Part shown: piece after piece, positions 1 through 64,000 of the stretch
How positions within the stretch are numbered: the first letter of the stretch is position 1
How the letters are laid out: each line of letters begins with the position of its first letter
NCBI RefSeq assembly: GCF_014192215.1
Contig: NZ_JACHXP010000012.1
Coordinates: 1-64,000, forward strand
From: Halomonas cerina
GTDB taxonomy: Bacteria; Pseudomonadota; Gammaproteobacteria; Pseudomonadales; Halomonadaceae
Direction of reading: 5' to 3'
Length of the DNA: 64,000 nucleotides
Translations under genes and position numbers: made by a program
Notes under the pieces: generated by a model
What the model was told of the DNA's origin: nothing
Seen by the model: the letters and a program-made list of their open reading frames with translations, nothing else
The model's database searches: none

Positions 1-977
1 ACCCCGTAACGACGGATATAGGTCGAGACCGCACCGGCCAGCAGGTTGCCCGGCACGTCGTTACCCGCATAGACCAGCGGGCGCTCGTGGGCGCCGGTGG
101 CCAGCACGACGCGACCGGCACGCACCCGGTGCAGGCGCGAGCGCACCTGACGACGGCCGTCCTTGAGCGGCGCGGTATCCGCCAGGTGCTCGGTGCGCCG
201 CTCGTGCAGGGTCACGAAGTGGTGGTCGTGATAGCCGTTGGCCGTGGTGCGGGCCAGCAACGTCACGTTGTCGAGACCCGACAGCTCCTTCAGGACCTCG
301 GCGGCCCACTGATCCGCCGGCTGGTCGTCGAGCCGCTCGCGGGAATCGAGCAGCGAGCCACCCATCTCCTCCTGCTCGTCGGCCAGGATCACCCGGGCGC
401 CACTGCGCGCCGCGGCCAGGGCGGCGGCGAGGCCCGCCGGGCCGGCCCCGACCACCAGCACGTCGCAGTGCTGGTGCAGGTGGTCGTAGCTGTCCGGGTC
501 GTTCTCCATGGGGCTGCGACCCAGGCCAGCGGACTTGCGGATGTACTTCTCGTAGGTCATCCACATCGAGGCCGGGGCCATGAAGGTCTTGTAGTAGAAG
601 CCCGGCGGCATGAACTGGCCGCCCAGCTTGCCCACCAGGCCCATCAGGTCGCGCTGGACGTTGGGCCAGCCGTTGGTGCTGCGGGCCTCGAGACCGTCGT
701 AGAGCGCCTGCTGGGTGGCCCGCACGTTGGGCACCTGGCCGGCCTCGGTCTTGCCGAGCTGGACCACCGCATTGGGTTCCTCGGCGCCGGCGGCGACGAT
801 GCCGCGCGGCCGCGAGTACTTGAAGCTGCGGTTGACCAAGTCGACGCCGTTGGCGAGCAGCGCCGAGGCCAGGGTGTCACCGGCATGGCCCTGATAACGC
901 TTGCCGTTGAAGGTGAAGCTCAGCTTGCGAGAACGGTCGATGCGTCCGCCCCGGGTGAGACGATTGAGCTGGCTCAT
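1..977 (-). CDS. soxA: Sarcosine oxidase alpha subunit (N-terminal part, cut by window edge)
   Basis: This is the large subunit of heterotetrameric sarcosine oxidase, which oxidatively demethylates sarcosine to glycine and passes the methyl carbon to tetrahydrofolate or releases formaldehyde. About 325 N-terminal residues are in the window; the family is about 1000 long, so the remainder lies to the left. Visible are an N-terminal ferredoxin-like segment (FTFNGKRYQGHAGDTLASAL) and, near residue 170, a dinucleotide-binding motif (VLVVGAGPAGLAAALAAARS) followed by an acidic strand end. The ATG overlaps the soxD stop as ATGA, showing translational coupling. It is the fourth gene of glyA-soxB-soxD-soxA. 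soxG would be expected beyond the edge. Family assignment is secure; the C-terminal aminomethyltransferase half is not seen. Confidence 0.95.
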   Translation of the reverse strand, partial: MSQLNRLTRGGRIDRSRKLSFTFNGKRYQGHAGDTLASALLANGVDLVNRSFKYSRPRGIVAAGAEEPNAVVQLGKTEAGQVPNVRATQQALYDGLEARSTNGWPNVQRDLMGLVGKLGGQFMPPGFYYKTFMAPASMWMTYEKYIRKSAGLGRSPMENDPDSYDHLHQHCDVLVVGAGPAGLAAALAAARSGARVILADEQEEMGGSLLDSRERLDDQPADQWAAEVLKELSGLDNVTLLARTTANGYHDHHFVTLHERRTEHLADTAPLKDGRRQVRSRLHRVRAGRVVLATGAHERPLVYAGNDVPGNLLAGAVSTYIRRYG

Positions 978-1324
978 GCGCGGACTCCTTCACGAAGCGG
1001 TGCCTGGTCGGCGGCGTCCCGGGATGATCGGCCCTCGGGGTACTCGGCGGTAAATCTCGGCTGCTCGCCCATCCTGTAGGTCTCAAGGATCGCGTAGGTC
1101 ACCGTGTGGCGGGTGATGTTGAAGAACTTGCGGCAACCCACGGCGTGTACCCACAGCTCGTGGTGGATGCCGCGCGGGTTATCGCGGAAGAACAGGTAGT
1201 CGCCCCATTCCTCGTCGCTGCAGGCCGCGGGGTCGGCCGGACGGGCGATGTGCGCCTGGCCCTTGGGATGGAATTCCTCTTCCTCGCGGTGTTCGCCGCA
1301 GTAGGGGCAATGGATATAGAACAT
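974..1324 (-). CDS. soxD: Sarcosine oxidase delta subunit
   Basis: This is the small zinc-binding subunit of heterotetrameric sarcosine oxidase, 116 residues (family about 90-100). It opens with a CPYCGEHR motif supplying two zinc ligands, and further Cys and His residues (AACS, HAVGCRKFF) lie in the middle and C-terminal parts, as expected for the family. It has no catalytic role; in known structures it packs against the alpha subunit and binds zinc. It begins 12 bases after the soxB stop and its stop overlaps soxA by four bases, so the three subunits should be made in step. The C-terminal tail (after about residue 95) is longer and more basic than usual. Confidence 0.94.
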   Translation of the reverse strand: MFYIHCPYCGEHREEEEFHPKGQAHIARPADPAACSDEEWGDYLFFRDNPRGIHHELWVHAVGCRKFFNITRHTVTYAILETYRMGEQPRFTAEYPEGRSSRDAADQAPLREGVRA

Positions 1325-1336
1325 GGCGAAATCTCC

Positions 1337-2587
1337 TTAGTGGGCCACGCCGGCGGCACCGTGCTCATCGATCAGCGCGCCGGTGTGGAAGCGATCGATG
1401 GAGAACGGCGCGGCGATCGGATGCATCTCGCCCTTGGCCAGGCTGGCGGCGAACACGTGCCCCGAGCCCGGGGTGGCCTTGAAGCCGCCGGTGCCCCAGC
1501 CGCAGTTGAAGTAGAGGCCCTTGACCTGGGTCTTGGACAGGATCGGGCAGGCATCCGAGCAGGTGTCGACGATGCCGCCCCACTGGCGGTTCATGCGCAC
1601 CCGGGAGAAGATCGGGAACATCTCGACGATGGCCTGCAGGGTGTGCTCCACGGTGGGGTAGCTGCCGCGCTGGCCGTAGCCGTTGTAGCCGTCGATGCCC
1701 GCGCCGATGACCAGGTCGCCCTTGTCGGACTGGCTGATGTAGCCATGCACGTGGTTGGACATCACCACGGTGTCGAGCACCGGCTTGAGCGGCTCGGAGA
1801 CCAGCGCCTGCAGCGGATGCGACTCCAGCGGCAGCTTGATGCCGGCCATCTTGGCCAGCACGCCGGAGTTGCCGGCGGTCACGCAGCCCACGGTCTTGGC
1901 CTCGATGTCACCGCGGTTGGTGTGCACCCCGTAGACCTGGCCATCGCGGATCTTGAAGCCGGTGACCTCGGTCTGCTGGAGGATGTCCACGCCATGGGCG
2001 TCGGCGCCCCGGGCGAAGCCCCAGGCCACGGCGTCGTGGCGGGCCACCCCGGCACGCGGCTGCCAGGAGGCGCCCATCACCGGATAGCGGGCATTCTTCG
2101 AGCAATCCATGATCGGCACCAGTGCCTGGACGCCCTTGGCGTCGAGCACCTCGCCGTCGATGCCGTTCAAGCGGTTGGCGTTGACCCGGCGCTGGATGTC
2201 GCGCATGTCCTGCAGGGTGTGGCCGAGGTTCAACACGCCGCGCTGGGAGAACATGACGTTGTAGTTGAGGTCCTGGGACAGCCCTTCCCACAGCTTCATG
2301 GAATGCTCGTAGAGCGCCGCGGCCTCGTCCCACAGGTAGTTGGAGCGGACGATGGTGGTGTTGCGCGCGGTATTGCCGCCGCCCAGCCAGCCCTTCTCGA
2401 TCACCGCCACGTTCCTGACGCCGAACTCCTTGGCCAGGTAGTAGGCGGTGGCCAGGCCGTGGCCGCCGCCGCCGACGATGATGACATCGTAGGCCTTCTT
2501 GGGCGTGGGGTTGCGCCACTGACGCTCCCAGTTCTCGTGGTGGCTGAGCGCGTGCTTGACCAGCCCGAAGCCTGAATAACGTTGCAT
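1337..2587 (-). CDS. soxB: Sarcosine oxidase beta subunit
   Basis: This is the flavoprotein subunit that carries covalent FMN and the sarcosine-oxidising FAD site. The 416 residues match the family length. The FAD-binding motif [19 protein letters not shown] is near residue 33, followed by [15 protein letters not shown] flavin loop sequence ([12 protein letters not shown]) and a C-terminal [14 protein letters not shown] segment that closes the DAO fold. A GGAG ribosome site lies 6-7 bases before the ATG. It sits 46 bases downstream of glyA and 12 bases upstream of soxD, in one transcription unit. The protein is cytoplasmic. In Pseudomonas the equivalent operon is induced by betaine, dimethylglycine or sarcosine metabolites; the same is inferred here. 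Confidence 0.96.
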
Positions 2588-2633
2588 AGGGGTCTCCTCC
2601 AGGATCCCGCCGGCATGGCCGGCGGGAACGGGC

Positions 2634-3956
2634 TCACGCGATGGACGGGGCGGACTCGGCGCCGGGCATGGTCACGCCATAGACCGGGTGACGCTCGCAC
2701 AGCTCGGCCACCTTCTCGCGCACCTCGTCCTCGACCGCGTCGCTGTTGCGGCGCTCGGTCAGGACGTCGAGGATGTCGCAGATCCAGCCGGCCAGGGCCT
2801 CGCACTCATCGACACTGAAGCCGCGGGTGGTCACCGCGGGAGTGCCGATGCGCAGGCCCGAGGTGACGAAGGGGCTTTCCGGGTCGTTGGGCACGGCGTT
2901 CTTGTTGACGGTGATGTGGGCGCGACCCAGGGCGGCATCGGCGTCCTTGCCGGTCACGCCCTGCTTGATCAACGAGACCAGGAACAGATGGTCGTCGGTG
3001 CCGCCGGACACCACGTCGAAACCGCGCTCGACGAAGACATTGGCCATGGCGCGGGCGTTGTCGATGACCTGCGCCTGGTAGCGCACGAAGTCCTGGCTCA
3101 TGGCCTCGCGGAAGGCCACCGCCTTGGCGGCGATGACGTGCATCAGCGGCCCGCCCTGCTGGCCCGGGAACACCGCGCCATTGAGCTTGCGGTAGAGCGC
3201 CTCGTCGCCGGTGGCGGAGAGGATCAGGCCGCCGCGCGGACCACGCAGCGTCTTGTGGGTGGTGGTGGTCACCACATGGGCATGGGGCAGCGGGCTCGGG
3301 TAATGCCCAGCAGCCACCAGGCCCGCGACATGCGCCATGTCGACCAGCAACCAGGCACCCACCTCATCGGCGATGGTGCGGAAGCGACGCCAATCGATCA
3401 CCCGCGAATAGGCCGAGAAACCGGCGATGATCAGCTTGGGCCGGTGCTCCCGGGCCAGACGCTCGACTTCCTCGTAATCAATCTCGCCGGTCGCCGGATT
3501 CAGGCCATACTGCACGGCATGGTAATGCTTGCCCGAGAAGTTGGGTGCCGCCCCATGGGTCAGGTGACCGCCGTGGGCCAGGCTCATGCCCAGTACGGTG
3601 TCGCCCGGCTTGATCAGGGCCATGAAGGCTGCGGCATTGGCCTGGGCGCCGGAGTGCGGCTGAACGTTGGCGTAGTCGGCGCCGAACAGGGCACAGGCAC
3701 GCTCGATGGCCAGGGTCTCGACCTTGTCGACGAACTCACAACCGCCGTAATAGCGCTTGCCGGGATAACCTTCGGCGTATTTGTTGGTCAACTGGGTGCC
3801 CTGGGCCTCCATGACCGCACGGCTGGCATAGTTCTCGGAGGCGATCAGTTCGATATGGGCCTCCTGGCGGGCGACTTCCTCGGCGATGGCCGAGGCCAGG
3901 GAGGCATCGACGGATGCCAGGCGGTCATTGCGGGAAAATCCATCACGGTGGGTCAT
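2634..3956 (-). CDS. glyA: Serine hydroxymethyltransferase
   Basis: This PLP enzyme interconverts glycine plus methylene-tetrahydrofolate with serine. Placed first in the sarcosine oxidase operon, it can recapture the methyl carbon from sarcosine and make serine for SdaA. The 440 residues are slightly longer than housekeeping GlyA (about 417). Visible signatures are the substrate and PLP loop [10 protein letters not shown] near residue 37, HSGAQAN near residue 102, DMAHVAGL near residue 207 and the PLP-lysine motif [15 protein letters not shown] near residue 230. A GGAG site precedes the ATG. It is probably a catabolic paralogue with a housekeeping glyA elsewhere; this is inferred from its context. 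Confidence 0.96.
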
Positions 3957-4066
3957 GCAGGGCTCCGGTATTGTTATCGCGGGTGGTCGTCACTCGAGGC
4001 CACTCTCGCCGCGATGGTATCCCCGGCCTCGGGGGGCAAGATGCTTGACGACGTCACGACTCGACG

Positions 4067-4096
4067 CGTTTGCGACACGGGTACCGTTTCGCGACA
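4067..4096. promoter_or_regulatory. Direct repeat upstream of glyA, candidate activator site
   Basis: Two similar blocks, CGTTTGCGACA at 4067-4077 and CGTTTCGCGACA at 4085-4096, stand in the same orientation with their shared GCGACA ends 19 bases apart, about 110 bases before the glyA start codon. AraC-family activators commonly bind direct repeats spaced about two helical turns apart, and GbdR is encoded in this window, so this is a candidate GbdR operator. No promoter elements were resolved. The assignment is inference only. Confidence 0.35.
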
Positions 4097-4177
4097 ACCG
4101 AGTCGGGGATCGGCTCCCCTGGCTCGGCACCCGGCGCGCTTCCTCAGCGCCGGGCACGGAAAGGTCCGGACACGACA

Positions 4178-4210
4178 CGCCGCGGCCCATCCTCAGGATG
4201 GGCCGCGGCG
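4178..4210 (-). terminator. Perfect 16-bp hairpin after gbcB
   Basis: Two 16-base arms (4178-4193 and 4195-4210) are perfectly complementary around a single central base, starting 27 bases past the gbcB stop. There is no clear T-run on the gbcB strand, so it may act as a 3' stability hairpin or a weak terminator rather than a classical intrinsic terminator. Confidence 0.55.
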
Positions 4211-4236
4211 GGCGTATCGGGCGTGCCGGGCGGTGG

Positions 4237-5343
4237 CTAGTAGGCCACCACCACGTCGCCCTTGGGCATGCTGCAGCAGGAGAGAATGTAGCCCTCGGCG
4301 ATATCCTCCTCGGTGATGCCGCCGTTGTGGTCCATCTCCACCTCACCGGTGCTGAGCGGTACCCGGCAGGTCCCGCAGATTCCCATGCCACAGGCCTTGG
4401 GAATATGCAGTCCCAGCTTGGCTGCGGCGGTATGGACCGTCTCGCCGGGCTGGATGCGCACACTCTTGCCCGTCACGCTGAACTCGACGCTGATCAGGTC
4501 GGCAGCATCGAATTCCTCGGCCTCGGCCTCGGCCTGCTCGACATGCTCGATCACCTCTTCCTGAACCTCCAGCGGCGTGGCGCCGAAGAACTCCTCGTGG
4601 TAGTGGCTCATGTCGAAGCCGTGCTGCGTCAGCAGGTGCTTGACGGCGTGCATGTAGGGCGTCGGGCCGCAACAGAAGATTTCGCGGTCCATGAAGTCCG
4701 GGGCCATCAAATCGAGCATCGCCTTGGACAGGTAGCCCCGGAACCCCGACCACGCCTGGCCCAGCTCGTCGCTGCGCTCGGCGACGATATGCAGCTTGAA
4801 CTCGGGAATCCGCGAGAAGATGTGCTCCAGCTCACGATGGAAGATCACATCCGTGGGGGTGCGGGAACTGTGCACGAACTCGATATCCACGGCGGCGTTG
4901 GTGTCGAACATCCAGCGCACCATGGACATCAGCGGCGTGATGCCGACACCGCCGGAGAGCATCAGGTACTTCTCCGCCGGATAGTCCATGATGTTGAAGT
5001 TGCCGACCGGGCCGTGTACCACCAGCTCGTCGTTGGCCTTGAGATTGTCGTGCAGCCAGTTGGAAACCACCCCACCCGGCATGCGCTTGACGGTGATCGA
5101 GAAGCTGTAGGGCACCGAGGGTGAACTGGAGATGGTATAGGAGCGCATGATGGGCTTGCCATCGATCTCCAGCTCCAGGGTCACGAACTGCCCTGGCTTG
5201 AAGAAGAACAGCACCGGCTGCTCGGCCATGAAACAGAAGGTGCGGGTGTCCCAGGTTTCCTGGATCACCTTGACACAGCGCACCGCATGGCGGCCGTTGG
5301 TCCAGGTCTGGGTGGTGACGGGGTTAAGGAAGTTCATTGTCAT
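4237..5343 (-). CDS. gbcB: Glycine betaine demethylase reductase component
   Basis: This is the electron-transfer partner of the Rieske oxygenase GbcA; together they oxidise glycine betaine to dimethylglycine plus formaldehyde using NAD(P)H. The 368 residues carry an FNR-like flavin domain (RSYTISSSP near residue 73), an NAD-binding domain (GGVGITPLMSM near residue 133 and FCCGPTPYM near residue 225) and a C-terminal plant-type 2Fe-2S domain (CGMGICGTC then CC, residues about 320-360). A glutamate-rich linker near residue 265 joins the last two. The start could be 5343 or 5337, both ATG; 5343 has an AGG about 10 bases upstream. A longer frame without a better ribosome site was rejected. It is divergent from gbcA. 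Confidence 0.95.
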   Translation of the reverse strand: MTMNFLNPVTTQTWTNGRHAVRCVKVIQETWDTRTFCFMAEQPVLFFFKPGQFVTLELEIDGKPIMRSYTISSSPSVPYSFSITVKRMPGGVVSNWLHDNLKANDELVVHGPVGNFNIMDYPAEKYLMLSGGVGITPLMSMVRWMFDTNAAVDIEFVHSSRTPTDVIFHRELEHIFSRIPEFKLHIVAERSDELGQAWSGFRGYLSKAMLDLMAPDFMDREIFCCGPTPYMHAVKHLLTQHGFDMSHYHEEFFGATPLEVQEEVIEHVEQAEAEAEEFDAADLISVEFSVTGKSVRIQPGETVHTAAAKLGLHIPKACGMGICGTCRVPLSTGEVEMDHNGGITEEDIAEGYILSCCSMPKGDVVVAY

Positions 5344-5669
5344 TGTCGTGTCGCCTGGGCTGCAGCATGAGGGTCTCCGACCGCGGTGCCACCGCCTGCC
5401 GTTGTGCGAATTCTGCGCAGCGCCGCCGGACACGACTTGCCTGTCTGCGACATGGGCATGTCCATGACATCCACCCCCGCCATTTTTCGTTCTTCACCGC
5501 GTCGCTGCTGCATCGCCACACGTCGCCGGCAGACAACCGCCCCCCAGACCGCTGCTCCACACTCGCTGCAACCCGCCACGGCCCACTCCGCCGCGCGGCC
5601 ACTCACCTGGCTGTACCCCCGAACAACCCCGAGGCCGCCATAGCGGCCCTGAAATGAGGATATGCCTCC
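5344..5669. promoter_or_regulatory. Divergent gbcB/gbcA control region
   Basis: This 326-base gap separates two oppositely transcribed halves of one enzyme, so it should hold both promoters and activator sites. The clearest element is an interrupted palindrome, GACATGGGCATGTC at 5449-5462, near the centre. A GAGGA ribosome site at 5656-5660 serves gbcA. I could not assign -35/-10 boxes with confidence. Control by GbdR is inferred from the pathway and the presence of gbdR in the window. Confidence 0.5.
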
Positions 5670-6956
5670 ATGGACTCCATGTCTCTCGCTCGCCTGGATG
5701 ACTCCCTTGCCCCGGCCCGCGAGGCCACCGTCGAGATGCTGCAGCAGCGCCGGCACCACTTCTCGCTCCCTCAGCCCTTCTACAACGATGAACGGCTGTT
5801 TCGCCTGGACATGCAGGAGATCTTCGAGAAGGAGTGGCTGTTCGCCGGCATGACCTGCGAGATCCCCGCCAAGGGCAACTTCATCACCCTCGATGTGGGG
5901 GACAACCCGGTGGTCATCGTGCGTGGCAACGACGGCAAGGTGCACGCCTTCCATAACGTCTGCCGTCACCGCGGCTCGCGGCTGTGCGTCACCGACAAGG
6001 GCAAGGTGGCCAAGCTGGTCTGCCACTACCACCAGTGGACCTACGAGCTGGATGGCCGCCTGCTGTTCGCCGGCAGCGACATGGGCAAGGATTTCGACCT
6101 CGGTGCCTACGGGCTCAAGCCCGTCCAGGTGCAGACCGCCGGGGGCTATATCTTCGTCAGCCTGGCCGACGAGCCCCCGGCCATCGACGAGCTCCTCGAG
6201 GCGCTGGATCGCTACCTGGCCCCCTATGACATGGACAACGTCAAGGTCGCGGTGGAATCCAGCATTGTCGAGCAGGCCAACTGGAAGCTGGTGCTCGAGA
6301 ACAACCGCGAGTGCTACCACTGCAACGGCGCCCATCCCGAGTTGCTCAACTCCCTGCAGGAGTTCGACGACACCGATGACCCCCGGGCGACCCCGGCCTA
6401 CAAGGCGCTGGTGGCCCGCAAACAGGCCGACTGGGAAGCCCAGGGCGTGCCCTTCAAGCTCACGCGGCTTGGTCGTCGCAACCGCCTGACCCGCACGCCA
6501 CTGCTGAACGGCACCGTCTCCATGACCATGGACGGCCAGCCGGGCTGCAAGAAGCTGATGGGCCGCCTGCAGAGCCCCGACATGGGCTCGCTGCGCATCC
6601 TCCACCTGCCCAACTCCTGGAACCACTACATGGGCGACCACGCCGTGGTGTTCCGGGTGATGCCGCTGGGGCCCCAGAAGACCGTAGTGACCACCAAGTG
6701 GCTGGTCCACAAGGATGCCGTGGAAGGCGTCGACTACGACCCGGCCCAATTGCGCCGTGTCTGGGACGCTACCAACGACCAGGATCGCCGGCTTGCCGAG
6801 GAGAATCAGCGCGGCATCAATTCCAAGGGCTACGAGCCGGGCCCCTACTCCGAGACCTTCGAGTTCGGGGTGATCGACTTCATCGACTGGTACAGCGAGC
6901 GCATGCTCGAGAATCTGGGCAATAGCGCCCCGCATCTCCAGCTGGCCCAAGGCTGA
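5670..6956 (+). CDS. gbcA: Glycine betaine demethylase, Rieske oxygenase component
   Basis: This is the catalytic subunit that removes the first methyl group of glycine betaine, giving dimethylglycine and formaldehyde. The 428 residues match the family. The Rieske 2Fe-2S ligands are CRHRG near residue 99 and CHYHQW near residue 120; the mononuclear iron motif NRECYHCNGAHPE lies near residue 213. The ATG at 5670 is nine bases after GAGGA; an in-frame ATG at 5679 is possible. A separate ATG at 5662 is in another frame and has no long reading frame. It is divergent from gbcB rather than in one operon with it. A strong hairpin follows the stop. Confidence 0.96.
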   Translation: MDSMSLARLDDSLAPAREATVEMLQQRRHHFSLPQPFYNDERLFRLDMQEIFEKEWLFAGMTCEIPAKGNFITLDVGDNPVVIVRGNDGKVHAFHNVCRHRGSRLCVTDKGKVAKLVCHYHQWTYELDGRLLFAGSDMGKDFDLGAYGLKPVQVQTAGGYIFVSLADEPPAIDELLEALDRYLAPYDMDNVKVAVESSIVEQANWKLVLENNRECYHCNGAHPELLNSLQEFDDTDDPRATPAYKALVARKQADWEAQGVPFKLTRLGRRNRLTRTPLLNGTVSMTMDGQPGCKKLMGRLQSPDMGSLRILHLPNSWNHYMGDHAVVFRVMPLGPQKTVVTTKWLVHKDAVEGVDYDPAQLRRVWDATNDQDRRLAEENQRGINSKGYEPGPYSETFEFGVIDFIDWYSERMLENLGNSAPHLQLAQG

Positions 6957-6972
6957 GCCCACCCCTCGCCAT

Positions 6973-7008
6973 GCTCCCGGGGCCCACCGCTCGGTGGGTC
7001 CCGGGAGC
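6973..7008 (+). terminator. Long hairpin after gbcA
   Basis: Two 17-base arms (6973-6989 and 6992-7008) are complementary with one mismatch, beginning 16 bases after the gbcA stop. No T-run follows, so this may be a 3' stability element or a factor-assisted terminator. Confidence 0.5.
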
Positions 7009-7047
7009 ACCGCCCCCTATGGCGAGCTTCTATATTGGCCCCCTTGC

Positions 7048-7076
7048 AAAAAAACGCCCCCGACTGACGGGGGCGT
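7048..7076 (-). terminator. Intrinsic terminator of the acidic repeat protein gene
   Basis: A GC-rich hairpin with CGCCCCC/GGGGGCG arms at 7055-7076 is followed on the minus strand by seven T residues (plus-strand A run 7048-7054). It lies about 30 bases past the stop of the gene at 7106-7477 and has the form of a classical rho-independent terminator. Confidence 0.85.
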
Positions 7077-7105
7077 CCGACCATGTGGTCCGAATCTGGA
7101 GGTCC

Positions 7106-7477
7106 TTACTCCTCAGGATCGGCCAGATCCCCCTCGGCTACCGGGTTGGCCGCCGAATCCGTGGCCTCGACCCGCTCGGGTACCTCATCTTCGCTCAGTG
7201 CTTCACCATCCGGTCCCAGCGTATCGGCCAGATCCCCCTCGGCTACCGGGTTGGCCGCCGAATCCGTGGCCTCGACCCGAGTAGGCACCTCATCTTCGGC
7301 CAGCACTTCACCATCCGGTCCCAGCGTATCGGCCAGATCTCCCCCTTCCATGGGATTGGCAGCTGAATCCGTCGCCTTTGCCGCCGGATCATCTGCGGCA
7401 AAGGCCAGTGGACCGGCGACCAAGGCGAGTGATACACCGAGAACCCCGATCTTCTTCAGCAAGTCTTGGGGCTTCAT
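7106..7477 (-). CDS. Secreted acidic protein with 35-residue tandem repeats
   Basis: No family was recognised. The 123-residue product starts with a typical signal peptide (basic MKPQDLLKK, hydrophobic core, AFA-ADD cleavage region near residue 27). The mature part is built of two full and one partial 35-residue units of the form ATDSAANPVAEGDLADTLG followed by PDGEALSEDEVPERVE. It is very rich in Asp and Glu and has no Cys. ATG at 7477 was chosen over an upstream in-frame ATG because it heads the signal peptide and is preceded by AGGTG. It has its own terminator and lies alone between gbcA and the formate dehydrogenase operon. A periplasmic or cell-envelope role is possible; function is unknown. 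Confidence 0.8.
   Translation of the reverse strand: MKPQDLLKKIGVLGVSLALVAGPLAFAADDPAAKATDSAANPMEGGDLADTLGPDGEVLAEDEVPTRVEATDSAANPVAEGDLADTLGPDGEALSEDEVPERVEATDSAANPVAEGDLADPEE
7118..7400 (-). repeat. 105-bp tandem repeat inside the acidic protein gene
   Basis: The block beginning ATCGGCCAGATC recurs at 7118, 7223 and 7328, exactly 105 bases apart, so it preserves the reading frame as 35 codons. Units one and two are nearly identical at the DNA level, while the third (the N-terminal one in the protein) has diverged. This indicates recent unit duplication or homogenisation. Confidence 0.9.
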
Positions 7478-7610
7478 ACGACACCTATTGGCTTGAAAAA
7501 ATGCACCCAAAAGGGTGAATGAGAACGTCTCATCTCGATTATCAGTCTAGACACGCCTCGCTCGACGCGCTGTGCGTCATGCATGACTCGCATTTGATCA
7601 CGGCACCGGC

Positions 7611-7850
7611 CTAACGCAACTCGGGCAGCAGGAAGCGCTCGATGGCATCACGCACCGAGGGCAGCATGATATCGGTGCGCGCCATCAGCTCGCGCACCGT
7701 TTCCGCAAGCCTCGGCACCCCCACTTCCCTCTGCTTGCACCGCGCCATACGTGCGCAGGTCTCGGGACAGGCGCCCTCGGGAATACGGATGCCCAACGCC
7801 ACCAGCCGGTCGCGGAAGTCATCCCCATCGATCAGGTCAACGATCATCAT
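7611..7850 (-). CDS. Small cysteine-containing protein of unknown function after fdsA
   Basis: I do not recognise this 79-residue protein. It has a three-cysteine cluster (CPETCARMARC, residues about 28-38) that could bind a metal or Fe-S centre, followed by a predicted helical C-terminus. The frame is open from an ATG at 7883 that directly follows the fdsA stop. However, AGGAGG lies inside that stretch with an eight-base gap to the ATG at 7850, so 7850 is preferred. It takes the place where FdsC or FdsD accessory genes sit in other formate dehydrogenase operons, but it does not resemble FdsD as I remember that family. A role in enzyme maturation is a guess from position. Confidence 0.7.
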   Translation of the reverse strand: MMIVDLIDGDDFRDRLVALGIRIPEGACPETCARMARCKQREVGVPRLAETVRELMARTDIMLPSVRDAIERFLLPELR

Positions 7851-7883
7851 GGCCCTTTCCTCCTCATGGCGCGGTGGCCTCAT

Positions 7884-10715
7884 TCATGAGACCGCCTGCG
7901 GCTCGGCGCGACTCAGGCGGCAGGCGGCGTACTTGAACTCGGGGATCTTGCCGTCGGGATCCAGGGCCGGATTGGTCAAGATGTTGGCCGCCGCTTCCAC
8001 GTAACAGAAGGGCACGAACACCAGCCCCGCCGGCATCGACGGGTCAACCCGCGCCGTGAGGGTGATCGCCCCGCGCCTCGTGGTGATGGTGACGGGGTCC
8101 CCCGGCGCCAGGTGCAGGCGCGACAGCTCGGCCGGGGCCAGGCTGGCCACCGCCTCGGGTTCCAAGGCATCGAGCACCCGGGCCCGGCGCGTCATGGAGC
8201 CGGTATGCCAGTGCTCGAGCTGACGCCCGGTGGTCAGCACCGTGGGGTACTCCGCGTCGACCGGCTCGTCCGGCGGCAACGGCCGGGTGGGGGCGAACCG
8301 CGCCCGGCCGCCGGCACGCGGGAAGGCATCACTGAACACCACATCGGCCCCGGGGGCATCGTCAGCGGCACAGGGGTAGGTCACCGAGTCCTCCCGTTCC
8401 AGGCGCGCCCAGCTGATATGGTCCAGTGACGCCATGCCGCGTTTCATCTCGGCGAAGACCTCGCGGGGGTGCGTATAGTCCCAGCCCAGGCCGAAGCGTC
8501 GGGCAATCTCCTGGATGATCCACCAGTCGGGTTTCGCCTCGCCGGGCAAGGGCACGGCGGCGCGGCCCAGCTGGACCTGGCGGTTGGTATTGGTGACGCT
8601 GCCCTCCTTCTCCGGCCAGGCGGAGGCCGGCAAAATGATGTCGGCGAACTGGGCGGTCTCGGTGACGAACAGGTCCTGCACCACCAGGTGCTCGAGCCTG
8701 CCCAAGGCCGCCCGGGCATGGTCGAGATCCGGGTCGGACATCGCCGGGTTCTCGCCCTGGATGTACATGCCCTTGATGGTCCCGGCCGTAATGGCCTCCA
8801 TGATCTCCACCACGGTAAGGCCGGGCTTGTCGTCCAGCGGCGTGGCCCACAGTTCCTCGAAGGCAGCACGCACCTGGGCGTCGGTCACCGGCTGGTAGTC
8901 GGGCAGGACCATGGGGATCAGGCCGGCATCCGAGGCCCCCTGGACATTGTTCTGGCCGCGCAGCGGATGCAGCCCGGTCCCGGGGCGGCCGATATGGCCG
9001 CAGGCCAGGGCCAGCGAGATCAGGCAGCGGGCATTGTCGGTGCCGTGGACGTGCTGGGAGATGCCCATGCCCCAGAAGATCATCGCCCGCTCTGCCCTCG
9101 CGAAGAGCCGGGCGATCTCGCGGATGGTCTCGGGGGCCACCCCGCAAAGACCGGTCATCGCCTCCGGGGTCATGTCCCCCACATGGGCCTGGAGGGCCGC
9201 GAAGCCCTCGGTATGGGCCTCGATATAGGCCTGATCGAAGAGGCCTTCCGTCACGATGACGTTGAGCATGGCGTTGTAGAGCGCCACGTCCCCGCCCGGG
9301 GTAAACCGCACGCTGCGGTGGGCGTAGGCATCCAGCGCCTGGCCACGCGGATCGAGGATGATCAGCTTGGTGCCGTTACGGGCCGCCTGCTTGAAGTAGG
9401 TGGCCGCCACCGGGTGGTTCACCGCCGGGTTGCAGCCGGTCAGGAGCACCACGTCGGCCTCGAGCGCCTGCATGAACGAGGCGGTCACCGCGCCCGAGCC
9501 GAGGCACTCCATCAGCGCCGCCACCGAGCTCGCGTGACACAGCCGGGTACAGTGGTCGACATGGTTGCTGCCGAAGCCGGTGCGCACCAGCTTCTGGAAC
9601 AGCCAGGCCTCCTCGTTGGAGCACTTGGCGCTGCCGAAGCCGGCCAGGGCGTCGGGGCCGTGCGCCGCCTTGAGTCGCGTGAGGCCGTCGGCGGCGAGAT
9701 CCAGGGCCTCGTCCCAGCTGGCCTCGCGGAAATGGCTGAGGGGATGGGCCGGGTCGAAATCGGGATCGAGCCCCTTGGCCACCCCGGGGCGGCGAATCAG
9801 CGGCCGGGTGAGACGCGCGGAGTGGTTCGGGTAGTCGAAGCCGAAGCGCCCCTTCACGCACAGGCGGTTCTGGTTCGAGGGCCCGTCGCGGCCCTCGACG
9901 AAGAGGATGGCATCGTCCTTGATGTGGTAGGTGAGCTGGCAGCCCACGCCGCAGTAGGGACAGACCGAGTCGACCTGGCGATCGGCCACCTTGGAGTCGC
10001 CGCGGCCCGCGGCATCGACCAGGGTCGCGGGCATCAGCGCTCCGGTGGGACAGGCCTGGACGCACTCGCCGCAGGCCACGCAGGTGCTCGCGCCCATGGG
10101 GTCGTCGAAGTCGAAGACGATCTTCGAGGCGGCCCCCCGGTGGGCCAGGCCGATGACGTCGTTGCCCTGCACCTCGCGGCAGGCCCGCACGCAGAGGTTG
10201 CATTCGATACAGGCGTCGAGGTTGACGTTCATCGCCGAATGGGTGGCGTCATGGACCAGGGAGCCGGCCCGGGGCGTCACATGGTGGACGGTGGGCGTCT
10301 CACGCTCGGCCCGGGATGGCCAGCGCACGCGGGCTGCGGTGGCGTCGATGGCCAGTGCATCGGCCATGGCCCAGAAGTGGCTCGAACGATCGGGCGCGTC
10401 GTCGCGCTCGGGCTGGTCGGCGATCAGCAGCTCCATCACCCCCTTCCGGGCGGTGCGGGCCCGCTCGGAGCTGGCACTCTTGACCACCATGCCGGGGGCG
10501 GCCTCGCGCAGACAGCTCGCCGCCAGCACGCGCTCGCCGTCAATCTCCACCATGCAGGCGCGACAGTTGCCGTCACTGCGATAGCCGGGGGCATCCTTGA
10601 AGCACAGGTGCGGGATGGTCTCACCGGCGCGCTTGGCCACCTGCCACAGGGTCTCGCCGGGGAAGGCGCTCACTTCCACGCCATCCAAGGTCAGGGAAAA
10701 GGTCTGTTCACTCAT
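7884..10715 (-). CDS. fdsA: NAD-dependent formate dehydrogenase alpha subunit (molybdenum, Fe-S)
   Basis: This is the catalytic subunit oxidising formate to CO2 in the cytoplasm. Domains in order are an N-terminal 2Fe-2S domain (GNCRACMVEIDGER near residue 50), two 4Fe-4S clusters (CIECNLCVRAC near 165 and CVACGECVQACP near 210), a further 4Fe-4S motif (CPYCGVGC near 250), then the molybdopterin domains. The motif CTRLCHASS carries the cysteine that aligns with the selenocysteine of E. coli FdhF and should ligate molybdenum. The start at 10715 is preferred to ATG 10721 because GGGAG is six bases before it but touches the earlier ATG. It lies 11 bases after fdsB. Its likely job here is disposal of formate from demethylation-derived formaldehyde. 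Confidence 0.95.
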   Translation of the reverse strand: MSEQTFSLTLDGVEVSAFPGETLWQVAKRAGETIPHLCFKDAPGYRSDGNCRACMVEIDGERVLAASCLREAAPGMVVKSASSERARTARKGVMELLIADQPERDDAPDRSSHFWAMADALAIDATAARVRWPSRAERETPTVHHVTPRAGSLVHDATHSAMNVNLDACIECNLCVRACREVQGNDVIGLAHRGAASKIVFDFDDPMGASTCVACGECVQACPTGALMPATLVDAAGRGDSKVADRQVDSVCPYCGVGCQLTYHIKDDAILFVEGRDGPSNQNRLCVKGRFGFDYPNHSARLTRPLIRRPGVAKGLDPDFDPAHPLSHFREASWDEALDLAADGLTRLKAAHGPDALAGFGSAKCSNEEAWLFQKLVRTGFGSNHVDHCTRLCHASSVAALMECLGSGAVTASFMQALEADVVLLTGCNPAVNHPVAATYFKQAARNGTKLIILDPRGQALDAYAHRSVRFTPGGDVALYNAMLNVIVTEGLFDQAYIEAHTEGFAALQAHVGDMTPEAMTGLCGVAPETIREIARLFARAERAMIFWGMGISQHVHGTDNARCLISLALACGHIGRPGTGLHPLRGQNNVQGASDAGLIPMVLPDYQPVTDAQVRAAFEELWATPLDDKPGLTVVEIMEAITAGTIKGMYIQGENPAMSDPDLDHARAALGRLEHLVVQDLFVTETAQFADIILPASAWPEKEGSVTNTNRQVQLGRAAVPLPGEAKPDWWIIQEIARRFGLGWDYTHPREVFAEMKRGMASLDHISWARLEREDSVTYPCAADDAPGADVVFSDAFPRAGGRARFAPTRPLPPDEPVDAEYPTVLTTGRQLEHWHTGSMTRRARVLDALEPEAVASLAPAELSRLHLAPGDPVTITTRRGAITLTARVDPSMPAGLVFVPFCYVEAAANILTNPALDPDGKIPEFKYAACRLSRAEPQAVS

Positions 10716-10726
10716 GTTCATCTCCC

Positions 10727-12445
10727 TTACCCCTTGACGATCACGTTGTGGCCGGCGAGCTCACCGCGGAAGTCCCGCAGCAGCCCCAGCACCGGATTGG
10801 GCGCCGCCTGCCCCAGACCACAGATAGAGGCGTCCATCATCACCTGGGACAGCCGTTCGAGCTCGGCGACCTGCCACTCGTCGCGCTCGAGCAGCGTCAG
10901 CATCTTCTCGGTGCCTACCCGGCACGGGGTGCACTGGCCGCAGGACTCGTCGGCGAAGAAGGCCAACAGGTTGGTGGCCACCAACCTGAGGTCATCCTGG
11001 TCGGAGAGCACGATGATGGCCGCCGAGCCGATGAAGCAGCCCGCCTCCTGCAGGGTATCGAAGTCCAGCGGGATATCGGCCTTGCTGGCCGGCAGGATGC
11101 CGCCGGAGGCGCCACCGGGCAGGTAACCGGCCAGCCGGTGGCCCTCGGCCATGCCGCCGCAGTACTCCTCGATGAGTTCGGTGAGAGTGATGCCGGCGGG
11201 TGCCAGATGCACGCCAGGTCGGCGGACGCGGCCGGATACCGAGAAGCTGCGAAGCCCCCGGCGACCGTGGCGGCCATGGCCGGCGAACCAGTCGGCGCCG
11301 CGCTGCCGGATCAACGGGATCCAGTAGACGGTCTCGACATTGTTGACCAGGGTCGGACGGCCGAAGAGCCCGCGCTGGGCGACGAAGGGCGGGCGGTGGC
11401 GCGGCTTGCCCGGCTTGCCCTCCAGCGACTCGATCATCGCCGACTCCTCACCGCAGATGTAGGCTCCCGCGCCGCGGCGCAGCACGATATAGCCCGGATC
11501 GCTCAAGCCGGCCGTCTCGAGTTCGGCGATGGCCTCGCGCAGCACCCGATGCAGGCCGGGATATTCATCACGCAGGTAGATATACAGTGCCTCGGCCTCC
11601 ACGGCCCAGGCGCTGACCAGGGCCCCCTCAAGGAAGCGATGCGGCGAGCGTTCGAGGTAGTAGCGATCCTTGAAGGTGCCGGGTTCGCCCTCGTCGGCGT
11701 TGATGGCGCAATAGCGCGGGCCAGGCTCGGCCCGCACGAACTGCCACTTCTTGAAGGTCGGGAAGCCGGCGCCACCCAGCCCGCGCAGCCCCGAGGCTTC
11801 GAGCATCTTGGTCAGCGTCTCGACCGTCACCTGGCCGGCACGGCAATCGGCGAGCAGCCCGTAGCCGCCCTCGCCGCGATAGTCCTCCAGACGCTGCCAG
11901 ACGATCGCCTCGGGATGGTAGTGACCGGTATCGACCACCGCCTCGACGCCCTCGCGCGTCGCGTACAGCACATGATGGTGCCCCACTTCCACCACCGGGG
12001 CCGTGTCGCAACGCCCCATACAGGGCGCACGAATCACCCGCACTCGCGCCGGGTCGGCGCCCGCTGCCAGCTCGGCCTCGAGCGTGGCGGCCCCGGCCAG
12101 CTGGCAGGAGAGCGAGTCACAGACCCGGACCGTCGTCTCCGGCGGCGGCACCTGGTCGTCGTGGACCACGTCGAAGTGGGCATAGAAGGTGGCGGTCTCG
12201 TAGACCGCGGCCATCGGCAGGTTCATGTAGGCGGCCAGCGCCCGGAGGTTCAGCAGGGACAGGTGGCCATGGGCATCCTGGAGGGCATGCAGGTGCTCGA
12301 TCAGCAGGTCGCGCCGCTGCAAGCCGGGCTGCTCCCGCTCGTCACCGAGCAGCTGGCGAAGCGCCGCCAGGGCAACGGGGGGGAAGTCACGGCCACGCGG
12401 CTTGCCGCGGTGGCGACGCTTGGGAGTGACGGTCTCGACGGTCAT
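10727..12445 (-). CDS. fdsB: Formate dehydrogenase gamma-beta fusion subunit (NuoE-NuoF like)
   Basis: This is the NADH-forming diaphorase part of soluble formate dehydrogenase. In the 572 residues the first 155 or so resemble the gamma/NuoE thioredoxin-like 2Fe-2S protein (CDSLSCQLAG and CMGRCDTAP supply four cysteines). The rest is the beta/NuoF protein with the FMN/NAD region (GLGGAGFPTFKKW, then GAGAYICGEESAMIESLEG) and a C-terminal 4Fe-4S motif (CGQCTPCRVGTEKM...CGLG). In many fds operons these are two genes, fdsG and fdsB; here they form one open frame. It heads the operon. A GAG and an AACAAC stretch precede the ATG. The gene symbol is by analogy. Confidence 0.93.
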   Translation of the reverse strand: MTVETVTPKRRHRGKPRGRDFPPVALAALRQLLGDEREQPGLQRRDLLIEHLHALQDAHGHLSLLNLRALAAYMNLPMAAVYETATFYAHFDVVHDDQVPPPETTVRVCDSLSCQLAGAATLEAELAAGADPARVRVIRAPCMGRCDTAPVVEVGHHHVLYATREGVEAVVDTGHYHPEAIVWQRLEDYRGEGGYGLLADCRAGQVTVETLTKMLEASGLRGLGGAGFPTFKKWQFVRAEPGPRYCAINADEGEPGTFKDRYYLERSPHRFLEGALVSAWAVEAEALYIYLRDEYPGLHRVLREAIAELETAGLSDPGYIVLRRGAGAYICGEESAMIESLEGKPGKPRHRPPFVAQRGLFGRPTLVNNVETVYWIPLIRQRGADWFAGHGRHGRRGLRSFSVSGRVRRPGVHLAPAGITLTELIEEYCGGMAEGHRLAGYLPGGASGGILPASKADIPLDFDTLQEAGCFIGSAAIIVLSDQDDLRLVATNLLAFFADESCGQCTPCRVGTEKMLTLLERDEWQVAELERLSQVMMDASICGLGQAAPNPVLGLLRDFRGELAGHNVIVKG

Positions 12446-12569
12446 GGCAGGCTCGTTGTTCTCGTGGGTACTACCTTTTCTCGCATGTTGGCACCGGCCC
12501 CAAGCCGGGGCAATGCTTCATCGGCTGTCACGTGAGCGCGTTGGCATGCGAGTGTCGCTATCAGCTAGG

Positions 12570-12950
12570 CTAGCCCATCTCTACCGCCGCATAGGCCACC
12601 ATCTCGACGCGCATCGCCTCCCGGGCGAAACCGGAGACGATGATGGCGGCTCGGTTGGGGTAGGGCTCGCGCACGTACTCGGCATAGACCCGGTTGACCG
12701 TGGCCAGGTCCTCTCGGGCGGTGACGTAGATCAGCACCTGGGTCAGGGCCTCCATGCCGGCGCCGGCCTTCTCCAGGATGTGGGCCAGGTTATCCAGGGT
12801 CTGGCGGGTCTGGGCTTCGATACCGCCCTCGACCACCTCGCCATCGGCGCCGATGGGAATCTGGGCGGTGAAGAGGATGCCGTTGCCGACAACGGCCCAT
12901 TCCAGGGGCGCCTTAGAGGCGAAAAGATCGGTGCTCACGGGGTGAATCAT
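12570..12950 (-). CDS. RidA/YER057c/UK114 family protein
   Basis: This 126-residue protein has the RidA fold length and pattern (GNGILFTAQIPIG near residue 24, a C-terminal VEMVAYA segment). RidA proteins hydrolyse reactive enamine/imine intermediates; catabolic paralogues often act on pathway-specific imines. The canonical RidA arginine that binds the substrate carboxylate is expected near residue 105; an Arg is present in EAMRVEMVA. It is the last gene of a co-oriented run of six (aldehyde dehydrogenase to RidA), 15 bases after the DUF3726 gene. The pathway substrate is unknown. It may deal with an imine formed by oxidation of an amine taken up by the neighbouring carrier. Confidence 0.88.
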   Translation of the reverse strand: MIHPVSTDLFASKAPLEWAVVGNGILFTAQIPIGADGEVVEGGIEAQTRQTLDNLAHILEKAGAGMEALTQVLIYVTAREDLATVNRVYAEYVREPYPNRAAIIVSGFAREAMRVEMVAYAAVEMG

Positions 12951-12965
12951 CGGTGATGTCTCGTG

Positions 12966-13733
12966 TCAGTCGTTGTCGTTGGTGCCGGCGCCGGCACCCT
13001 CACGGGAGGCCTCGGTGGCCTCCACCAGCATGCGGTTGGCGAGTTGCTTGAGGCGTTCCCAGACGGCCTCGTCGACCTCGATGCCCTCCGCCAGGGATCG
13101 GTGGCGGCAGGCCAGCAGGTCCGCTTCGTCGTGACGCGCCAGCAGGTCGTAGCGATAGTCCGAACGCATCGCCGGCAGCAAATCGACGTGGTTGGCCATC
13201 ACCAGGGTGATGCCGTCGTTGGGCTCGTTCTCTTCCGGGATCTCGTGGACCGCGTAGACGCGGATCTCCGGTGCCGAGCCATTGGCCCGGAAGCCGACGA
13301 CCTGCTCGGTCAGCGGCTGCTGGGCGTTGCGCCAGAAGGCGGTGACATTCATGCCGCGGCCCGCCAAGCGGGCCAGGTAGCCCATGATCAGCTGGCGGTT
13401 GTGGCAGTGACGGATCTTGGTCACCGAGAGCCCCCGGGCACGGGCCTTGGCGAAGCCGAGCTCCAAGGCCAGGGTGGAGCTTCTCAGCACGCTCTGGCCA
13501 TGGCCGTCGACCACCGCCAGATCGCCATCCTGGTAGAGCACGCTGGGCAGCTCATCGGGATCGTCGTCGAGCAGGAAGTCCAGGCCTCGGTTCAGGGCGG
13601 CCAGGCCGCCGAGGCCAAAGCACTGCATCCAGGCGACCATGTCGGCGGCATCCGCCGCGTCGCCTTCCTCGAAGCCCATGCCAATGAAGGCCTTGCGGCA
13701 CAGACCCTGCAACTCGTTATAGGACGCCTTCAT
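12966..13733 (-). CDS. DUF3726 family protein, LDH2-like fold suspected
   Basis: This 255-residue protein resembles the uncharacterised DUF3726 family. Its N-terminus (a helix, a G.EEGDA.DAADMVAWMQ stretch, then GLGGL..LNRGL) has the pattern of the LDH2/malate-lactate dehydrogenase family, where a ligand-binding lobe follows an N-terminal helical hairpin. The usual longer LDH2 C-terminal half is absent (LDH2 enzymes are about 330-360 residues). A GGGAG site lies eight bases before the ATG, which overlaps the stop of the 583-residue gene as ATGA. It is followed by RidA. The family name is recalled with moderate confidence; catalytic activity is not established. Confidence 0.72.
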   Translation of the reverse strand: MKASYNELQGLCRKAFIGMGFEEGDAADAADMVAWMQCFGLGGLAALNRGLDFLLDDDPDELPSVLYQDGDLAVVDGHGQSVLRSSTLALELGFAKARARGLSVTKIRHCHNRQLIMGYLARLAGRGMNVTAFWRNAQQPLTEQVVGFRANGSAPEIRVYAVHEIPEENEPNDGITLVMANHVDLLPAMRSDYRYDLLARHDEADLLACRHRSLAEGIEVDEAVWERLKQLANRMLVEATEASREGAGAGTNDND

Positions 13734-15481
13734 GGTGTGTCTCCCACCCCTTGGTCTCGTTCATGCATGATGCCTTCGGGCTCCAGCGGGAAGCTCCAGT
13801 CATCGAAGTCGGCCAGGTCCCGGGGTTCGGCGTTGAGTTCCTCCACCAGCGGTGCCCCCTGGAAGAGGGTGATACGCACCCAGCGGTCGGACTTGGGATC
13901 GAAGCGGCTGGCCCCGAAGAACGCCAGCTTGGTGCGTAGCAGGTGCATGGGCTTCATGTCCCGATGCCAGAGGTTGGCACGAATTTCCCCGTAGGGCGTC
14001 TCGGCCATGGTCTGGATGCGCCGCACGATGTCCTTGTGCCGCGGATGGGCGATCAAAAACTCCACCACCAGCGCGCGGGGATGGGCATCGAGGAAGTCGC
14101 TCAAGGCCGCATGGGTACGGCTGACGCGAGGCGCGATGGCCAGCGGCAGTTCCTTCTCGGCGCCGGGCTCGACGCCACGCACGCCGAGCCGGGGTTCCTC
14201 CTTCTCGGCGGAACGATACCAGAACCAGTGACGCGCCTCGGGCTGCGTGAAGTCCTCGGCCAGGGCCCAGTCGTCATGAGTCTCGATCAGCTGCTTGAGC
14301 CGCACCAGGGGCATGTCCGGGGTCAGTTCCAGGCGCTCGTCGGTGCCCATCCGATCCTCCAGGGCATCGACCCGCTCGGGATACAGTTCGATCAGCAGAG
14401 TATTGACCAGCTCCTGGGCCTCCAACGGCAGGGTGCGTGCGCTCCAGGCCACCAGCTGCTGCCAGAGATCGGCCTCCAGCGGCACTTCCTCGAGCCAGGC
14501 GATCACTTCCGGCAATGCCGCCACCGTGGCGGCATTGCGCGCGCCCTGCTCGGCGTCCTCGGTGACCGTCTGGGCCAAGTGGTGCATCGCGCGTCGAGTG
14601 AGCTCGATCAGCCGCCGGCGGCTTTCCTCGTCCGGCGCCTGGCCCAGCGCCAACGCCAGGGCAGTCTCCCGGCACAGCACCCACTGCTGGATCAGCTGGG
14701 GATGGTTGATCAGGAAAGGGGCCATACCCAGGCCGGTGGAGTTGCCGATGCCCAGATAGCGGCGCAGTTCGGTGGCCATAGGCACCGCGCTCTCGGGCGC
14801 CTGGCAGCGGGCGATATGTTCGACCTGCTCGATGGAGAAGTGGCGCAGCAGGTAGACCGCTAGCATCTGGGCCGAGAAGGGTCGGTGGAAGTCGGGGTTG
14901 TCCTGCAGGCGCACGAAGTCGGCGATGCCGAACTTGCCGTTGCCGTAGACCGCCGTGGTCCGGTAGAGGTAGCCGACCCGTGTTAGCCCGGCCGGGTCGG
15001 GCTGGCGGCCGGTCGACAGCGCCGCCACGAAATGGGCGAAGTTGCGCAGGCTGCGGTTGGCGCGCGACAACACCAGCAGGCGCGGGTGCTGCCGTCCGGC
15101 CTCCTGAAGCGGCACGTTGGCCGCCATCTGCTCGAGCAGGGCGTCGTCCACGTCGCCCTCGACCACCCCGAAGGTGACGTCCCAGGCCTGGGCGATCACC
15201 CGGTCGGAACGCTGGTCGTCCTCGAGGTGCTGGGAGAAGATCACCCCGTGATAGCGGCCCTGGGGCGTCTGCAGCCGATAGATGGCGATGCCGTGACCCT
15301 GGGCGTTCAGATCGAAGCGGGTGCGGCTGATCTGCCAGCGCTGGCGTGCCATCTGGCGGACCAGGCTGCGCACGAAGCTGAGGCGACTGGCCGGCAGGCT
15401 GCCTAGCCGTTCCAGTTGCATGACCTCGTCAGCGGGGCGCAGCGGGGCCGGCAGGATCGTCGGGGTGGCGAACTCAACCAT
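13730..15481 (-). CDS. Conserved-looking 583-residue protein of unknown function
   Basis: No family was recognised. The product is soluble, without a signal peptide or membrane segment, and rich in Arg, Glu and Leu. Notable stretches are YGNGKFGIADF near residue 178, a glycine-rich GIGNSTGLGMAPFLINHPQL near residue 247 and a C-terminal RDLADFDDWSFPLEP. AAGGAG lies seven bases before the ATG. The start overlaps the BCCT carrier gene by eight bases and its stop overlaps the DUF3726 gene as ATGA, so expression is tightly coupled. The context (carrier, dehydrogenase, RidA) suggests a catabolic enzyme or assembly factor for the same substrate; this is inference only. Confidence 0.85.
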   Translation of the reverse strand: MVEFATPTILPAPLRPADEVMQLERLGSLPASRLSFVRSLVRQMARQRWQISRTRFDLNAQGHGIAIYRLQTPQGRYHGVIFSQHLEDDQRSDRVIAQAWDVTFGVVEGDVDDALLEQMAANVPLQEAGRQHPRLLVLSRANRSLRNFAHFVAALSTGRQPDPAGLTRVGYLYRTTAVYGNGKFGIADFVRLQDNPDFHRPFSAQMLAVYLLRHFSIEQVEHIARCQAPESAVPMATELRRYLGIGNSTGLGMAPFLINHPQLIQQWVLCRETALALALGQAPDEESRRRLIELTRRAMHHLAQTVTEDAEQGARNAATVAALPEVIAWLEEVPLEADLWQQLVAWSARTLPLEAQELVNTLLIELYPERVDALEDRMGTDERLELTPDMPLVRLKQLIETHDDWALAEDFTQPEARHWFWYRSAEKEEPRLGVRGVEPGAEKELPLAIAPRVSRTHAALSDFLDAHPRALVVEFLIAHPRHKDIVRRIQTMAETPYGEIRANLWHRDMKPMHLLRTKLAFFGASRFDPKSDRWVRITLFQGAPLVEELNAEPRDLADFDDWSFPLEPEGIMHERDQGVGDTP

Positions 15482-17063
15482 GGAGAGGCTCCTTGGGACG
15501 ACGAGAGGTCAATCCCTGGGCCCTGGCCATGGCATAGGCCGCCTGGGGACCGGTCCACAGCGAGGGCAGCAAGACCAGTGACACCGGAATCGCGGTAATC
15601 ACGATGAACTGCTGAAGGACACTGATCTGGCCCGCTCCCATATAGAGCAGGATCCCCGCCATCAGTGCCATGGCGATGCCCCAGAAGGCACGGACCAGGG
15701 CGTCGGGCTGGTCGTGGCCGGAGCCCACCACGGCGATGGCATAGCTCATCGAGTCCCCGGTGGTGGCGACGAAGATAGTGGTCAGCACCAGGATGGCCAG
15801 GGCCATCAGGGTGCCCCCCGGGAGGGCCTGGGCCACGGTGAGGGTGGCGACATCGAACTGGAAGTTGTTCAGCGCCTCGGTGAGATCGATCATCCCGGTC
15901 AACTGGAAGTGGATCCCCGAGCCGCCGAGCAGGGTGAACCAGACCGTGGTGGCGATGGGCGCCATGACCGCCACGGCGAGGATCATCTGGCGGATGGTTC
16001 GCCCGCGGGAGATGCGCGCCACGAAGATCGCCATCAAGGGGCCATAGCCGATGAACCAGGCGAAGAAGAACACCGTCCACCACTGCATCCACCAGGCTGG
16101 CGCCGTCTCGGCGGTCATGGTGGCCATGGTGAAGAAGGAGGTCAGGTATTCGCCGAAGCCCTGGGTGAAGGCATTGGTCAGAAACAGCGTGGGCCCGAAG
16201 AGGAAGATCACCGCGGCGATGGCCAGGGCCAGGAAGACATTGAACCGGCTGAGCCACTGGATGCCCCGGTGGATGCCGGTCACCGCGGAGGTGACATAGA
16301 CGGCGGCCAGCGCCACCAGGATCACCAGTTGGGTGGCGTAACCGGCCGGCAGGCCCAGCAACTCGTGCAGGCCGAAGCTCACCTGGGTGGCCAGAAAACC
16401 GATGGGGCCCACGGTGCCGGCGACCACGGCGATCACGCACAGGGCGTCGACCACGCCACCGAGGGCGCCGCTCATGACCCGTTCGCCGAGCACCGGGTAA
16501 AGCAGGGTGCGCGGCTGCAGGGGTTGCCCCTTATCGTAGTGGGCATGGGCTAGCACGATGGCGGTCAACGAGCCGAGTACCGCCCAGGCCAGAAAGCCCC
16601 AATGCATGAAGGACTGGGCCAGGGCACCGGCCACGGCCTCGGCGGTGCCCGCCTGGGTATCGAAGGTCGGTGGCGTCACCACGAAGTGATAGACCGGTTC
16701 ACCGGCGGCGAAGAAGACGCCGCCTCCGGCCAGCAGGGTGCACATGATGATCGACAGCCACTTGAAGGTGCTGATCTCCGGGGTCGCACGGTTGCCGATC
16801 CTGGCGCTGGCAGCCGGTGACACGGCCACGCCTAGGCCGATGAAGAAGGTCAGCAGCAACAGCAGCTGGAAATAGGACCCCAGCGTGCTGGCGGTCCAGG
16901 CGAAGCCGGCACCGATCGCGTTCGCCACCATGTCGATGTCATACAGCGACAGGGCGACGAACAGCACGATGAAGCCCACACTGAGACCGAGGACGATGGG
17001 ATCCCCCAGCCGAGGCTCCTTGGCGGCCCGGGCCGCCTGGGTAGCGATGTTATCTTGTGTCAT
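15474..17063 (-). CDS. BCCT family transporter with atypical aromatic box
   Basis: This 529-residue inner-membrane carrier has about 12 transmembrane segments and belongs to the betaine-carnitine-choline family (the conserved ARISRGRTIRQ after TM8 is clear). In the TM8 region it reads WTVFFFAWFIGYGP where betaine and choline carriers have WTxFYWAWWISWSPF, so two or three of the box tryptophans are replaced by Phe and Tyr. The substrate is therefore probably not plain glycine betaine, though an amine or zwitterion is likely. No long C-terminal osmosensory tail is present. It lies 68 bases downstream of the M19 homologue and overlaps the 583-residue gene. Its leader holds an AACAACAA motif and a hairpin. 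Confidence 0.9.
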   Translation of the reverse strand: MTQDNIATQAARAAKEPRLGDPIVLGLSVGFIVLFVALSLYDIDMVANAIGAGFAWTASTLGSYFQLLLLLTFFIGLGVAVSPAASARIGNRATPEISTFKWLSIIMCTLLAGGGVFFAAGEPVYHFVVTPPTFDTQAGTAEAVAGALAQSFMHWGFLAWAVLGSLTAIVLAHAHYDKGQPLQPRTLLYPVLGERVMSGALGGVVDALCVIAVVAGTVGPIGFLATQVSFGLHELLGLPAGYATQLVILVALAAVYVTSAVTGIHRGIQWLSRFNVFLALAIAAVIFLFGPTLFLTNAFTQGFGEYLTSFFTMATMTAETAPAWWMQWWTVFFFAWFIGYGPLMAIFVARISRGRTIRQMILAVAVMAPIATTVWFTLLGGSGIHFQLTGMIDLTEALNNFQFDVATLTVAQALPGGTLMALAILVLTTIFVATTGDSMSYAIAVVGSGHDQPDALVRAFWGIAMALMAGILLYMGAGQISVLQQFIVITAIPVSLVLLPSLWTGPQAAYAMARAQGLTSRRPKEPLHG

Positions 17064-17083
17064 GTCATTGGCCTATGTTAGCC

Positions 17084-17109
17084 GGGTCCGCACGGACCCT
17101 CTTGTTGTT
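17084..17109 (-). promoter_or_regulatory. Leader hairpin plus AACAACAA motif before the BCCT gene
   Basis: On the minus strand AACAACAA (17102-17109) is followed within three bases by a perfect hairpin with GGGTCCG/CGGACCC arms (17084-17099), ending 20 bases before the ATG. The A-rich motif matches the AAYAAYAA form known for Hfq/Crc catabolite-repression targets in Pseudomonas. The hairpin might alternatively be an attenuator or a processing site. Confidence 0.45.
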
Positions 17110-17131
17110 GTCGGGTATCGACGCGGGGTGC

Positions 17132-18139
17132 TCAGGCGACGGCCTCCACATCCGGTGTGGGGACGGCGGCGCGGTACAGCAGATCGACCCAGTTGCGGCC
17201 CATGACGCGCTCGATCGAGGCCTCGTCGAAGCCGCGCTGGCGAAGTCCCGCGATCAGATTCGGGAAGTCGCGGTTATCCCGGAACCATGTCAGGGGGCGC
17301 GGCCAGTCCGCGTTGGCCTTGCTACCCTCGCCGTAATCCATCTCCTTGGACCAGCGACCGTTGCGCATCCATTCCAGCACCGAGGTGGGTTGCGCCTGGC
17401 ACAGGTCGGTCCCGATGGCGATGTGCTCGATGCCCATCAGGTCGGCGGTGCGGGCGACCATGTCGCAGAAGTCCTCGAGGGTACAGTCGGGCCCGTTGCG
17501 CAAGTGAAAGGGGTAGGCGGAGAAGCCCAGCAGGCCGCCACATTCGGCGATCGCCGCGAGCACCTTGTCCGACTTGTTGCGCTTGGCGGCATGGAAGGAG
17601 CTGGGGTTGGCATGGGAGATGATCACCGGGCGTTCGGAGAGCTCCACGGCTTCCAGGGTCGAGCGCTCGGCGCTGTGGGACATGTCGATGACCATGCCCA
17701 CCCGGTTCATCTCGTGGATCACTTGGCGGCCGAAGCGGGTGATGCCACTGTCCTCGGCTTCGTAGCAGCCGCAGGCCAGCAGGCTCTGGTTGTTGTAGGT
17801 CAACTGCATGATCAAAAGGCCCAGGCGACGCATCACCTCGACCATGTCGATGTCATCTTCGATGGGCGAGCAGTTCTGGGCCCCGAGGAAGATGCCGATT
17901 TTGTCCGCCTGCCGGGCGCGTTCGATATCGCCGGGCTCGCGGACCGGCATGATCAGGTCGCCGTGAGCCTCGAAGCGGCGGTTCCACTCGCCGAGGCGTG
18001 ACAGGGTCTCGCGGGTGTTCTCGTGGTAGACCAGGGTCGCGTGGACGGCATCGACGCCGCCCTCGCGCATCTGCTCGAAGATCTCCCGGGACCAGTTCGA
18101 GTACTGCAGACCATCGATGGTCAGGATGTCCTTGGACAT
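17132..18139 (-). CDS. M19 membrane-dipeptidase homologue lacking canonical metal ligands
   Basis: This 335-residue protein has the M19 amidohydrolase fold: DMSHS near residue 150, ISHANPSS near 173 and GIEHIAIGTDL near 236 match the conserved His, His and Asp positions. However, the first strand reads IDGLQYSNW where dipeptidases have DGHxDL, and the bridging Glu position reads GAQN, so three canonical metal ligands appear missing. No signal peptide is seen, so it should be cytoplasmic. GGAG precedes the ATG by seven bases. It is paralogous to the protein at 31620-32597. Annotation as a dipeptidase would be formal only; the real reaction is unknown. It lies between the aldehyde dehydrogenase and the BCCT carrier. 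Confidence 0.88.
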   Translation of the reverse strand: MSKDILTIDGLQYSNWSREIFEQMREGGVDAVHATLVYHENTRETLSRLGEWNRRFEAHGDLIMPVREPGDIERARQADKIGIFLGAQNCSPIEDDIDMVEVMRRLGLLIMQLTYNNQSLLACGCYEAEDSGITRFGRQVIHEMNRVGMVIDMSHSAERSTLEAVELSERPVIISHANPSSFHAAKRNKSDKVLAAIAECGGLLGFSAYPFHLRNGPDCTLEDFCDMVARTADLMGIEHIAIGTDLCQAQPTSVLEWMRNGRWSKEMDYGEGSKANADWPRPLTWFRDNRDFPNLIAGLRQRGFDEASIERVMGRNWVDLLYRAAVPTPDVEAVA

Positions 18140-18150
18140 GGGGCGTCTCC

Positions 18151-19590
18151 TCAGGCCTTGACGTAGCAGGTCTTGACCACGGTGTAGAATTCACGGGCAT
18201 AACGCCCCTGCTCACGGGGGCCGAAGCTCGAGTCCTTGCGACCGCCGAAGGGCACGTGGTAGTCGGTGCCGGCGGTGGCCAGGTTGACCATCACGCAGCC
18301 GGTCTCGGCGCGGGCCTTGAAGTCATTGGCCAGCTTCAGCGAGTCGGTGATGATGCCGGCCGTGAGACCGAAGTTGGTGTCGTTGAGGGTGGCGATGGCC
18401 TGTTCATAGTCACGCACCTTGATCACGCAGGCGATGGGGCCGAAGACCTCCTCGCGATTGATGGCCATGTCATTGGTGGTGTCGGTAAACAGCGCCGGGG
18501 CCATGAAGAAGCCCTCGGTGTCGCGCTCGAGGCGCTCGCCGCCGAAGGCCAGGGTGGCGCCGTCGGCACGGGCACGCTCGACCCAGGCCAGGTTGGCTTC
18601 CAGCTGGCGGGCGTCCACGGCCGGGCCCATGTGCACGCCCGCTTCCAGGGCATGGCCGACCCTGATGGTCTTCAGCTTGGCGATCAGCTTGTCGACGAAG
18701 GCATCGTGGACCGCCTCGGTGACGATCAGCCGCGAGGAGGCGGTACACTTCTGGCCGGTGCCGGAGTAGGCGCCGGCGAAGGCGGCCTCCACGGCCAGGT
18801 CCAGATCGGCGTCGTCGGCCACGATCAGGGCATTCTTCGAGCCCATCTCCAGCTGGCACCGGACCAGGTTGCCGGCGGTGGCGGCAGCCACGCGGCGGCC
18901 CACGCCCAGCGAGCCGGTGAAGCTCAGGGCATCGATCTCGGGGCTCGAGATCAGCGCATCGCCGACGCTGCTGCCTGGGCCCATCAGCAGGTTGAAGGTC
19001 CCGTCGGGCAGGGCCTGGCGGCTGATGATCTCAGCCAGGGCCCAGGCGCTGGCGGGGACTAGGTTGGCCGGCTTGAAGATCACCGCATTGCCGAAGGCCA
19101 GCGCCGGGGCGATCTTCCACACGGCGGTGGCCATGGGAAAGTTCCAGGGACTGATGATGCCAACCACGCCGACCGGCTCGCGGCGGGTATCGATCTCGAC
19201 TCCCGGACGCACGGAGTCGACCCGCTCATCGATCTGACGCAGCACCTCGGCGGCGTAGTAATGGAAGAACTGGGCGGAGCGATAGACCTCGCCGACGCCC
19301 TCGGCGCGGGTCTTGCCCTCCTCGCGAGCGAGCAATTCGCCGAGCTCGTCCTTGCGGGCGACCAGCTCGTCGCCGATGGCCATCAGCACGCCATAGCGCT
19401 GCTCGAGGCCGCTCCCACGCCACTCGGCCAGGCCGCGCCTGGCCGCGGTGATGGCTTGCTGCACCTGGTCGAGGCTGGCCTGGGCATAGTTACCGATCAC
19501 ATCACGGGTGTCGGAGGGGTTGACGTTGGTGACGCTATCCGGGCCGTCGAGCCAGGCACCGCCGATGTACAGGGAATGAACGTGGGACAT
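18151..19590 (-). CDS. NAD(P)-dependent aldehyde dehydrogenase
   Basis: This 479-residue ALDH superfamily enzyme oxidises an aldehyde to an acid. Visible are the Asn motif PWNFPMAT near residue 145, cofactor region FKPANLVP near 172, GxG of FTGSLGVGRR near 224, catalytic Glu in LEMGSKN near 247 and catalytic Cys in GQKCTASSR near 281. The closest remembered group is alpha-ketoglutarate semialdehyde or aromatic-type dehydrogenases rather than BetB. AAAGGAGG before the ATG is a strong ribosome site. It is the first gene of the six-gene run and is divergent from a LysR regulator. The substrate may be the aldehyde made from the compound imported by the BCCT carrier. Confidence 0.92.
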   Translation of the reverse strand: MSHVHSLYIGGAWLDGPDSVTNVNPSDTRDVIGNYAQASLDQVQQAITAARRGLAEWRGSGLEQRYGVLMAIGDELVARKDELGELLAREEGKTRAEGVGEVYRSAQFFHYYAAEVLRQIDERVDSVRPGVEIDTRREPVGVVGIISPWNFPMATAVWKIAPALAFGNAVIFKPANLVPASAWALAEIISRQALPDGTFNLLMGPGSSVGDALISSPEIDALSFTGSLGVGRRVAAATAGNLVRCQLEMGSKNALIVADDADLDLAVEAAFAGAYSGTGQKCTASSRLIVTEAVHDAFVDKLIAKLKTIRVGHALEAGVHMGPAVDARQLEANLAWVERARADGATLAFGGERLERDTEGFFMAPALFTDTTNDMAINREEVFGPIACVIKVRDYEQAIATLNDTNFGLTAGIITDSLKLANDFKARAETGCVMVNLATAGTDYHVPFGGRKDSSFGPREQGRYAREFYTVVKTCYVKA

Positions 19591-19712
19591 GGAAACCTCC
19601 TTTGGACGTTGTCGTCATCCTAGGAGGGAATCCGAGATAAATATAATCAATAATATATTAAAAATGATAAACTAGATTTACCACCATCACTATCGTCGTG
19701 CCGGGAGGCGAC
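19591..19712. promoter_or_regulatory. AT-rich divergent promoter region, ALDH / LysR
   Basis: Within a GC-rich genome the stretch 19637-19680 is strikingly AT-rich (runs such as AATATATTAAAAATG). It lies between two divergent genes, the usual place for LysR operators and overlapping promoters. No unambiguous T-N11-A box was chosen because many overlap. Confidence 0.6.
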
Positions 19713-20597
19713 ATGCTGCCGGAGCTCAAGATCCAGCCGTTGCGCTATGTGCTGGCCATCATGGATGAGGGCGGCTTTCATGCCGCCGCCCGCCATCTGC
19801 ACCGGACCCAGCCGGCGCTGTCCATGGCCATCAGGGAACTGGAACAGCGCCTGGGGGAGCCGCTCTTCGAGAAGGGCGGCAAGGCCACCCTGACGCCCTT
19901 CGGCAGCTGGTGCGCACCGCGCTTTCGCGAACTGGTGGCCCACCACGACCGCGTGAGCCGTGACGCCTTGGCCATGGCCAGCCATCAGGCGGGACGCGTG
20001 GATATCGCCACCGTCCCGTCGGTGGCCAGTCGCTTGATGCCCCGCCTCCTGGCGAGCTTCGTGGTCGCGTATCCGGGTATCGAGATCAGCCTGCGTGATG
20101 GCCACTCCGAGCTGGTGAATCAGATGGTGCTGAGCGGCGAGGTGGAACTCGGCATCACCAGCCTCTGGCAGGCCGAGGAGGGGCTGGACTTTACTCCGCT
20201 GCTGCATGACGAGATCGGCGTAATATGTCGCGACGACCACCCGCTGGCTAGGCGCGACCGCCTGCACTGGCGAGAGCTGACCGGGCATACCCTGATCCGC
20301 AATGGCACCTCGCGCCTGCTCGAAGGCTCACCGGCGGCCGGGCTGCTCGAACAGAGCAGGTTGTACATCTCCAACATGATCTCGCTGACCGCGATGCTCG
20401 AGGCCGGTATCGGCATCACTACCCTGCCCCGCCTGGCGTTCCAGGAAGAGCATGCGCGACTGCGCTTCCTTCCATTGGCCGAACCCCGCCTGGAGCGCCG
20501 GATCGGCCTGCTGTGCCGAGCACGCGTCAGCCTGTCACCGGCGGCGGCGGCCATGCGGCGGCATCTGCTGGAGCACCTGGTGGCGGAAGGCGTGTGA
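19713..20597 (+). CDS. LysR-family transcriptional regulator
   Basis: This 294-residue protein has an N-terminal winged helix (LRYVLAIMDEGGFHAAARHL then TQPALSMAIRELEQRLGEPL, residues about 8-55) and a periplasmic-binding-like effector domain. ATG 19713 follows GGGAGG by four bases and is preferred over an in-frame GTG at 19698. The gene is divergent from the six-gene run beginning with the aldehyde dehydrogenase, so it most likely controls that run in response to the transported substrate or an intermediate. LysR proteins usually also repress their own promoter in the shared gap. The effector is not predictable from sequence. Confidence 0.92.
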   Translation: MLPELKIQPLRYVLAIMDEGGFHAAARHLHRTQPALSMAIRELEQRLGEPLFEKGGKATLTPFGSWCAPRFRELVAHHDRVSRDALAMASHQAGRVDIATVPSVASRLMPRLLASFVVAYPGIEISLRDGHSELVNQMVLSGEVELGITSLWQAEEGLDFTPLLHDEIGVICRDDHPLARRDRLHWRELTGHTLIRNGTSRLLEGSPAAGLLEQSRLYISNMISLTAMLEAGIGITTLPRLAFQEEHARLRFLPLAEPRLERRIGLLCRARVSLSPAAAAMRRHLLEHLVAEGV

Positions 20598-20663
20598 CAA
20601 GTGGTGACGGCGGCAAGCCCGGCCGAGCGCTGGCTCGACCGGGGCTGCCTCCGGCGTCGCCGC

Positions 20664-20837
20664 TTACGCGGCGACGCTACCGTGGGGATCGATACCCCGA
20701 ATAAGCTGGCCGCGACGCCCGTTAAGCGGCGACACTGCCGTGGGGATCGATACCCCGAATAAGCTGGCCGCGGCGCCCGTTAAGCGGCGACACTGCCGTG
20801 GGGGTCGATGACGAATTTCTTGGCCGCGCCGCCATCG
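20664..20837 (-). repeat. Three 58-bp tandem copies of the fdhA 3' end
   Basis: Units starting at 20664, 20722 and 20780 are 58 bases apart. The third includes the real C-terminal codons and stop of fdhA (encoding IDPHGSVAA); the two upstream-coordinate units lie downstream of the gene and repeat that end with small changes, including the same TTA stop complement in the middle copy. They are non-coding relics of local duplication, possibly conserved as transcript-end structures. Confidence 0.85.
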
Positions 20838-21973
20838 AAGTCGGCGTAGCCCTTGGGCGCCTCGTCCAGGGTGATCATCTTAACATTGACCGCATCGGCG
20901 ATGTTCACTTTACCGAACAGGATCGCCTGCATCAGCGGCCGGTGGTACTGCATCACCGGGCACTGGCCGGTATGGAAGGAGTGCGACTTGGCCCAGCCGA
21001 GGCCGAAGCGCATGCTCAGCGCGCCGTGCTTGGCCGCCTCGTCGGCCGCGCCCGGATCTTCGGTCACGTACAGACCCGGGATACCGATCTGGCCGCCGGC
21101 GCGGGTCAGTGACATGGCGGAGTTCAGCACGGTGGCCGGCGCTTCCTTGCCGTGGTTGCAGCCACAGGCATGGGCCTCGAAACCGACGCAGTCGACGAAG
21201 GCGTCGACCTCGCGCTCGCCGAGGATCGCCTCGATCCTGTCGGCCATGTCGCCTTCCAGGGTCAGGTCGAGGGTCTCGCAGCCGAAACTGCGGGCCTGGG
21301 CCAGGCGCTCTTCGATCATGTCACCGACGATCACGCAGGCCGCCCCCAGCAGCTGGGCGGACACGGCCGCCGCGAGACCTACCGGGCCGGCCCCGGCGAT
21401 GTAGACGGTGGAGCCCGGACCCACGCCGGCGGTGACACAGCCATGGAAACCGGTCGGAAAGATATCGGACAGCAGCGTCAGGTCCTTGATCTTCTCCATG
21501 GCCTGGTCGGCGTCCGGGAACTTCAGCAGGTTGAAGTCCGCGTAGGGCACCATGACGTACTCGGTCTGGCCACCGACCCAGCCGCCCATGTCCACGTAGC
21601 CGTAGGCGGCACCAGGACGCGACGGGTTGACGTTGAGGCAGATGCCGGTGCGGCCTTCCTTGCAGTTGCGGCAGCGACCACAGGCGATGTTGAACGGCAC
21701 CGAGACCAGATCGCCGGGCTTGATGAACTCGACGTCGCGGCCGGCTTCGATGACCACGCCGGTGATCTCGTGGCCCAGCACCAGGCCCGACGGGGCGGTG
21801 GTGCGGCCGCGCACCATGTGCTGGTCGCTGCCGCAGATGTTGGTGGTGACGACTTTCAGGATCACGCCGTGGTCGCACTTGCGATGGCCGAGAGCGAGTT
21901 CCGGATAGGCGATGGATTCGACGGCGACTTCACCCGGGCCCTTGTAGACGACTCCGCGGTTGGCTGCACTCAT
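20780..21973 (-). CDS. fdhA: Glutathione-independent formaldehyde dehydrogenase
   Basis: This zinc-dependent medium-chain dehydrogenase oxidises formaldehyde to formate with tightly bound NAD, like the Pseudomonas putida enzyme. The 397 residues include catalytic zinc ligands in ICGSDQH near residue 46 and GHEITG near 67, structural zinc cysteines in CGRCRNCKEGRTGIC near 97-111, and the nucleotide motif YIAGAGPVGLAAAVSA near 180. ATG 21973 is preceded by AGGAAG; a longer frame without a ribosome site was rejected. It should detoxify the formaldehyde released by GbcAB, DgcAB and SoxBDAG. It is divergent from the BCCT gene at 22235. Its 3' end is tandemly repeated downstream. Confidence 0.95.
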   Translation of the reverse strand: MSAANRGVVYKGPGEVAVESIAYPELALGHRKCDHGVILKVVTTNICGSDQHMVRGRTTAPSGLVLGHEITGVVIEAGRDVEFIKPGDLVSVPFNIACGRCRNCKEGRTGICLNVNPSRPGAAYGYVDMGGWVGGQTEYVMVPYADFNLLKFPDADQAMEKIKDLTLLSDIFPTGFHGCVTAGVGPGSTVYIAGAGPVGLAAAVSAQLLGAACVIVGDMIEERLAQARSFGCETLDLTLEGDMADRIEAILGEREVDAFVDCVGFEAHACGCNHGKEAPATVLNSAMSLTRAGGQIGIPGLYVTEDPGAADEAAKHGALSMRFGLGWAKSHSFHTGQCPVMQYHRPLMQAILFGKVNIADAVNVKMITLDEAPKGYADFDGGAAKKFVIDPHGSVAA

Positions 21974-22234
21974 GGCTGGCTTCCTTCGACATTGTTGTAG
22001 GGGGGCGGCGAAAGCCGCCGCTCCTCGACGATAGCCGCTTCTCACGGCCGGAATGTTCCGTACGAGTCACCGCCATGCCAATTCGAGACATCCTCGCCAC
22101 CATCTCGAGACGAATGTGCCGATGGATACCCGGAGGTCGTTTTCACGACACTGCCGGTCTCGCAATGCGCCAAGAATGTCCGGCGTCGACCGCCTCGCGT
22201 GGCGACACGACAACAACAAACGAGGACTTCCCTG
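21974..22234. promoter_or_regulatory. Divergent fdhA / BCCT control region with AACAACAA motif
   Basis: This 261-base gap must hold both promoters. On the plus strand AACAACAA at 22212-22219 lies two bases before the GAGGA ribosome site (22222-22226) of the carrier gene. This matches AAYAAYAA Hfq/Crc target sites, which usually overlap or adjoin ribosome sites. On the minus strand the fdhA leader has a weaker CAACAAT stretch. Promoter boxes were not resolved. Confidence 0.5.
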
Positions 22235-23809
22235 ATGCAGCATGACGACGACCCGGTCCTGACGCCAGGACAGGACAATACCCAGGTGCTCGGCCTGGAC
22301 TTCCACAACCCCGTCTTCCCGCTCTCCGCCCTGGCCATCCTGGCCTTTATCCTCTACGCCCTGATCTACCCCGAGGCGGCCAACAGCCAGCTGACCGGGG
22401 CACGCGGCTGGTCGATCGAGCACTTCGACTGGCTGTTCATGATCGCCGGTAACGTCTTCGTGATCCTGTGCCTGGCGCTGATCGTGCTGCCCCTGGGCCG
22501 CATCCGCCTGGGCGGCCAGGACGCCCGGCCGGAGCACTCGCTGGTCTCGTGGTTCAGCATGCTGTTCGCCGCCGGCATGGGCATCGGCCTGATGTTCTGG
22601 AGCGTGGCCGAACCGGTGGCCTACTACACCGACTGGTACGGCACGCCCCTGAATGCCGCCGCGGGCACCCCGGAAGGCGCCCAGGCGGCGATGGGCGCCA
22701 CCATGTTCCACTGGGGTCTGCACCCCTGGGCGATCTATGGCGTGGTGGGCCTTTCCCTGGCTTTCTTCGCCTACAATCGCGGCCTGCCGCTGACCCTGCG
22801 CTCCGCCTTCACCCCGCTGTTCGGCGAGCGCACCCGGGGCTGGCTCGGCCACATCATCGACATCATCGCGGTGCTGGCGACCATCTTCGGCCTGGCCACC
22901 TCGCTGGGCCTCGGCGCCTCCCAGGCCGCCGGCGGCCTCAACTACCTGTTCGACGTGCCCAACACCATCGGCACCCAGATCGCCATCATCATCGGCGTCA
23001 CCGCGGTGGCGCTGTTCTCGGTGTGGCGCGGCATCGACGGCGGCGTCAAGCTGTTCTCCAACATCAACATGGTGATCGCCCTGCTACTGCTGCTGTTCGT
23101 GGTGCTGACCGGCTCCACCCTGCTGTTCGTCAACGGCCTGTGGGACACCACCCTGGCCTACGCCAGCCATGTCCTGCCGCTGTCCAACTGGATCGGCCGC
23201 GACGACACCACCTGGTACCACGGCTGGACGGTGTTCTACTGGGCCTGGTGGATCTCCTGGTCACCCTTCGTCGGCATGTTCATCGCCCGGGTCTCGCGGG
23301 GGCGCACCGTACGCGAGTTCCTGACCGCCGTGCTGCTGGTCCCGACCCTGGTCACCATCGTGTGGATGAGCGCCTTCGGCGGAAACGCCCTGGCCCAGTC
23401 CGCGGCCGGCGTCGGCGAGCTGGCCAATGGCATCAGCGACGTCTCCCTGGCGATGTTCCAGATGCTCGAGCACCTGCCGCTGACCACCCTGACCTCCACC
23501 ATGGCCATCGTCCTGGTGCTGGTGTTCTTCATTACCTCCTCGGACTCCGGCTCGCTGGTGATCGACAGCATCACGGCCGGCGGCAAGGTCGATGCGCCAC
23601 GCACCCAGCGGGTGTTCTGGGCCACCCTGGAAGGCGTGATCGCCGGCGTCCTGCTCTATGGCGGCGGCAGCGAGGCACTCACCGCCCTGCAGGCCGGCGC
23701 CGTGGCCACCGGCCTGCCCTTCACTATCGTGCTGCTGGTGATGTGCGTGGGCCTGGTCAAGAGCCTGCGTGAGGAACATCGCATGCTGAGGCTCGCCCCG
23801 ACCACCTGA
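22235..23809 (+). CDS. BCCT family betaine/choline transporter
   Basis: This 524-residue inner-membrane carrier has about 12 transmembrane segments and the full family box WTVFYWAWWISWSPFVGMF near residue 330, followed by ARVSRGRTVRE. It also has the glycine-rich TM3 segment GMGIGLMFWSVAEP near residue 112. These fit a glycine betaine or choline carrier coupled to sodium or protons. It lacks the long cytoplasmic C-terminal tail of osmoregulated BetT proteins, favouring catabolic uptake over osmotic control. The start at ATG 22235 has GAGGA eight bases upstream. It is divergent from fdhA and ends at an intrinsic terminator. It is the best candidate in the window for feeding GbcAB. Confidence 0.93.
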   Translation: MQHDDDPVLTPGQDNTQVLGLDFHNPVFPLSALAILAFILYALIYPEAANSQLTGARGWSIEHFDWLFMIAGNVFVILCLALIVLPLGRIRLGGQDARPEHSLVSWFSMLFAAGMGIGLMFWSVAEPVAYYTDWYGTPLNAAAGTPEGAQAAMGATMFHWGLHPWAIYGVVGLSLAFFAYNRGLPLTLRSAFTPLFGERTRGWLGHIIDIIAVLATIFGLATSLGLGASQAAGGLNYLFDVPNTIGTQIAIIIGVTAVALFSVWRGIDGGVKLFSNINMVIALLLLLFVVLTGSTLLFVNGLWDTTLAYASHVLPLSNWIGRDDTTWYHGWTVFYWAWWISWSPFVGMFIARVSRGRTVREFLTAVLLVPTLVTIVWMSAFGGNALAQSAAGVGELANGISDVSLAMFQMLEHLPLTTLTSTMAIVLVLVFFITSSDSGSLVIDSITAGGKVDAPRTQRVFWATLEGVIAGVLLYGGGSEALTALQAGAVATGLPFTIVLLVMCVGLVKSLREEHRMLRLAPTT

Positions 23810-23835
23810 CCCAGGCTCTGCCTCCACGCTCCGAT

Positions 23836-23860
23836 GACCCCGGCACTCGCCGGGGTCGTT
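23836..23860 (+). terminator. Intrinsic terminator of the BCCT gene
   Basis: Nine-base arms GACCCCGGC (23836-23844) and GCCGGGGTC (23849-23857) with a four-base loop are followed by a modest T-containing tract (GTTGCGTT). It lies 27 bases after the carrier stop. Confidence 0.75.
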
Positions 23861-24048
23861 GCGTTATGCCCTGTGCTTCCGCGTTCTATCCTGCCGGGAC
23901 TCGACCTCGAGGGGGTCGAACGGGCATGGTAGTGCTCTCCATCCGGACCCCTGATCGAGGCAAGGGGAACGCCCCTCACCTCGGGGAGGTCACGGATGCA
24001 CGATCCGATCAAGCGTTCATGGCCTGCGAGGCCGAGGAGATACCACCG

Positions 24049-24582
24049 ATGTCGAACCGTTTCACACGACGCCTGTGCATGACCGGCCTGCTGTTGCTGC
24101 TGGCCCTGGCACCCAATGCCTTTGCCCAGCAGGCGTCGTCGGGGGCTGCCGGCGCCGATGTCACGACCGAGCAGTTCCGTGACTGGGAGGTGCTCTGCCC
24201 GAGCGAGGGTGGCCAGGGCAACTGCACGATGAGCCAATTGGTCAACAATCCGGACAGCGGTGAGCCGCTGATGCGGGTGATTGTCGCCTACCCCCCACAG
24301 CTCGAGGGGCGCCCGGCGATGACCTTCTTGCTGCCGCTGGGCGTGCGTCTCGCCCCGGGCCTGCAGCTCAGCGTGGGCAGTGGCGAGCCGGCGCAGTTCC
24401 CTTACCAGGTCTGCCTGCAGCAGGGCTGCCGGGCCGACCTGCCCGTTGAGCCCTCCCTGCTCCAGGCGCTGCGCGGTGGCAGCTCGGCGACCCTGAGCCT
24501 GATCGGGCCTCGCGGTAACCGCATGGACCTGGCTATCTCCCTGATGGGCTTCACCGATGCCAGCCAGCGGATCGCGCCCTGA
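24049..24582 (+). CDS. Invasion-associated locus B (IalB) family secreted protein
   Basis: This 177-residue protein has a clear signal peptide (MSNRFTRRLCMTG, then LLLLLALAPNAFA, cleavage near residue 26). The mature part matches the IalB family, with an F-DWEVLCP start and four cysteines (LCPSEG, GNCTMS, QVCLQQGC) able to form two disulfides in the periplasm. Its function is unknown even in the family. The ATG at 24049 is eight bases after GAGGAGA, which settles the start against a much longer open frame. It is followed by a bidirectional-looking terminator. There is no visible tie to betaine metabolism apart from location. Confidence 0.85.
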   Translation: MSNRFTRRLCMTGLLLLLALAPNAFAQQASSGAAGADVTTEQFRDWEVLCPSEGGQGNCTMSQLVNNPDSGEPLMRVIVAYPPQLEGRPAMTFLLPLGVRLAPGLQLSVGSGEPAQFPYQVCLQQGCRADLPVEPSLLQALRGGSSATLSLIGPRGNRMDLAISLMGFTDASQRIAP

Positions 24583-24604
24583 GGGCCCGTCCATGGCCTG
24601 GACA

Positions 24605-24641
24605 AACGCAAAGCCCCGGCCTGGTGCCGGGGCTTTGCGTT
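24605..24641. terminator. Bidirectional terminator between the IalB-like gene and etfB
   Basis: A 16-base perfect hairpin (AACGCAAAGCCCCGGC arm, 24605-24620, paired with 24626-24641) lies between two convergent genes. Its outer arms are A/T-containing so it could work on both strands. Confidence 0.8.
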
Positions 24642-24662
24642 GGGGGGAGGGACGGCGTGAGA

Positions 24663-25466
24663 CTAACGGAGCACGCCCTCCTCCTTGAGCAGCTTGAAGA
24701 TGGCCTCGGCGCCCTGCTCCGGGGTGATGTCGGTGAGGACCTGGCCGCCACCGCCCTCGGCCTTGGCCGCGGCGGCCTTGAAGCGGTCTCGGGCCGAGGC
24801 GGCCTTGACGATCTTCAGGCGTTTGGGCCGCTTGCGCGCCGGCTGGGCCTGCCACCGGGCCAGGTCATCGTCGGGCACCACCGGCGCCGCCTGAACGTCC
24901 AGGCGGCCGCGCCGGGCCGGGCCATAGGCGCTCTGGCGCGGGGCCGGCGCCGCGACGTCGACGGTGACGATGGCCGGCAGGCGTACCTTGAGGCGTCGCC
25001 GTTGCCCCCGGGGCAGCGCCTGCAGCAGCGTGGCGACGCCCTGCGAGACACCTTCCACCGCGGCCAGGCCGCTGACCAGCGGCCAGCCCAGGCGCTCGGC
25101 AAGCAGGTAGGGCAGCAGGCCCGAGCCCTCGCCCTGCTCGGCCTGCTCGCCGGCGATCACCAGCTGCGGCCCCGCCGCCTCGAGGGCCTCGGCCAGGGCC
25201 GGTAGCACATCGGCCCCGGCGGGCTGTTCGAGCAGAGAGAGCGCCTCGAAGCCCATGCCCAGGTAGCCGCGCAGGGCCGCCTCGCTGCCCGCGTCGAGGC
25301 GGCCAGCGTGCAGCAACTCGACCTCGGCATCCGCCAGGGCCCGGGCCAGCTCGACGCCCCGAGCATCCTGGTCGGCGCGTCGGCCGCGGCCGGTCAGCGG
25401 ATGACGTCCGACGGAAACCAGCACGGTCACCGCGAGACGTCCCTTGTCGTGAGTGTCAGGCCGCAT
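24663..25466 (-). CDS. etfB: Electron transfer flavoprotein beta subunit (dimethylglycine pathway)
   Basis: This 267-residue ETF beta protein carries electrons with EtfA from the dimethylglycine demethylase DgcAB. It shows the adenine-nucleotide alpha hydrolase-like fold, with GYLGMGFEALSLLE near residue 68 and VIAGEQAEQGEGSGLLP near 103. It diverges from housekeeping EtfB, as the dgc-linked forms do. The start overlaps etfA by 11 bases with GGAG seven bases upstream. It is the last gene of the dgc operon and ends at a terminator shared with the convergent IalB-like gene. Gene symbols are also used for housekeeping ETF genes, so this is a pathway paralogue. Confidence 0.88.
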   Translation of the reverse strand: MRPDTHDKGRLAVTVLVSVGRHPLTGRGRRADQDARGVELARALADAEVELLHAGRLDAGSEAALRGYLGMGFEALSLLEQPAGADVLPALAEALEAAGPQLVIAGEQAEQGEGSGLLPYLLAERLGWPLVSGLAAVEGVSQGVATLLQALPRGQRRRLKVRLPAIVTVDVAAPAPRQSAYGPARRGRLDVQAAPVVPDDDLARWQAQPARKRPKRLKIVKAASARDRFKAAAAKAEGGGGQVLTDITPEQGAEAIFKLLKEEGVLR

Positions 25467-26736
25467 TGCGCTTCTCCTCCCTTGCCTGTTCCACCAGGGC
25501 GACCAGGGCCTCGAGCACCTTGGTCGAGTCGCCGATCACCGCCAGATCGGCGCGCTTGATCATGTCGCAGCCGGGATCCATGTTGATGGCCACCACCTTG
25601 TCGCAGGCCTGGATGCCCTGGAGATGCTGGATGGCCCCGCTGATGCCCACCGCCACGTAGACCCGGGCGGTGACCCAGGTGCCGGTGGCACCGACCTGTC
25701 GGTGGCGGGCCATGAAGCCGTCGTCCACCGCGACCCGGGAGGCGCCTTCCGTCGCCCCGAGCACTTCGGCGGCGTGATGGAAGCCTTCCCAGTCGCGTAC
25801 ACCGTTGCCGGCGGAGAGGATGAACTCGGCCTCGGACAGTGCCACCCCGGCGGGATCGACCGCCACCTGGCCGAGGTCCTCGATGCGCGCCAGTTGGGCG
25901 GGCAGCGCCTCGGGAAGCGCCAGAGCCTGGGCGGCGTGGTGGGTCTCGCTGACCGGCTCGGCACACTCGGCCAGGGCCAGTATCAGGCGCGGCATGGCCC
26001 GCTGGAAGTCCAGGGTGCCCGCCGCCCCGCGGGCGGTGCAGCGCCAGCCCGACGGGGCTTCGGCGTCGGCCTCGAGCTGCCAGACGCCGGTGGCCGGGCG
26101 CTCGCCGAGCCGGGCCGCCAGGCGCCGCCCCAGGTCGGCCCCACCCAGCTTGGAATCCGGCAGCAGCCAGTGCCGTGGGGTCCAGGCCTGCTCCACGGCC
26201 ACCAGCGCGCCGAGCCGGGCCTCGGGGGCGAAGCCCTCGACCTCGGGCTCGGCGAGGTGCAGCAAGCGGTCGACACCCGCCTCCCCGAAGGCGTCTTCCT
26301 TGTGCTCACCGAAGACCACGGCCAGCACCGCGCCGGGCGTCGCCGGGTCGGCATCGGCCAGCCGGCGGGCCAGCCCCAGCAGGTCGCGGTCGTGACCGGT
26401 CAGGCGTCCGCCGGCCATGTCCGGCACCACGGCCACCAGGAAAGCCGGCGCCTCGATCTCGACCCGCGGCTTGCTGGCGGCGGTCGAGGCCTGGGGCCCA
26501 CCTGAGCCCTGGCCCTGCTGAACGCCACTGCGGTCGATGCGCTTCACGCCATTGGGCCCGATGAAGCCCACGGCATGGGGGTTCCGGCGCATCAGCCCAT
26601 GGGGCCCCATCCATTCGCTGGCCGCTCCCTGGCCGTCACTTCTTCCCAGTTCCGCCAGCACCTCGAGATGCCGGGGATGCAGGCGGTTGCGGGCGATCCA
26701 CTCCTTGCGGGGATCGCGACGTCGAATATCGCTCAT
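25456..26736 (-). CDS. etfA: Electron transfer flavoprotein alpha subunit (dimethylglycine pathway)
   Basis: This 426-residue ETF alpha subunit is longer than housekeeping EtfA (about 310) because of an N-terminal extension of about 100 residues. The extension contains a conserved-looking MGPHGLMRRNPHAVGFIGP stretch. The C-terminal FAD domain is clear (ILSAGNGVRDWEGFHHAAEV near 305, VGATGTWVTARVYVAVGISG near 350, NMDPGCDMIKRADLAVIGD near 390). ATG 26736 follows AGGAGG and overlaps the dgcB stop as TGATG. It accepts electrons from DgcAB and should pass them on through ETF-quinone oxidoreductase. The extension is seen in known dgc-linked EtfA proteins. Confidence 0.92.
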   Translation of the reverse strand: MSDIRRRDPRKEWIARNRLHPRHLEVLAELGRSDGQGAASEWMGPHGLMRRNPHAVGFIGPNGVKRIDRSGVQQGQGSGGPQASTAASKPRVEIEAPAFLVAVVPDMAGGRLTGHDRDLLGLARRLADADPATPGAVLAVVFGEHKEDAFGEAGVDRLLHLAEPEVEGFAPEARLGALVAVEQAWTPRHWLLPDSKLGGADLGRRLAARLGERPATGVWQLEADAEAPSGWRCTARGAAGTLDFQRAMPRLILALAECAEPVSETHHAAQALALPEALPAQLARIEDLGQVAVDPAGVALSEAEFILSAGNGVRDWEGFHHAAEVLGATEGASRVAVDDGFMARHRQVGATGTWVTARVYVAVGISGAIQHLQGIQACDKVVAINMDPGCDMIKRADLAVIGDSTKVLEALVALVEQAREEKRNAA

Positions 26737-28703
26737 CACACTACCTCCTCGGCCAGCGGACGGGCCGGACGCGCCTGCGCCTTGCCGCGACCGCCCGGCA
26801 CCTCGACCAGGGCATCGGCCACCAGCTCGGCGATATCGCGGATCTCGGCGCCACTGTCGACAACACCCTCCAGCATGGCGGTGCACTGCGGACAGCCCAC
26901 GGCGACGAGCTCGGCACCGGTCTCGCGGACGTCATTCATGCGCATGTCCGGGATCCGCCGCTCGCCGGGAATATCGGTGATCGGTGCGCCGCCGCCACCG
27001 CCACAGCAGCGCGAGCGGAAGCCGGAGCGCGCCATCTCGGCGACCTCGATGCCCAGGGCACGCAGGACGTTGCGGGGCGCCTCGAACTCGCCGTTGTAGC
27101 GGCCCAGATAGCACGGGTCGTGATAGGTCACGCTGCCGCCCTTCCAGGGCCGGAAGGCCAGGCGCCCCGCCTCATAGAGCTCGGCGATGTAGGTGCTGTG
27201 GTGATAGACGCGGTAGTGGCCGCCCAACTCGCCGTACTCGTTGCCCAGCACGTGGAAGCTGTGGGGGTCGCAGGTGACGATATGCTGGAAGCGGTACTTG
27301 GCCAGGGTGGCGATGTTGCGCTTCGCCAGGCTCTGGAAGGTGGCCTCGTCGCCCAGGCGACGGGCCACGTCGCCGCTGTCGCGCTCCTCGTTGCCGAGCA
27401 CGGCGAAGTCGACGTCGGCCGCGCGCAGGACCTTCACCAGCGATCGGAGGGTGCGCTGGTTGCGCATGTCATAGGCGCCGTCACCCAGCCACAGCAGCAC
27501 ATCGACCTGCTGCAGGTCCGCCATCAGCGGCAGCGCCAGGTCGGCGGCCCAGTGCATCCGCGCGCCGGGATCGAAGCCGCCGGGATTGTCGGTGGCGATC
27601 AGATTGTCGAGGACCTCGGCGCCCTTGTTGGGCGTGTTGCCGTGTTCCAGGGTCAGGAAGCGACGCATGTCGACGATGGCATCGACGTGCTCGATCATCA
27701 TCGGGCACTCCTCGACGCAGGCGCGGCAGGTGGTGCAGGACCACAGGGTCTCGGCGTCCACCAGGGCCTTGCCCTCCCGCGCCACGATGGGCCCATGGGG
27801 CGTGCCTTGGTGCTCGCCCACCGGCTTGCCGGGGTAGGGGCTGCCCGCATAGGCGGCATCGCTGCCCCCGGCCATGCCCACGACCATGTCCTGGATCAGC
27901 TTCTTGGGGTTGAGCGGCTGGCCGGCGGCGAAGGCCGGACACACCGCCTCGCAGCGCCCGCACTGCACGCAGGCATCGAAGCCCAGCAGCTGGTTCCAGG
28001 TGAAGTCGGCAGGCGTCTCCACGCCCAACGTCGCCTCGGAGTCGTCCAGGTCCAGGGCTTTGAGGCCGGTGGAGCGACCGCCACCGAAGCGCTCGGGACG
28101 ACGATGGAAGGCCAGGTGCAGGGCCCCGGCGAAGGCGTGCTTCATGGGCCCGCCCCAGGTCATGCCGAAGACCATCTCCCCCAGGCCCCAGACCAGCACG
28201 GCGCTCAGGGCCAGCGCCAGGATCCAGCTACCGAAGTCTTCAGGCAGCAGGCCCACGGCGGGCAGGGTGATGGCGAAGACGCTCAGCGAGAAAGCCATCA
28301 GGCTCTTGGGCAGGCGCATCCAGGGGCCCCGGGACAGCCGCGTCGGGGGATGGCGGCGACGGCGGGCGACGAACAGGCTGCCGACGAACATGGTCGCGCT
28401 GGCCGCCAGCAGCAGCCAGCCGAGCACGCCCTCGGCCAGGCCCAGGCCGTGCACCAGGATCATCAGTACCGCGGCGGCAACGAAACCACCGGCGGTGGCG
28501 ACGTGGGTGTTGGACATCACCTTGTCGCGGGCCACCACGTGGTGGAGATCCACCAGATAGCGCCGCGGCATGGCGGCCAGTCCCTTGAGCAGGGGGACTT
28601 GGGCGGGACGCCCCTGGCGCCACAGGCGGACACGCCGCCCGGCGCCGATCACCGCCAGCGCGAGCGCGGCGAAGATCAGTATCGGCAGTAAGATATCGAG
28701 CAT
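26736..28703 (-). CDS. dgcB: Dimethylglycine catabolism Fe-S membrane protein DgcB
   Basis: This 655-residue protein combines several N-terminal transmembrane helices (first at residues 2-20, others between about 65 and 200) with two 4Fe-4S clusters (CVQCGRCEAVCP near 243 and CTTCRACVEECP near 325) and two CCG domains (YHDPCYLGRYN near 545, RCCGGGGGAP near 580, CPQC near 615). With DgcA it converts dimethylglycine to sarcosine plus formaldehyde and probably feeds electrons to ETF or quinone. GAGG lies eight bases before the ATG. An array of nine heptanucleotide repeats separates it from dgcA, which is odd inside an operon. Confidence 0.95.
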   Translation of the reverse strand: MLDILLPILIFAALALAVIGAGRRVRLWRQGRPAQVPLLKGLAAMPRRYLVDLHHVVARDKVMSNTHVATAGGFVAAAVLMILVHGLGLAEGVLGWLLLAASATMFVGSLFVARRRRHPPTRLSRGPWMRLPKSLMAFSLSVFAITLPAVGLLPEDFGSWILALALSAVLVWGLGEMVFGMTWGGPMKHAFAGALHLAFHRRPERFGGGRSTGLKALDLDDSEATLGVETPADFTWNQLLGFDACVQCGRCEAVCPAFAAGQPLNPKKLIQDMVVGMAGGSDAAYAGSPYPGKPVGEHQGTPHGPIVAREGKALVDAETLWSCTTCRACVEECPMMIEHVDAIVDMRRFLTLEHGNTPNKGAEVLDNLIATDNPGGFDPGARMHWAADLALPLMADLQQVDVLLWLGDGAYDMRNQRTLRSLVKVLRAADVDFAVLGNEERDSGDVARRLGDEATFQSLAKRNIATLAKYRFQHIVTCDPHSFHVLGNEYGELGGHYRVYHHSTYIAELYEAGRLAFRPWKGGSVTYHDPCYLGRYNGEFEAPRNVLRALGIEVAEMARSGFRSRCCGGGGGAPITDIPGERRIPDMRMNDVRETGAELVAVGCPQCTAMLEGVVDSGAEIRDIAELVADALVEVPGGRGKAQARPARPLAEEVV

Positions 28704-28722
28704 GGTGGCAACCTCAGTATTC

Positions 28723-28835
28723 GGGCTACGGGCTACGGGCTACGGGCTACGGGCTACGGGCTACGGGCTACGGGCTACGGGCTACGAGCGGCATGATGGC
28801 TCATGGCCCGCGGCCCGCAGCCCGGGGCTGACGCG
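28723..28835. repeat. Heptanucleotide tandem array between dgcB and dgcA
   Basis: Nine exact copies of GGGCTAC run from 28723 to 28785. A spacer and a degenerate second array of GCCCGCG-like heptamers follow to about 28835. The layout, a long first array and a shorter C/G-rich second array, is shared with 31507-31620 and 51345-51444. The array is too short-period for CRISPR and lies inside the dgc transcript leader of dgcB. Confidence 0.9.
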
Positions 28836-28843
28836 AAGCGACT

Positions 28844-30916
28844 TTAGAAGTCCTTGCACAGGCGCAGGGCGTCGTAGATCGCCGCATGGGTGTTGCGCGG
28901 CGCGGTGCAGTCTCCCAGGCGGAACAGCAGGAAGCCGTCGCCGTCCTCCGCCAGGCAGGGCTGAGGCTGGATCGCATAGAGCGCCTCCAGGTCCACCTGC
29001 CCCTTGTTGCGCGACTGCCCCTTGAGCGCGTAGTAGAGCGCCTCGTCGGGACGCACCCCGTTCTCCACCACCACCTGATCGACGACCCGCTCCTCCTGGG
29101 CGCCGGTGTACTCGTTCTCGAGCACCGCCACCAGGGCATCGCCCTCGCGGTAGACCTTGTGCAGCAGCAGGTCGGAGGTCATGATCACCTCCTTCTCGTA
29201 GAGGCTGCGGTAATAGGTCGGGAAGGTGGTCCCCCCCACCGCCGCCCCCGGCTTGATGTCGTCGGTGACGATCTCGACCTTGGCGCCCTTCTCGGCCAGG
29301 TAGTCGGCCGCCGAGAGCCCGGAGAACTCGCAGATGGTGTCGTAGATCAGCACGTTCTTGCCCGGGGCCACCTTGCCGTTGAGCACGTCCCAGGTGCTGA
29401 CCACCAGACTCTCCTCGGGATTCTCCGAATAGCCCCACTCCGGATCCTGCTCCAGGAAGGGATGGCCGCCGGTAGCCAGGACCACGATGCCCGGGCGCAG
29501 GTCCTTGAGCGTCGCCTCGTCGGCGCGGGTCCCCAGGCGCAGGTCGACGCCCAGGCGCGCCAGCTCGAGCTGGTACCAGCGGGTGATGCCGGCGATCTGA
29601 TCGCGCTGCGGCGCCTTGGCGGCGGTGGTGATCTGGCCGCCCAGCTGCTCCGCGGCCTCGAACAGGGTGACGTCGTGGCCACGCTCGGCGGCGACCCGTG
29701 CCGCCTCCATGCCACCGGGGCCGCCGCCGACCACCACCACCTTGCGCTTGGCGCCTTCGGTCTTCTCGATGATGTGCGGCAGGCCCATGTATTCCCGCGA
29801 GGTCGCGGCGTTCTGGATGCACAGCACGTCCAGGCCCTGATACTGGCGATCGATGCAGTAGTTGGCGCCCACGCACTGCTTGATCTGGTCGATCTGCCCC
29901 ATCTTGATCTTGGCGATCAGGTGCGGGTCAGCGATATGCGCCCGAGTCATGCCCACCAGGTCGACATAGCCGCCCTCGAGGATACGCTCGGCCTGGTTGG
30001 GATCCTTGATGTTCTGGGCATGGATCACCGGCGCCTTGACCACTTCCTTGATGCCCGCCGCCAGATGCAGGAAGGGCTCCGGCGGATAGGCCATGTTGGG
30101 GATGACGTTGGCCAGGGTGTTGTGGGTATCGCAGCCCGAACCGATCACGCCGAAGAAGTCGACCTGGCCGGTGGCGTCATAGTAGGCGGCGATCTGCTTC
30201 ATGTCCTCGTGGGACAGGCCGTCCGGGTGGAACTCGTCACCGCAGATGCGCATGCCAACCACGAAGTCGTCGCCGACCTCGGCACGCACCGCCTTGAGCA
30301 CCTCCATGCCGAAACGCATGCGGTTCTCGAAGCTGCCGCCCCACTGGTCGGTACGCTTGTTGACCCGCGGGCTCCAGAACTGGTCGATCAGGTGCTGGTG
30401 AACGGCGGACAGCTCGACGCCGTCGAGACCGCCCTCCTTCGCCCGCCGCGCGGCCTGGGCGAAGTCGCCGATGATGCGCCAGATATCCTCTTCCTCGATG
30501 GTCTTGCAGGTGGAGCGGTGCACCGGCTCGCGGATGCCGGAGGGCGACAACAGGGTCGACCAGTCGAAGCCGTCCCAGCGCGAACGGCGACCCATGTGGG
30601 TGATCTGGATCATGATCTTGCCGCCGTGCTTATGGACGGCATCGGCGAGGTTCTGGAAATGCGGGATGATGCGGTCGGTAGCGAGGTTCACCGAACTCCA
30701 CCAGCCCTGGGGACTATCGATGGAGACCACCGAGGAGCCGCCGCAGATACACAGGCCGCAGCCGCCCTTGGCCTTCTCCTCGTAGTACTTGACGTAGCGC
30801 TCGGTGGTCATGCCGCCATCGGTCGCGTAGACCTCGGCATGAGCGGTGCTGACCACGCGGTTGCGGATGGTGAGCTTGCCGATCTGGATCGGCTGGAAGA
30901 TCGCGTCGAATGCCAT
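28844..30916 (-). CDS. dgcA: Dimethylglycine demethylase subunit DgcA
   Basis: This 690-residue enzyme of the old-yellow-enzyme/dienoyl-CoA reductase type has an FMN TIM barrel (residues 1-370; IQIGKLTIRNRVVSTAH start, GGSFENRMRF near 230), a 4Fe-4S motif (CVGANYCIDRQ and further Cys near 350-367) and a C-terminal FAD/NAD region (VVVVGGGPGGMEAARVAAE near 395). It removes a methyl group from dimethylglycine to give sarcosine and formaldehyde. AGGAGG precedes the ATG. The gene order dipeptidase-like, small protein, dgcA, dgcB, etfA, etfB is the same as I recall for Pseudomonas aeruginosa. The pathway is GbdR-activated there. Confidence 0.95.
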   Translation of the reverse strand: MAFDAIFQPIQIGKLTIRNRVVSTAHAEVYATDGGMTTERYVKYYEEKAKGGCGLCICGGSSVVSIDSPQGWWSSVNLATDRIIPHFQNLADAVHKHGGKIMIQITHMGRRSRWDGFDWSTLLSPSGIREPVHRSTCKTIEEEDIWRIIGDFAQAARRAKEGGLDGVELSAVHQHLIDQFWSPRVNKRTDQWGGSFENRMRFGMEVLKAVRAEVGDDFVVGMRICGDEFHPDGLSHEDMKQIAAYYDATGQVDFFGVIGSGCDTHNTLANVIPNMAYPPEPFLHLAAGIKEVVKAPVIHAQNIKDPNQAERILEGGYVDLVGMTRAHIADPHLIAKIKMGQIDQIKQCVGANYCIDRQYQGLDVLCIQNAATSREYMGLPHIIEKTEGAKRKVVVVGGGPGGMEAARVAAERGHDVTLFEAAEQLGGQITTAAKAPQRDQIAGITRWYQLELARLGVDLRLGTRADEATLKDLRPGIVVLATGGHPFLEQDPEWGYSENPEESLVVSTWDVLNGKVAPGKNVLIYDTICEFSGLSAADYLAEKGAKVEIVTDDIKPGAAVGGTTFPTYYRSLYEKEVIMTSDLLLHKVYREGDALVAVLENEYTGAQEERVVDQVVVENGVRPDEALYYALKGQSRNKGQVDLEALYAIQPQPCLAEDGDGFLLFRLGDCTAPRNTHAAIYDALRLCKDF

Positions 30917-30928
30917 GGTGATGCCTCC

Positions 30929-31474
30929 TCAGCCCTGCTGGGTGTCGAGCGGACGGGTGACGAACACCCCAACGTCGCAGCCTTCCTCGGCGGCGCTCTG
31001 CGTCTGTTCGGCGACGGTGCGCAAGTCGCTTCCACGCGCGGCAAGGATCTGGTCCATGGCGCCGGCGAACCAGCCGGTGAACATGTACTCGATCTTGCGA
31101 CCGACCTTGCCCAGCTGATAAACGAAGGCGCTGTGCTCGAGGCGCACCCGGCAGGTGCCGGCCTCGAGATCGATCGCCTCGGTGACGAACTTGCCCCAGC
31201 CACGCTGCGACAGGCGCGTCATGTAGTGCTCGAAGACCGCCTCGCCCTCGAGGCCATGACATTCGGCCTCCTTCTCGCACCAGTGCCAGGCGCTCTTGTA
31301 GCCGGCATGGTAGAGGATCTCGGCATACTTCTCGGCCCCCAGCGCTTCCTCGACGGCCACATGATTGTTGATGAAGAAATGCCGCGGCACGTACAGCATG
31401 GGCAGGGCATCGGTGGTCCAGACGCCGGTCTCGGCATCCACTTCGATGGGCAGTTCAGGGGCCATCTTGGTCAC
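30929..31474 (-). CDS. DUF5943 / V4R-like small protein of the dgc operon
   Basis: This 181-residue protein of unknown function always accompanies dgcA in related clusters as I recall. Its pattern (LGAEKYAEILYHAGYKSAW near 45, RGWGKF near 90, VRLEHSAFVYQLG near 112, FTGWFAGAMDQIL near 132) resembles the 4-vinyl reductase (V4R) small-molecule binding fold. The C-terminal segment has one Cys and could bind a cofactor. The start is the GTG at 31474: GAGGA lies seven bases before it but 16 before the next ATG. It is 12 bases upstream of dgcA. A carrier or binding role for a demethylation product is inference. Confidence 0.82.
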   Translation of the reverse strand: MTKMAPELPIEVDAETGVWTTDALPMLYVPRHFFINNHVAVEEALGAEKYAEILYHAGYKSAWHWCEKEAECHGLEGEAVFEHYMTRLSQRGWGKFVTEAIDLEAGTCRVRLEHSAFVYQLGKVGRKIEYMFTGWFAGAMDQILAARGSDLRTVAEQTQSAAEEGCDVGVFVTRPLDTQQG

Positions 31475-31506
31475 GGTATATTCCTCGAGTCTTGCTGATT
31501 GTTATG

Positions 31507-31620
31507 GGGCTTCGGGCTTCGGGCTTCGGGCTTCGGGCTTCGGGCTTCGGGCTTCGGGCAGCCTGCTAGGCTGTGGTCCATGACCTGTCGCTCGCGGCTC
31601 GCGGCCCGTAGCCTGTGGCT
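31507..31620. repeat. Heptanucleotide tandem array upstream of the V4R-like gene
   Basis: Seven exact copies of GGGCTTC (31507-31555) are followed by a spacer and a second heptamer series near 31588-31620 (GCTCGCG twice, GCCCGTA, GCCTGTG). The second series can pair with GGGCTAC-type units. The array sits between the dipeptidase-like gene and the V4R-like gene, inside the presumed dgc transcript. Confidence 0.88.
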
Positions 31621-32597
31621 TATTCCCCCCAGACATCCTTGAGCACGCGGACCCAGTTCTCGCCCATGATCTTGCGCACCAGGGGCTCGCTGAAGCCGCG
31701 GCGCAACAGCGCCTCGGTGAGGTTGGGAAACTCGCCGATGGTGCGAATGCCTTCGGGGTTGATGATCTTGCCGAAGCGGGTCAGGCGGCGAGCGTAGCCC
31801 TTGTCGTGGGTCAGCCACTCGAAGAAGTTCTGGTCGTGACCCTGGGTGAAATCGGTGCCGATGCCGATGGCATCCTCGCCGACGAGATTCATCACGTAAT
31901 CGATGGCCTCGACGTAGTCGTCGATGGTGGCGTCGATGCCGGCGCGCAGGAAGGGGGTGAACATGGTCACGCCGACGAAGCCGCCGTTGTCGGCGATGAA
32001 CTTGAGTTCCGCGTCGGACTTGTTGCGCGGATGCTCCTTGAGGCCGGACGGCAGGCAGTGGGAGTAGCAGACCGGCTTCTGGGACGCCTCGATGACCTCG
32101 GTGGAGGTCTTCTCGCCGACGTGGGAAAGGTCGCACATGATGCCCACGCGGTTCATCTCGGCGACGATCTCGTGGCCAAAGCCGCTTAGTCCGCCGTCAC
32201 GCTCGTAGCAGCCGGTGCCCACCAGATTCTGGGTGTTGTAGCACATCTGCACGACGCCCACGCCGAGCTGCTTGAAGATCTCGACGTAGCCGATCTGGTC
32301 CTCGAAGGCATGGGCATTCTGGAAGCCATAGATGATGCCGGTCTTGCCCTCCTCCTTGGCACGAGTGATGTCCGCGGTGGTGCGCACCGGGCGCACCAGG
32401 TCGCTGGACTCGGCCATCAGGGCGTTGGACCTGACGATGTTATCGACGGTCGCCTGGAAGCCTTCCCACACCGAGACCGTGCAGTTGGCCGCGGTCAGGC
32501 CGCCCCTGCGCATGTCCTCGAACAGCTCGCGGTTCCACTTGGCGATGATCAGGCCATCGATGACGATGGCGTCCTGGTGCAGCTCTTGAGAGGTCAT
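31620..32597 (-). CDS. M19 membrane-dipeptidase homologue of the dgc operon
   Basis: This 325-residue M19-fold protein is the first gene of the dgc cluster. It keeps the second metal-site region (CDLSHVGEKTS near 158, YSHCLPSG near 182, DAIGIGTDFTQG near 245). The first strand reads IDGLIIAKW in place of DGHxDL, and the bridging Glu position reads GFQN, the same losses as in the paralogue at 17132-18139. No signal peptide is present. ATG 32597 follows GGAG by seven bases; an upstream in-frame ATG at 32648 lacks a ribosome site. The function is unknown despite the common dipeptidase name. Linkage to dimethylglycine metabolism is by position. Confidence 0.88.
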   Translation of the reverse strand: MTSQELHQDAIVIDGLIIAKWNRELFEDMRRGGLTAANCTVSVWEGFQATVDNIVRSNALMAESSDLVRPVRTTADITRAKEEGKTGIIYGFQNAHAFEDQIGYVEIFKQLGVGVVQMCYNTQNLVGTGCYERDGGLSGFGHEIVAEMNRVGIMCDLSHVGEKTSTEVIEASQKPVCYSHCLPSGLKEHPRNKSDAELKFIADNGGFVGVTMFTPFLRAGIDATIDDYVEAIDYVMNLVGEDAIGIGTDFTQGHDQNFFEWLTHDKGYARRLTRFGKIINPEGIRTIGEFPNLTEALLRRGFSEPLVRKIMGENWVRVLKDVWGE

Positions 32598-32720
32598 GGC
32601 GGGGCTCCGGGGTAGTGCATGAACGTGCCGGCAGCATAGCGTCGGCATTCCTCGGCCCGACGCCTGGAAGCGACGGGAAGAATTCCAAAAGCGTCACGGT
32701 CATCGCGAAGGCGACGGCCC

Positions 32721-33422
32721 TCACAGCCGCTCGAGGTAGGCGGTGCCTCCCAGGTTGCCCATTTGCTGGCGGATCCAGGCGCTGCGGTTCAGCACATGGG
32801 GCCCGGGGCGGGAGGCGCTCCAGCCCCGGGGGTTGGGCAGGATGGCGGCCAGACGGCTGGCCTGGACGGCATCGAGATCGGCGGCGGAGACCCCGAAGTA
32901 GTGGCGTGCCGCGGCCTCCAGCCCGAAGACCCCACTGTCCCATTCGGCGATGTTGAGGTAGACCTCGAGGATGCGCTCCTTGGGCCAGAGCAGCTCGATC
33001 AGCAGGGTGAACCAGGCCTCCAGGCCCTTGCGGACCCAATTGCGTCCGGTCCACAGGAAGAGGTTCTTGGCGGTCTGCTGACTGAGGGTGCTGGCCCCAC
33101 GCAGGCCATCACCGTTGAGGCTCGCCGTGACGGCACGACGCAGCTCGACGAGGTCGAAGCCGTGGTGGTCGGGAAAGCGCTGGTCCTCGGCCGCAATCAC
33201 CGCGAGCTTGGCCTCGGGGGCGAGCTGCGACCAGGGACGCCAGGCCTGGCGGATTTCCAGCGACTCGCCGGCCCGCCAGGCCTGCACCTTGCGCTCGAGC
33301 ATCACCATGGAGCCACTCACCGGTACCACCCGGAACATCAGCACCAGCAGCACCGACAGCCCCACCCACCCCAGCAGCGCGAGGCCCAGGACCCGCGCTG
33401 CCCGACGCCGCCAGCTTCGCAT
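32721..33422 (-). CDS. mtgA: Monofunctional biosynthetic peptidoglycan transglycosylase
   Basis: This 233-residue GT51 enzyme polymerises lipid II into glycan strands. An N-terminal transmembrane anchor (residues about 12-32) leads into the periplasmic catalytic domain, with the catalytic glutamate in AAEDQRFPDHHGFD near residue 80, the second motif GASTLSQQTAKNLFLW near 110 and KERILEVYLNIAEWDSG near 148. Length matches MtgA. It follows gbdR on the same strand with a short gap (10 bases) and a GAGGA site, but its function is unrelated to betaine use. Its own promoter may lie in gbdR. Confidence 0.95.
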   Translation of the reverse strand: MRSWRRRAARVLGLALLGWVGLSVLLVLMFRVVPVSGSMVMLERKVQAWRAGESLEIRQAWRPWSQLAPEAKLAVIAAEDQRFPDHHGFDLVELRRAVTASLNGDGLRGASTLSQQTAKNLFLWTGRNWVRKGLEAWFTLLIELLWPKERILEVYLNIAEWDSGVFGLEAAARHYFGVSAADLDAVQASRLAAILPNPRGWSASRPGPHVLNRSAWIRQQMGNLGGTAYLERL

Positions 33423-33432
33423 CAGTCCTCAC

Positions 33433-34575
33433 TCATGTCCTGAGGCGCACGCTGGCGTAGGTGGGCTCGCTCCGGGCCTGGTCGAGCGCCGTCATGGCGG
33501 CGGATACCGGACCCTCGTCCGGCAGGGGCTCGAAGGAGGCCGTCTGCAGCAGCTGGGCCGTCTCCTTCTCGAGGGACAGAGCGGGCGACCTGAACGGTCC
33601 GCCCCCCTGCCGCTCGTCCCGTGGCGGCATGCCGAAGAGCTCTCGATAGCACTTGGAGAAATGCGGCGTGGAGACGAAGCCACAGGCCGACGACACATCG
33701 ATGATCGACAGGGAGGTCTGCTTGAGGAGCTGACGGGCCCGAGTCAGGCGCAGCTTGAGGTAGTAGCGTGACGGCGAGCAGTGCAGATGGCGCTGGAACA
33801 GACGCTCGAGTTGGCGGCGGGAGACGCCTACATAGTCGGCCAGTTCGTCGAGGTCGATGGGTTCCTCCAGGTTGGCCTCCATCAGCGCGACGATCTCCAG
33901 CAGCTTGGGCTGGGTGGTGCCCAGCACGTGTTTGAGCGGCACGCGCTGCAGGTCCTGTTCGTTGCGCACCCGCTCGCAGATGAACATCTCCGAGATACCC
34001 GCCGCGAGCTCCCGCCCATGGTCACGGCTGATCAGGGTGAGCATCATGTCCAGCGGCGCGGTGCCGCCGGATGAGGAGGCCCGATCCCGATCGATGGTGA
34101 ACAGCCGAGGGGTCAACACCACCCGCGGGAAGGCCTCCTGCATGGCCGCCAGGCATTCCCAGTGGATGCTGGCCTCATAGCCGTCGAGCAGGCCGGCCCG
34201 GGCCAGCGCCCAGCTGCCGGTGCAGATGGCGCCCAGCCGCCGCGAGAGCCGGGCCTGGGACTGCAGCCAGACGAGATGCTCGCGTTGCACGCTGCGACTG
34301 GGCCCCACCCCGCCACAGACGATCACCGTGTCCAGCGCCAGCGGCACCGAGGTCGCCGCGTCGGGGGTGACCGTGAGACCGTCACTGGCGACCACGGGGC
34401 CGCCATCCAGGCTCAGGGTGAACCAGCGGTACAGCTCACGCCCGGCCAGCTGATTAGCCATGCGCAACGGCTCGATGGCCGAGGCCAGGGAGATGAGGGT
34501 GAAGTTGTCCAGCAGGAGAAAACCCAGGGTCTGGATCCTGGTCTGGTCAGCGGGGGGTCGAGGATCAGGTGCCAT
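33433..34575 (-). CDS. gbdR: AraC-family regulator of glycine betaine catabolism
   Basis: This 380-residue activator has an N-terminal DJ-1/PfpI-like (GATase1) domain (TLGFLLLDNFTLISLASAI near 17, GAICTGSWALARAGLLDG near 123) and a C-terminal AraC helix-turn-helix pair (LDELADYVGVSRRQLERLF near 245 and SIIDVSSACGFVSTPHFSKC near 295). This architecture and the neighbourhood identify GbdR, which in Pseudomonas responds to glycine betaine and dimethylglycine and activates gbcAB, dgc, sox and related genes. Start 34575 is chosen because GGAGG is seven bases before it but only one base before the ATG at 34581. About 30 residues at the C-terminus extend beyond the second helix-turn-helix. Confidence 0.93.
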   Translation of the reverse strand: MAPDPRPPADQTRIQTLGFLLLDNFTLISLASAIEPLRMANQLAGRELYRWFTLSLDGGPVVASDGLTVTPDAATSVPLALDTVIVCGGVGPSRSVQREHLVWLQSQARLSRRLGAICTGSWALARAGLLDGYEASIHWECLAAMQEAFPRVVLTPRLFTIDRDRASSSGGTAPLDMMLTLISRDHGRELAAGISEMFICERVRNEQDLQRVPLKHVLGTTQPKLLEIVALMEANLEEPIDLDELADYVGVSRRQLERLFQRHLHCSPSRYYLKLRLTRARQLLKQTSLSIIDVSSACGFVSTPHFSKCYRELFGMPPRDERQGGGPFRSPALSLEKETAQLLQTASFEPLPDEGPVSAAMTALDQARSEPTYASVRLRT

Positions 34576-34764
34576 GATCATTCCTCCAAACCCCGACGCC
34601 TCTGGAGGGGTCGGTGTCGCGAAAGCCTTTGTGATTGTCTGCCGGGAAGGCACCACTAGGCGCGCGCCTGGCGGCTCGTGAGACCCTCCGACATCACTAG
34701 CATGGTTGCACGCCACCCCCCTGAACACAATCGTCCCGCGACGGCAGTCGACCTGGCCCGGGAT
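34576..34764. other. gbdR leader and fghA tail region
   Basis: This 189-base gap lies between fghA (upstream, same strand) and gbdR. It should contain the gbdR promoter. No hairpin with a T-run was found after fghA, and no operator could be assigned. Confidence 0.4.
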
Positions 34765-35619
34765 TCAGCGCTTCTTCAATCGCTCGGCATGGTAACGCAG
34801 ATGGTCATCGATGAAGCTGGCGATGAAGAAGTAGCTATGGTCGTAGCCCGGCTGGCGACGCAGGGTCAGGGGATGATCCCGCTCGGCGCAGGCCGCCTCC
34901 AGGCGTTCGGGGAAGAGCTGCTCCTCGAGGAAGTCGTCCGCCTCACCCTGGTCGATGAACAACGGCTGGCGCGAGGCCCCCTTGGCCACCAGTTCGCAGG
35001 CATCGTACTGGGTCCAGGTGGACGTGTCGTCCCCTAGATAGCCGCTGAAGGCCTTGCGTCCCCAGGGGGAGCGGATGGGATTGACGATGGGGGCGAAGGC
35101 CGAGACCGAGCGGTAGTGGCCGGGACGCCGCAGCGCCAGGATCAGGGCCCCGTGGCCGCCCATGGAGTGGCCACTGATCGACTCGCGGCCGTTGACCGGA
35201 AAGTGCTGGCGCACCACCGAGGGCAACTCCTCGGCCACGTAGTCATACATGCGGTAGTGGCCCTTCCAGGGCGCCCGGGTGGCGTTGACGTAGAAGCCGG
35301 CACCGGTGCCGAAGTCGTAGCTGTCCTCCTCGCCAGGCAACTCCAGGCCACGTGGACTGGTATCCGGACAGACGATGGCGATGCCAAGCTCGGCCGCCAG
35401 CCGGTGGGCCCCGGCCTTCTGCATGAAGTTCTCGTCGGTGCAGGTCAGGCCGGAGAGCCACCACAGCAGCGGCACCCGCTCGCTTTCCGCCTGAGGCGGC
35501 AGGTAGATGGCGAAGGTCATCTCGCAGTCCAGCGCCCGGGAGCGGTGGCGATAGCGCTTGTGCCAGCCGCCGAAGCTGCGGTTGGCCGACACCAGCTCCA
35601 GGTGCTCGGTCATGGTCAT
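34765..35619 (-). CDS. fghA: S-formylglutathione hydrolase
   Basis: This 284-residue esterase-D type hydrolase releases formate and glutathione from S-formylglutathione, the second step of glutathione-dependent formaldehyde oxidation. The nucleophile motif is SGHSMGGHGAL near residue 148, with the acid in DQGEADDFL near 225 and the catalytic His in GYDHSYFF near 259. ATG 35619 was chosen: GGAG lies about nine bases upstream; a 50-residue longer frame has no ribosome site. It lies about 146 bases after frmA on the same strand, so it is probably co-transcribed. It gives the locus a second, independent route from formaldehyde to formate. Confidence 0.94.
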   Translation of the reverse strand: MTMTEHLELVSANRSFGGWHKRYRHRSRALDCEMTFAIYLPPQAESERVPLLWWLSGLTCTDENFMQKAGAHRLAAELGIAIVCPDTSPRGLELPGEEDSYDFGTGAGFYVNATRAPWKGHYRMYDYVAEELPSVVRQHFPVNGRESISGHSMGGHGALILALRRPGHYRSVSAFAPIVNPIRSPWGRKAFSGYLGDDTSTWTQYDACELVAKGASRQPLFIDQGEADDFLEEQLFPERLEAACAERDHPLTLRRQPGYDHSYFFIASFIDDHLRYHAERLKKR

Positions 35620-35716
35620 AACGGAACTCTCCTTGATCGAGGTGACCGCCGACAGCCGAGGCCCTTGGCGTCTTCTGCCGACGGCGACCGCTTGTCTCGC
35701 CTGGCGAAAGTGGCGC

Positions 35717-36996
<1,280 letters not shown>

Positions 36997-37899
36997 ATGC
37001 AGCGCTGGGACCGCGTCGAGGCCTTCGTCGAAGTGGTACGCCAAGGGGCCTTCAATGCCGCCGCCGAACGACTCAGGGTGTCCAGCTCGCATGTCAGCCG
37101 GCTGGTCGGCCAGCTCGAGCAGCAGCTCGACACCCCCCTGCTCTATCGCACCACCCGGCGGCTGCGCCTGACCGAGGCGGGACGAGTCTACTATCAGTAC
37201 TGCCGCCATCTGGTCGAGGGCCTTCAAGAGGCCGAGGCCGCGGTCAAGGACCTCCAAGACCGCCCCAGCGGCCTGCTCGGCCTGACCTGCGCCACCACCT
37301 TCGGCGAGCGCTTCATCGCCCCGCTGGTCCACGACTTCATGGCCTGTCATCCCCGCCTCCGGGTACGCATGCACTTCACCAACCGCCGGGTGGACATCAT
37401 CGACGAGGGCTTCGACATCGCCATCCGCCTGGGCCACCTCGAGGACTCTTCCTTGATCGCCCGGCGCCTGTGTGAGCGTCGCGAGTACGTGGTCGGCGCG
37501 CCGGCCTACTTCACCCGCATCGCCCAGCCCCACAGCCTTTCCGAGCTGTCCCGGCATCGCTGCCTGATAGGCTCCCGGGACCACTGGCGATTCGACATGG
37601 ACGGGGTACGCCGCGAGGTGCGCGTCGACGGCCCCTGGGAAGGGAACTCCGGTCCGGCATTACTCGATGCCGCCCTCAAGGGGCTGGGGCTCGCCCAGCT
37701 GCCCGACTACTACGTCGAGCCCTACCTGCAATCGGGCGAGCTGATCAGCGTGCTCGACGCCTATCGCCATGGCGACACCGCGGTATGGGCGGTCTATCCC
37801 CACCACCGCCACCTGTCGCCCAAGGTGCGCCAGTTCGTCGACTACCTGGTCGCCCATATCGGCGAGGTCCTGCCCTCCCGCAGCCCGGCGGCCCCATGA
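36997..37899 (+). CDS. LysR-family regulator, CrgA-like
   Basis: This 300-residue LysR protein has an N-terminal winged helix (MQRWDRVEAFVEVVRQGAFN then SSSHVSRLVGQLEQQL, residues 1-50) and an effector domain typical of the CrgA/DhcR-type group (LRVRMHFTNRRVDIIDEGFD near residue 120). ATG 36997 follows GGGAGG by four bases and is preferred over a TTG at 36964. It is divergent from frmA, so control of the glutathione-dependent formaldehyde operon is the natural hypothesis; the effector could be formaldehyde or a thiol adduct. Its stop lies within the A-run of a terminator that serves the convergent liv operon. Confidence 0.9.
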   Translation: MQRWDRVEAFVEVVRQGAFNAAAERLRVSSSHVSRLVGQLEQQLDTPLLYRTTRRLRLTEAGRVYYQYCRHLVEGLQEAEAAVKDLQDRPSGLLGLTCATTFGERFIAPLVHDFMACHPRLRVRMHFTNRRVDIIDEGFDIAIRLGHLEDSSLIARRLCERREYVVGAPAYFTRIAQPHSLSELSRHRCLIGSRDHWRFDMDGVRREVRVDGPWEGNSGPALLDAALKGLGLAQLPDYYVEPYLQSGELISVLDAYRHGDTAVWAVYPHHRHLSPKVRQFVDYLVAHIGEVLPSRSPAAP

Positions 37900-37922
37900 A
37901 AAAGGCGCCCACGTAGGGCGCC
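37899..37922 (-). terminator. Intrinsic terminator of the liv-type operon
   Basis: Hairpin arms GGCGCCC (37904-37910) and GGGCGCC (37916-37922) are followed on the minus strand by five T residues (37899-37903). It lies about 25 bases after the livM-type stop. Confidence 0.8.
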
Positions 37923-37946
37923 ACAGGGGAGGCACATCAGGCCGAC

Positions 37947-38930
37947 TCACTTGAAGTTCTTGCGCACCATCTTCTGGATCTCGCCGACGATGCCGCTGCG
38001 GAAGCTCAGCACGCAGATCACGAAGATCGCGCCCAGGATCACGCTCACCCAGTTGCCCAGCGGCGATTGGGCGAGTTGCGTCTGCAGGCTGACCACCAGG
38101 CCGGCGCCCACCACCGGACCGAACAGGGTGCCCACCCCGCCGAGCAGGGTCATCAGGATCACCTCGCCGGACATGTGCCAGTGGGCGTCGGTCAGCGAGG
38201 CGAGTTGGAAGACCACCGTCTTGGTGGAGCCCGCCAGACCGGCGAGCCCTGCCGAGATGATAAAGGCCACCAGCTTGTAGGCATCGACGTTGTAGCCCAG
38301 CGACACGGCCCGCGGCTCGTTCTCGCGGATCGCCTTGAGGACCTGGCCGAAGGGCGAGTGCACGGTGCGCTGGATGAGCGCGAAGCCGATCACGAACACC
38401 GCCAGCACGAAGTAGTACATGTTGAGGTTGTCGGCGAGGCTGATCAGGCCGAACAGCTCGCCCCGCGGCACCCCGTGCAGGCCATCCTCGCCGCCGGTGA
38501 AAGGCGCCTGGACGAAGAAGAAGAACATCATCTGGGCCAGCGCCAGGGTCACCATGGCGAAGTAGATGCCCTGGCGGCGGATCGCCACGACGCCGAACAG
38601 GGTGCCCAGTACTACCGCGGCAGAGGTGCCAATCAGGATGCCCAGTTCCGGCGTCAGCCCTGGGTAGCTCGCCAGCATGATACCGGTGAAGTAGCCGCCG
38701 GTGGCCAGGAAGGCGGCATGCCCGAAGGACAGGAGCCCCGCGAAGCCCAGCAGCAGGTTGAAGGCACAGGCGAACAGCGCGAAGCACAGCACCTTCATCA
38801 AGAACACCGGATAGGCGACGAAGGGCGCCACCAGCGCGATGGCCAGCAGGGCCAGATAGAGGGCGCTGCGGCGTAGCCGGGCGTTGCGTTGGCGCTGCAT
38901 GGCGGGGGTCAGGGAATGGGTAGTGGCCAT
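37947..38930 (-). CDS. livM: Branched-chain amino acid type ABC permease, LivM-like
   Basis: This 327-residue inner-membrane permease of the HAAT family has about 8-10 membrane segments and the conserved cytoplasmic stretch LSFGHAAFLATGGYFTG near residue 68. It pairs with the LivH-like permease. ATG 38930 was chosen because AAGGAGG lies nine bases before it; a GTG one codon earlier is also open. It starts five bases after the livH-type stop and ends at an intrinsic terminator. Substrates of this family include branched-chain amino acids, urea, amides and aromatic acids; nothing in the permease tells which. Confidence 0.88.
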   Translation of the reverse strand: MATTHSLTPAMQRQRNARLRRSALYLALLAIALVAPFVAYPVFLMKVLCFALFACAFNLLLGFAGLLSFGHAAFLATGGYFTGIMLASYPGLTPELGILIGTSAAVVLGTLFGVVAIRRQGIYFAMVTLALAQMMFFFFVQAPFTGGEDGLHGVPRGELFGLISLADNLNMYYFVLAVFVIGFALIQRTVHSPFGQVLKAIRENEPRAVSLGYNVDAYKLVAFIISAGLAGLAGSTKTVVFQLASLTDAHWHMSGEVILMTLLGGVGTLFGPVVGAGLVVSLQTQLAQSPLGNWVSVILGAIFVICVLSFRSGIVGEIQKMVRKNFK

Positions 38931-38934
38931 CACG

Positions 38935-39822
38935 TCATGCCTCCTTACCGAAGAGTCCCGCGGGACGCAGCATCAGGACGACGACCATCACCAGGAAGAT
39001 CACGGTGTTGGCCGCCTCGGGGTAGTAGACCTTGGTGAGCCCTTCGATCAGGCCCATGCCCAGGCCGGTGAGCACGGCGCCGAGGATCGAGCCCATGCCG
39101 CCGATCACCACCACGGCGAAGACCACAATCAACAGGCTCGAGCCCATGGTGGGCGATACCGGGTAGAGCGGGGCGGCCAGCACCCCGGCGAAGGCAGCCA
39201 GCGCCACCCCGAAACCGTAGGTCAGGGTGATCAGCAGCGGCACGTTGACGCCGAAGGCCTGCATCAACGCCGGGTTCTCGGTACCGGCCCGCAGGTAGGC
39301 ACCCAGCCGGGTCCGCTCGATCATGAACCAGGTGCCCAGGCAGACCACCAGCGCCGCCACCAGCACCCAACCGCGGTAGGTGGGCAGGAACATGAAGCCT
39401 AGGTTCAGCCCCCCCTGGAGCGCCTCGGGCACCGGATAGCTCGAACCGGACACCCCGAAGAAGTTGATCAGGGCGCCCTCGAAGATCAGTGCCAGGCCGT
39501 AGGTCAGCAGCAGGCCATAGAGGTGGTCCAGGTGGGCGATGCGCCGCAGGAGGGTGCGCTCGATCACCACACCCAGGGCCCCCACCACCAGCGGCACCAG
39601 CAGCAGCGCCAGCCAGTAGTTGATGCCCAGGTACTGAAGCCCCAGCAGGGCCGCGAAGGCCCCCAGCATGTACTGGGCGCCGTGGGCGAAGTTGATGATC
39701 TTCAGAAGCCCGAAGATCACCGCCAGCCCCAGGCTGAGCAGGGCATAGAAGGCGCCGTTGATCAGGCCCAGCATCAGCTGGCCCATGAATACCGCCAGCG
39801 GCACCCCGAATATCATCGTCAT
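38935..39822 (-). CDS. livH: Branched-chain amino acid type ABC permease, LivH-like
   Basis: This 295-residue permease has about eight hydrophobic segments and the family motif NFAHGAQYMLGAFAAL near residue 44, followed by a C-terminal GGMGSILGAVLTGLGMGLIEG. It forms the translocation channel with the LivM-like protein in the inner membrane. GAGGAG lies eight bases before the ATG at 39822. It lies 60 bases downstream of the binding-protein gene. The operon order is ATPase, ATPase, binding protein, permease, permease, so all five parts are present. Confidence 0.88.
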   Translation of the reverse strand: MTMIFGVPLAVFMGQLMLGLINGAFYALLSLGLAVIFGLLKIINFAHGAQYMLGAFAALLGLQYLGINYWLALLLVPLVVGALGVVIERTLLRRIAHLDHLYGLLLTYGLALIFEGALINFFGVSGSSYPVPEALQGGLNLGFMFLPTYRGWVLVAALVVCLGTWFMIERTRLGAYLRAGTENPALMQAFGVNVPLLITLTYGFGVALAAFAGVLAAPLYPVSPTMGSSLLIVVFAVVVIGGMGSILGAVLTGLGMGLIEGLTKVYYPEAANTVIFLVMVVVLMLRPAGLFGKEA

Positions 39823-39882
39823 GGCAGGGTCTCCTCGCCGTCATGGGGCGGCGGCCGCAGCCGCCGCCGGGTCGGGCTCAGC

Positions 39883-41097
39883 TCACTGGTTGACCAGGTC
39901 GCACTGACTCTCGCTGAGCGGGCGGTAGGCCTCGTCGGCGGGAATAGTGCTCTTGATCTCGTAGAGGTCCCACTCGCCGGTGGATTCCTCGGGGGTCTTC
40001 ACCTCGGCCAGGTACATGTCGTGGACCATACGGCCATCCTCGCGGATACGCCCATTGCGCGCGAACATGTCCTCCACCGGGGTCTCGGCCATCTGGGCAC
40101 GCACGGCCATGGGGTCGTCGGTATCCACGGCGTCGACGGCGTTGAGGTAGTGCATGGTGCTGGAGTAGATGCCCGCCTGAACCATGGTCGGCATCCTGCC
40201 CATCCGCTCGAAATAGCGCTCGGCCCACTCGCGGGACTGCTCGTCCATGTCCCAGTACCAGCCGGTGGTCAGCAGCAGGCCCTGGGTCGCCTCGAGTCCC
40301 ATGGCGTGAACGTCGTTGAGGAAGATCAGCAGGCCGGCGAGCTGCTGGCCGGCCTGGGTCAGCCCGAACTGGCTGGCGGTCTTGATGGCGTTGACGGTAT
40401 CGGAGCCGGCATTGGCCAGGCCGATGATATCGGCCCCGGAGCCCTGGGCCTGGAGGATGTAGGAGGAAAAGTCATTGGTCGGGAAGGGATGGCGCACCCT
40501 GCCCACGACCTCGCCGCCATGCTCTTCCACCACCTGGGTCACGTCGTTCTCCAGGGCATGGCCGAAGGCGTAGTCCGCGGTGAGCATGAACCAGGTGTCG
40601 CCGCCCTGCTCGACCACCGCCTTGGCGGTGCCATGGGCCAGCGGATAGGTGTCGTAGACCCAGTGGATATGATTGGGGGTGCAGTGCTCGTTGGTGATGC
40701 TGGAGGCCGCGGAGCCGGAGACGATGCCCAGGCCCCCCGCCTCTTCCAGCACCTTGGTCACCGCGATGGTCACCGAGGAGGCGACCATCCCCGCCACCAG
40801 ATCGACATTCTGCTGATCGATCCAGCCGCGCACGGTGTTGGCACCCACATCGGCACTGTTGCGGTCATCGGCGCTGAACACCTCGATCGGCACGCCGTTG
40901 ACCTCACCGCCGAAGTCCTCCACGGCCATCTCCAGGGCTTCGAGGCCGCCGGGACCGGCCAGGTCGCGGTAGGTGCCGGACATGTCGGCCAGGTAACCGA
41001 TGCGTACCGCATCGTTGCTCATCTGGGCTTGGGCACCGCTGGCCATCATGGCGGTGACGGCGATGGTGCTGGCAAGCAGGGTCTTGTTGAAGGTCAT
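39883..41097 (-). CDS. Periplasmic substrate-binding protein of the HAAT ABC transporter
   Basis: This 404-residue protein has a signal peptide (MTFNKTLLASTIAVTAMMAS, cleavage after GAQA near residue 25). The mature start VRIGYLADMSGTYRDLAGPG is typical of LivK/AmiC-type type-I binding proteins. Later segments (DRNSADVGANTVRGWIDQ near 85, ASSVTIAVTKVLEEAGG near 105, DTYPLAHGTAKAV near 150) resemble members that bind non-amino-acid ligands rather than LivJ/LivK, but this is a weak impression. A GGAGAG site precedes the ATG, and the leader has an AACAACAA motif. The ligand is unknown; a pathway-related quaternary amine or amide is possible from location. Confidence 0.88.
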   Translation of the reverse strand: MTFNKTLLASTIAVTAMMASGAQAQMSNDAVRIGYLADMSGTYRDLAGPGGLEALEMAVEDFGGEVNGVPIEVFSADDRNSADVGANTVRGWIDQQNVDLVAGMVASSVTIAVTKVLEEAGGLGIVSGSAASSITNEHCTPNHIHWVYDTYPLAHGTAKAVVEQGGDTWFMLTADYAFGHALENDVTQVVEEHGGEVVGRVRHPFPTNDFSSYILQAQGSGADIIGLANAGSDTVNAIKTASQFGLTQAGQQLAGLLIFLNDVHAMGLEATQGLLLTTGWYWDMDEQSREWAERYFERMGRMPTMVQAGIYSSTMHYLNAVDAVDTDDPMAVRAQMAETPVEDMFARNGRIREDGRMVHDMYLAEVKTPEESTGEWDLYEIKSTIPADEAYRPLSESQCDLVNQ

Positions 41098-41126
41098 GGT
41101 TCTCTCCGTGGCCCACGCGGGGCGGT

Positions 41127-41134
41127 TTGTTGTT
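41127..41134 (-). promoter_or_regulatory. AACAACAA leader motif before the binding-protein gene
   Basis: The minus strand carries AACAACAA here, 30 bases before the start codon at 41097. It is one of three exact copies found in front of transporter genes in this window (others at 17102-17109 and 22212-22219) and matches the AAYAAYAA target pattern of Hfq/Crc repression. Confidence 0.45.
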
Positions 41135-41181
41135 GTGATACCAGTCGAGTATTGGTGGTCTGCCGACCAACGAGCTGGCCG

Positions 41182-41940
41182 TCACACTCCCAGCAGGGTA
41201 TTGAGGTGCTCGCGCCGCGAAGGCAGCTCGGCGGCGCTGATCTGTTCGATGATCCGGCCGTGCTCCATGACGAAGTGACGGTCGGCCAGCGGCGCGGCGA
41301 AGCGGAAGTTCTGCTCCACCAGCACGATGGTCATGCCGCGCTCCTTGAGCTTGACCAGCACCTCGCCCAGCGCCTGGACGATCACCGGCGCCAGCCCCTC
41401 GGTGATCTCGTCGAGCAGCAACAGCCGCGCCCCGGTGCGCAGGATGCGCGCCATGGCCAGCATCTGCTGCTCGCCGCCGGAGAGCCGGGTGCCCTGGCTG
41501 CGGCGCCGCTCGTAGAGATTGGGGAACATCGCGTAGATTTCGTCGAGGCCCATGCCGCCGGAGCGCACCGTGGGCGGCAGCAACAGGTTCTCCTCGACGT
41601 CGAGACTGGCGAAGACGCCGCGTTCCTCGGGGCAGTAGCCGATGCCCAGCCGCGGGATGCGGTGGGGCGGCATGCCCAGGGTCTCGTTGCCGTTGATGAC
41701 GATGGAGCCGGTGCGCCGGCCCACCATGTTCATGATCGCCTTGAGGGTGGTGCTGCGCCCGGCGCCATTGCGCCCCAGCAGGGTCACCAACTCGCCGCGC
41801 TTCACGTCGAAGTCGACCCCATGCAGGATATGCGACTCGCCGTAGAAGGCGTGCAGGTCGCTGACCCGCAGCATCTCGGCACCCTCGTCGTCCTGGTACT
41901 GGAGCGCCGTGTCCTGAACCGCCTCTGCTGACTGGCTCAT
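41182..41940 (-). CDS. livF: ABC transporter ATPase, LivF-like
   Basis: This 252-residue ATPase energises the HAAT transporter. It has Walker A GRNGAGRSTTLKAIMN near residue 55, where the usual GKS/T lysine is an arginine (GAGRST), the signature LSGGEQQMLAMAR near 153 and Walker B LLLLDEITEGL near 173. It starts with an extra 20-residue leader compared with LivF. The start overlaps livG as ATGA. The Walker A Lys-to-Arg change is noteworthy because the lysine normally contacts the phosphates; the paired LivG-like ATPase has a normal GKT. Confidence 0.92.
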   Translation of the reverse strand: MSQSAEAVQDTALQYQDDEGAEMLRVSDLHAFYGESHILHGVDFDVKRGELVTLLGRNGAGRSTTLKAIMNMVGRRTGSIVINGNETLGMPPHRIPRLGIGYCPEERGVFASLDVEENLLLPPTVRSGGMGLDEIYAMFPNLYERRRSQGTRLSGGEQQMLAMARILRTGARLLLLDEITEGLAPVIVQALGEVLVKLKERGMTIVLVEQNFRFAAPLADRHFVMEHGRIIEQISAAELPSRREHLNTLLGV

Positions 41941-42710
41941 GCGCTGGCCTCCTCTTCCGCTGCCTCGCTGCCCATGTAGGCCTCGCGCACCTGGGGATTG
42001 CGCGAGACCTCCTGATAGTCCCCTTCGGCCAGCACCGCGCCGCGCGCCAGCACGGTGATGCGATCACACAGCCGGCTGACCACGCTGAGATTGTGCTCCA
42101 CCATCAGCACGGTGCGCCCCTTCGAGACCCGGCGGATCAGTTCGACGATGCGATCCACGTCCTCGGCGCCCATGCCCTGGGTGGGCTCGTCGAGCAGCAT
42201 CAGAGTAGGGTCCAGCGCCAGGGTGGTGGCCACCTCCAGCGCCCGCTTGCGCCCGTAGGGCATCTCCACGGTGAGCACGTCGGCATAGTCGGCAAGGCCG
42301 ACCTCGTCGAGCAGTTCCAGGGCGCGCTCATTGAGATGATCGAGGCTTCTCTCGGACTTCCAGAAGTGGAAGGAGGTACCAAGCGTGCGCTGCAGGGCCA
42401 CGCGCACGTTCTCCAGCGCGGTCATGTGACCGAACACCGCCGAGATCTGGAAGGAGCGCACCAGCCCCAGGCGGGCGATCTCGTTGGCCTTCATGCCGGT
42501 GATGGGCTTGCCGCGATAGAGGATCTCGCCGCGGGTCGGCGGCAGGAACTTGGTGAGCAGGTTGAAGACGGTAGTCTTGCCAGCCCCGTTGGGGCCGATC
42601 AGGGCATGGATATGCCCTTCCCGGACCTGCAGGTTGACGTCATCCACGGCAGTGAAGCCGCGGAACTCCTTGGTCAACCCACGAGTTTCCAGTATGAACG
42701 CCTGGGTCAT
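41937..42710 (-). CDS. livG: ABC transporter ATPase, LivG-like
   Basis: This 257-residue ATPase is the first gene of the five-gene HAAT transporter operon. Walker A is GPNGAGKTTVFNLLT near residue 38. The LivG-type signature helix reads MPYGRKRALEVATTLALDP near 150, with Walker B LMLLDEPTQGM after it. It overlaps livF by four bases. A GAGG site precedes the ATG. The upstream region to sdaA is 326 bases and holds an AACAAC-rich leader. It hydrolyses ATP on the cytoplasmic face together with the LivF-like subunit. Confidence 0.92.
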   Translation of the reverse strand: MTQAFILETRGLTKEFRGFTAVDDVNLQVREGHIHALIGPNGAGKTTVFNLLTKFLPPTRGEILYRGKPITGMKANEIARLGLVRSFQISAVFGHMTALENVRVALQRTLGTSFHFWKSERSLDHLNERALELLDEVGLADYADVLTVEMPYGRKRALEVATTLALDPTLMLLDEPTQGMGAEDVDRIVELIRRVSKGRTVLMVEHNLSVVSRLCDRITVLARGAVLAEGDYQEVSRNPQVREAYMGSEAAEEEASA

Positions 42711-43036
42711 GTGGGATCCTCTCTGGATCGCGAGGCGATCCGCCGTTGTCGTTCCGTTGTCGTTGTTCTGGTGACGTCGGCCCGGTGACGTTGTCGTTGC
42801 GGGGGCTCGCCGACGTCGGGTCCTGGCTTCTGCGTCTCGGCCCAGAACTTCTAACCTTTACGTCAACGTAAACTAGAGGACGTGCGACGCCTAGGCAACC
42901 GCAGAAGCATCGAACTCGACCAATGGCGTAGGCCTCCAAGAGTTCTAATAGCTTGTAAACAAAAGCGCGACCCCCTGGACGGGGATCGCGCCGGTGCCGC
43001 GTGGCCGTTGATCCGGGCCGTCGAATGTCGGCTCCC
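42711..43036. other. Gap between sdaA and the liv-type operon
   Basis: No gene was found in these 326 bases. On the minus strand the first part (about 42740-42800) of the livG leader contains repeated AACGACAACGG units with some AACAAC. The far part holds the sdaA terminator (42954-42991). Between them a short AT-rich stretch (about 42850-42880) may be the livG promoter, but boxes were not assigned. Confidence 0.5.
42954..42991 (-). terminator. Terminator of sdaA
   Basis: Hairpin arms GCGCGACCCC and GGGGATCGCGC (42965-42991, minor mismatch) are followed on the minus strand by a T-rich stretch (complement of 42954-42964). It lies 46 bases after the sdaA stop. Confidence 0.7.
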
Positions 43037-44416
43037 TCAACACTCGATGGCGTTGACCGCCAGGCCGCCGCGGGAGGTTTCCTTGTATTTCTCCTGCATG
43101 TCGGCCCCGGTGTCACGCATGGTACGGATCACCTTGTCCAGGGAGATGAAGTGCTCGCCATCGCCGCGCAAGGCCATCTGGGCGGCGTTGATCGCCTTGA
43201 CCGAGGCGATGGCGTTGCGCTCGATGCAGGGCACCTGCACCAGTCCGCCGACCGGGTCACAGGTCAGCCCCAGGTTGTGCTCCAGGCCAATCTCGGCGGC
43301 GTTCTCGACCTGGCCGACGCTGCCGCCCATGATCTCGGCGAGGCCGGCGGCAGCCATGGCACAAGCCGAGCCCACCTCACCCTGGCAGCCGACCTCGGCG
43401 CCGGAGATGGAGGCGTTCTTCTTGCACAGGATGCCCACGGCGCCGGCGACCAGCAGGAAGTCGACCACGTCGCGCTCGCAGGCACCGGGCTGGAACTTCA
43501 TGTAGTAGCTGAGCACCGCCGGGATAATGCCCGCCGCGCCGTTGGTAGGCGCGGTGACCATGCGCCCGCCGGCGGCGTTCTCCTCGTTGACCGCCAGGGC
43601 GAAGACGTTGACCCAGTCCATCGCCGAGAAGGTCGAGGCGATCAGGCTGTGACTACCCTCCATGGCCACCAGGCGGCGATGCAGGGCGGCGGCACGTCGC
43701 TTGACGTTGAGTCCACCGGGCAGCACACCCTCGTGGGCGAAGCCAGTATCGATGCAGTCGCACATCGCCTGCCAGATCGTCCACAGGCCGTCGCGGATCT
43801 CCTGCTCGCTGCGCCAGGCCTTCTCGTTCTCCAGCATCAGCTCGCTGATACGCAGGTCGTGCATGCGGCACAGGGCCAGCAGCTCGCCGGCGGTATTGAA
43901 GTCATAAGGTAGCGGCGTGGTATCAGTATCCAGATCACCGGCCTGAGCCTGGGCCTCGTCGATGACGAAGCCGCCGCCTACCGAGTAGTAGGTATTGCGG
44001 TGCAACTCGTCGCCGTGGCCATGGGCGATCAGCCGCATGGCATTAGGATGGTGCGGCAGGCTCTCGTCGTTCCACTGCATGTCGCGCGTCCAGACAAAGG
44101 GAATCGCCATACGACCATCGAGCATCAGGGTCTGCGACTCGAGCAACTCCTCGAGGCATGGTCCGATGATCGCCGGGTCGATCCGATCCGGGCGTTCGCC
44201 CATCAGCCCCATGATCACCGCACGGTCGGTACCGTGCCCGACGCCGGTGGCCGAGAGCGAACCGTAGAGGCAGACCTCGATACGTGCTACTCGTGACAGG
44301 AGGTCGGCGGCACGCAGCTCTGCGAGGAAATCATAGGCGGCCCGCATCGGGCCCACGGTATGGGAACTGGACGGCCCTACACCGATCTTGAACAGGTCGA
44401 ACACACTAATGGACAT
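43037..44416 (-). CDS. sdaA: L-serine dehydratase, single-chain iron-sulfur type
   Basis: This 459-residue enzyme deaminates L-serine to pyruvate and ammonia. It is the single-chain form with the beta-like domain first ([25 protein letters not shown]) and the alpha domain later. Cysteines for the 4Fe-4S cluster are in [20 protein letters not shown] near residue 335 and [14 protein letters not shown] near 385, with SSSHTVGPM binding serine. In the context of sox/glyA it closes the path betaine to pyruvate. It is divergent from a LysR regulator and has its own terminator. A second SdaA elsewhere in the genome is possible. Confidence 0.95.
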
Positions 44417-44610
44417 CGGGTTTGCTCCGGGGCGACATCGCGCGTCGCCATTACGACCATTCGAGCACGGACAGATGAGCCAAATTAAAGCGTTCTGTGA
44501 TCCTGCCGTGCGCCACAGGGTGCCTTATCCAGGCATTGACGGTATCCTCGTCCTATGGCCCACTCGCTGCAATCGATAATATCTGTTCCTGGCTTTAGCA
44601 GAGCTTAACC
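44417..44610. promoter_or_regulatory. Divergent sdaA / LysR control region
   Basis: This 194-base gap separates sdaA from a LysR gene transcribed the other way. A relatively AT-rich section (about 44470-44600) should hold both promoters and the LysR operator. No specific boxes were identified. Confidence 0.45.
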
Positions 44611-45564
44611 ATGAGCCGCCTTCTCAATGCCCAGACCCATGCCTGGCTGAAGGTCTTCGCCATCAGCGCCCGGCACCTTTCCTTCACCCGAGCGGCAGAG
44701 GAGTTGCACGTGACCACGGGGGCGGTCAGCCAGCAGATCAAGCAACTGGAGACGCGCCTGGGTTTCAAGCTGTTCCGTCGGCTGCCGCGGCGCCTGGCCC
44801 TCACCGAGGAGGGGCGCCGACTGGCCGGGGTGGTGGACGAGGCCTATCAGGCCGTCGGCCTGGAAGTGAAACGGCTGCGCAGCGGGGTGATGAGCGGCGT
44901 CATCCGGGTGCGTTCGGTGCCCTCCTTCCTGCACAAGTGGCTGATGCCACGCCTGCCAAGGCTGCAGGCCCGCTTCCCCGACATCGAGTTGCACGTGCGC
45001 GCCGAGGACAGCAGCCTCTCGCTGCGCGAGGGCGACTTCGATCTGGCGCTGGATCTCAACGATGGCCAAGTACCGGGCCTTTCCATCACCCCGCTGATGA
45101 CCGAGCGAATCTTTCCGGTCTGCGCCCCGTCCCTGCTGCGGGGCCGCCCTCCCCTACGCCATCCTGCCGACCTGGCCTGGTATCCGCTGCTGCATGACGT
45201 CACCGCCTGGCGCGGCAGCCACGATTACGGGGAGTGGGAGCACTACCTGGCCACGATCGACGCCCCCGCGCTGAACGTTCGCCGTGGCTACACCTTCAAT
45301 CGCAACCACCTGACCATGGAGGCCGCCATCGCCGGCATGGGAGTGGCCATCGCGCGCCAGACCCTGATCACCGACGAGTTGGAGCGCCGCGCTCTGATCG
45401 CCCCCTTCCCTCAGCGGGTCGAGACGGAGATGGCGTACGGCATCGTGCATGCCGCCGGCGCCCTGGACGACCGTCGAGTGGCGGCGGTCCACGACTGGAT
45501 TGTCGAGGAGGCCCGGCGCAGCGCGGGCGATCAGGAAGGCCAGAATCATTCCCCGCGCACATGA
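44611..45564 (+). CDS. LysR-family regulator, GcvA-like, divergent from sdaA
   Basis: This 317-residue LysR protein has an N-terminal winged helix (HAWLKVFAISARHLSFTRAA then VTTGAVSQQIKQLETRLG, residues 10-52) and the effector domain style of GcvA/AmpR (LFRRLPRRLALTEEG near 54, AEDSSLSLREGDFDLAL near 135, FNRNHLTMEAAIAGMGVAIAR near 230). GcvA proteins often respond to glycine or related amino acids, so sensing of serine or glycine and control of sdaA is a reasonable inference. The ATG at 44611 has only a weak GAG site. A C-terminal tail of about 15 polar residues follows the domain. Confidence 0.9.
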   Translation: MSRLLNAQTHAWLKVFAISARHLSFTRAAEELHVTTGAVSQQIKQLETRLGFKLFRRLPRRLALTEEGRRLAGVVDEAYQAVGLEVKRLRSGVMSGVIRVRSVPSFLHKWLMPRLPRLQARFPDIELHVRAEDSSLSLREGDFDLALDLNDGQVPGLSITPLMTERIFPVCAPSLLRGRPPLRHPADLAWYPLLHDVTAWRGSHDYGEWEHYLATIDAPALNVRRGYTFNRNHLTMEAAIAGMGVAIARQTLITDELERRALIAPFPQRVETEMAYGIVHAAGALDDRRVAAVHDWIVEEARRSAGDQEGQNHSPRT

Positions 45565-45587
45565 CGACGCCCGCCGGCGGGCGTCGT
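45564..45587. terminator. 24-bp perfect palindrome between LysR gene and rpoD
   Basis: A perfect 24-base inverted repeat (centre CCGCCGGCGG) begins at the end of the LysR stop codon and lies between convergent genes. It has no T-run, so termination strength is uncertain; it may act on both strands. Confidence 0.6.
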
Positions 45588-45618
45588 GGTCACGCGCTTC
45601 GAGGGACTCGTCGAGCGG

Positions 45619-47460
<1,842 letters not shown>

Positions 47461-47703
47461 AGAAACCCTATCTCGACGAAGAAGAATGAAGCACCTGAAG
47501 CACTGAAGCGGAGAGAAAACTCGATAAGCCGAACAGTATAGCGGGTCAGACCGCCTTTTTGCCAGTTCGATGTATTTGCGCGGTCAGTCAGGTGTGTTAG
47601 GTTGTCAGGTTGCGTCCCGTTCAGGTGACGCCGATATATATGGTGATGGTAGGAGAAATTTCAACCCGGCCGCCAATTTCCTGCGCCATGGGGGTCGCGT
47701 GAC
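47461..47703 (-). promoter_or_regulatory. rpoD leader region
   Basis: No gene was found in these 243 bases between dnaG and rpoD. The region is AT-richer than its surroundings (about 47530-47680) and is the expected place for rpoD-proximal promoters, including a heat-shock one in other gammaproteobacteria. Specific boxes were not assigned. Confidence 0.4.
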
Positions 47704-49518
47704 TCACTTCCCCACCTCGGCCAGCAAGGCCATCAGTTGCCGACGCTCCTCGCTCGTCAACCGCTCACCCCCGGCCTGCTTGGCCAGCAGGGCATCGATC
47801 TCCTCCTGGCGACTCGGCTGCTGCCGATGCCGCTGAAAGTACGCCACCCAGTTATCCAACTCGGCACCACGCAAGCCCCTGGGCACCAGCGGCTCTCGCC
47901 GGGCTAACACCGCCAGCCGCTCCCCCTCCGGCGTGCCGTGGAAATGTGCCAGCAGCACCTGGGCGCTGCGGTAGCCCCCTGCCTTCAGCAGCCGTACTAC
48001 TTCGCGGCACAGGCGACCGTCCGGATCCTCCGGGTCACACCAGTCGTCGCGCTCGGGCAGGCGCGCGACCAGCGCCGGCTCGTGCACCAGCAGTTGCAGG
48101 GCGCGAGCCATCAGCCCGAGCGTCGCGCCATCGGCCTTGCGGCCCGACGGCGCCGCGACGGGTGTTTCGGGCGCCATCGTCGGAGCCTTGGACACCTCCG
48201 TCGCGGTGCCACTCTTCTTGGCCATCAAGGCCGCGAAGCTTGACTGATCGACGCCGGTGCGACGCGAGAGTTCCGTCAACAGCAGCGACTTCAGCACGCC
48301 TTCTGGCAGTCGGCCGATCGCTGCTAGCACCTGGCTGGCATAGCGCTCGCGCTCCTCGATACGCTCGAGATCGCGCCCTTGGGCCGCCTGCTCGAAGAGG
48401 AACTCCGACAGCGGACTGGCACAGGTAATGCGATCCTGGAAGGCCTCGGGCCCCTCACGCCGCACCAGGCTGTCCGGATCCTCGCCCTCGGGCAGGAACA
48501 GGAAGCGCGCCTGGCGGCCGTCGATCATCAGCGGCAGCACCGTCTGCAGGGCCCGGGTGGCGGCCTGGCGCCCAGCCCGGTCGCCGTCGAAACAGAACAC
48601 TACCTCGCCGACCAGGCGGAACAGCCGAGAGAGATGCTCCTCGCTGGTGGAGGTGCCAAGCGTGGCCACCGCGTTGCGGATGCCGAACTGCGCCAGCGCC
48701 ACCACGTCCATGTAGCCCTCGACGATCACCACCCGCTCCAGGCGCACCTCGGCCTGGCGGGCCTCGTACAGGCCGTAGAGCTCGCGCCCCTTGTGGAAGA
48801 CCGGTGTCTCGGGGGAATTGAGGTACTTAGGCTTGGCATCGCCCAGCACCCGACCCCCGAAGGCGATGGTGCGTCCGCGCGGGTCCCGGATCGGGAACAT
48901 CACCCGGTCGCGGAAACGATCATAGGTGCGCCCGCTCTCCTCACGCTGCACCAACAGACCGTACTCGACTTGCACCGCCTCACCGATGCCACGCTCAACA
49001 AGGTGATGCCTGAGCGCCTCCCAGTCGGCAGGGGCATAGCCGATGCCGTAGTCGCGCACCACTTCCGGCGACAGTCCCCGCCGCTCCAGGTAGTCGCGGG
49101 CGCCCTGCCCTTCGGGCATCTTCAACCGCTCACGGAAAAAGGCGGCCGCCAGTTCCAGCAGGTTGACGCCTTCCTTGCGCTTCTTCTCTCGCGCCAGGGC
49201 CCGGGGGTCATCGTCGCCCTCCCGAGGCACTTCCATGCCTAGCCGCGCCGCCAACTGCTCCACCGCCTCGGGAAAGCGCAGCTTGTCGTACTCCATCAAG
49301 AAGCGCAGGGCATTGCCATGGGCGCCACAGCCGAAGCAGTGATAGAACTGCTTGTCGGCACTGACCGTGAATGATGGGCTCTTTTCCTGGTGGAAGGGGC
49401 AGAGCCCCGAATGGTTACGCCCAGCCTTTTTCAGCTTGACACGCTCGCCCACCACCTCGACCACGTCGATGCGGGCCAGCAGATCATCGATGAAGCGTTG
49501 CGGTATCTGCCCAGCCAT
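47704..49518 (-). CDS. dnaG: DNA primase
   Basis: This 604-residue primase makes RNA primers at the replication fork. The N-terminal CHC2 zinc finger (LCPFHQEKSPSFTVSADK then YHCFGCGAHG, residues 39-66), the TOPRIM domain (VVIVEGYMDVVALAQFGI near 262 with the DGDRAGRQAA acidic motif near 310) and the C-terminal DnaB-interaction region are present. It lies between rpsU and rpoD. An in-frame insertion of Lys/Thr/Pro-rich residues (about 420-460) forms the linker. The ATG at 49518 follows a weak ribosome site, in line with low DnaG expression in other bacteria. Confidence 0.97.
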   Translation of the reverse strand: MAGQIPQRFIDDLLARIDVVEVVGERVKLKKAGRNHSGLCPFHQEKSPSFTVSADKQFYHCFGCGAHGNALRFLMEYDKLRFPEAVEQLAARLGMEVPREGDDDPRALAREKKRKEGVNLLELAAAFFRERLKMPEGQGARDYLERRGLSPEVVRDYGIGYAPADWEALRHHLVERGIGEAVQVEYGLLVQREESGRTYDRFRDRVMFPIRDPRGRTIAFGGRVLGDAKPKYLNSPETPVFHKGRELYGLYEARQAEVRLERVVIVEGYMDVVALAQFGIRNAVATLGTSTSEEHLSRLFRLVGEVVFCFDGDRAGRQAATRALQTVLPLMIDGRQARFLFLPEGEDPDSLVRREGPEAFQDRITCASPLSEFLFEQAAQGRDLERIEERERYASQVLAAIGRLPEGVLKSLLLTELSRRTGVDQSSFAALMAKKSGTATEVSKAPTMAPETPVAAPSGRKADGATLGLMARALQLLVHEPALVARLPERDDWCDPEDPDGRLCREVVRLLKAGGYRSAQVLLAHFHGTPEGERLAVLARREPLVPRGLRGAELDNWVAYFQRHRQQPSRQEEIDALLAKQAGGERLTSEERRQLMALLAEVGK

Positions 49519-49560
49519 TCAGGCCACCCATGCCAGCGAGGAGCAGGAGGAGGAGAACGC

Positions 49561-49592
49561 AAAAACAAGCGGCCACCCCATGGCGGCCGCTT
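49561..49592 (-). terminator. Internal terminator between rpsU and dnaG
   Basis: Arms AAGCGGCC and GGCCGCTT (49567-49592) are followed on the minus strand by T residues (49561-49565). An internal terminator at this point is known from the E. coli rpsU-dnaG-rpoD operon, where it lowers DnaG output relative to S21. Confidence 0.8.
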
Positions 49593-49642
49593 GGCGTCCC
49601 TTCCGAGCCGGCCCGCTCGACGCCGGCCGACTCACGTACGGA

Positions 49643-49858
49643 TCAATAGAGCCGTTCGAAACGCTTGCGCTCGCGCTGCAGCTTCTTCGCGTGACGCTTG
49701 ACGGCAGCGGCCGCCTTGCGCTTGCGCTCGGCGGTCGGCTTCTCGTACTGCTCGCGACGGCGAACCTCCGAGAGGACACCGGCCTTTTCACAGGAACGCT
49801 TGAAGCGACGCAGCGCGACGTCGAACGGCTCGTTATCACGTACTTTGACAGAAGGCAT
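49643..49858 (-). CDS. rpsU: 30S ribosomal protein S21
   Basis: This 71-residue basic protein is ribosomal protein S21 ([20 protein letters not shown] start, [20 protein letters not shown] then a Lys/Arg-rich tail ending FERLY). It binds the 3' region of 16S rRNA and helps initiation. ATG 49858 with GGTGAG upstream was chosen; a longer frame was rejected because the family starts MPxVKVR. It is the first gene of the cluster with dnaG and rpoD and is separated from dnaG by an intrinsic terminator. Confidence 0.97.
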
Positions 49859-50308
49859 TAAGCACTCACCTACCTTGGGTAACTTGAGTTCGGTTTGAAC
49901 GTACACCCTTTAGGGGTCGCCTCCACGACAATCATCCGGCATCGCCAGGCGACCCGGAAACGCAGCGTGAAGACGGAAAACCAGCCCGGGTGCACGACCC
50001 AGTCTTACAGCGCACAGTATTCTAGACGGCGAGTGGGTGCCATGCAAACCTGTTTTGCCCCAGGGCTATCGCAGTTGGATCTGACGAGGGGCGCCGGGGA
50101 CAGGTCGTAGAGGGGGGCCTACGCCAGGGACGGCGTCGGTAGCGCCCAGGGAGAGGTTCACAGCGCCCCCTCGCAGACCTGTCGACGGATCAGCCCCGAG
50201 CGATACCGCTATCTGCGATAGCCCTGCGTTTTGCCCACCGTGCCCTGCGCGAGCGCGGCAAAAGGGATAGAATAGGGCGCTTTCCCTTCGCCTCACCGAG
50301 CCATGACC
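49859..50308. other. Gap between rpsU and tsaD, containing a MITE-like element
   Basis: No gene was found in these 450 bases. The rpsU promoter should lie at about 49870-50040. The part 50052-50236 is an element with inverted ends and direct-repeat flanks (separate entry). A short tsaD leader remains at 50240-50308. Confidence 0.6.
50052..50236 (-). mobile_element. MITE-like non-coding element
   Basis: CAGGGCTATCGCAG at 50061-50074 and its exact complement CTGCGATAGCCCTG at 50213-50226 form 14-base terminal inverted repeats. Outside them GTTTTGCCC occurs directly repeated at 50052-50060 and 50228-50236, like a target-site duplication. No coding capacity is visible. The interior (50088-50197) matches, in opposite orientation, the repeat at 56684-56792. 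Confidence 0.6.
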
Positions 50309-51337
50309 ATGCGTGTACTGGGCATCGAGACCTCCTGCGACGAGACCGGCGTCGCCCTCTACGACACCGAGCGTGGCCTCGCGGCCGACGCCCTCTACAG
50401 CCAGGTCGCCATGCACGCCGAGTACGGCGGCGTGGTGCCGGAGCTGGCCTCCCGCGACCATACCCGCCGCCTACTACCGCTCATCCAGCAGGTCCTCGAC
50501 GAGGCCGGAGTCGCACGCGGCGAGCTCGATGCCATCGCCTACACCGCCGGCCCTGGCCTGGTCGGCGCGCTGATGGTCGGCGCCAGCACCGCCCACGGCA
50601 TGGCCCGGGCGCTGGACATCCCGGTGCTCGGGGTCCATCACATGGAGGGGCACCTGCTGGCCCCGATGCTGGAAAACGCCCCCCCCGGCTTTCCCTTCGT
50701 GGCCCTGCTGGTCTCCGGCGGCCATACCCAGTTGGTGGAGGTGCACGGCCTTGGCCGGTACACCCTGCTCGGGGAGTCGGTGGACGACGCCGCCGGCGAG
50801 GCCTTCGACAAGGCGGCCAAGATGCTGGGGCTTGACTACCCGGGTGGCCCGCATGTCGCAAGGCTCGCCGAGGCAGGAGACCCCGGCCGCTTCCGTTTTC
50901 CCCGGCCAATGACCGACCGCCCGGGACTCGACTTCAGCTTCTCGGGACTCAAGACACATACCCTGACCACCCTTCGCCAGTTGGAGGCCGAAGGGGCGCT
51001 GGACGGGGCGGCCCAGGCCGACGTGGCCCGAGCCTTCGAGGACGCGGTGGTGGACACCCTGGTGATCAAGTGCCGCCGGGCCCTCGACCAGACCGGCCTC
51101 AAGCGGCTGGTAGTAGCCGGCGGGGTGAGTGCCAACATCCGGCTGCGCGAAGGCCTGGCGCACGAGTGTGCCAAGCGCCATGCCCGAGCCTACTATCCTC
51201 GCGGACGCTTCTGTACCGATAACGGGGCGATGATTGCCTATGTGGGGGCCCGGCGCCTGCAGGCCGGCGAACACGACGAGACCGGGATCATGAAGGCCGT
51301 ACCGCGCTGGCCGATGGAAACCCTCAGCGTGCCGTAA
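50309..51337 (+). CDS. tsaD: tRNA threonylcarbamoyladenosine synthase TsaD
   Basis: This 342-residue ASKHA-fold enzyme transfers the threonylcarbamoyl group to A37 of ANN-decoding tRNAs with TsaB and TsaE. The start [20 protein letters not shown], metal ligands in [11 protein letters not shown] near residue 110, and [13 protein letters not shown] near 132 are diagnostic. ATG 50309 was chosen over 50303 because the GAG site at 50298-50300 is eight bases from it and because family members start MRVLGIETS. It is divergent from rpsU, the usual gammaproteobacterial layout. A heptanucleotide array lies directly after its stop. Confidence 0.97.
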
Positions 51338-51344
51338 GCGCTAA

Positions 51345-51444
51345 GCCGCGAGCCGCGAGCCGCGAGCCGCGAGCCGAAGGATAGCACTCGTAGCCCGTAG
51401 CCCGTAGCCCGTAGCCCGTAGCCCGTAGCCCGTAGCCCGTAGCC
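51345..51444. repeat. Double heptanucleotide array between tsaD and plsY
   Basis: Four copies of GCCGCGA (51345-51372) and eight copies of CGTAGCC (51389-51444) are separated by a 16-base spacer. Read on the minus strand the order is the GGCTACG array first, then the CGGC-type array, the same layout as at 28723 and 31507. It lies between convergent genes. Confidence 0.9.
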
Positions 51445-51450
51445 CAAAGC

Positions 51451-52035
51451 TTAGAGGGGCGGCTCGTCGCCCCGCCCCAGGCGACGGAGGTTGAGCACAT
51501 GGCGCGTCAGCACCAGCAGGGTAAAGACGATCACTACCCCGACGAAGTCGGGAGCCAGCCAGATGCTGGCCAGCGGGGCCACGGCGGCACTGACCAGCGA
51601 CGCGATCGCCGCCGTGCGCACCCGCCAGGCCAGCAGCGCCCACAGCCCGGCACACATCAGGGCCACGCCGGGGGTCAGGACCAGCATCACGCCGAAGGCA
51701 CTGGCCACCCCCTTGCCGCCGCGGAAACGATGCCAAGCCGGATAGCTGTGGCCGAGCAGTACCCCCAGCCCGACCAGCCCCAGCCCCCAAGGCGGCAGTT
51801 CCAGGGCCCTGGCCCACCACAGCACCGGCATGCCCTTGGTAGCATCCACCAGCAGGGTGGCCAGGGCCAGTCGCCGGCCATGCAGGCGCAGCACATTGGA
51901 GAACCCTGGATTGCCGGAACCGGCCAGGCGCGGATCACGGACGCCGACCAGGCGACACACCGTCAGGGCGCCGAGCCAGCTGCCGCTGAGGTAGCCCAGC
52001 GCCATCAGCGTGAGGATCGATTCGAGCACGGCCAC
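51451..52035 (-). CDS. plsY: Glycerol-3-phosphate acyltransferase PlsY
   Basis: This 194-residue inner-membrane enzyme transfers acyl groups from acyl-phosphate to glycerol-3-phosphate. It has about five hydrophobic segments and the conserved loops GSGNPGFSNVLR near residue 40, KG region DATKGMPV near 64 and the HSYPAWHRFRGGKGVA loop near 96. The first loop reads GFSN where most family members have GATN. The start is a GTG at 52035, with a second GTG at 52029 better spaced (eight bases) from AGAGG. It is divergent from folB and convergent with tsaD. Confidence 0.93.
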   Translation of the reverse strand: MAVLESILTLMALGYLSGSWLGALTVCRLVGVRDPRLAGSGNPGFSNVLRLHGRRLALATLLVDATKGMPVLWWARALELPPWGLGLVGLGVLLGHSYPAWHRFRGGKGVASAFGVMLVLTPGVALMCAGLWALLAWRVRTAAIASLVSAAVAPLASIWLAPDFVGVVIVFTLLVLTRHVLNLRRLGRGDEPPL

Positions 52036-52198
52036 CGCCTCTGATCAATGAGTGCCTCGATTCTGCCAGCCCCACCCGCGTGGCGACAGGCACCCCGGGT
52101 CGTACGTGGGCGCACCTGTCCTCCACCGGGCCGGTGGCGTACAATCTCCCGCCAGAGCGGGTAGACCGCGTCGTCCAACGCCTAGAGGGAGCCCCTCG

Positions 52199-52564
52199 AT
52201 GGATCTCGTGCTGATCGAAGCGCTGAAGGTGGACACCGTGATCGGCGTCTACGACTGGGAGCGCACCCTCACCCAGACCCTGGAGCTGGACCTCGAACTC
52301 GCCACCGACATCCGCCCCGCCGCCGCCGCGGACGACCTCGCCCGGACCCTGGACTACGCGGCGATCAGCGAGCGGATTGCCGCCTTCGGCGCGACGAGCG
52401 CGTTCGCCCTGGTGGAGACCTTCGCCGAGCGCCTGGCCGCCCTACTGCAGCAGGAGTTCGGCATCCCCTGGCTGCGCCTGACCCTGCGCAAGCCCGGTGC
52501 CGTGTCGGCCGCGCGTGCCGTGGGCGTGAGCATCACGCGGGGCATATGGCACGAGGCGAACTGA
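52199..52564 (+). CDS. folB: Dihydroneopterin aldolase
   Basis: This 121-residue folate-pathway enzyme converts dihydroneopterin to 6-hydroxymethyl-dihydropterin plus glycolaldehyde, and may epimerise the substrate. The catalytic glutamate is in VIGVYDWER near residue 21 and the lysine in LTLRKPGAVSAA near 98. ATG 52199 with GAGGGAG upstream was chosen; the open frame extends further but without a ribosome site. Its stop overlaps the folK start as TGATG. It is divergent from plsY. Confidence 0.95.
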   Translation: MDLVLIEALKVDTVIGVYDWERTLTQTLELDLELATDIRPAAAADDLARTLDYAAISERIAAFGATSAFALVETFAERLAALLQQEFGIPWLRLTLRKPGAVSAARAVGVSITRGIWHEAN

Positions 52565-53085
52565 TGGCCACGGTCAGCGTCAGCATCGGCAGCAACATCG
52601 AACGCGACCGTCACGTGCACCGCGGCCTCGACGCCCTGGCCGAGACCTTCGGTCGCCTGGCGATTTCCCGCGTCTACGAGAGCGAACCGGTGGGCTTCCG
52701 AGACGGTCGCAACTTCTACAACCTGGTCGTGGTGTTCGAGAGCGACTGGCGGGTGGGCGAGCTACAGGCCTGGTGCAAGCGGCTCGAGTTCGCCAATGGC
52801 CGCCGCCAGGACAGCCGCAAGTACAGCCCCCGTACCCTGGACCTCGACCTGCTGACCGTAGGCTCGCTGACCGGGAAGCATGACGGTGTCAGCCTGCCGC
52901 GGGACGAGATCCTGCACCACGCCTTCGTCTTGCAACCGCTGGTCGAGCTGCTCCCCGACACCCCGCATCCGCTGACCGGTCGCCCCTATCGTGACCACTG
53001 GGCCGAGTTCGATACCGCCGGGCAGCGCCTGTGGCCGATCGGCTTCGTGTGGCAAGGGCGCACGATCTCCCGGAGCGCCAACTAG
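52564..53085 (+). CDS. folK: 2-amino-4-hydroxy-6-hydroxymethyldihydropteridine pyrophosphokinase
   Basis: This 173-residue enzyme transfers pyrophosphate from ATP to 6-hydroxymethyl-dihydropterin, the step after FolB. Visible are [20 protein letters not shown] near residue 5, YESEPVGF near 39 and the signature PRTLDLDLL near 92 that binds magnesium. The ATG overlaps the folB stop by one base (TGATG), so the two are coupled. A short non-canonical segment (GSLTGKHDG, residues about 100-108) lies after the signature. Its stop overlaps the convergent cca stop by four bases (CTAG). Confidence 0.95.
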
Positions 53086-54224
53086 CTGGCCAGGGCCGCC
53101 GCGATGGCCTCGCGGCGCCGTCGGGCCAGTTCCTCGCCCAGCGCGCGTCCCTTGAAGCCCTCCTCCACCAAGGGGCTCGGCAGGACCTGAGCCGCCAAGC
53201 GCCAGGCCAGGGCAAGATCCGCCGCCAGCCCGGCATCATCGAGACTGACCAGGGCGATCAGCGGCGCCACCCGCTCGCTGCGGCGCCAGGCATCGATGCC
53301 ATCGAGCCAGGTCATCACTTGCGTGGCATCGAGCTCCTGTCCGGCCGCCAGCCGCAGGCATCGGGTCAGGGCCGCCTGCCGGGCCAGGTCACGGTGGACC
53401 TTCGGCAGGCGGAGCCGCTCGGCGAGTCGCTCCCGGGCCGCGTCGTCCAGATGCTCGACGAGCCGTGCCCAGCGCCAGCGGACCAGCGCCTCGTCGGCGA
53501 TGTCCTCCGGCAGACGATGCAGGCGGCCCAGGGCGGCGTCCAGCGCCGCGGGGTTATCGGCGAGTTCCGGCATCAGCTCCGCGAGGGCCCCGCACTCGTC
53601 GAGCGCCTGGAAGTAGACCTCCGGCCAGGGCTCGCCTAGCGCCTTCTCGGTCTCGGCCCAGACCCGCTCCGCTACCAGGTGGGACAGCTCGCCGCTCACG
53701 ACCAGTTCACGCATCAACTCGCGTGTCTCCTCGGCGATGACAAAGCCGAGATCGGCGTAGCGGGCCAGGAAGCGGGCGGTGCGCAGCACACGCAGCGGGT
53801 CCTCGATGAAGGCCGGGGAGACATGGCGCAGCCGGCGGGCCTCGAGGTCATCGAGTCCCCGGTAGGGGTCGACCAGGGTGCCCCCGGGGGTCTCGGCCAT
53901 GGCATTGATGGTCAGGTCCCGACGAGCCAGGTCCTCTTCAAGGCTGACCTCCGGGCTGGCATGCACCACGAATCCCGTGTAACCGTGGCCCGACTTGCGC
54001 TCGGTGCGGGCCAGGGCATACTCCTCGTGGGTCTCGGGGTGCAGGAACACCGGGAAGTCACGTCCCACCGGCTTGAAGCCCCGGCGGCGCATCGCCTCGG
54101 GGGTGGCGCCCACCACCACCCAGTCGGTGTCCTTGACCGGCCATCCCAGCCGGGCATCGCGTACCGCCCCACCGACCCGGTAGACCTCGAGGCCGTCGAG
54201 ACGGGGGTCGCGGTCGAGTGGCAT
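53082..54224 (-). CDS. cca: CCA-adding tRNA nucleotidyltransferase
   Basis: This 380-residue class II enzyme adds or repairs the CCA end of tRNAs. The motifs [20 protein letters not shown] near residue 17 (with the DxD metal pair), [13 protein letters not shown] near 107 and [12 protein letters not shown] near 155 are clear. It is shorter than E. coli Cca (about 412), and I could not find the HD-type phosphohydrolase motif in the C-terminal half. ATG 54224 was chosen at the family start [23 protein letters not shown] position. It lies three bases downstream of glpE and overlaps the folK end. Confidence 0.95.
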
Positions 54225-54226
54225 GT

Positions 54227-54556
54227 TCAACGCGCCACCCGGTCGGGGTGGCGGTGCTGCCACTCGGTGAAGCCACCGTCGAGACTGTAGACCTCGCGAA
54301 AGCCCTGACCGGCCAGCCAGGCCGCGGCCTGCTGGCTGGAGTGGCCGTGGTAGCAGACCACCACCAGCGGGATGTCCGGAGTGGCTTCCTCGAGAAAGGT
54401 CGCTACGCTATCGTTGTCCAGGCGACAACTACCGGGGATGTGCCCTTGGGCGAAGCTCAGCGGGTCACGGATATCGACCAGGGTGAGGCGTGCCTCGCCC
54501 GCGAGCCAGTCGTCCAGGGCGGGAATGTCGAGGTGGTGGAAGGTCGGCATGGTCAT
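54227..54556 (-). CDS. glpE: Thiosulfate sulfurtransferase GlpE (single-domain rhodanese)
   Basis: This 109-residue cytoplasmic rhodanese transfers sulfane sulfur from thiosulfate to cyanide or thioredoxin. The active-site loop is [13 protein letters not shown] near residue 66, with Cys as the sulfur carrier, very close to the GlpE loop CYHGNSSQ. ISRP-like substrate strands ([17 protein letters not shown] near 26) are conserved. A GGAG site precedes the ATG. It sits between apaH and cca on the same strand, close to both. Confidence 0.93.
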
Positions 54557-54580
54557 GGGGTCTCCACTCGCGGATGGATG

Positions 54581-55402
54581 TTACTGTCGGCTGGGAACAC
54601 TGATGCGCTCGCCGCTCTCCAGGTCCAGGGCGGTCATCGTGCCCCCCCAGACGCAGCCGGTATCGAGCGCCTCGGCGCGCACCCGCTGCCCCGGGGTCTG
54701 TCCCTGCAGGGCGGCCCAGTGGCCGAAGATCAGCCAGGGATCGTCGTCGCGCGGGTACTGGAACCAGGGGGCGAACCCCGGGGGGGCACTGTCGAGCCCC
54801 TCCTTGGCCTCGAAGTCCAGGCAGCCCTCGGCGTCGATGAAGCGCATGCGGGTAAAAATGTTGACGATCAGGCGCAGCCGCTCGATGCCGTCGAGGTCGT
54901 CGCGCCAGCAGGCCGGCTGGTTGCCGTACATCCTCTCGAGGAAGGCGCCGGCTTGCTCACCGTTGAGCCGTGCCTCGACCTCACCGGCGAGGCCCGCCGC
55001 CTGCGCCACGGACCACTGCGGCAGGAGCCCGGCATGGGTCATCACCGTCTCGCCCTGCGCACTGCCCGGCCGACGGACCAGCAGCGGGCAGGCCTGCAGC
55101 CAGTCGAGAATCCGCTCCCGGTCGGGGGCATCGAGGATCCCGGACAGGGTATCCTTGCGCTTCTGCGGCGCGCCACCCCGGGCTACCGCCAGCAGGTGCA
55201 GGTCGTGGTTGCCCAGCACCACCTCTGCCCGGTCTCCCAGCGCCATCACCTCGCGTAGGCAGGCCAGCGAGTCCGGGCCCCGGTTGATCAGATCGCCGGC
55301 CAACCATAGCCGGTCGCGTCGCGGATCGAACGCGAGCCGCTCGAGCAACGCCACGAATTCGGCGTGACAGCCCTGCAAATCTCCGATGGCGTAGGTGGAC
55401 AT
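54581..55402 (-). CDS. apaH: Symmetrical bis(5'-nucleosyl)-tetraphosphatase
   Basis: This 273-residue metallophosphatase splits diadenosine tetraphosphate into two ADP. It can also remove Np4-type caps from RNA in E. coli. The family motifs are GDLQGCHAEF near residue 7, GDLINRGPDSLACLREV near 37 and GNHDLHLLAVARG near 64. Length matches ApaH. It lies 33 bases after apaG and is part of the surA-pdxA-ksgA-apaG-apaH series. Confidence 0.97.
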   Translation of the reverse strand: MSTYAIGDLQGCHAEFVALLERLAFDPRRDRLWLAGDLINRGPDSLACLREVMALGDRAEVVLGNHDLHLLAVARGGAPQKRKDTLSGILDAPDRERILDWLQACPLLVRRPGSAQGETVMTHAGLLPQWSVAQAAGLAGEVEARLNGEQAGAFLERMYGNQPACWRDDLDGIERLRLIVNIFTRMRFIDAEGCLDFEAKEGLDSAPPGFAPWFQYPRDDDPWLIFGHWAALQGQTPGQRVRAEALDTGCVWGGTMTALDLESGERISVPSRQ

Positions 55403-55435
55403 GGCAACTCCGTCTCGTCGGTGAGGGGAACACGC

Positions 55436-55828
55436 TCAGTGGACCTGGTTGGGTCCGGCCAGCCGGAAGGGGGCGACCGGCAGCTCGAAGGGGCGCTGGG
55501 TGGTGGTGTCGACGCAGGTATAGGCGCCCTCCATGACCCCCACCGGCCCATCGAGGATGGCCCGACTGGTATAGCGGAAGGTCTGGCCCGGGCCGATCAT
55601 GGGCTGCTTGCCCACCACGCCCTTGCCTCGCACTTCCTGCACCTTGCCGCTCCCTTGGGTGATCTTCCAGTGACGGGCCAGCAATTGCATGCTGTGGCCG
55701 GAAGCGTTGTGCACGGTGACGGTGTAGCTGAAGACGTAGCGCCCCTCGTCGGGCGAGGACTCCTCCTTGCGAAAGACGGGTTCTACGTCGACGCGGATCT
55801 CGTTGTCGAGGGCATCAGTGGCCATCAT
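55436..55828 (-). CDS. apaG: ApaG/CorD family protein
   Basis: This 130-residue beta-sandwich protein has the ApaG fold (IRVDVEPVFRKEESSPDEGR, YVFSYTVTVHNASGHSMQLL near 31, PVGVMEGAYTCVD near 95). Its exact role is unknown; it is linked to magnesium/cobalt tolerance and nucleotide binding in Salmonella. Two adjacent ATG codons are possible; the first overlaps the ksgA stop. It lies between ksgA and apaH as in most gammaproteobacteria. Confidence 0.95.
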   Translation of the reverse strand: MMATDALDNEIRVDVEPVFRKEESSPDEGRYVFSYTVTVHNASGHSMQLLARHWKITQGSGKVQEVRGKGVVGKQPMIGPGQTFRYTSRAILDGPVGVMEGAYTCVDTTTQRPFELPVAPFRLAGPNQVH

Positions 55829-56637
55829 GGGGTGATGCCCTCCGGGGCGAGGTGATTGGCAATGCGCACGAATTCCTCCACGGTCAATGTCTGGGGACGC
55901 CGGCTGGGGTCGATGCCCAGGGTCTCGAGCGAGACGGCATCGAGGCGCCCCTTGAGGTTGTTGCGCAGGGTCTTGCGCCGTTGGCCGAAGGCCTCACGCA
56001 CCAGTGCGAAGAGTAGCCGCTCGTCCCGGGCGACCTGGGGCGGCGATGCGTGGGGCGTGAGCCTCACGATGGCGGACTCCACCCTGGGCCGCGGCACGAA
56101 GGCCTCGGGCGGCACGGTGAACAGCGACTCGACCCGGCAGTGGTACTGGGCGAGCACCGAGAGGCGACCGCGCTCGGTCGCCCCCGGCGCGGCGGCCAGG
56201 CGCTCGACCACTTCCTTTTGGAGCATGAAGTGCATGTCGGCGACGGCGTCACCGGCCTCGAGCAGGTGGCCGATCAACGGCGTGGAGATATTGTAGGGCA
56301 GATTCCCCACCACTCGCAGCGGCGCCCCTTCTCCGCGCAGCGCCCGGAAGTCGACCTTGAGGGCATCTCCCTCGTGGATGACGAAGCCCGGCTGATCGAA
56401 GAACTGCACGCGCAGCCCCGGGATCAGGTCACGGTCCAGTTCAATCACCTCGAGATGCCCCCCCGTCGCCTCGAGCAGCGGCTCGGTGAGCGCCCCCTGT
56501 CCGGGGCCGATCTCCACCAATCGCTCCCCGGGGCGGGGCGCGATGGCGCGCACGATGCCGGCGATGATGCCGCGGTCGCGCAGGAAGTTCTGGCCGAAGC
56601 GCTTGCGGGCGCGATGGCCCGGGGGGCGGGATGCCAT
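55825..56637 (-). CDS. ksgA: 16S rRNA dimethyladenosine transferase
   Basis: This 270-residue SAM-dependent enzyme dimethylates two adjacent adenosines near the 3' end of 16S rRNA during small-subunit assembly. Visible are FGQNFLRDRG near residue 14, the SAM motif VEIGPGQGALTEPLLEA near 41 and the catalytic NLPYNISTPLIGHLL near 114. The stop overlaps apaG. A dispersed repeat (56684-56792) separates it from pdxA, unusual for this normally tight gene pair; a separate promoter or read-through is required. Confidence 0.97.
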   Translation of the reverse strand: MASRPPGHRARKRFGQNFLRDRGIIAGIVRAIAPRPGERLVEIGPGQGALTEPLLEATGGHLEVIELDRDLIPGLRVQFFDQPGFVIHEGDALKVDFRALRGEGAPLRVVGNLPYNISTPLIGHLLEAGDAVADMHFMLQKEVVERLAAAPGATERGRLSVLAQYHCRVESLFTVPPEAFVPRPRVESAIVRLTPHASPPQVARDERLLFALVREAFGQRRKTLRNNLKGRLDAVSLETLGIDPSRRPQTLTVEEFVRIANHLAPEGITP

Positions 56638-56683
56638 TCAGGGGTGTCCTTCTGTCTCTGTGAGCTTCTTCAGCATCTTGAAT

Positions 56684-56792
56684 GGGCTGACCCGGCGACA
56701 GACCTGCGCGGAGGCGCTGTGAACCCATCCCTGGGCGCTACCGATTCCATCCCTGGAATAGGACCTCCGCTTCGGTCTATCCCCGGCGCCCC
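56684..56792 (+). repeat. Dispersed intergenic repeat, second copy of the MITE core
   Basis: This 109-base block contains GCGCTGTGAACC, then CCCTGGGCGCTACCGA and CCCCGGCGCCCC, in the same order as the complement of 50088-50197. Shared stretches are up to about 16 bases long. It fills the gap between pdxA and ksgA and ends one base from the pdxA stop. It lacks the 14-base inverted ends seen at 50061-50226. Confidence 0.75.
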
Positions 56793-56793
56793 G

Positions 56794-57840
56794 CTAAGCA
56801 CGTTGTGCCATCTCGGCGGCGAGAGCCACCGCGACTTGCAGGCTGCCGAGGTCGGCGCGCCCCGAGCCGGCCAGGTCGAGGGCCGTGCCGTGATCCACCG
56901 AGGTGCGCACCAGCGGCAGGCCTAGGGTGATGTTGGCGGCGCGGCCGAAACCGGCGTACTTGAGCACCGGCAGTCCCTGATCATGGTACATGGCCAGCAC
57001 CGCATCCACGCCGGCCAGGTGCCGCGGGGTGAACAGGGTATCCGCCGGCAGCGGGCCGTCAAGGGTCAACCCCTCATTGCGCAGCCGCTCCAGAGTCGGC
57101 GTAATGACCTCGAGTTCCTCGCGTCCCAGATGCCCCCCCTCGCCGGCGTGGGGGTTGAGGCCACAGACGGCGATGCGCGGGCTTGCCACGCCGAACCAGC
57201 GCTTGAGATCGGCGGCGAGGATAGTGAGGATCCGCTCCAGCCGCTCGGGCGTGATGGCCGCACTCACCTCACGCAGCGGCAGGTGGGTGGTCGCCAGCGC
57301 CACGCGCAGGTGGGGACCACCGGCCCAGCTCGCCTCGCGTGCATGCAGGGCCTGGCCGGTGGCGAGCAGCATGACGACCTCGTCGACGCCGCAGGCGTCG
57401 CGCAGGTACTCGGTATGCCCGGTGAAGCCGGCATGGCCCGCCTCGAGGATCACGCCCTTATGCAGCGGCGCGGTGACCATGCCGGCGGCTCGACTGTCGC
57501 GACAGGCGCGGACCGCGACATCGAGGGTCTCGAGCACGTAATCGGCATTGCGGGGATCGAGCACGCCGGGCCGGGAGGGAGCCCGCAGGGGCACCGGCCA
57601 GACCGGCAGCTGGCCGGCCATGGGGGGCGGCAGCGGCTCGTCCGGACGGCACTCGACCGGCTCGACGGCATGACCGGTCATCGCCGCCCGCTCGGCCAGC
57701 AACCCCGGGTCTCCCACCGCCACCACCCGGCGGTCTGGCGTCCCGGCGGCCGGCGCGCCGGCCGCCAGCATCACCGCCAGCTCCGGGCCGATCCCTGCCG
57801 GCTCGCCGGTGGTCAAGGCCAGCACCGGGGGCATGGCCAT
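56794..57840 (-). CDS. pdxA: 4-hydroxythreonine-4-phosphate dehydrogenase
   Basis: This 348-residue enzyme oxidises 4-phosphohydroxy-L-threonine with NAD for pyridoxal phosphate synthesis. The start PVLALTTGEPAGIGPELAV, metal-ligand regions TGHTEYLRDAC near 142, CGLNPHAGEGGHLGREE near 212 and YHDQGLPVLKYAGFG near 285 are clear. The start is ATG 57840, overlapping the surA stop as TGATG; a TTG one codon earlier was rejected. It is coupled to surA. PLP supply matters to GlyA in the same region, but no specific link is implied. Confidence 0.96.
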   Translation of the reverse strand: MAMPPVLALTTGEPAGIGPELAVMLAAGAPAAGTPDRRVVAVGDPGLLAERAAMTGHAVEPVECRPDEPLPPPMAGQLPVWPVPLRAPSRPGVLDPRNADYVLETLDVAVRACRDSRAAGMVTAPLHKGVILEAGHAGFTGHTEYLRDACGVDEVVMLLATGQALHAREASWAGGPHLRVALATTHLPLREVSAAITPERLERILTILAADLKRWFGVASPRIAVCGLNPHAGEGGHLGREELEVITPTLERLRNEGLTLDGPLPADTLFTPRHLAGVDAVLAMYHDQGLPVLKYAGFGRAANITLGLPLVRTSVDHGTALDLAGSGRADLGSLQVAVALAAEMAQRA

Positions 57841-58505
57841 CAATTCGCCCCGAGCCGGATGTCGACGAAGGCCTCGGCACGAATCTCCTGGAGCCAGGCC
57901 TGCAGCTCGTCGTTGACCTTGCGCTGGAACAGCGCCTGGCGGGCCTGGTCACGACTCCCGCCCCCCTCTTGCTGCTCCAGGAAGCGGTCCACCTCGCGCT
58001 CCGAGATGGTGACGCGGCCGGCTACCCGACGCTGCTGGAGCTGGCGCATCAGCAGCTCGCGACGGATCTGCTCGCGTACTACCGAAAGCGAGAGGCCATC
58101 GGCCTCCAGGGCGTCGGCAAACTGCTCGAGGGTCATGCCGTTGCTCTCGGCCACGGCGCGCACCTGGCGATTGAGCTCGGTGTCATCGATACTGAGATTG
58201 GCCTCGCGAGCCATCTGCAGCTGAATTTCCTCGACAATCATCCGCTCGAGCACTTGCCGGCGCAGCGTCTCCTCGGGGGGCGGCGTCACGCCACGGCCGG
58301 TCAGCTGCTGGCGTGCCTGGGCCACGCGATTCTCGAGTTGGCTGGCCATGATGGCCCCCTCGTTGACCACCGCCACGATGCGGTCAAGCTGCTGGCGGCC
58401 CAACGGCTGACGCTGCGCCTCCGACGCGTCCTGTGCCTGCCCGGCCAGGGGCAGGGCACCGAGACACAGGGTCAGCGCCAGGGTGGCGATACGTCGACTG
58501 CGCAT
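57840..58505 (-). CDS. surA: Minimal SurA-type periplasmic chaperone lacking both parvulin domains
   Basis: SurA escorts unfolded outer-membrane proteins, including LptD, through the periplasm. This gene occupies the surA position between lptD and pdxA, but the product is 221 residues instead of about 430. It has a signal peptide (MRSRRIATLALTLCLGALPL), the N-terminal chaperone domain (RIVAVVNEGAIMASQLENRV near 42 and VVREQIRRELLMRQLQQRRV near 140) and then, after a GGGS stretch, the C-terminal helix (ALFQRKVNDELQAWLQEIRA). Both peptidyl-prolyl isomerase domains are absent. In E. coli the N- and C-terminal parts alone have been reported sufficient for chaperone activity. The reading frame is intact. 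GAGGAA precedes the ATG. Confidence 0.9.
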   Translation of the reverse strand: MRSRRIATLALTLCLGALPLAGQAQDASEAQRQPLGRQQLDRIVAVVNEGAIMASQLENRVAQARQQLTGRGVTPPPEETLRRQVLERMIVEEIQLQMAREANLSIDDTELNRQVRAVAESNGMTLEQFADALEADGLSLSVVREQIRRELLMRQLQQRRVAGRVTISEREVDRFLEQQEGGGSRDQARQALFQRKVNDELQAWLQEIRAEAFVDIRLGAN

Positions 58506-58556
58506 GTTGGTCGTTCCTCTCTCGTCATGGGTGGGCTCGGGGCGTCCGGCAGGGAT

Positions 58557-61004
58557 TCAGGGCCGGTCGAAGGCGGTCGAGCGGTAGCCCGGGATCGCCT
58601 CCTCGAAGTAACTGTCCGCCTCGCGGCCGACGCCGCCCAGCCCCTTGAACACGAAGCGCAGGAAGAACCCACGGTCCGTGGTGTCATCGTCGATGGTATT
58701 GGCGGTGTCCTCGTCATCGATCCACTCGCGCCAGACCAGCTGCAGACCATAGCAGCAGTCGTTCCACTGCACACCCGCGAGCTGCTCGAGGGCGCGGTCA
58801 TTGGTGTGGTCGTAGAGCACCCGACCGATCAGGTCGAGGTGGCGGGAAGCCTTCCAGGCGAAGGAGAGGTCATACTCCTCGCGATCGTAGGTGCGCACGT
58901 CTTCCCCTTCCTGCGAAGGGTCGAAGCCCTCGAGCTGCCAGCGGTAGCCCAGGTTCAGCACGTGGCCGGCGTCGGCCCGGTACTGGACATCGAGGGAGGT
59001 CTGCTCGGTGCGCTCGAGATGGTCATCGTAGAGCCACTCCCAACGGGTTCGCCACTGGTCGCTGACCCGCCAATCGGCACGGGTAACCACCGGGGAGCGA
59101 TCCCGGGTCGCCAGGTAGCGCTTCCCCAGCCCCTGGCCGACGCGCTCGGCCGGCAGGTCGTCGGGATCCCCGTCCATGCCGATGGTACGATCATCGAAGT
59201 AGGTCGCCTGCCCCACCCCCAGGGAGAGCCGTTCACGCCCCGAGGCATCCTCAAGGAAGCGGGTGGTGACCCCGTAGGAGAGCCGGTTGAGGTCTCCCAC
59301 CCGGTCGGCCCCGGTGAAGCGGTAAGGGGACCAGAGCCGACGCCAGGAGAACGCCAGCTCGTTGGTGTCGAAGTCGGGAAACTCGCTCTGGTCACGGGCC
59401 GGCACATAAGCGTAGTGGAGGCGCGGCTCCAGGGTCTGACGATAGTCGGCGCCACCCAGGTCCAGCTCACGCTCGAACACCAGGCCACCGTCAAGGGAGC
59501 TGACCGGCACGCTGCGTGAGAGGCGCTCGTCGCGGTCAAGGTCGCGATTGCCGTAGTCGAGCGCATAGGCCGTGGCGAGCCATTCGAGGCGCGGCTCGAG
59601 AAAGCCCCAGCGCTCCCCGAGTCGCCAACCCAGCGCCGGCGAGAGGTGCAGGCGTGTCCCGATGGCCGACTCGCGATCGAAGCGTTCGTTGTTGGGCAGC
59701 GCCGCCTCGTTGATGTCGCGCCAGAAATAGGTGACGTTGCTGTCCCACTCCTGGTAGAAGCCGCTGTCCTGGACCCAGCGGGCATTGGCGGTCAGGCTGG
59801 GCAATCGATAGAAGGGCTTGTCCCGCTCCAGCAGCGGGTCGTCGAGCTTCTGGAAGCCCTGGGCCTTGGCCTGGAGGCGCCACACCTCGCCGCGATGGTC
59901 GAGCAGCGCCAGCCGGGCCATGAAGTCCGTCTCGCTCTCACCGAAATCGCGCCCGAAGTCATCGAAGTAGCTGCCGTCGCTGGCCGCCCCGTAGCGCAAC
60001 CGGTAACGGGTGCGGGCATCGAAGCGGCCGGCGTGCCGATAGTCGAGGTACCAGCGATCCTCTCCCTGGTAGTCGGGCTCGTCGTCCGGGTCGCCGTCGT
60101 CGTCGGCCAGGTAGGCGCCCTCGACCTGGCCGGCATCGGAGGGAAAGAGATAGCGGTACTCCCCACCCAGCAGCAGGCCACGGTCGCTGATCCAGCGCGG
60201 GGTGAGGGTGGCATCCTGGTTCGGGGCGATGTTCCAGTAGAACGGCTGGGCATAGTCCAGCGAGTCGCCGGAAATGCCCAATACCGGCCACAAAAAGCCG
60301 GTCTGGCGGCGTTCGTCGAGGGGGAAGCGCAGCCAGGGCCAATAGAAGACCGGCACCTTGCCGACCTCCAGCCGCGCGTGGGTAGCGGTGCCGAAGCCGC
60401 GCTCGCGGTCGAGGACGATATCGTTGCCCACCAGCCGCCACAGGTCGCTGCCCGGGTCACAGGTGGTGAAGCTCGCTTCGGTCAGGCGGTAGCGACCGTC
60501 CGCCAGGCGCTCGAGGCGCACCGCGTCCCCGCGCACGCGCTGCTCATGGGCGACGTAGTGGGCGGACTCGATGCTCGCCGCATCGCTCTGCAGGGAAAAG
60601 GCAGCGGCCTCACCGCGCACCAGCAGGTTGCCATCGCGCAGGGCCAAGGGGCCCTCGGCGTAGGCCGTCTCGCGATCGGCCGGCACCCGCACCCGGGGTG
60701 CCTCGAGCTGGGTGTCGGCGCGGCGCAGCACCACCTCACCGCCGAGGATCGTCTCCCCCTCGACCCCGTAAGCGGCGCTGTCGGATTCGCTGCTCACCTC
60801 CCCCTCATCGGGCAGTGGCAGGCGATAGTCCGGTGCCCGATAGCGGCCGCGACACAGGGCACCGGACGGCCGGTCCTCGCCCCAGGGCCGCCAGTCCAGC
60901 TGCTCGGCGGGCAGCGGCGCCGGCGGGGCGGCCGGCAGCGGGTCGGCCACCAGACCTGAGGTGATAAGGCCTCCCAGGGCCGTCCACGAGAGGTGCTTGC
61001 CCAT
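58557..61004 (-). CDS. lptD: LPS-assembly outer-membrane protein LptD
   Basis: This 815-residue protein forms the beta-barrel with LptE that inserts lipopolysaccharide into the outer leaflet. A signal peptide (residues about 1-24), a periplasmic OstA-type domain (GETILGGEVVLRRADTQLEA near 84, VFYWPWLRFPLDERRQTGF near 222) and a long barrel rich in aromatic residues are present. The cysteines of the two essential disulfides are identifiable: ALCRGRY near 50, TTCDPGS near 181 and the adjacent pair CCYGL near 733. It heads the surA-pdxA-ksgA series and is divergent from amgK. Confidence 0.96.
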   Translation of the reverse strand: MGKHLSWTALGGLITSGLVADPLPAAPPAPLPAEQLDWRPWGEDRPSGALCRGRYRAPDYRLPLPDEGEVSSESDSAAYGVEGETILGGEVVLRRADTQLEAPRVRVPADRETAYAEGPLALRDGNLLVRGEAAAFSLQSDAASIESAHYVAHEQRVRGDAVRLERLADGRYRLTEASFTTCDPGSDLWRLVGNDIVLDRERGFGTATHARLEVGKVPVFYWPWLRFPLDERRQTGFLWPVLGISGDSLDYAQPFYWNIAPNQDATLTPRWISDRGLLLGGEYRYLFPSDAGQVEGAYLADDDGDPDDEPDYQGEDRWYLDYRHAGRFDARTRYRLRYGAASDGSYFDDFGRDFGESETDFMARLALLDHRGEVWRLQAKAQGFQKLDDPLLERDKPFYRLPSLTANARWVQDSGFYQEWDSNVTYFWRDINEAALPNNERFDRESAIGTRLHLSPALGWRLGERWGFLEPRLEWLATAYALDYGNRDLDRDERLSRSVPVSSLDGGLVFERELDLGGADYRQTLEPRLHYAYVPARDQSEFPDFDTNELAFSWRRLWSPYRFTGADRVGDLNRLSYGVTTRFLEDASGRERLSLGVGQATYFDDRTIGMDGDPDDLPAERVGQGLGKRYLATRDRSPVVTRADWRVSDQWRTRWEWLYDDHLERTEQTSLDVQYRADAGHVLNLGYRWQLEGFDPSQEGEDVRTYDREEYDLSFAWKASRHLDLIGRVLYDHTNDRALEQLAGVQWNDCCYGLQLVWREWIDDEDTANTIDDDTTDRGFFLRFVFKGLGGVGREADSYFEEAIPGYRSTAFDRP

Positions 61005-61199
61005 GTTCCACGATGTCCTTGGCGGGATGAATCGGTATTATACAGGCCGCTATCGACCCGCGCCGCCACGCGCTCCCTGTCACCGGCGGCGACGCCGGGA
61101 CTCAGCATGCGGGGACGCCACGGGGTCGTCAACCGAGCCAGGGCCTCGGCCCCCTTGTCCCTCGCCCTACCCAGCCCCTGACCGAGGAGAGACGCGACG
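61005..61199. promoter_or_regulatory. Divergent lptD / amgK control region
   Basis: This 195-base gap should contain both promoters. A GAGGAGA ribosome site lies just before the amgK ATG. No sigma-E-type or other boxes were assigned with confidence. Confidence 0.4.
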
Positions 61200-62890
<1,691 letters not shown>

Positions 62891-62956
62891 GCCGAAGGCC
62901 GCCGGGTGCTATGCTGCCCCAGCATCGATCACAACCTGCGTAGAGGAAGCGTTTTC

Positions 62957-63376
62957 ATGAAAGCCAGCGTCAAATGGACCGACGGCCGCCAGTTCGTCGC
63001 CGAGTCAGGCAGCGGGCATAGCGTGGTCATCGACGGCCCGCCCGATCACGGCGGCCGCAATACCGGGCCGCGCCCCATGGAGATGCTGCTGATGGGCCTG
63101 GGCGCCTGCACCTCCTTCGACGTCATGGAGATTCTCGAGAAATCCCGCGCCCCGGTGAGCGACTGTGTGGCCAGCATCGAGGCAGAGCGCGCCGACGAGG
63201 TACCCAGCGTCTTTACCAGGATCCATGTCCACTTCACCGTCAGTGGCCATGGCCTCAAGGAGAAACAGGTCGCGCGCGCCGTGGAACTCTCCGCCGACAA
63301 GTACTGCAGCGCGTCCATCATGCTGGCCAAGGGAGGCGTCGAGGTGACCCACTCCTACAGCATCATCGAGGATTAG
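62957..63376 (+). CDS. OsmC-family redox protein, YhfA-like
   Basis: This 139-residue OsmC/Ohr-fold protein has the two redox-active cysteines in LMGLGACTSFDVMEILEK near residue 49 and KYCSASIMLAKGG near 115. Members reduce organic or fatty-acid hydroperoxides; the YhfA group is less well characterised. ATG 62957 follows AGAGGAAG by seven to eight bases; an upstream in-frame ATG at 62906 has none. It lies 66 bases after murU and ends at an intrinsic terminator. Confidence 0.92.
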   Translation: MKASVKWTDGRQFVAESGSGHSVVIDGPPDHGGRNTGPRPMEMLLMGLGACTSFDVMEILEKSRAPVSDCVASIEAERADEVPSVFTRIHVHFTVSGHGLKEKQVARAVELSADKYCSASIMLAKGGVEVTHSYSIIED

Positions 63377-63436
63377 CGCCGAGCGCCAGCGCCGCAGCAT
63401 GATGCCACTGCCAATACTGACGTCAACGTATCAACT

Positions 63437-63467
63437 CCGCCGGCTCGGCATCCGGCGGGGTTTCTCG
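63437..63467 (+). terminator. Intrinsic terminator after the OsmC-family gene
   Basis: Arms CCGCCGG (63437-63443) and CCGGCGG (63452-63458) with an eight-base loop are followed by GGTTTCTCGTTT. It lies about 60 bases after the stop. Confidence 0.8.
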
Positions 63468-63523
63468 TTTGCTTCCTCGACACCCACCGGGGCGGCTGGG
63501 CGCTTGCTGCTGGGCGCTGGGCG

Positions 63524-64000
63524 CTATAGCCGATAGACGCTGCAGGTCATCACCCTCGACATCAGCGTCATGCCGGCCTTGACCGGTGCCGGAAAGCGCG
63601 CTCCGCCCGCCTCCAGGGCCTGCTGGGCGTGATGGGCCTCGTCGATGGCCATCTGGCGCAGCACCGCCCGGGAGCGGTGGTCCCCCGGTGGCAGGGTCTC
63701 GAGGTGCCGGTCCAGGTGCCGCCCCACCTGCTCCTCGGTAGCCGCTACGAAGCCGAGGCTTACGCGGTCGCCCACGGCCCCGGCCGTGGCGCCGAGGCCG
63801 AAGGAGGCCGCGTAGAACAGCGGGTTGAGCAGGCTGGGCCGGTCATGCAGTTCCTGCAGCCGGGCATCGCACCAGGCCAGGTGATCGATCTCCTCCTGGG
63901 CGGCCTTTTCCATCTGCCCGCGCACTTCCGGCAGCTTGGCCGTGAATCCCTGCCCTTGGTAGAGCGCCTGGGCGCAGACCTCGCCGGTATGGTTGATACG
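63524..64000 (-). CDS. coq7: 3-demethoxyubiquinol 3-hydroxylase (N-terminus cut by window edge)
   Basis: This is a di-iron hydroxylase of ubiquinone biosynthesis, C-terminal 158 residues in the window. The visible start [19 protein letters not shown] continues the conserved family beginning, so the true start lies just beyond the right edge. Iron-binding EXXH motifs are in [13 protein letters not shown] and [12 protein letters not shown]. The product acts at the membrane on demethoxyubiquinol; ubiquinol is the acceptor used by the dehydrogenases of this region. It is convergent with the OsmC-family gene. Confidence 0.93.

What the first reader, a model, noticed from the sequence alone, without database searches (positions are those of the whole stretch)
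12570..19590. Six-gene catabolic run of unknown substrate: ALDH, M19 homologue, BCCT, two unknown proteins, RidA
All six genes run on the minus strand with overlaps at the BCCT/583-residue junction (8 bases) and the 583-residue/DUF3726 junction (ATGA), and a LysR gene is divergent. A carrier, an aldehyde dehydrogenase, an imine-handling RidA and two uncharacterised proteins together look like a complete uptake and oxidation route. The substrate is probably an amine or zwitterion related to betaine, but the carrier has an altered aromatic box, so it is probably not betaine itself. The unusual M19 homologue could be the first catalytic step.
Basis: partly seen in the sequence, partly recalled or inferred. 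Interest (0 to 1): 0.72.

Follow-up and report, generated by a model that had tools for sequence, protein, structure and literature searches.

The report
Homarine-type catabolic operon, RidA variant
Six neighbouring genes of a salt-loving bacterium look like a pathway for taking up and breaking down homarine, a common marine nitrogen compound, with an alternative last step and a protein whose predicted shape matched nothing solved so far.

Summary
The six genes are real and lie where stated, behind a divergent LysR gene. Their core, a 583-residue protein (U583, no Pfam match), DUF3726 and a degenerate M19 protein, recurs in Gammaproteobacteria, Alphaproteobacteria and two Bacilli bins, usually with an aldehyde dehydrogenase and a carrier. 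In Roseobacters, Shinella and Halieaceae the operon adjoins sarcosine-oxidase-like genes that I take for Mgd (N-methylglutamate dehydrogenase), reported to act in homarine catabolism. I read it as the homarine (hom) operon; the 2026 paper is not held, so this rests partly on recall. New, as far as I could see: the operon carries either a DpkA-like imine reductase (Ldh) or RidA. Of 129 loci, 58 have RidA, 29 Ldh, 42 neither, none both, and the tree shows at least two swaps. I propose one shared imine, N-methyl-2-iminoglutarate: Ldh reduces it to N-methylglutamate; RidA, as here, hydrolyses it to 2-oxoglutarate and methylamine (inferred; methylamine use is not supported in Halomonas). M19 lacks the dipeptidase ligands, DUF3726 is an Ldh_2 fold without its catalytic part, and U583, confidently predicted, matched no solved fold. 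The module also occurs without the aldehyde dehydrogenase, so it is probably wider than homarine.

The parts
19698..20597 (+). LysR-type regulator, divergent
   Evidence: PF00126/PF03466; LysR in the stretch in 60 of 80 named loci
19666..19682 (.). putative LysR box, GGTAAATCTAGTTTATC on the minus strand (GRTAA-N7-TKATC)
   Evidence: pattern in 16 of 20 aligned LysR-ALDH intergenic stretches (window and 19 chosen loci), 0.001 of mononucleotide shuffles; the pattern was chosen after seeing the alignment
18151..19590 (-). aldehyde dehydrogenase, nearest to 2,5-dioxovalerate/alpha-ketoglutarate semialdehyde dehydrogenases but below their cut-offs
   Evidence: PF00171; 493.6 bits against cut-off 750; catalytic Cys in 75 of 75 rows
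17132..18139 (-). M19-fold protein with degenerate metal site
   Evidence: PF01244; nearest structure 2i5g; L11 79/81, Y13 76/81, Q88 81/81, Y115 81/81; H155, H176, R187 81/81; D245 80/81
15474..17063 (-). BCCT carrier with operon-specific aromatic box
   Evidence: PF02028; F374 and Y377 in 61 of 62 rows
13730..15481 (-). U583, orphan protein, proposed ring-opening enzyme together with DUF3726
12966..13733 (-). DUF3726, degenerate Ldh_2-fold partner of U583
12570..12950 (-). RidA-family imine hydrolase
   Evidence: PF01042; Arg100 in 55 of 56 rows
10727..12445 (-). NuoEF-like diaphorase of a formate dehydrogenase (adjacent, possible C1 sink)
   Evidence: homologues near the operon in 4 of 80 named loci: L010, L012, L014, L036
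7884..10721 (-). formate dehydrogenase alpha subunit (adjacent)
   Evidence: TIGR01591 698 bits, over cut-off 666
20780..22045 (-). glutathione-independent formaldehyde dehydrogenase (neighbour, part uncertain)
   Evidence: TIGR02819 742 bits, over cut-off; close homologues in L008 and L010

Best explanation
This is a homarine (N-methylpicolinate) catabolic operon of the hom type, in a RidA-bearing form. Shown: gene order, conservation, RidA/Ldh alternation, active-site changes. Inferred: BCCT imports homarine; U583 with DUF3726, perhaps helped by M19, oxidises and opens the pyridinium ring at C5-C6; C6 leaves as formate, burned by the adjacent formate dehydrogenase; ALDH oxidises the C5 aldehyde, giving N-methyl-2-iminoglutarate. 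In relatives a DpkA-like reductase reduces that imine to N-methylglutamate for Mgd. Here RidA hydrolyses it to 2-oxoglutarate and methylamine. LysR acts through a box at 19666-19682.
For: Order LysR-ALDH-M19-(carrier)-U583-DUF3726 in Halomonas, Marinobacter, Pseudomonas, Roseobacters and, with RidA between LysR and ALDH, in Vibrio, Photobacterium, Psychrobacter and Shewanella. Sox-type genes adjoin the operon in 5 of 80 named loci, four Halieaceae and one unclassified gammaproteobacterial bin, and in 4 of 8 plasmid loci used; in the three roseobacters an AraC gene lies between, as tmaR lies beside mgd in R. pomeroyi (PMC13390433, passages). [quoted passage not shown] The TM1040 Ldh is nearest to DpkA: 184 bits, next 136; DpkA reductively methylaminates 2-oxo acids (PMC6775277, passages). 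ALDH is nearest to enzymes of a C5 2-oxo acid with a C5 aldehyde. RidA or Ldh, never both: 58, 29, 0, and 42 with neither, of 129 loci (L158 repeats L076). Swaps in the tree: RidA rows L153 and L154 inside a clade with Roseobacter Ldh rows; Ldh rows L049, L058, L064 in a clade with RidA rows L099, L040, L051. Two unnamed 1.4 Mb genomes from the class of Pelagibius carry the set with an ABC carrier and Ldh.
Against: The homarine paper was not held; 'homABCDER' and its gene content are recalled. No growth or assay data. That the Roseobacter and Halieaceae sox-type genes are Mgd is inferred from place and divergence; no proven Mgd sequence was compared. The window's own soxB, about 11 kb away, is 55% identical to the TM1040 one and would pass the same identity threshold; I judge it sarcosine oxidase because it is closer to 2gag (575 against 438 bits). 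GmaS, a route to use methylamine, passes its cut-off in 5 of 20 genomes and in none of the eight Halomonadaceae tried. 20 of 80 named loci have neither RidA nor Ldh in the stretch, 8 of them among the 60 with enough flank. The RidA of L153 and L154 is oppositely oriented, and rows are related, so the counts are not independent. Formate dehydrogenase is near in only 4 of 80. In the TM1040 Ldh the catalytic His is kept but, by my count, a Tyr stands where DpkA has Arg48. No cofactor or oxygenase signature was found in U583.
Confidence: 0.66

Rival explanations
1. Same operon logic, but a different N-methylated zwitterion in Halomonas (for example trigonelline or stachydrine) that also ends in an N-methyl amino acid or imine.
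For: Soil Pseudomonas and Rhizobiales carry relatives; U583 also occurs in loci without ALDH; carriers differ (BCCT 45-54% identical in Pseudomonas and Halieaceae, ABC in others). Rieske oxygenase, FAD oxidoreductase and ALDH genes of a demethylation type lie near the operon in Phaeobacter and Pseudomonas MPC6.
Against: No Rieske or flavin demethylase inside the operon, which known stachydrine routes need (recalled); the BCCT box signature is shared by 61 of 62 carriers from several classes; a 41-row fork (support 94), 39 rows of it with ALDH, holds the Halomonas, Marinobacter and Pseudomonas rows.
Confidence: 0.18
2. The operon serves the neighbouring glycine betaine route (GbcAB, sarcosine oxidase, SHMT, FDH), for instance by handling a dimethylglycine product.
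For: Window 3-6956 holds a soxA fragment, soxD, soxB, SHMT, GbcB and GbcA; a dipeptidase gene (pepD) precedes dgcAB in Vibrio natriegens and P. aeruginosa (PMC12093977, passages), and the nearest M19 structure is 2i5g (its origin in P. aeruginosa is recalled).
Against: GbcA and GbcB homologues over 80% identical lie near the operon in 1 of 80 named loci (L010), otherwise only distant ones; the carrier lacks the betaine box; ALDH scores 395 of 668.6 bits as betaine aldehyde dehydrogenase.
Confidence: 0.06
3. A hydroxyproline-like route ending in alpha-ketoglutarate semialdehyde.
For: ALDH best NCBIfam models are alpha-KGSA dehydrogenases and the LysR best model is L-proline-binding PsrA.
Against: Both far below cut-off (493.6 of 750; 134.8 of 540); none of the six operon genes is an epimerase, D-hydroxyproline dehydrogenase or dihydrodipicolinate-synthase-like gene.
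Confidence: 0.05

Closest known systems
Homarine catabolic (hom) operon, Ferrer-Gonzalez et al. 2026, Nat Microbiol 11:1531 (not read; citation seen in PMC13390433)
   Same: five enzyme-type genes plus LysR, and a sox-type (Mgd) link, in Roseobacter relatives; the gene content of hom is recalled, not seen
   Different: here RidA in place of the imine reductase, no adjacent Mgd, BCCT inside the operon, adjacent formate dehydrogenase
[quoted passage not shown]
   Same: closest solved relative of the enzyme that stands where RidA is; DUF3726 shares the fold
   Different: DUF3726 lacks the catalytic stretch and much of the middle part
M19 dipeptidases and the M19 structure 2i5g
   Same: fold by sequence; 2i5g 225 bits
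   Different: the dipeptidase His-x-Asp, Glu and His sites are Leu/Tyr, Gln and Tyr; 2i5g shows Gln and Tyr too in the printed alignment
Glycine betaine BCCT transporters
   Same: family, three box tryptophans
   Different: Y197, W374 and W377 replaced; 311.9 bits against cut-off 650
Trigonelline pathway (tgn, Acinetobacter; recalled)
   Same: an ALDH and a hydrolase after ring opening of an N-methylpyridinium acid
   Different: its two-component flavin monooxygenase has no counterpart in this operon

Membership tests
hom operon | conserved LysR plus ALDH, M19, U583, DUF3726 set shared with Roseobacters | tested here: met
   that this set is the published one is recalled
hom operon | Mgd (N-methylglutamate dehydrogenase) linked | tested here: inconclusive
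   sox-type genes linked in Roseobacters, Shinella and Halieaceae, not within 10 kb in Halomonas loci; window soxB is judged sarcosine oxidase
hom operon | DpkA-like reductase in the operon | tested here: not met
   RidA instead; no Ldh hit in the own genome, though the tool warns that an empty answer shows little. That the reductase belongs to the published set is recalled, so this does not exclude membership
hom operon | homarine supports growth and induces the genes | not testable with these tools
   needs cultures
M19 dipeptidase | binuclear metal ligands | tested here: not met
   the His-x-Asp site is placed by position, the Glu and His sites by alignment to 5lx0; which residues are ligands is recalled
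Ldh_2 oxidoreductase (for DUF3726) | fold | tested here: met
Ldh_2 oxidoreductase (for DUF3726) | catalytic His of the SHG motif | tested here: not met
   Phe in the window, variable in the family
RidA imine hydrolases | substrate-carboxylate Arg | tested here: met
   55 of 56 rows; role of the Arg recalled
alpha-ketoglutarate semialdehyde dehydrogenase | NCBIfam equivalog cut-off | tested here: not met
   493.6 of 750 and 480.3 of 770 bits
glycine betaine BCCT | full aromatic box and equivalog cut-off | tested here: not met
any solved fold (for U583) | structural match | tested here: inconclusive

The most novel reading that the evidence does not exclude
U583, DUF3726 and the degenerate M19 protein form a new kind of catalytic module with a new fold that opens N-methylated nitrogen rings. 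Homarine is only one substrate. The imine it yields has two interchangeable exits: reduction by Ldh (N-methylglutamate, then Mgd) or hydrolysis by RidA (2-oxoglutarate plus methylamine). This would make homarine a direct marine source of methylamine in RidA-type bacteria such as Halomonas, Marinobacter and Vibrio.
Probability: 0.33. Interest if true: 0.8.

Novelty: new variant of a known kind. Interest (0 to 1): 0.57.

Why it matters
Homarine occurs in diatom cells and R. pomeroyi drew it down with a mean lifetime of 2 h or less (PMC12817926, passages). If this operon burns it, the two forms predict different nitrogen fates, glutamate or free methylamine, for the same compound in different marine bacteria. 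The reading also gives two uncharacterised families (U583, DUF3726) a testable role, and shows an M19 protein kept under strong constraint after losing the dipeptidase site.

Tried and rejected
M19 as an ordinary dipeptidase: rejected, ligands gone. Glycine betaine as substrate: disfavoured on the BCCT box, the ALDH scores and the rarity of GbcAB near the operon. The window's sox genes as Mgd: disfavoured, closer to sarcosine oxidase. GmaS as support for the methylamine branch: not supportive. Literature: DUF3726 in no held paper; 'homarine degradation' none; no held paper from 2015 on had homABCDER or homABCDE (its ten papers came through 'N-methylpicolinic'); RidA with iminoglutarate and hydrolysis none. 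These searches cover only the held open-licence papers. PDB by sequence for U583: nothing for the single sequence up to E 10, only hits of E 0.15 or worse for the profile. VIA: for DUF3726 only Ldh_2 entries stood out; for U583 none. Sigma-70-like promoters: 0 found, 0.8 expected; terminators 3 found, 2.7 expected.

Selection to bear in mind. The 40 unnamed stretches come from 36 of the 53 positive genomes. Of 168 plasmid records nine stretches were fetched and eight used; L103 bore no annotation. Presence was scored by tblastn (E 1e-6, 30% of the query) anywhere in the stretch, for the plasmid loci and the window by annotation. Rows are related, so the Fisher value (0.0001) overstates. In the tree (115 rows) 11 short named loci were left out on purpose and three unnamed loci (L156, L170, L171) had no full U583 ORF. 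L029 also has Ldh among RidA-type relatives, but 7.7 kb away on the other strand, so I do not count it as a swap. One Aliiroseovarius carrier at another position has the betaine-like box, the exception.

Full report
OBSERVATION. All six minus-strand ORFs, the 8-base and 4-base overlaps and the divergent LysR gene are as described. Pfam names five of the six; the 583-residue protein (U583) hits nothing in Pfam or NCBIfam. The window is the first 64 kb of contig C12 of a 4.17 Mb draft genome. The nearest named U583 loci are Onishia and Halomonas. U583 occurs once in the own genome.

SPREAD. A protein search filled its list of 8000 relatives. In these 80 stretches DUF3726 is found in 79, M19 in 74, ALDH in 67, BCCT in 63, LysR in 60 and RidA in 52. 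DUF3726 rings in 11 of the same 274, ten shared with U583 and adjacent; the eleventh, G171, with a 345-residue frame matched only in its first half, looks like a true Ldh; two U583 genomes (G190, G214) gave no DUF3726 hit. The operon is an accessory trait: within the genus 19 genomes have U583 and at least 20 lack it.

LINK TO HOMARINE. On plasmids of Ruegeria TM1040, Phaeobacter and Aliiroseovarius the order is LysR, ALDH, M19, (BCCT), U583, DUF3726, Ldh, directly behind an AraC-type gene and four sarcosine-oxidase-like genes (in Aliiroseovarius the BCCT follows Ldh). Shinella has the same with an ABC betaine-type carrier and purU. In four Halieaceae loci and one gammaproteobacterial bin such genes follow DUF3726 or the carrier; all four are seen in L018 and L050, others are cut or partly called. 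These SoxB proteins form two groups, 40-46% identical to each other, 54-55% (Alphaproteobacteria) and 43-45% (Halieaceae and the bin) to the window's SoxB. The window's SoxB is closer to solved sarcosine oxidase than the TM1040 one is (575 against 438 bits). In R. pomeroyi the AraC regulator TmaR lies beside mgdABCD, and Mgd takes part in homarine catabolism according to PMC13390433 (passages). That the genes above are Mgd is my inference. The homarine paper itself (doi 10.1038/s41564-026-02313-7) was not held. I recall from its abstract a homABCDER operon, N-methylglutamate and glutamate as products, and presence in Rhodobacterales, SAR11 and SAR116. Five enzyme genes and one LysR fit that name, and two unnamed 1.4 Mb genomes, one a single 1.41 Mb contig, carry ALDH, M19, U583, DUF3726, an ABC carrier and Ldh (L137, L138). 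SAR11 genomes are of that size (recalled). This is an inference, not a reading of the paper.

TWO FORMS. The gene that is Ldh in Roseobacters is nearest to DpkA, delta1-piperideine-2-carboxylate reductase, which also reductively methylaminates 2-oxo acids (PMC6775277, passages). In Halomonas, Marinobacter, Pseudomonas, Vibrio and others Ldh is not found near and RidA is. Over 129 loci (80 named, 40 unnamed, 8 plasmid, the window; L158 repeats L076): RidA 58, Ldh 29, both 0, neither 42. In the U583 tree (quick method) RidA rows L153 and L154 sit in an 8-row clade (99) with Roseobacter Ldh rows, and Ldh rows L049, L058 and L064 share an 8-row clade (99) with RidA rows L099, L040 and L051: at least two swaps. 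No locus with the sox-type pair by my thresholds has RidA (5 of 80 named, 4 of 8 plasmid), but the window's own sarcosine oxidase lies about 11 kb from a RidA-type operon and would pass the identity threshold. The simplest reading is that RidA and Ldh act on one intermediate, an imine.

CHEMISTRY, INFERRED. Homarine to N-methylglutamate needs one ring carbon, C6, to leave. With formate as the other product the formulas differ by H6O4, and to 2-oxoglutarate, methylamine and formate by H6O5, a net two- and four-electron oxidation. ALDH takes two electrons and Ldh gives two back, so in both cases one more two-electron oxidation is needed before ALDH; U583 with DUF3726 is the candidate. ALDH is nearest to dehydrogenases of a five-carbon 2-oxo acid with a C5 aldehyde, which is what a ring opened at C5-C6 would offer. 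Formate release fits the formate dehydrogenase next to the operon in the window, L010, L012, L014 and, in another family, L036, 4 of 80 named loci. Against the methylamine exit, GmaS passes its cut-off in 5 of 20 genomes, none of the eight Halomonadaceae.

WIDER MODULE. Many alphaproteobacterial stretches have U583-DUF3726-M19, often with Ldh, but no ALDH found, and S. meliloti pSymB and Aminobacter pAA02 carry a distant paralogous triad with an ABC carrier of another type and RidA (33% identity). The triad is therefore probably a general catalytic unit.

VERDICT. Probably a homarine operon in a RidA-bearing variant. The pathway as such is probably already published; the RidA/Ldh alternation, the loss of the M19 site and the orphan model of U583 are what I would follow. 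I could not see whether the paper reports them.

Noticed in passing
window 3-6956: Glycine betaine island near the operon: soxA fragment cut by the contig end, soxD, soxB (closer to true sarcosine oxidase), SHMT, GbcB and GbcA, with formate dehydrogenase between it and the operon.
   Followed up: partly
own genome, contigs C5, C6, C12, C33: Two soxA copies, each seen as pieces at contig ends, which suggests a repeat that broke the assembly.
   Followed up: no
L101 11944-23167 and L102 9968-17699: Sinorhizobium meliloti pSymB and Aminobacter pAA02 carry a distant U583-DUF-M19 triad with IclR, an ABC carrier and RidA but no ALDH beside it; substrate unknown.
   Followed up: partly
L157, L158, L159 (Pelagibius genome G491): Three U583 copies in one genome, only one with ALDH and Ldh, as if the family had split by substrate.
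   Followed up: no
G837, G568, G565, G575, G690, G760, G311, G279: U583 matches in pieces or with stops, signs of decay of an accessory operon or of assembly error.
   Followed up: no
L099 6279-14414: The gene set in a split, divergent form on a plasmid of Antarctic Pseudomonas sp. MPC6 typed as conjugative, so it may move between bacteria.
   Followed up: no
L096 15487-22970 and L099 1-6207: Rieske oxygenase, FAD oxidoreductase and ALDH genes next to the operon in Phaeobacter and Pseudomonas MPC6 look like a second demethylation cluster.
   Followed up: no
window 22199-23809: A second BCCT, of the betaine type with full aromatic box, divergent from a glutathione-independent formaldehyde dehydrogenase.
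   Followed up: partly
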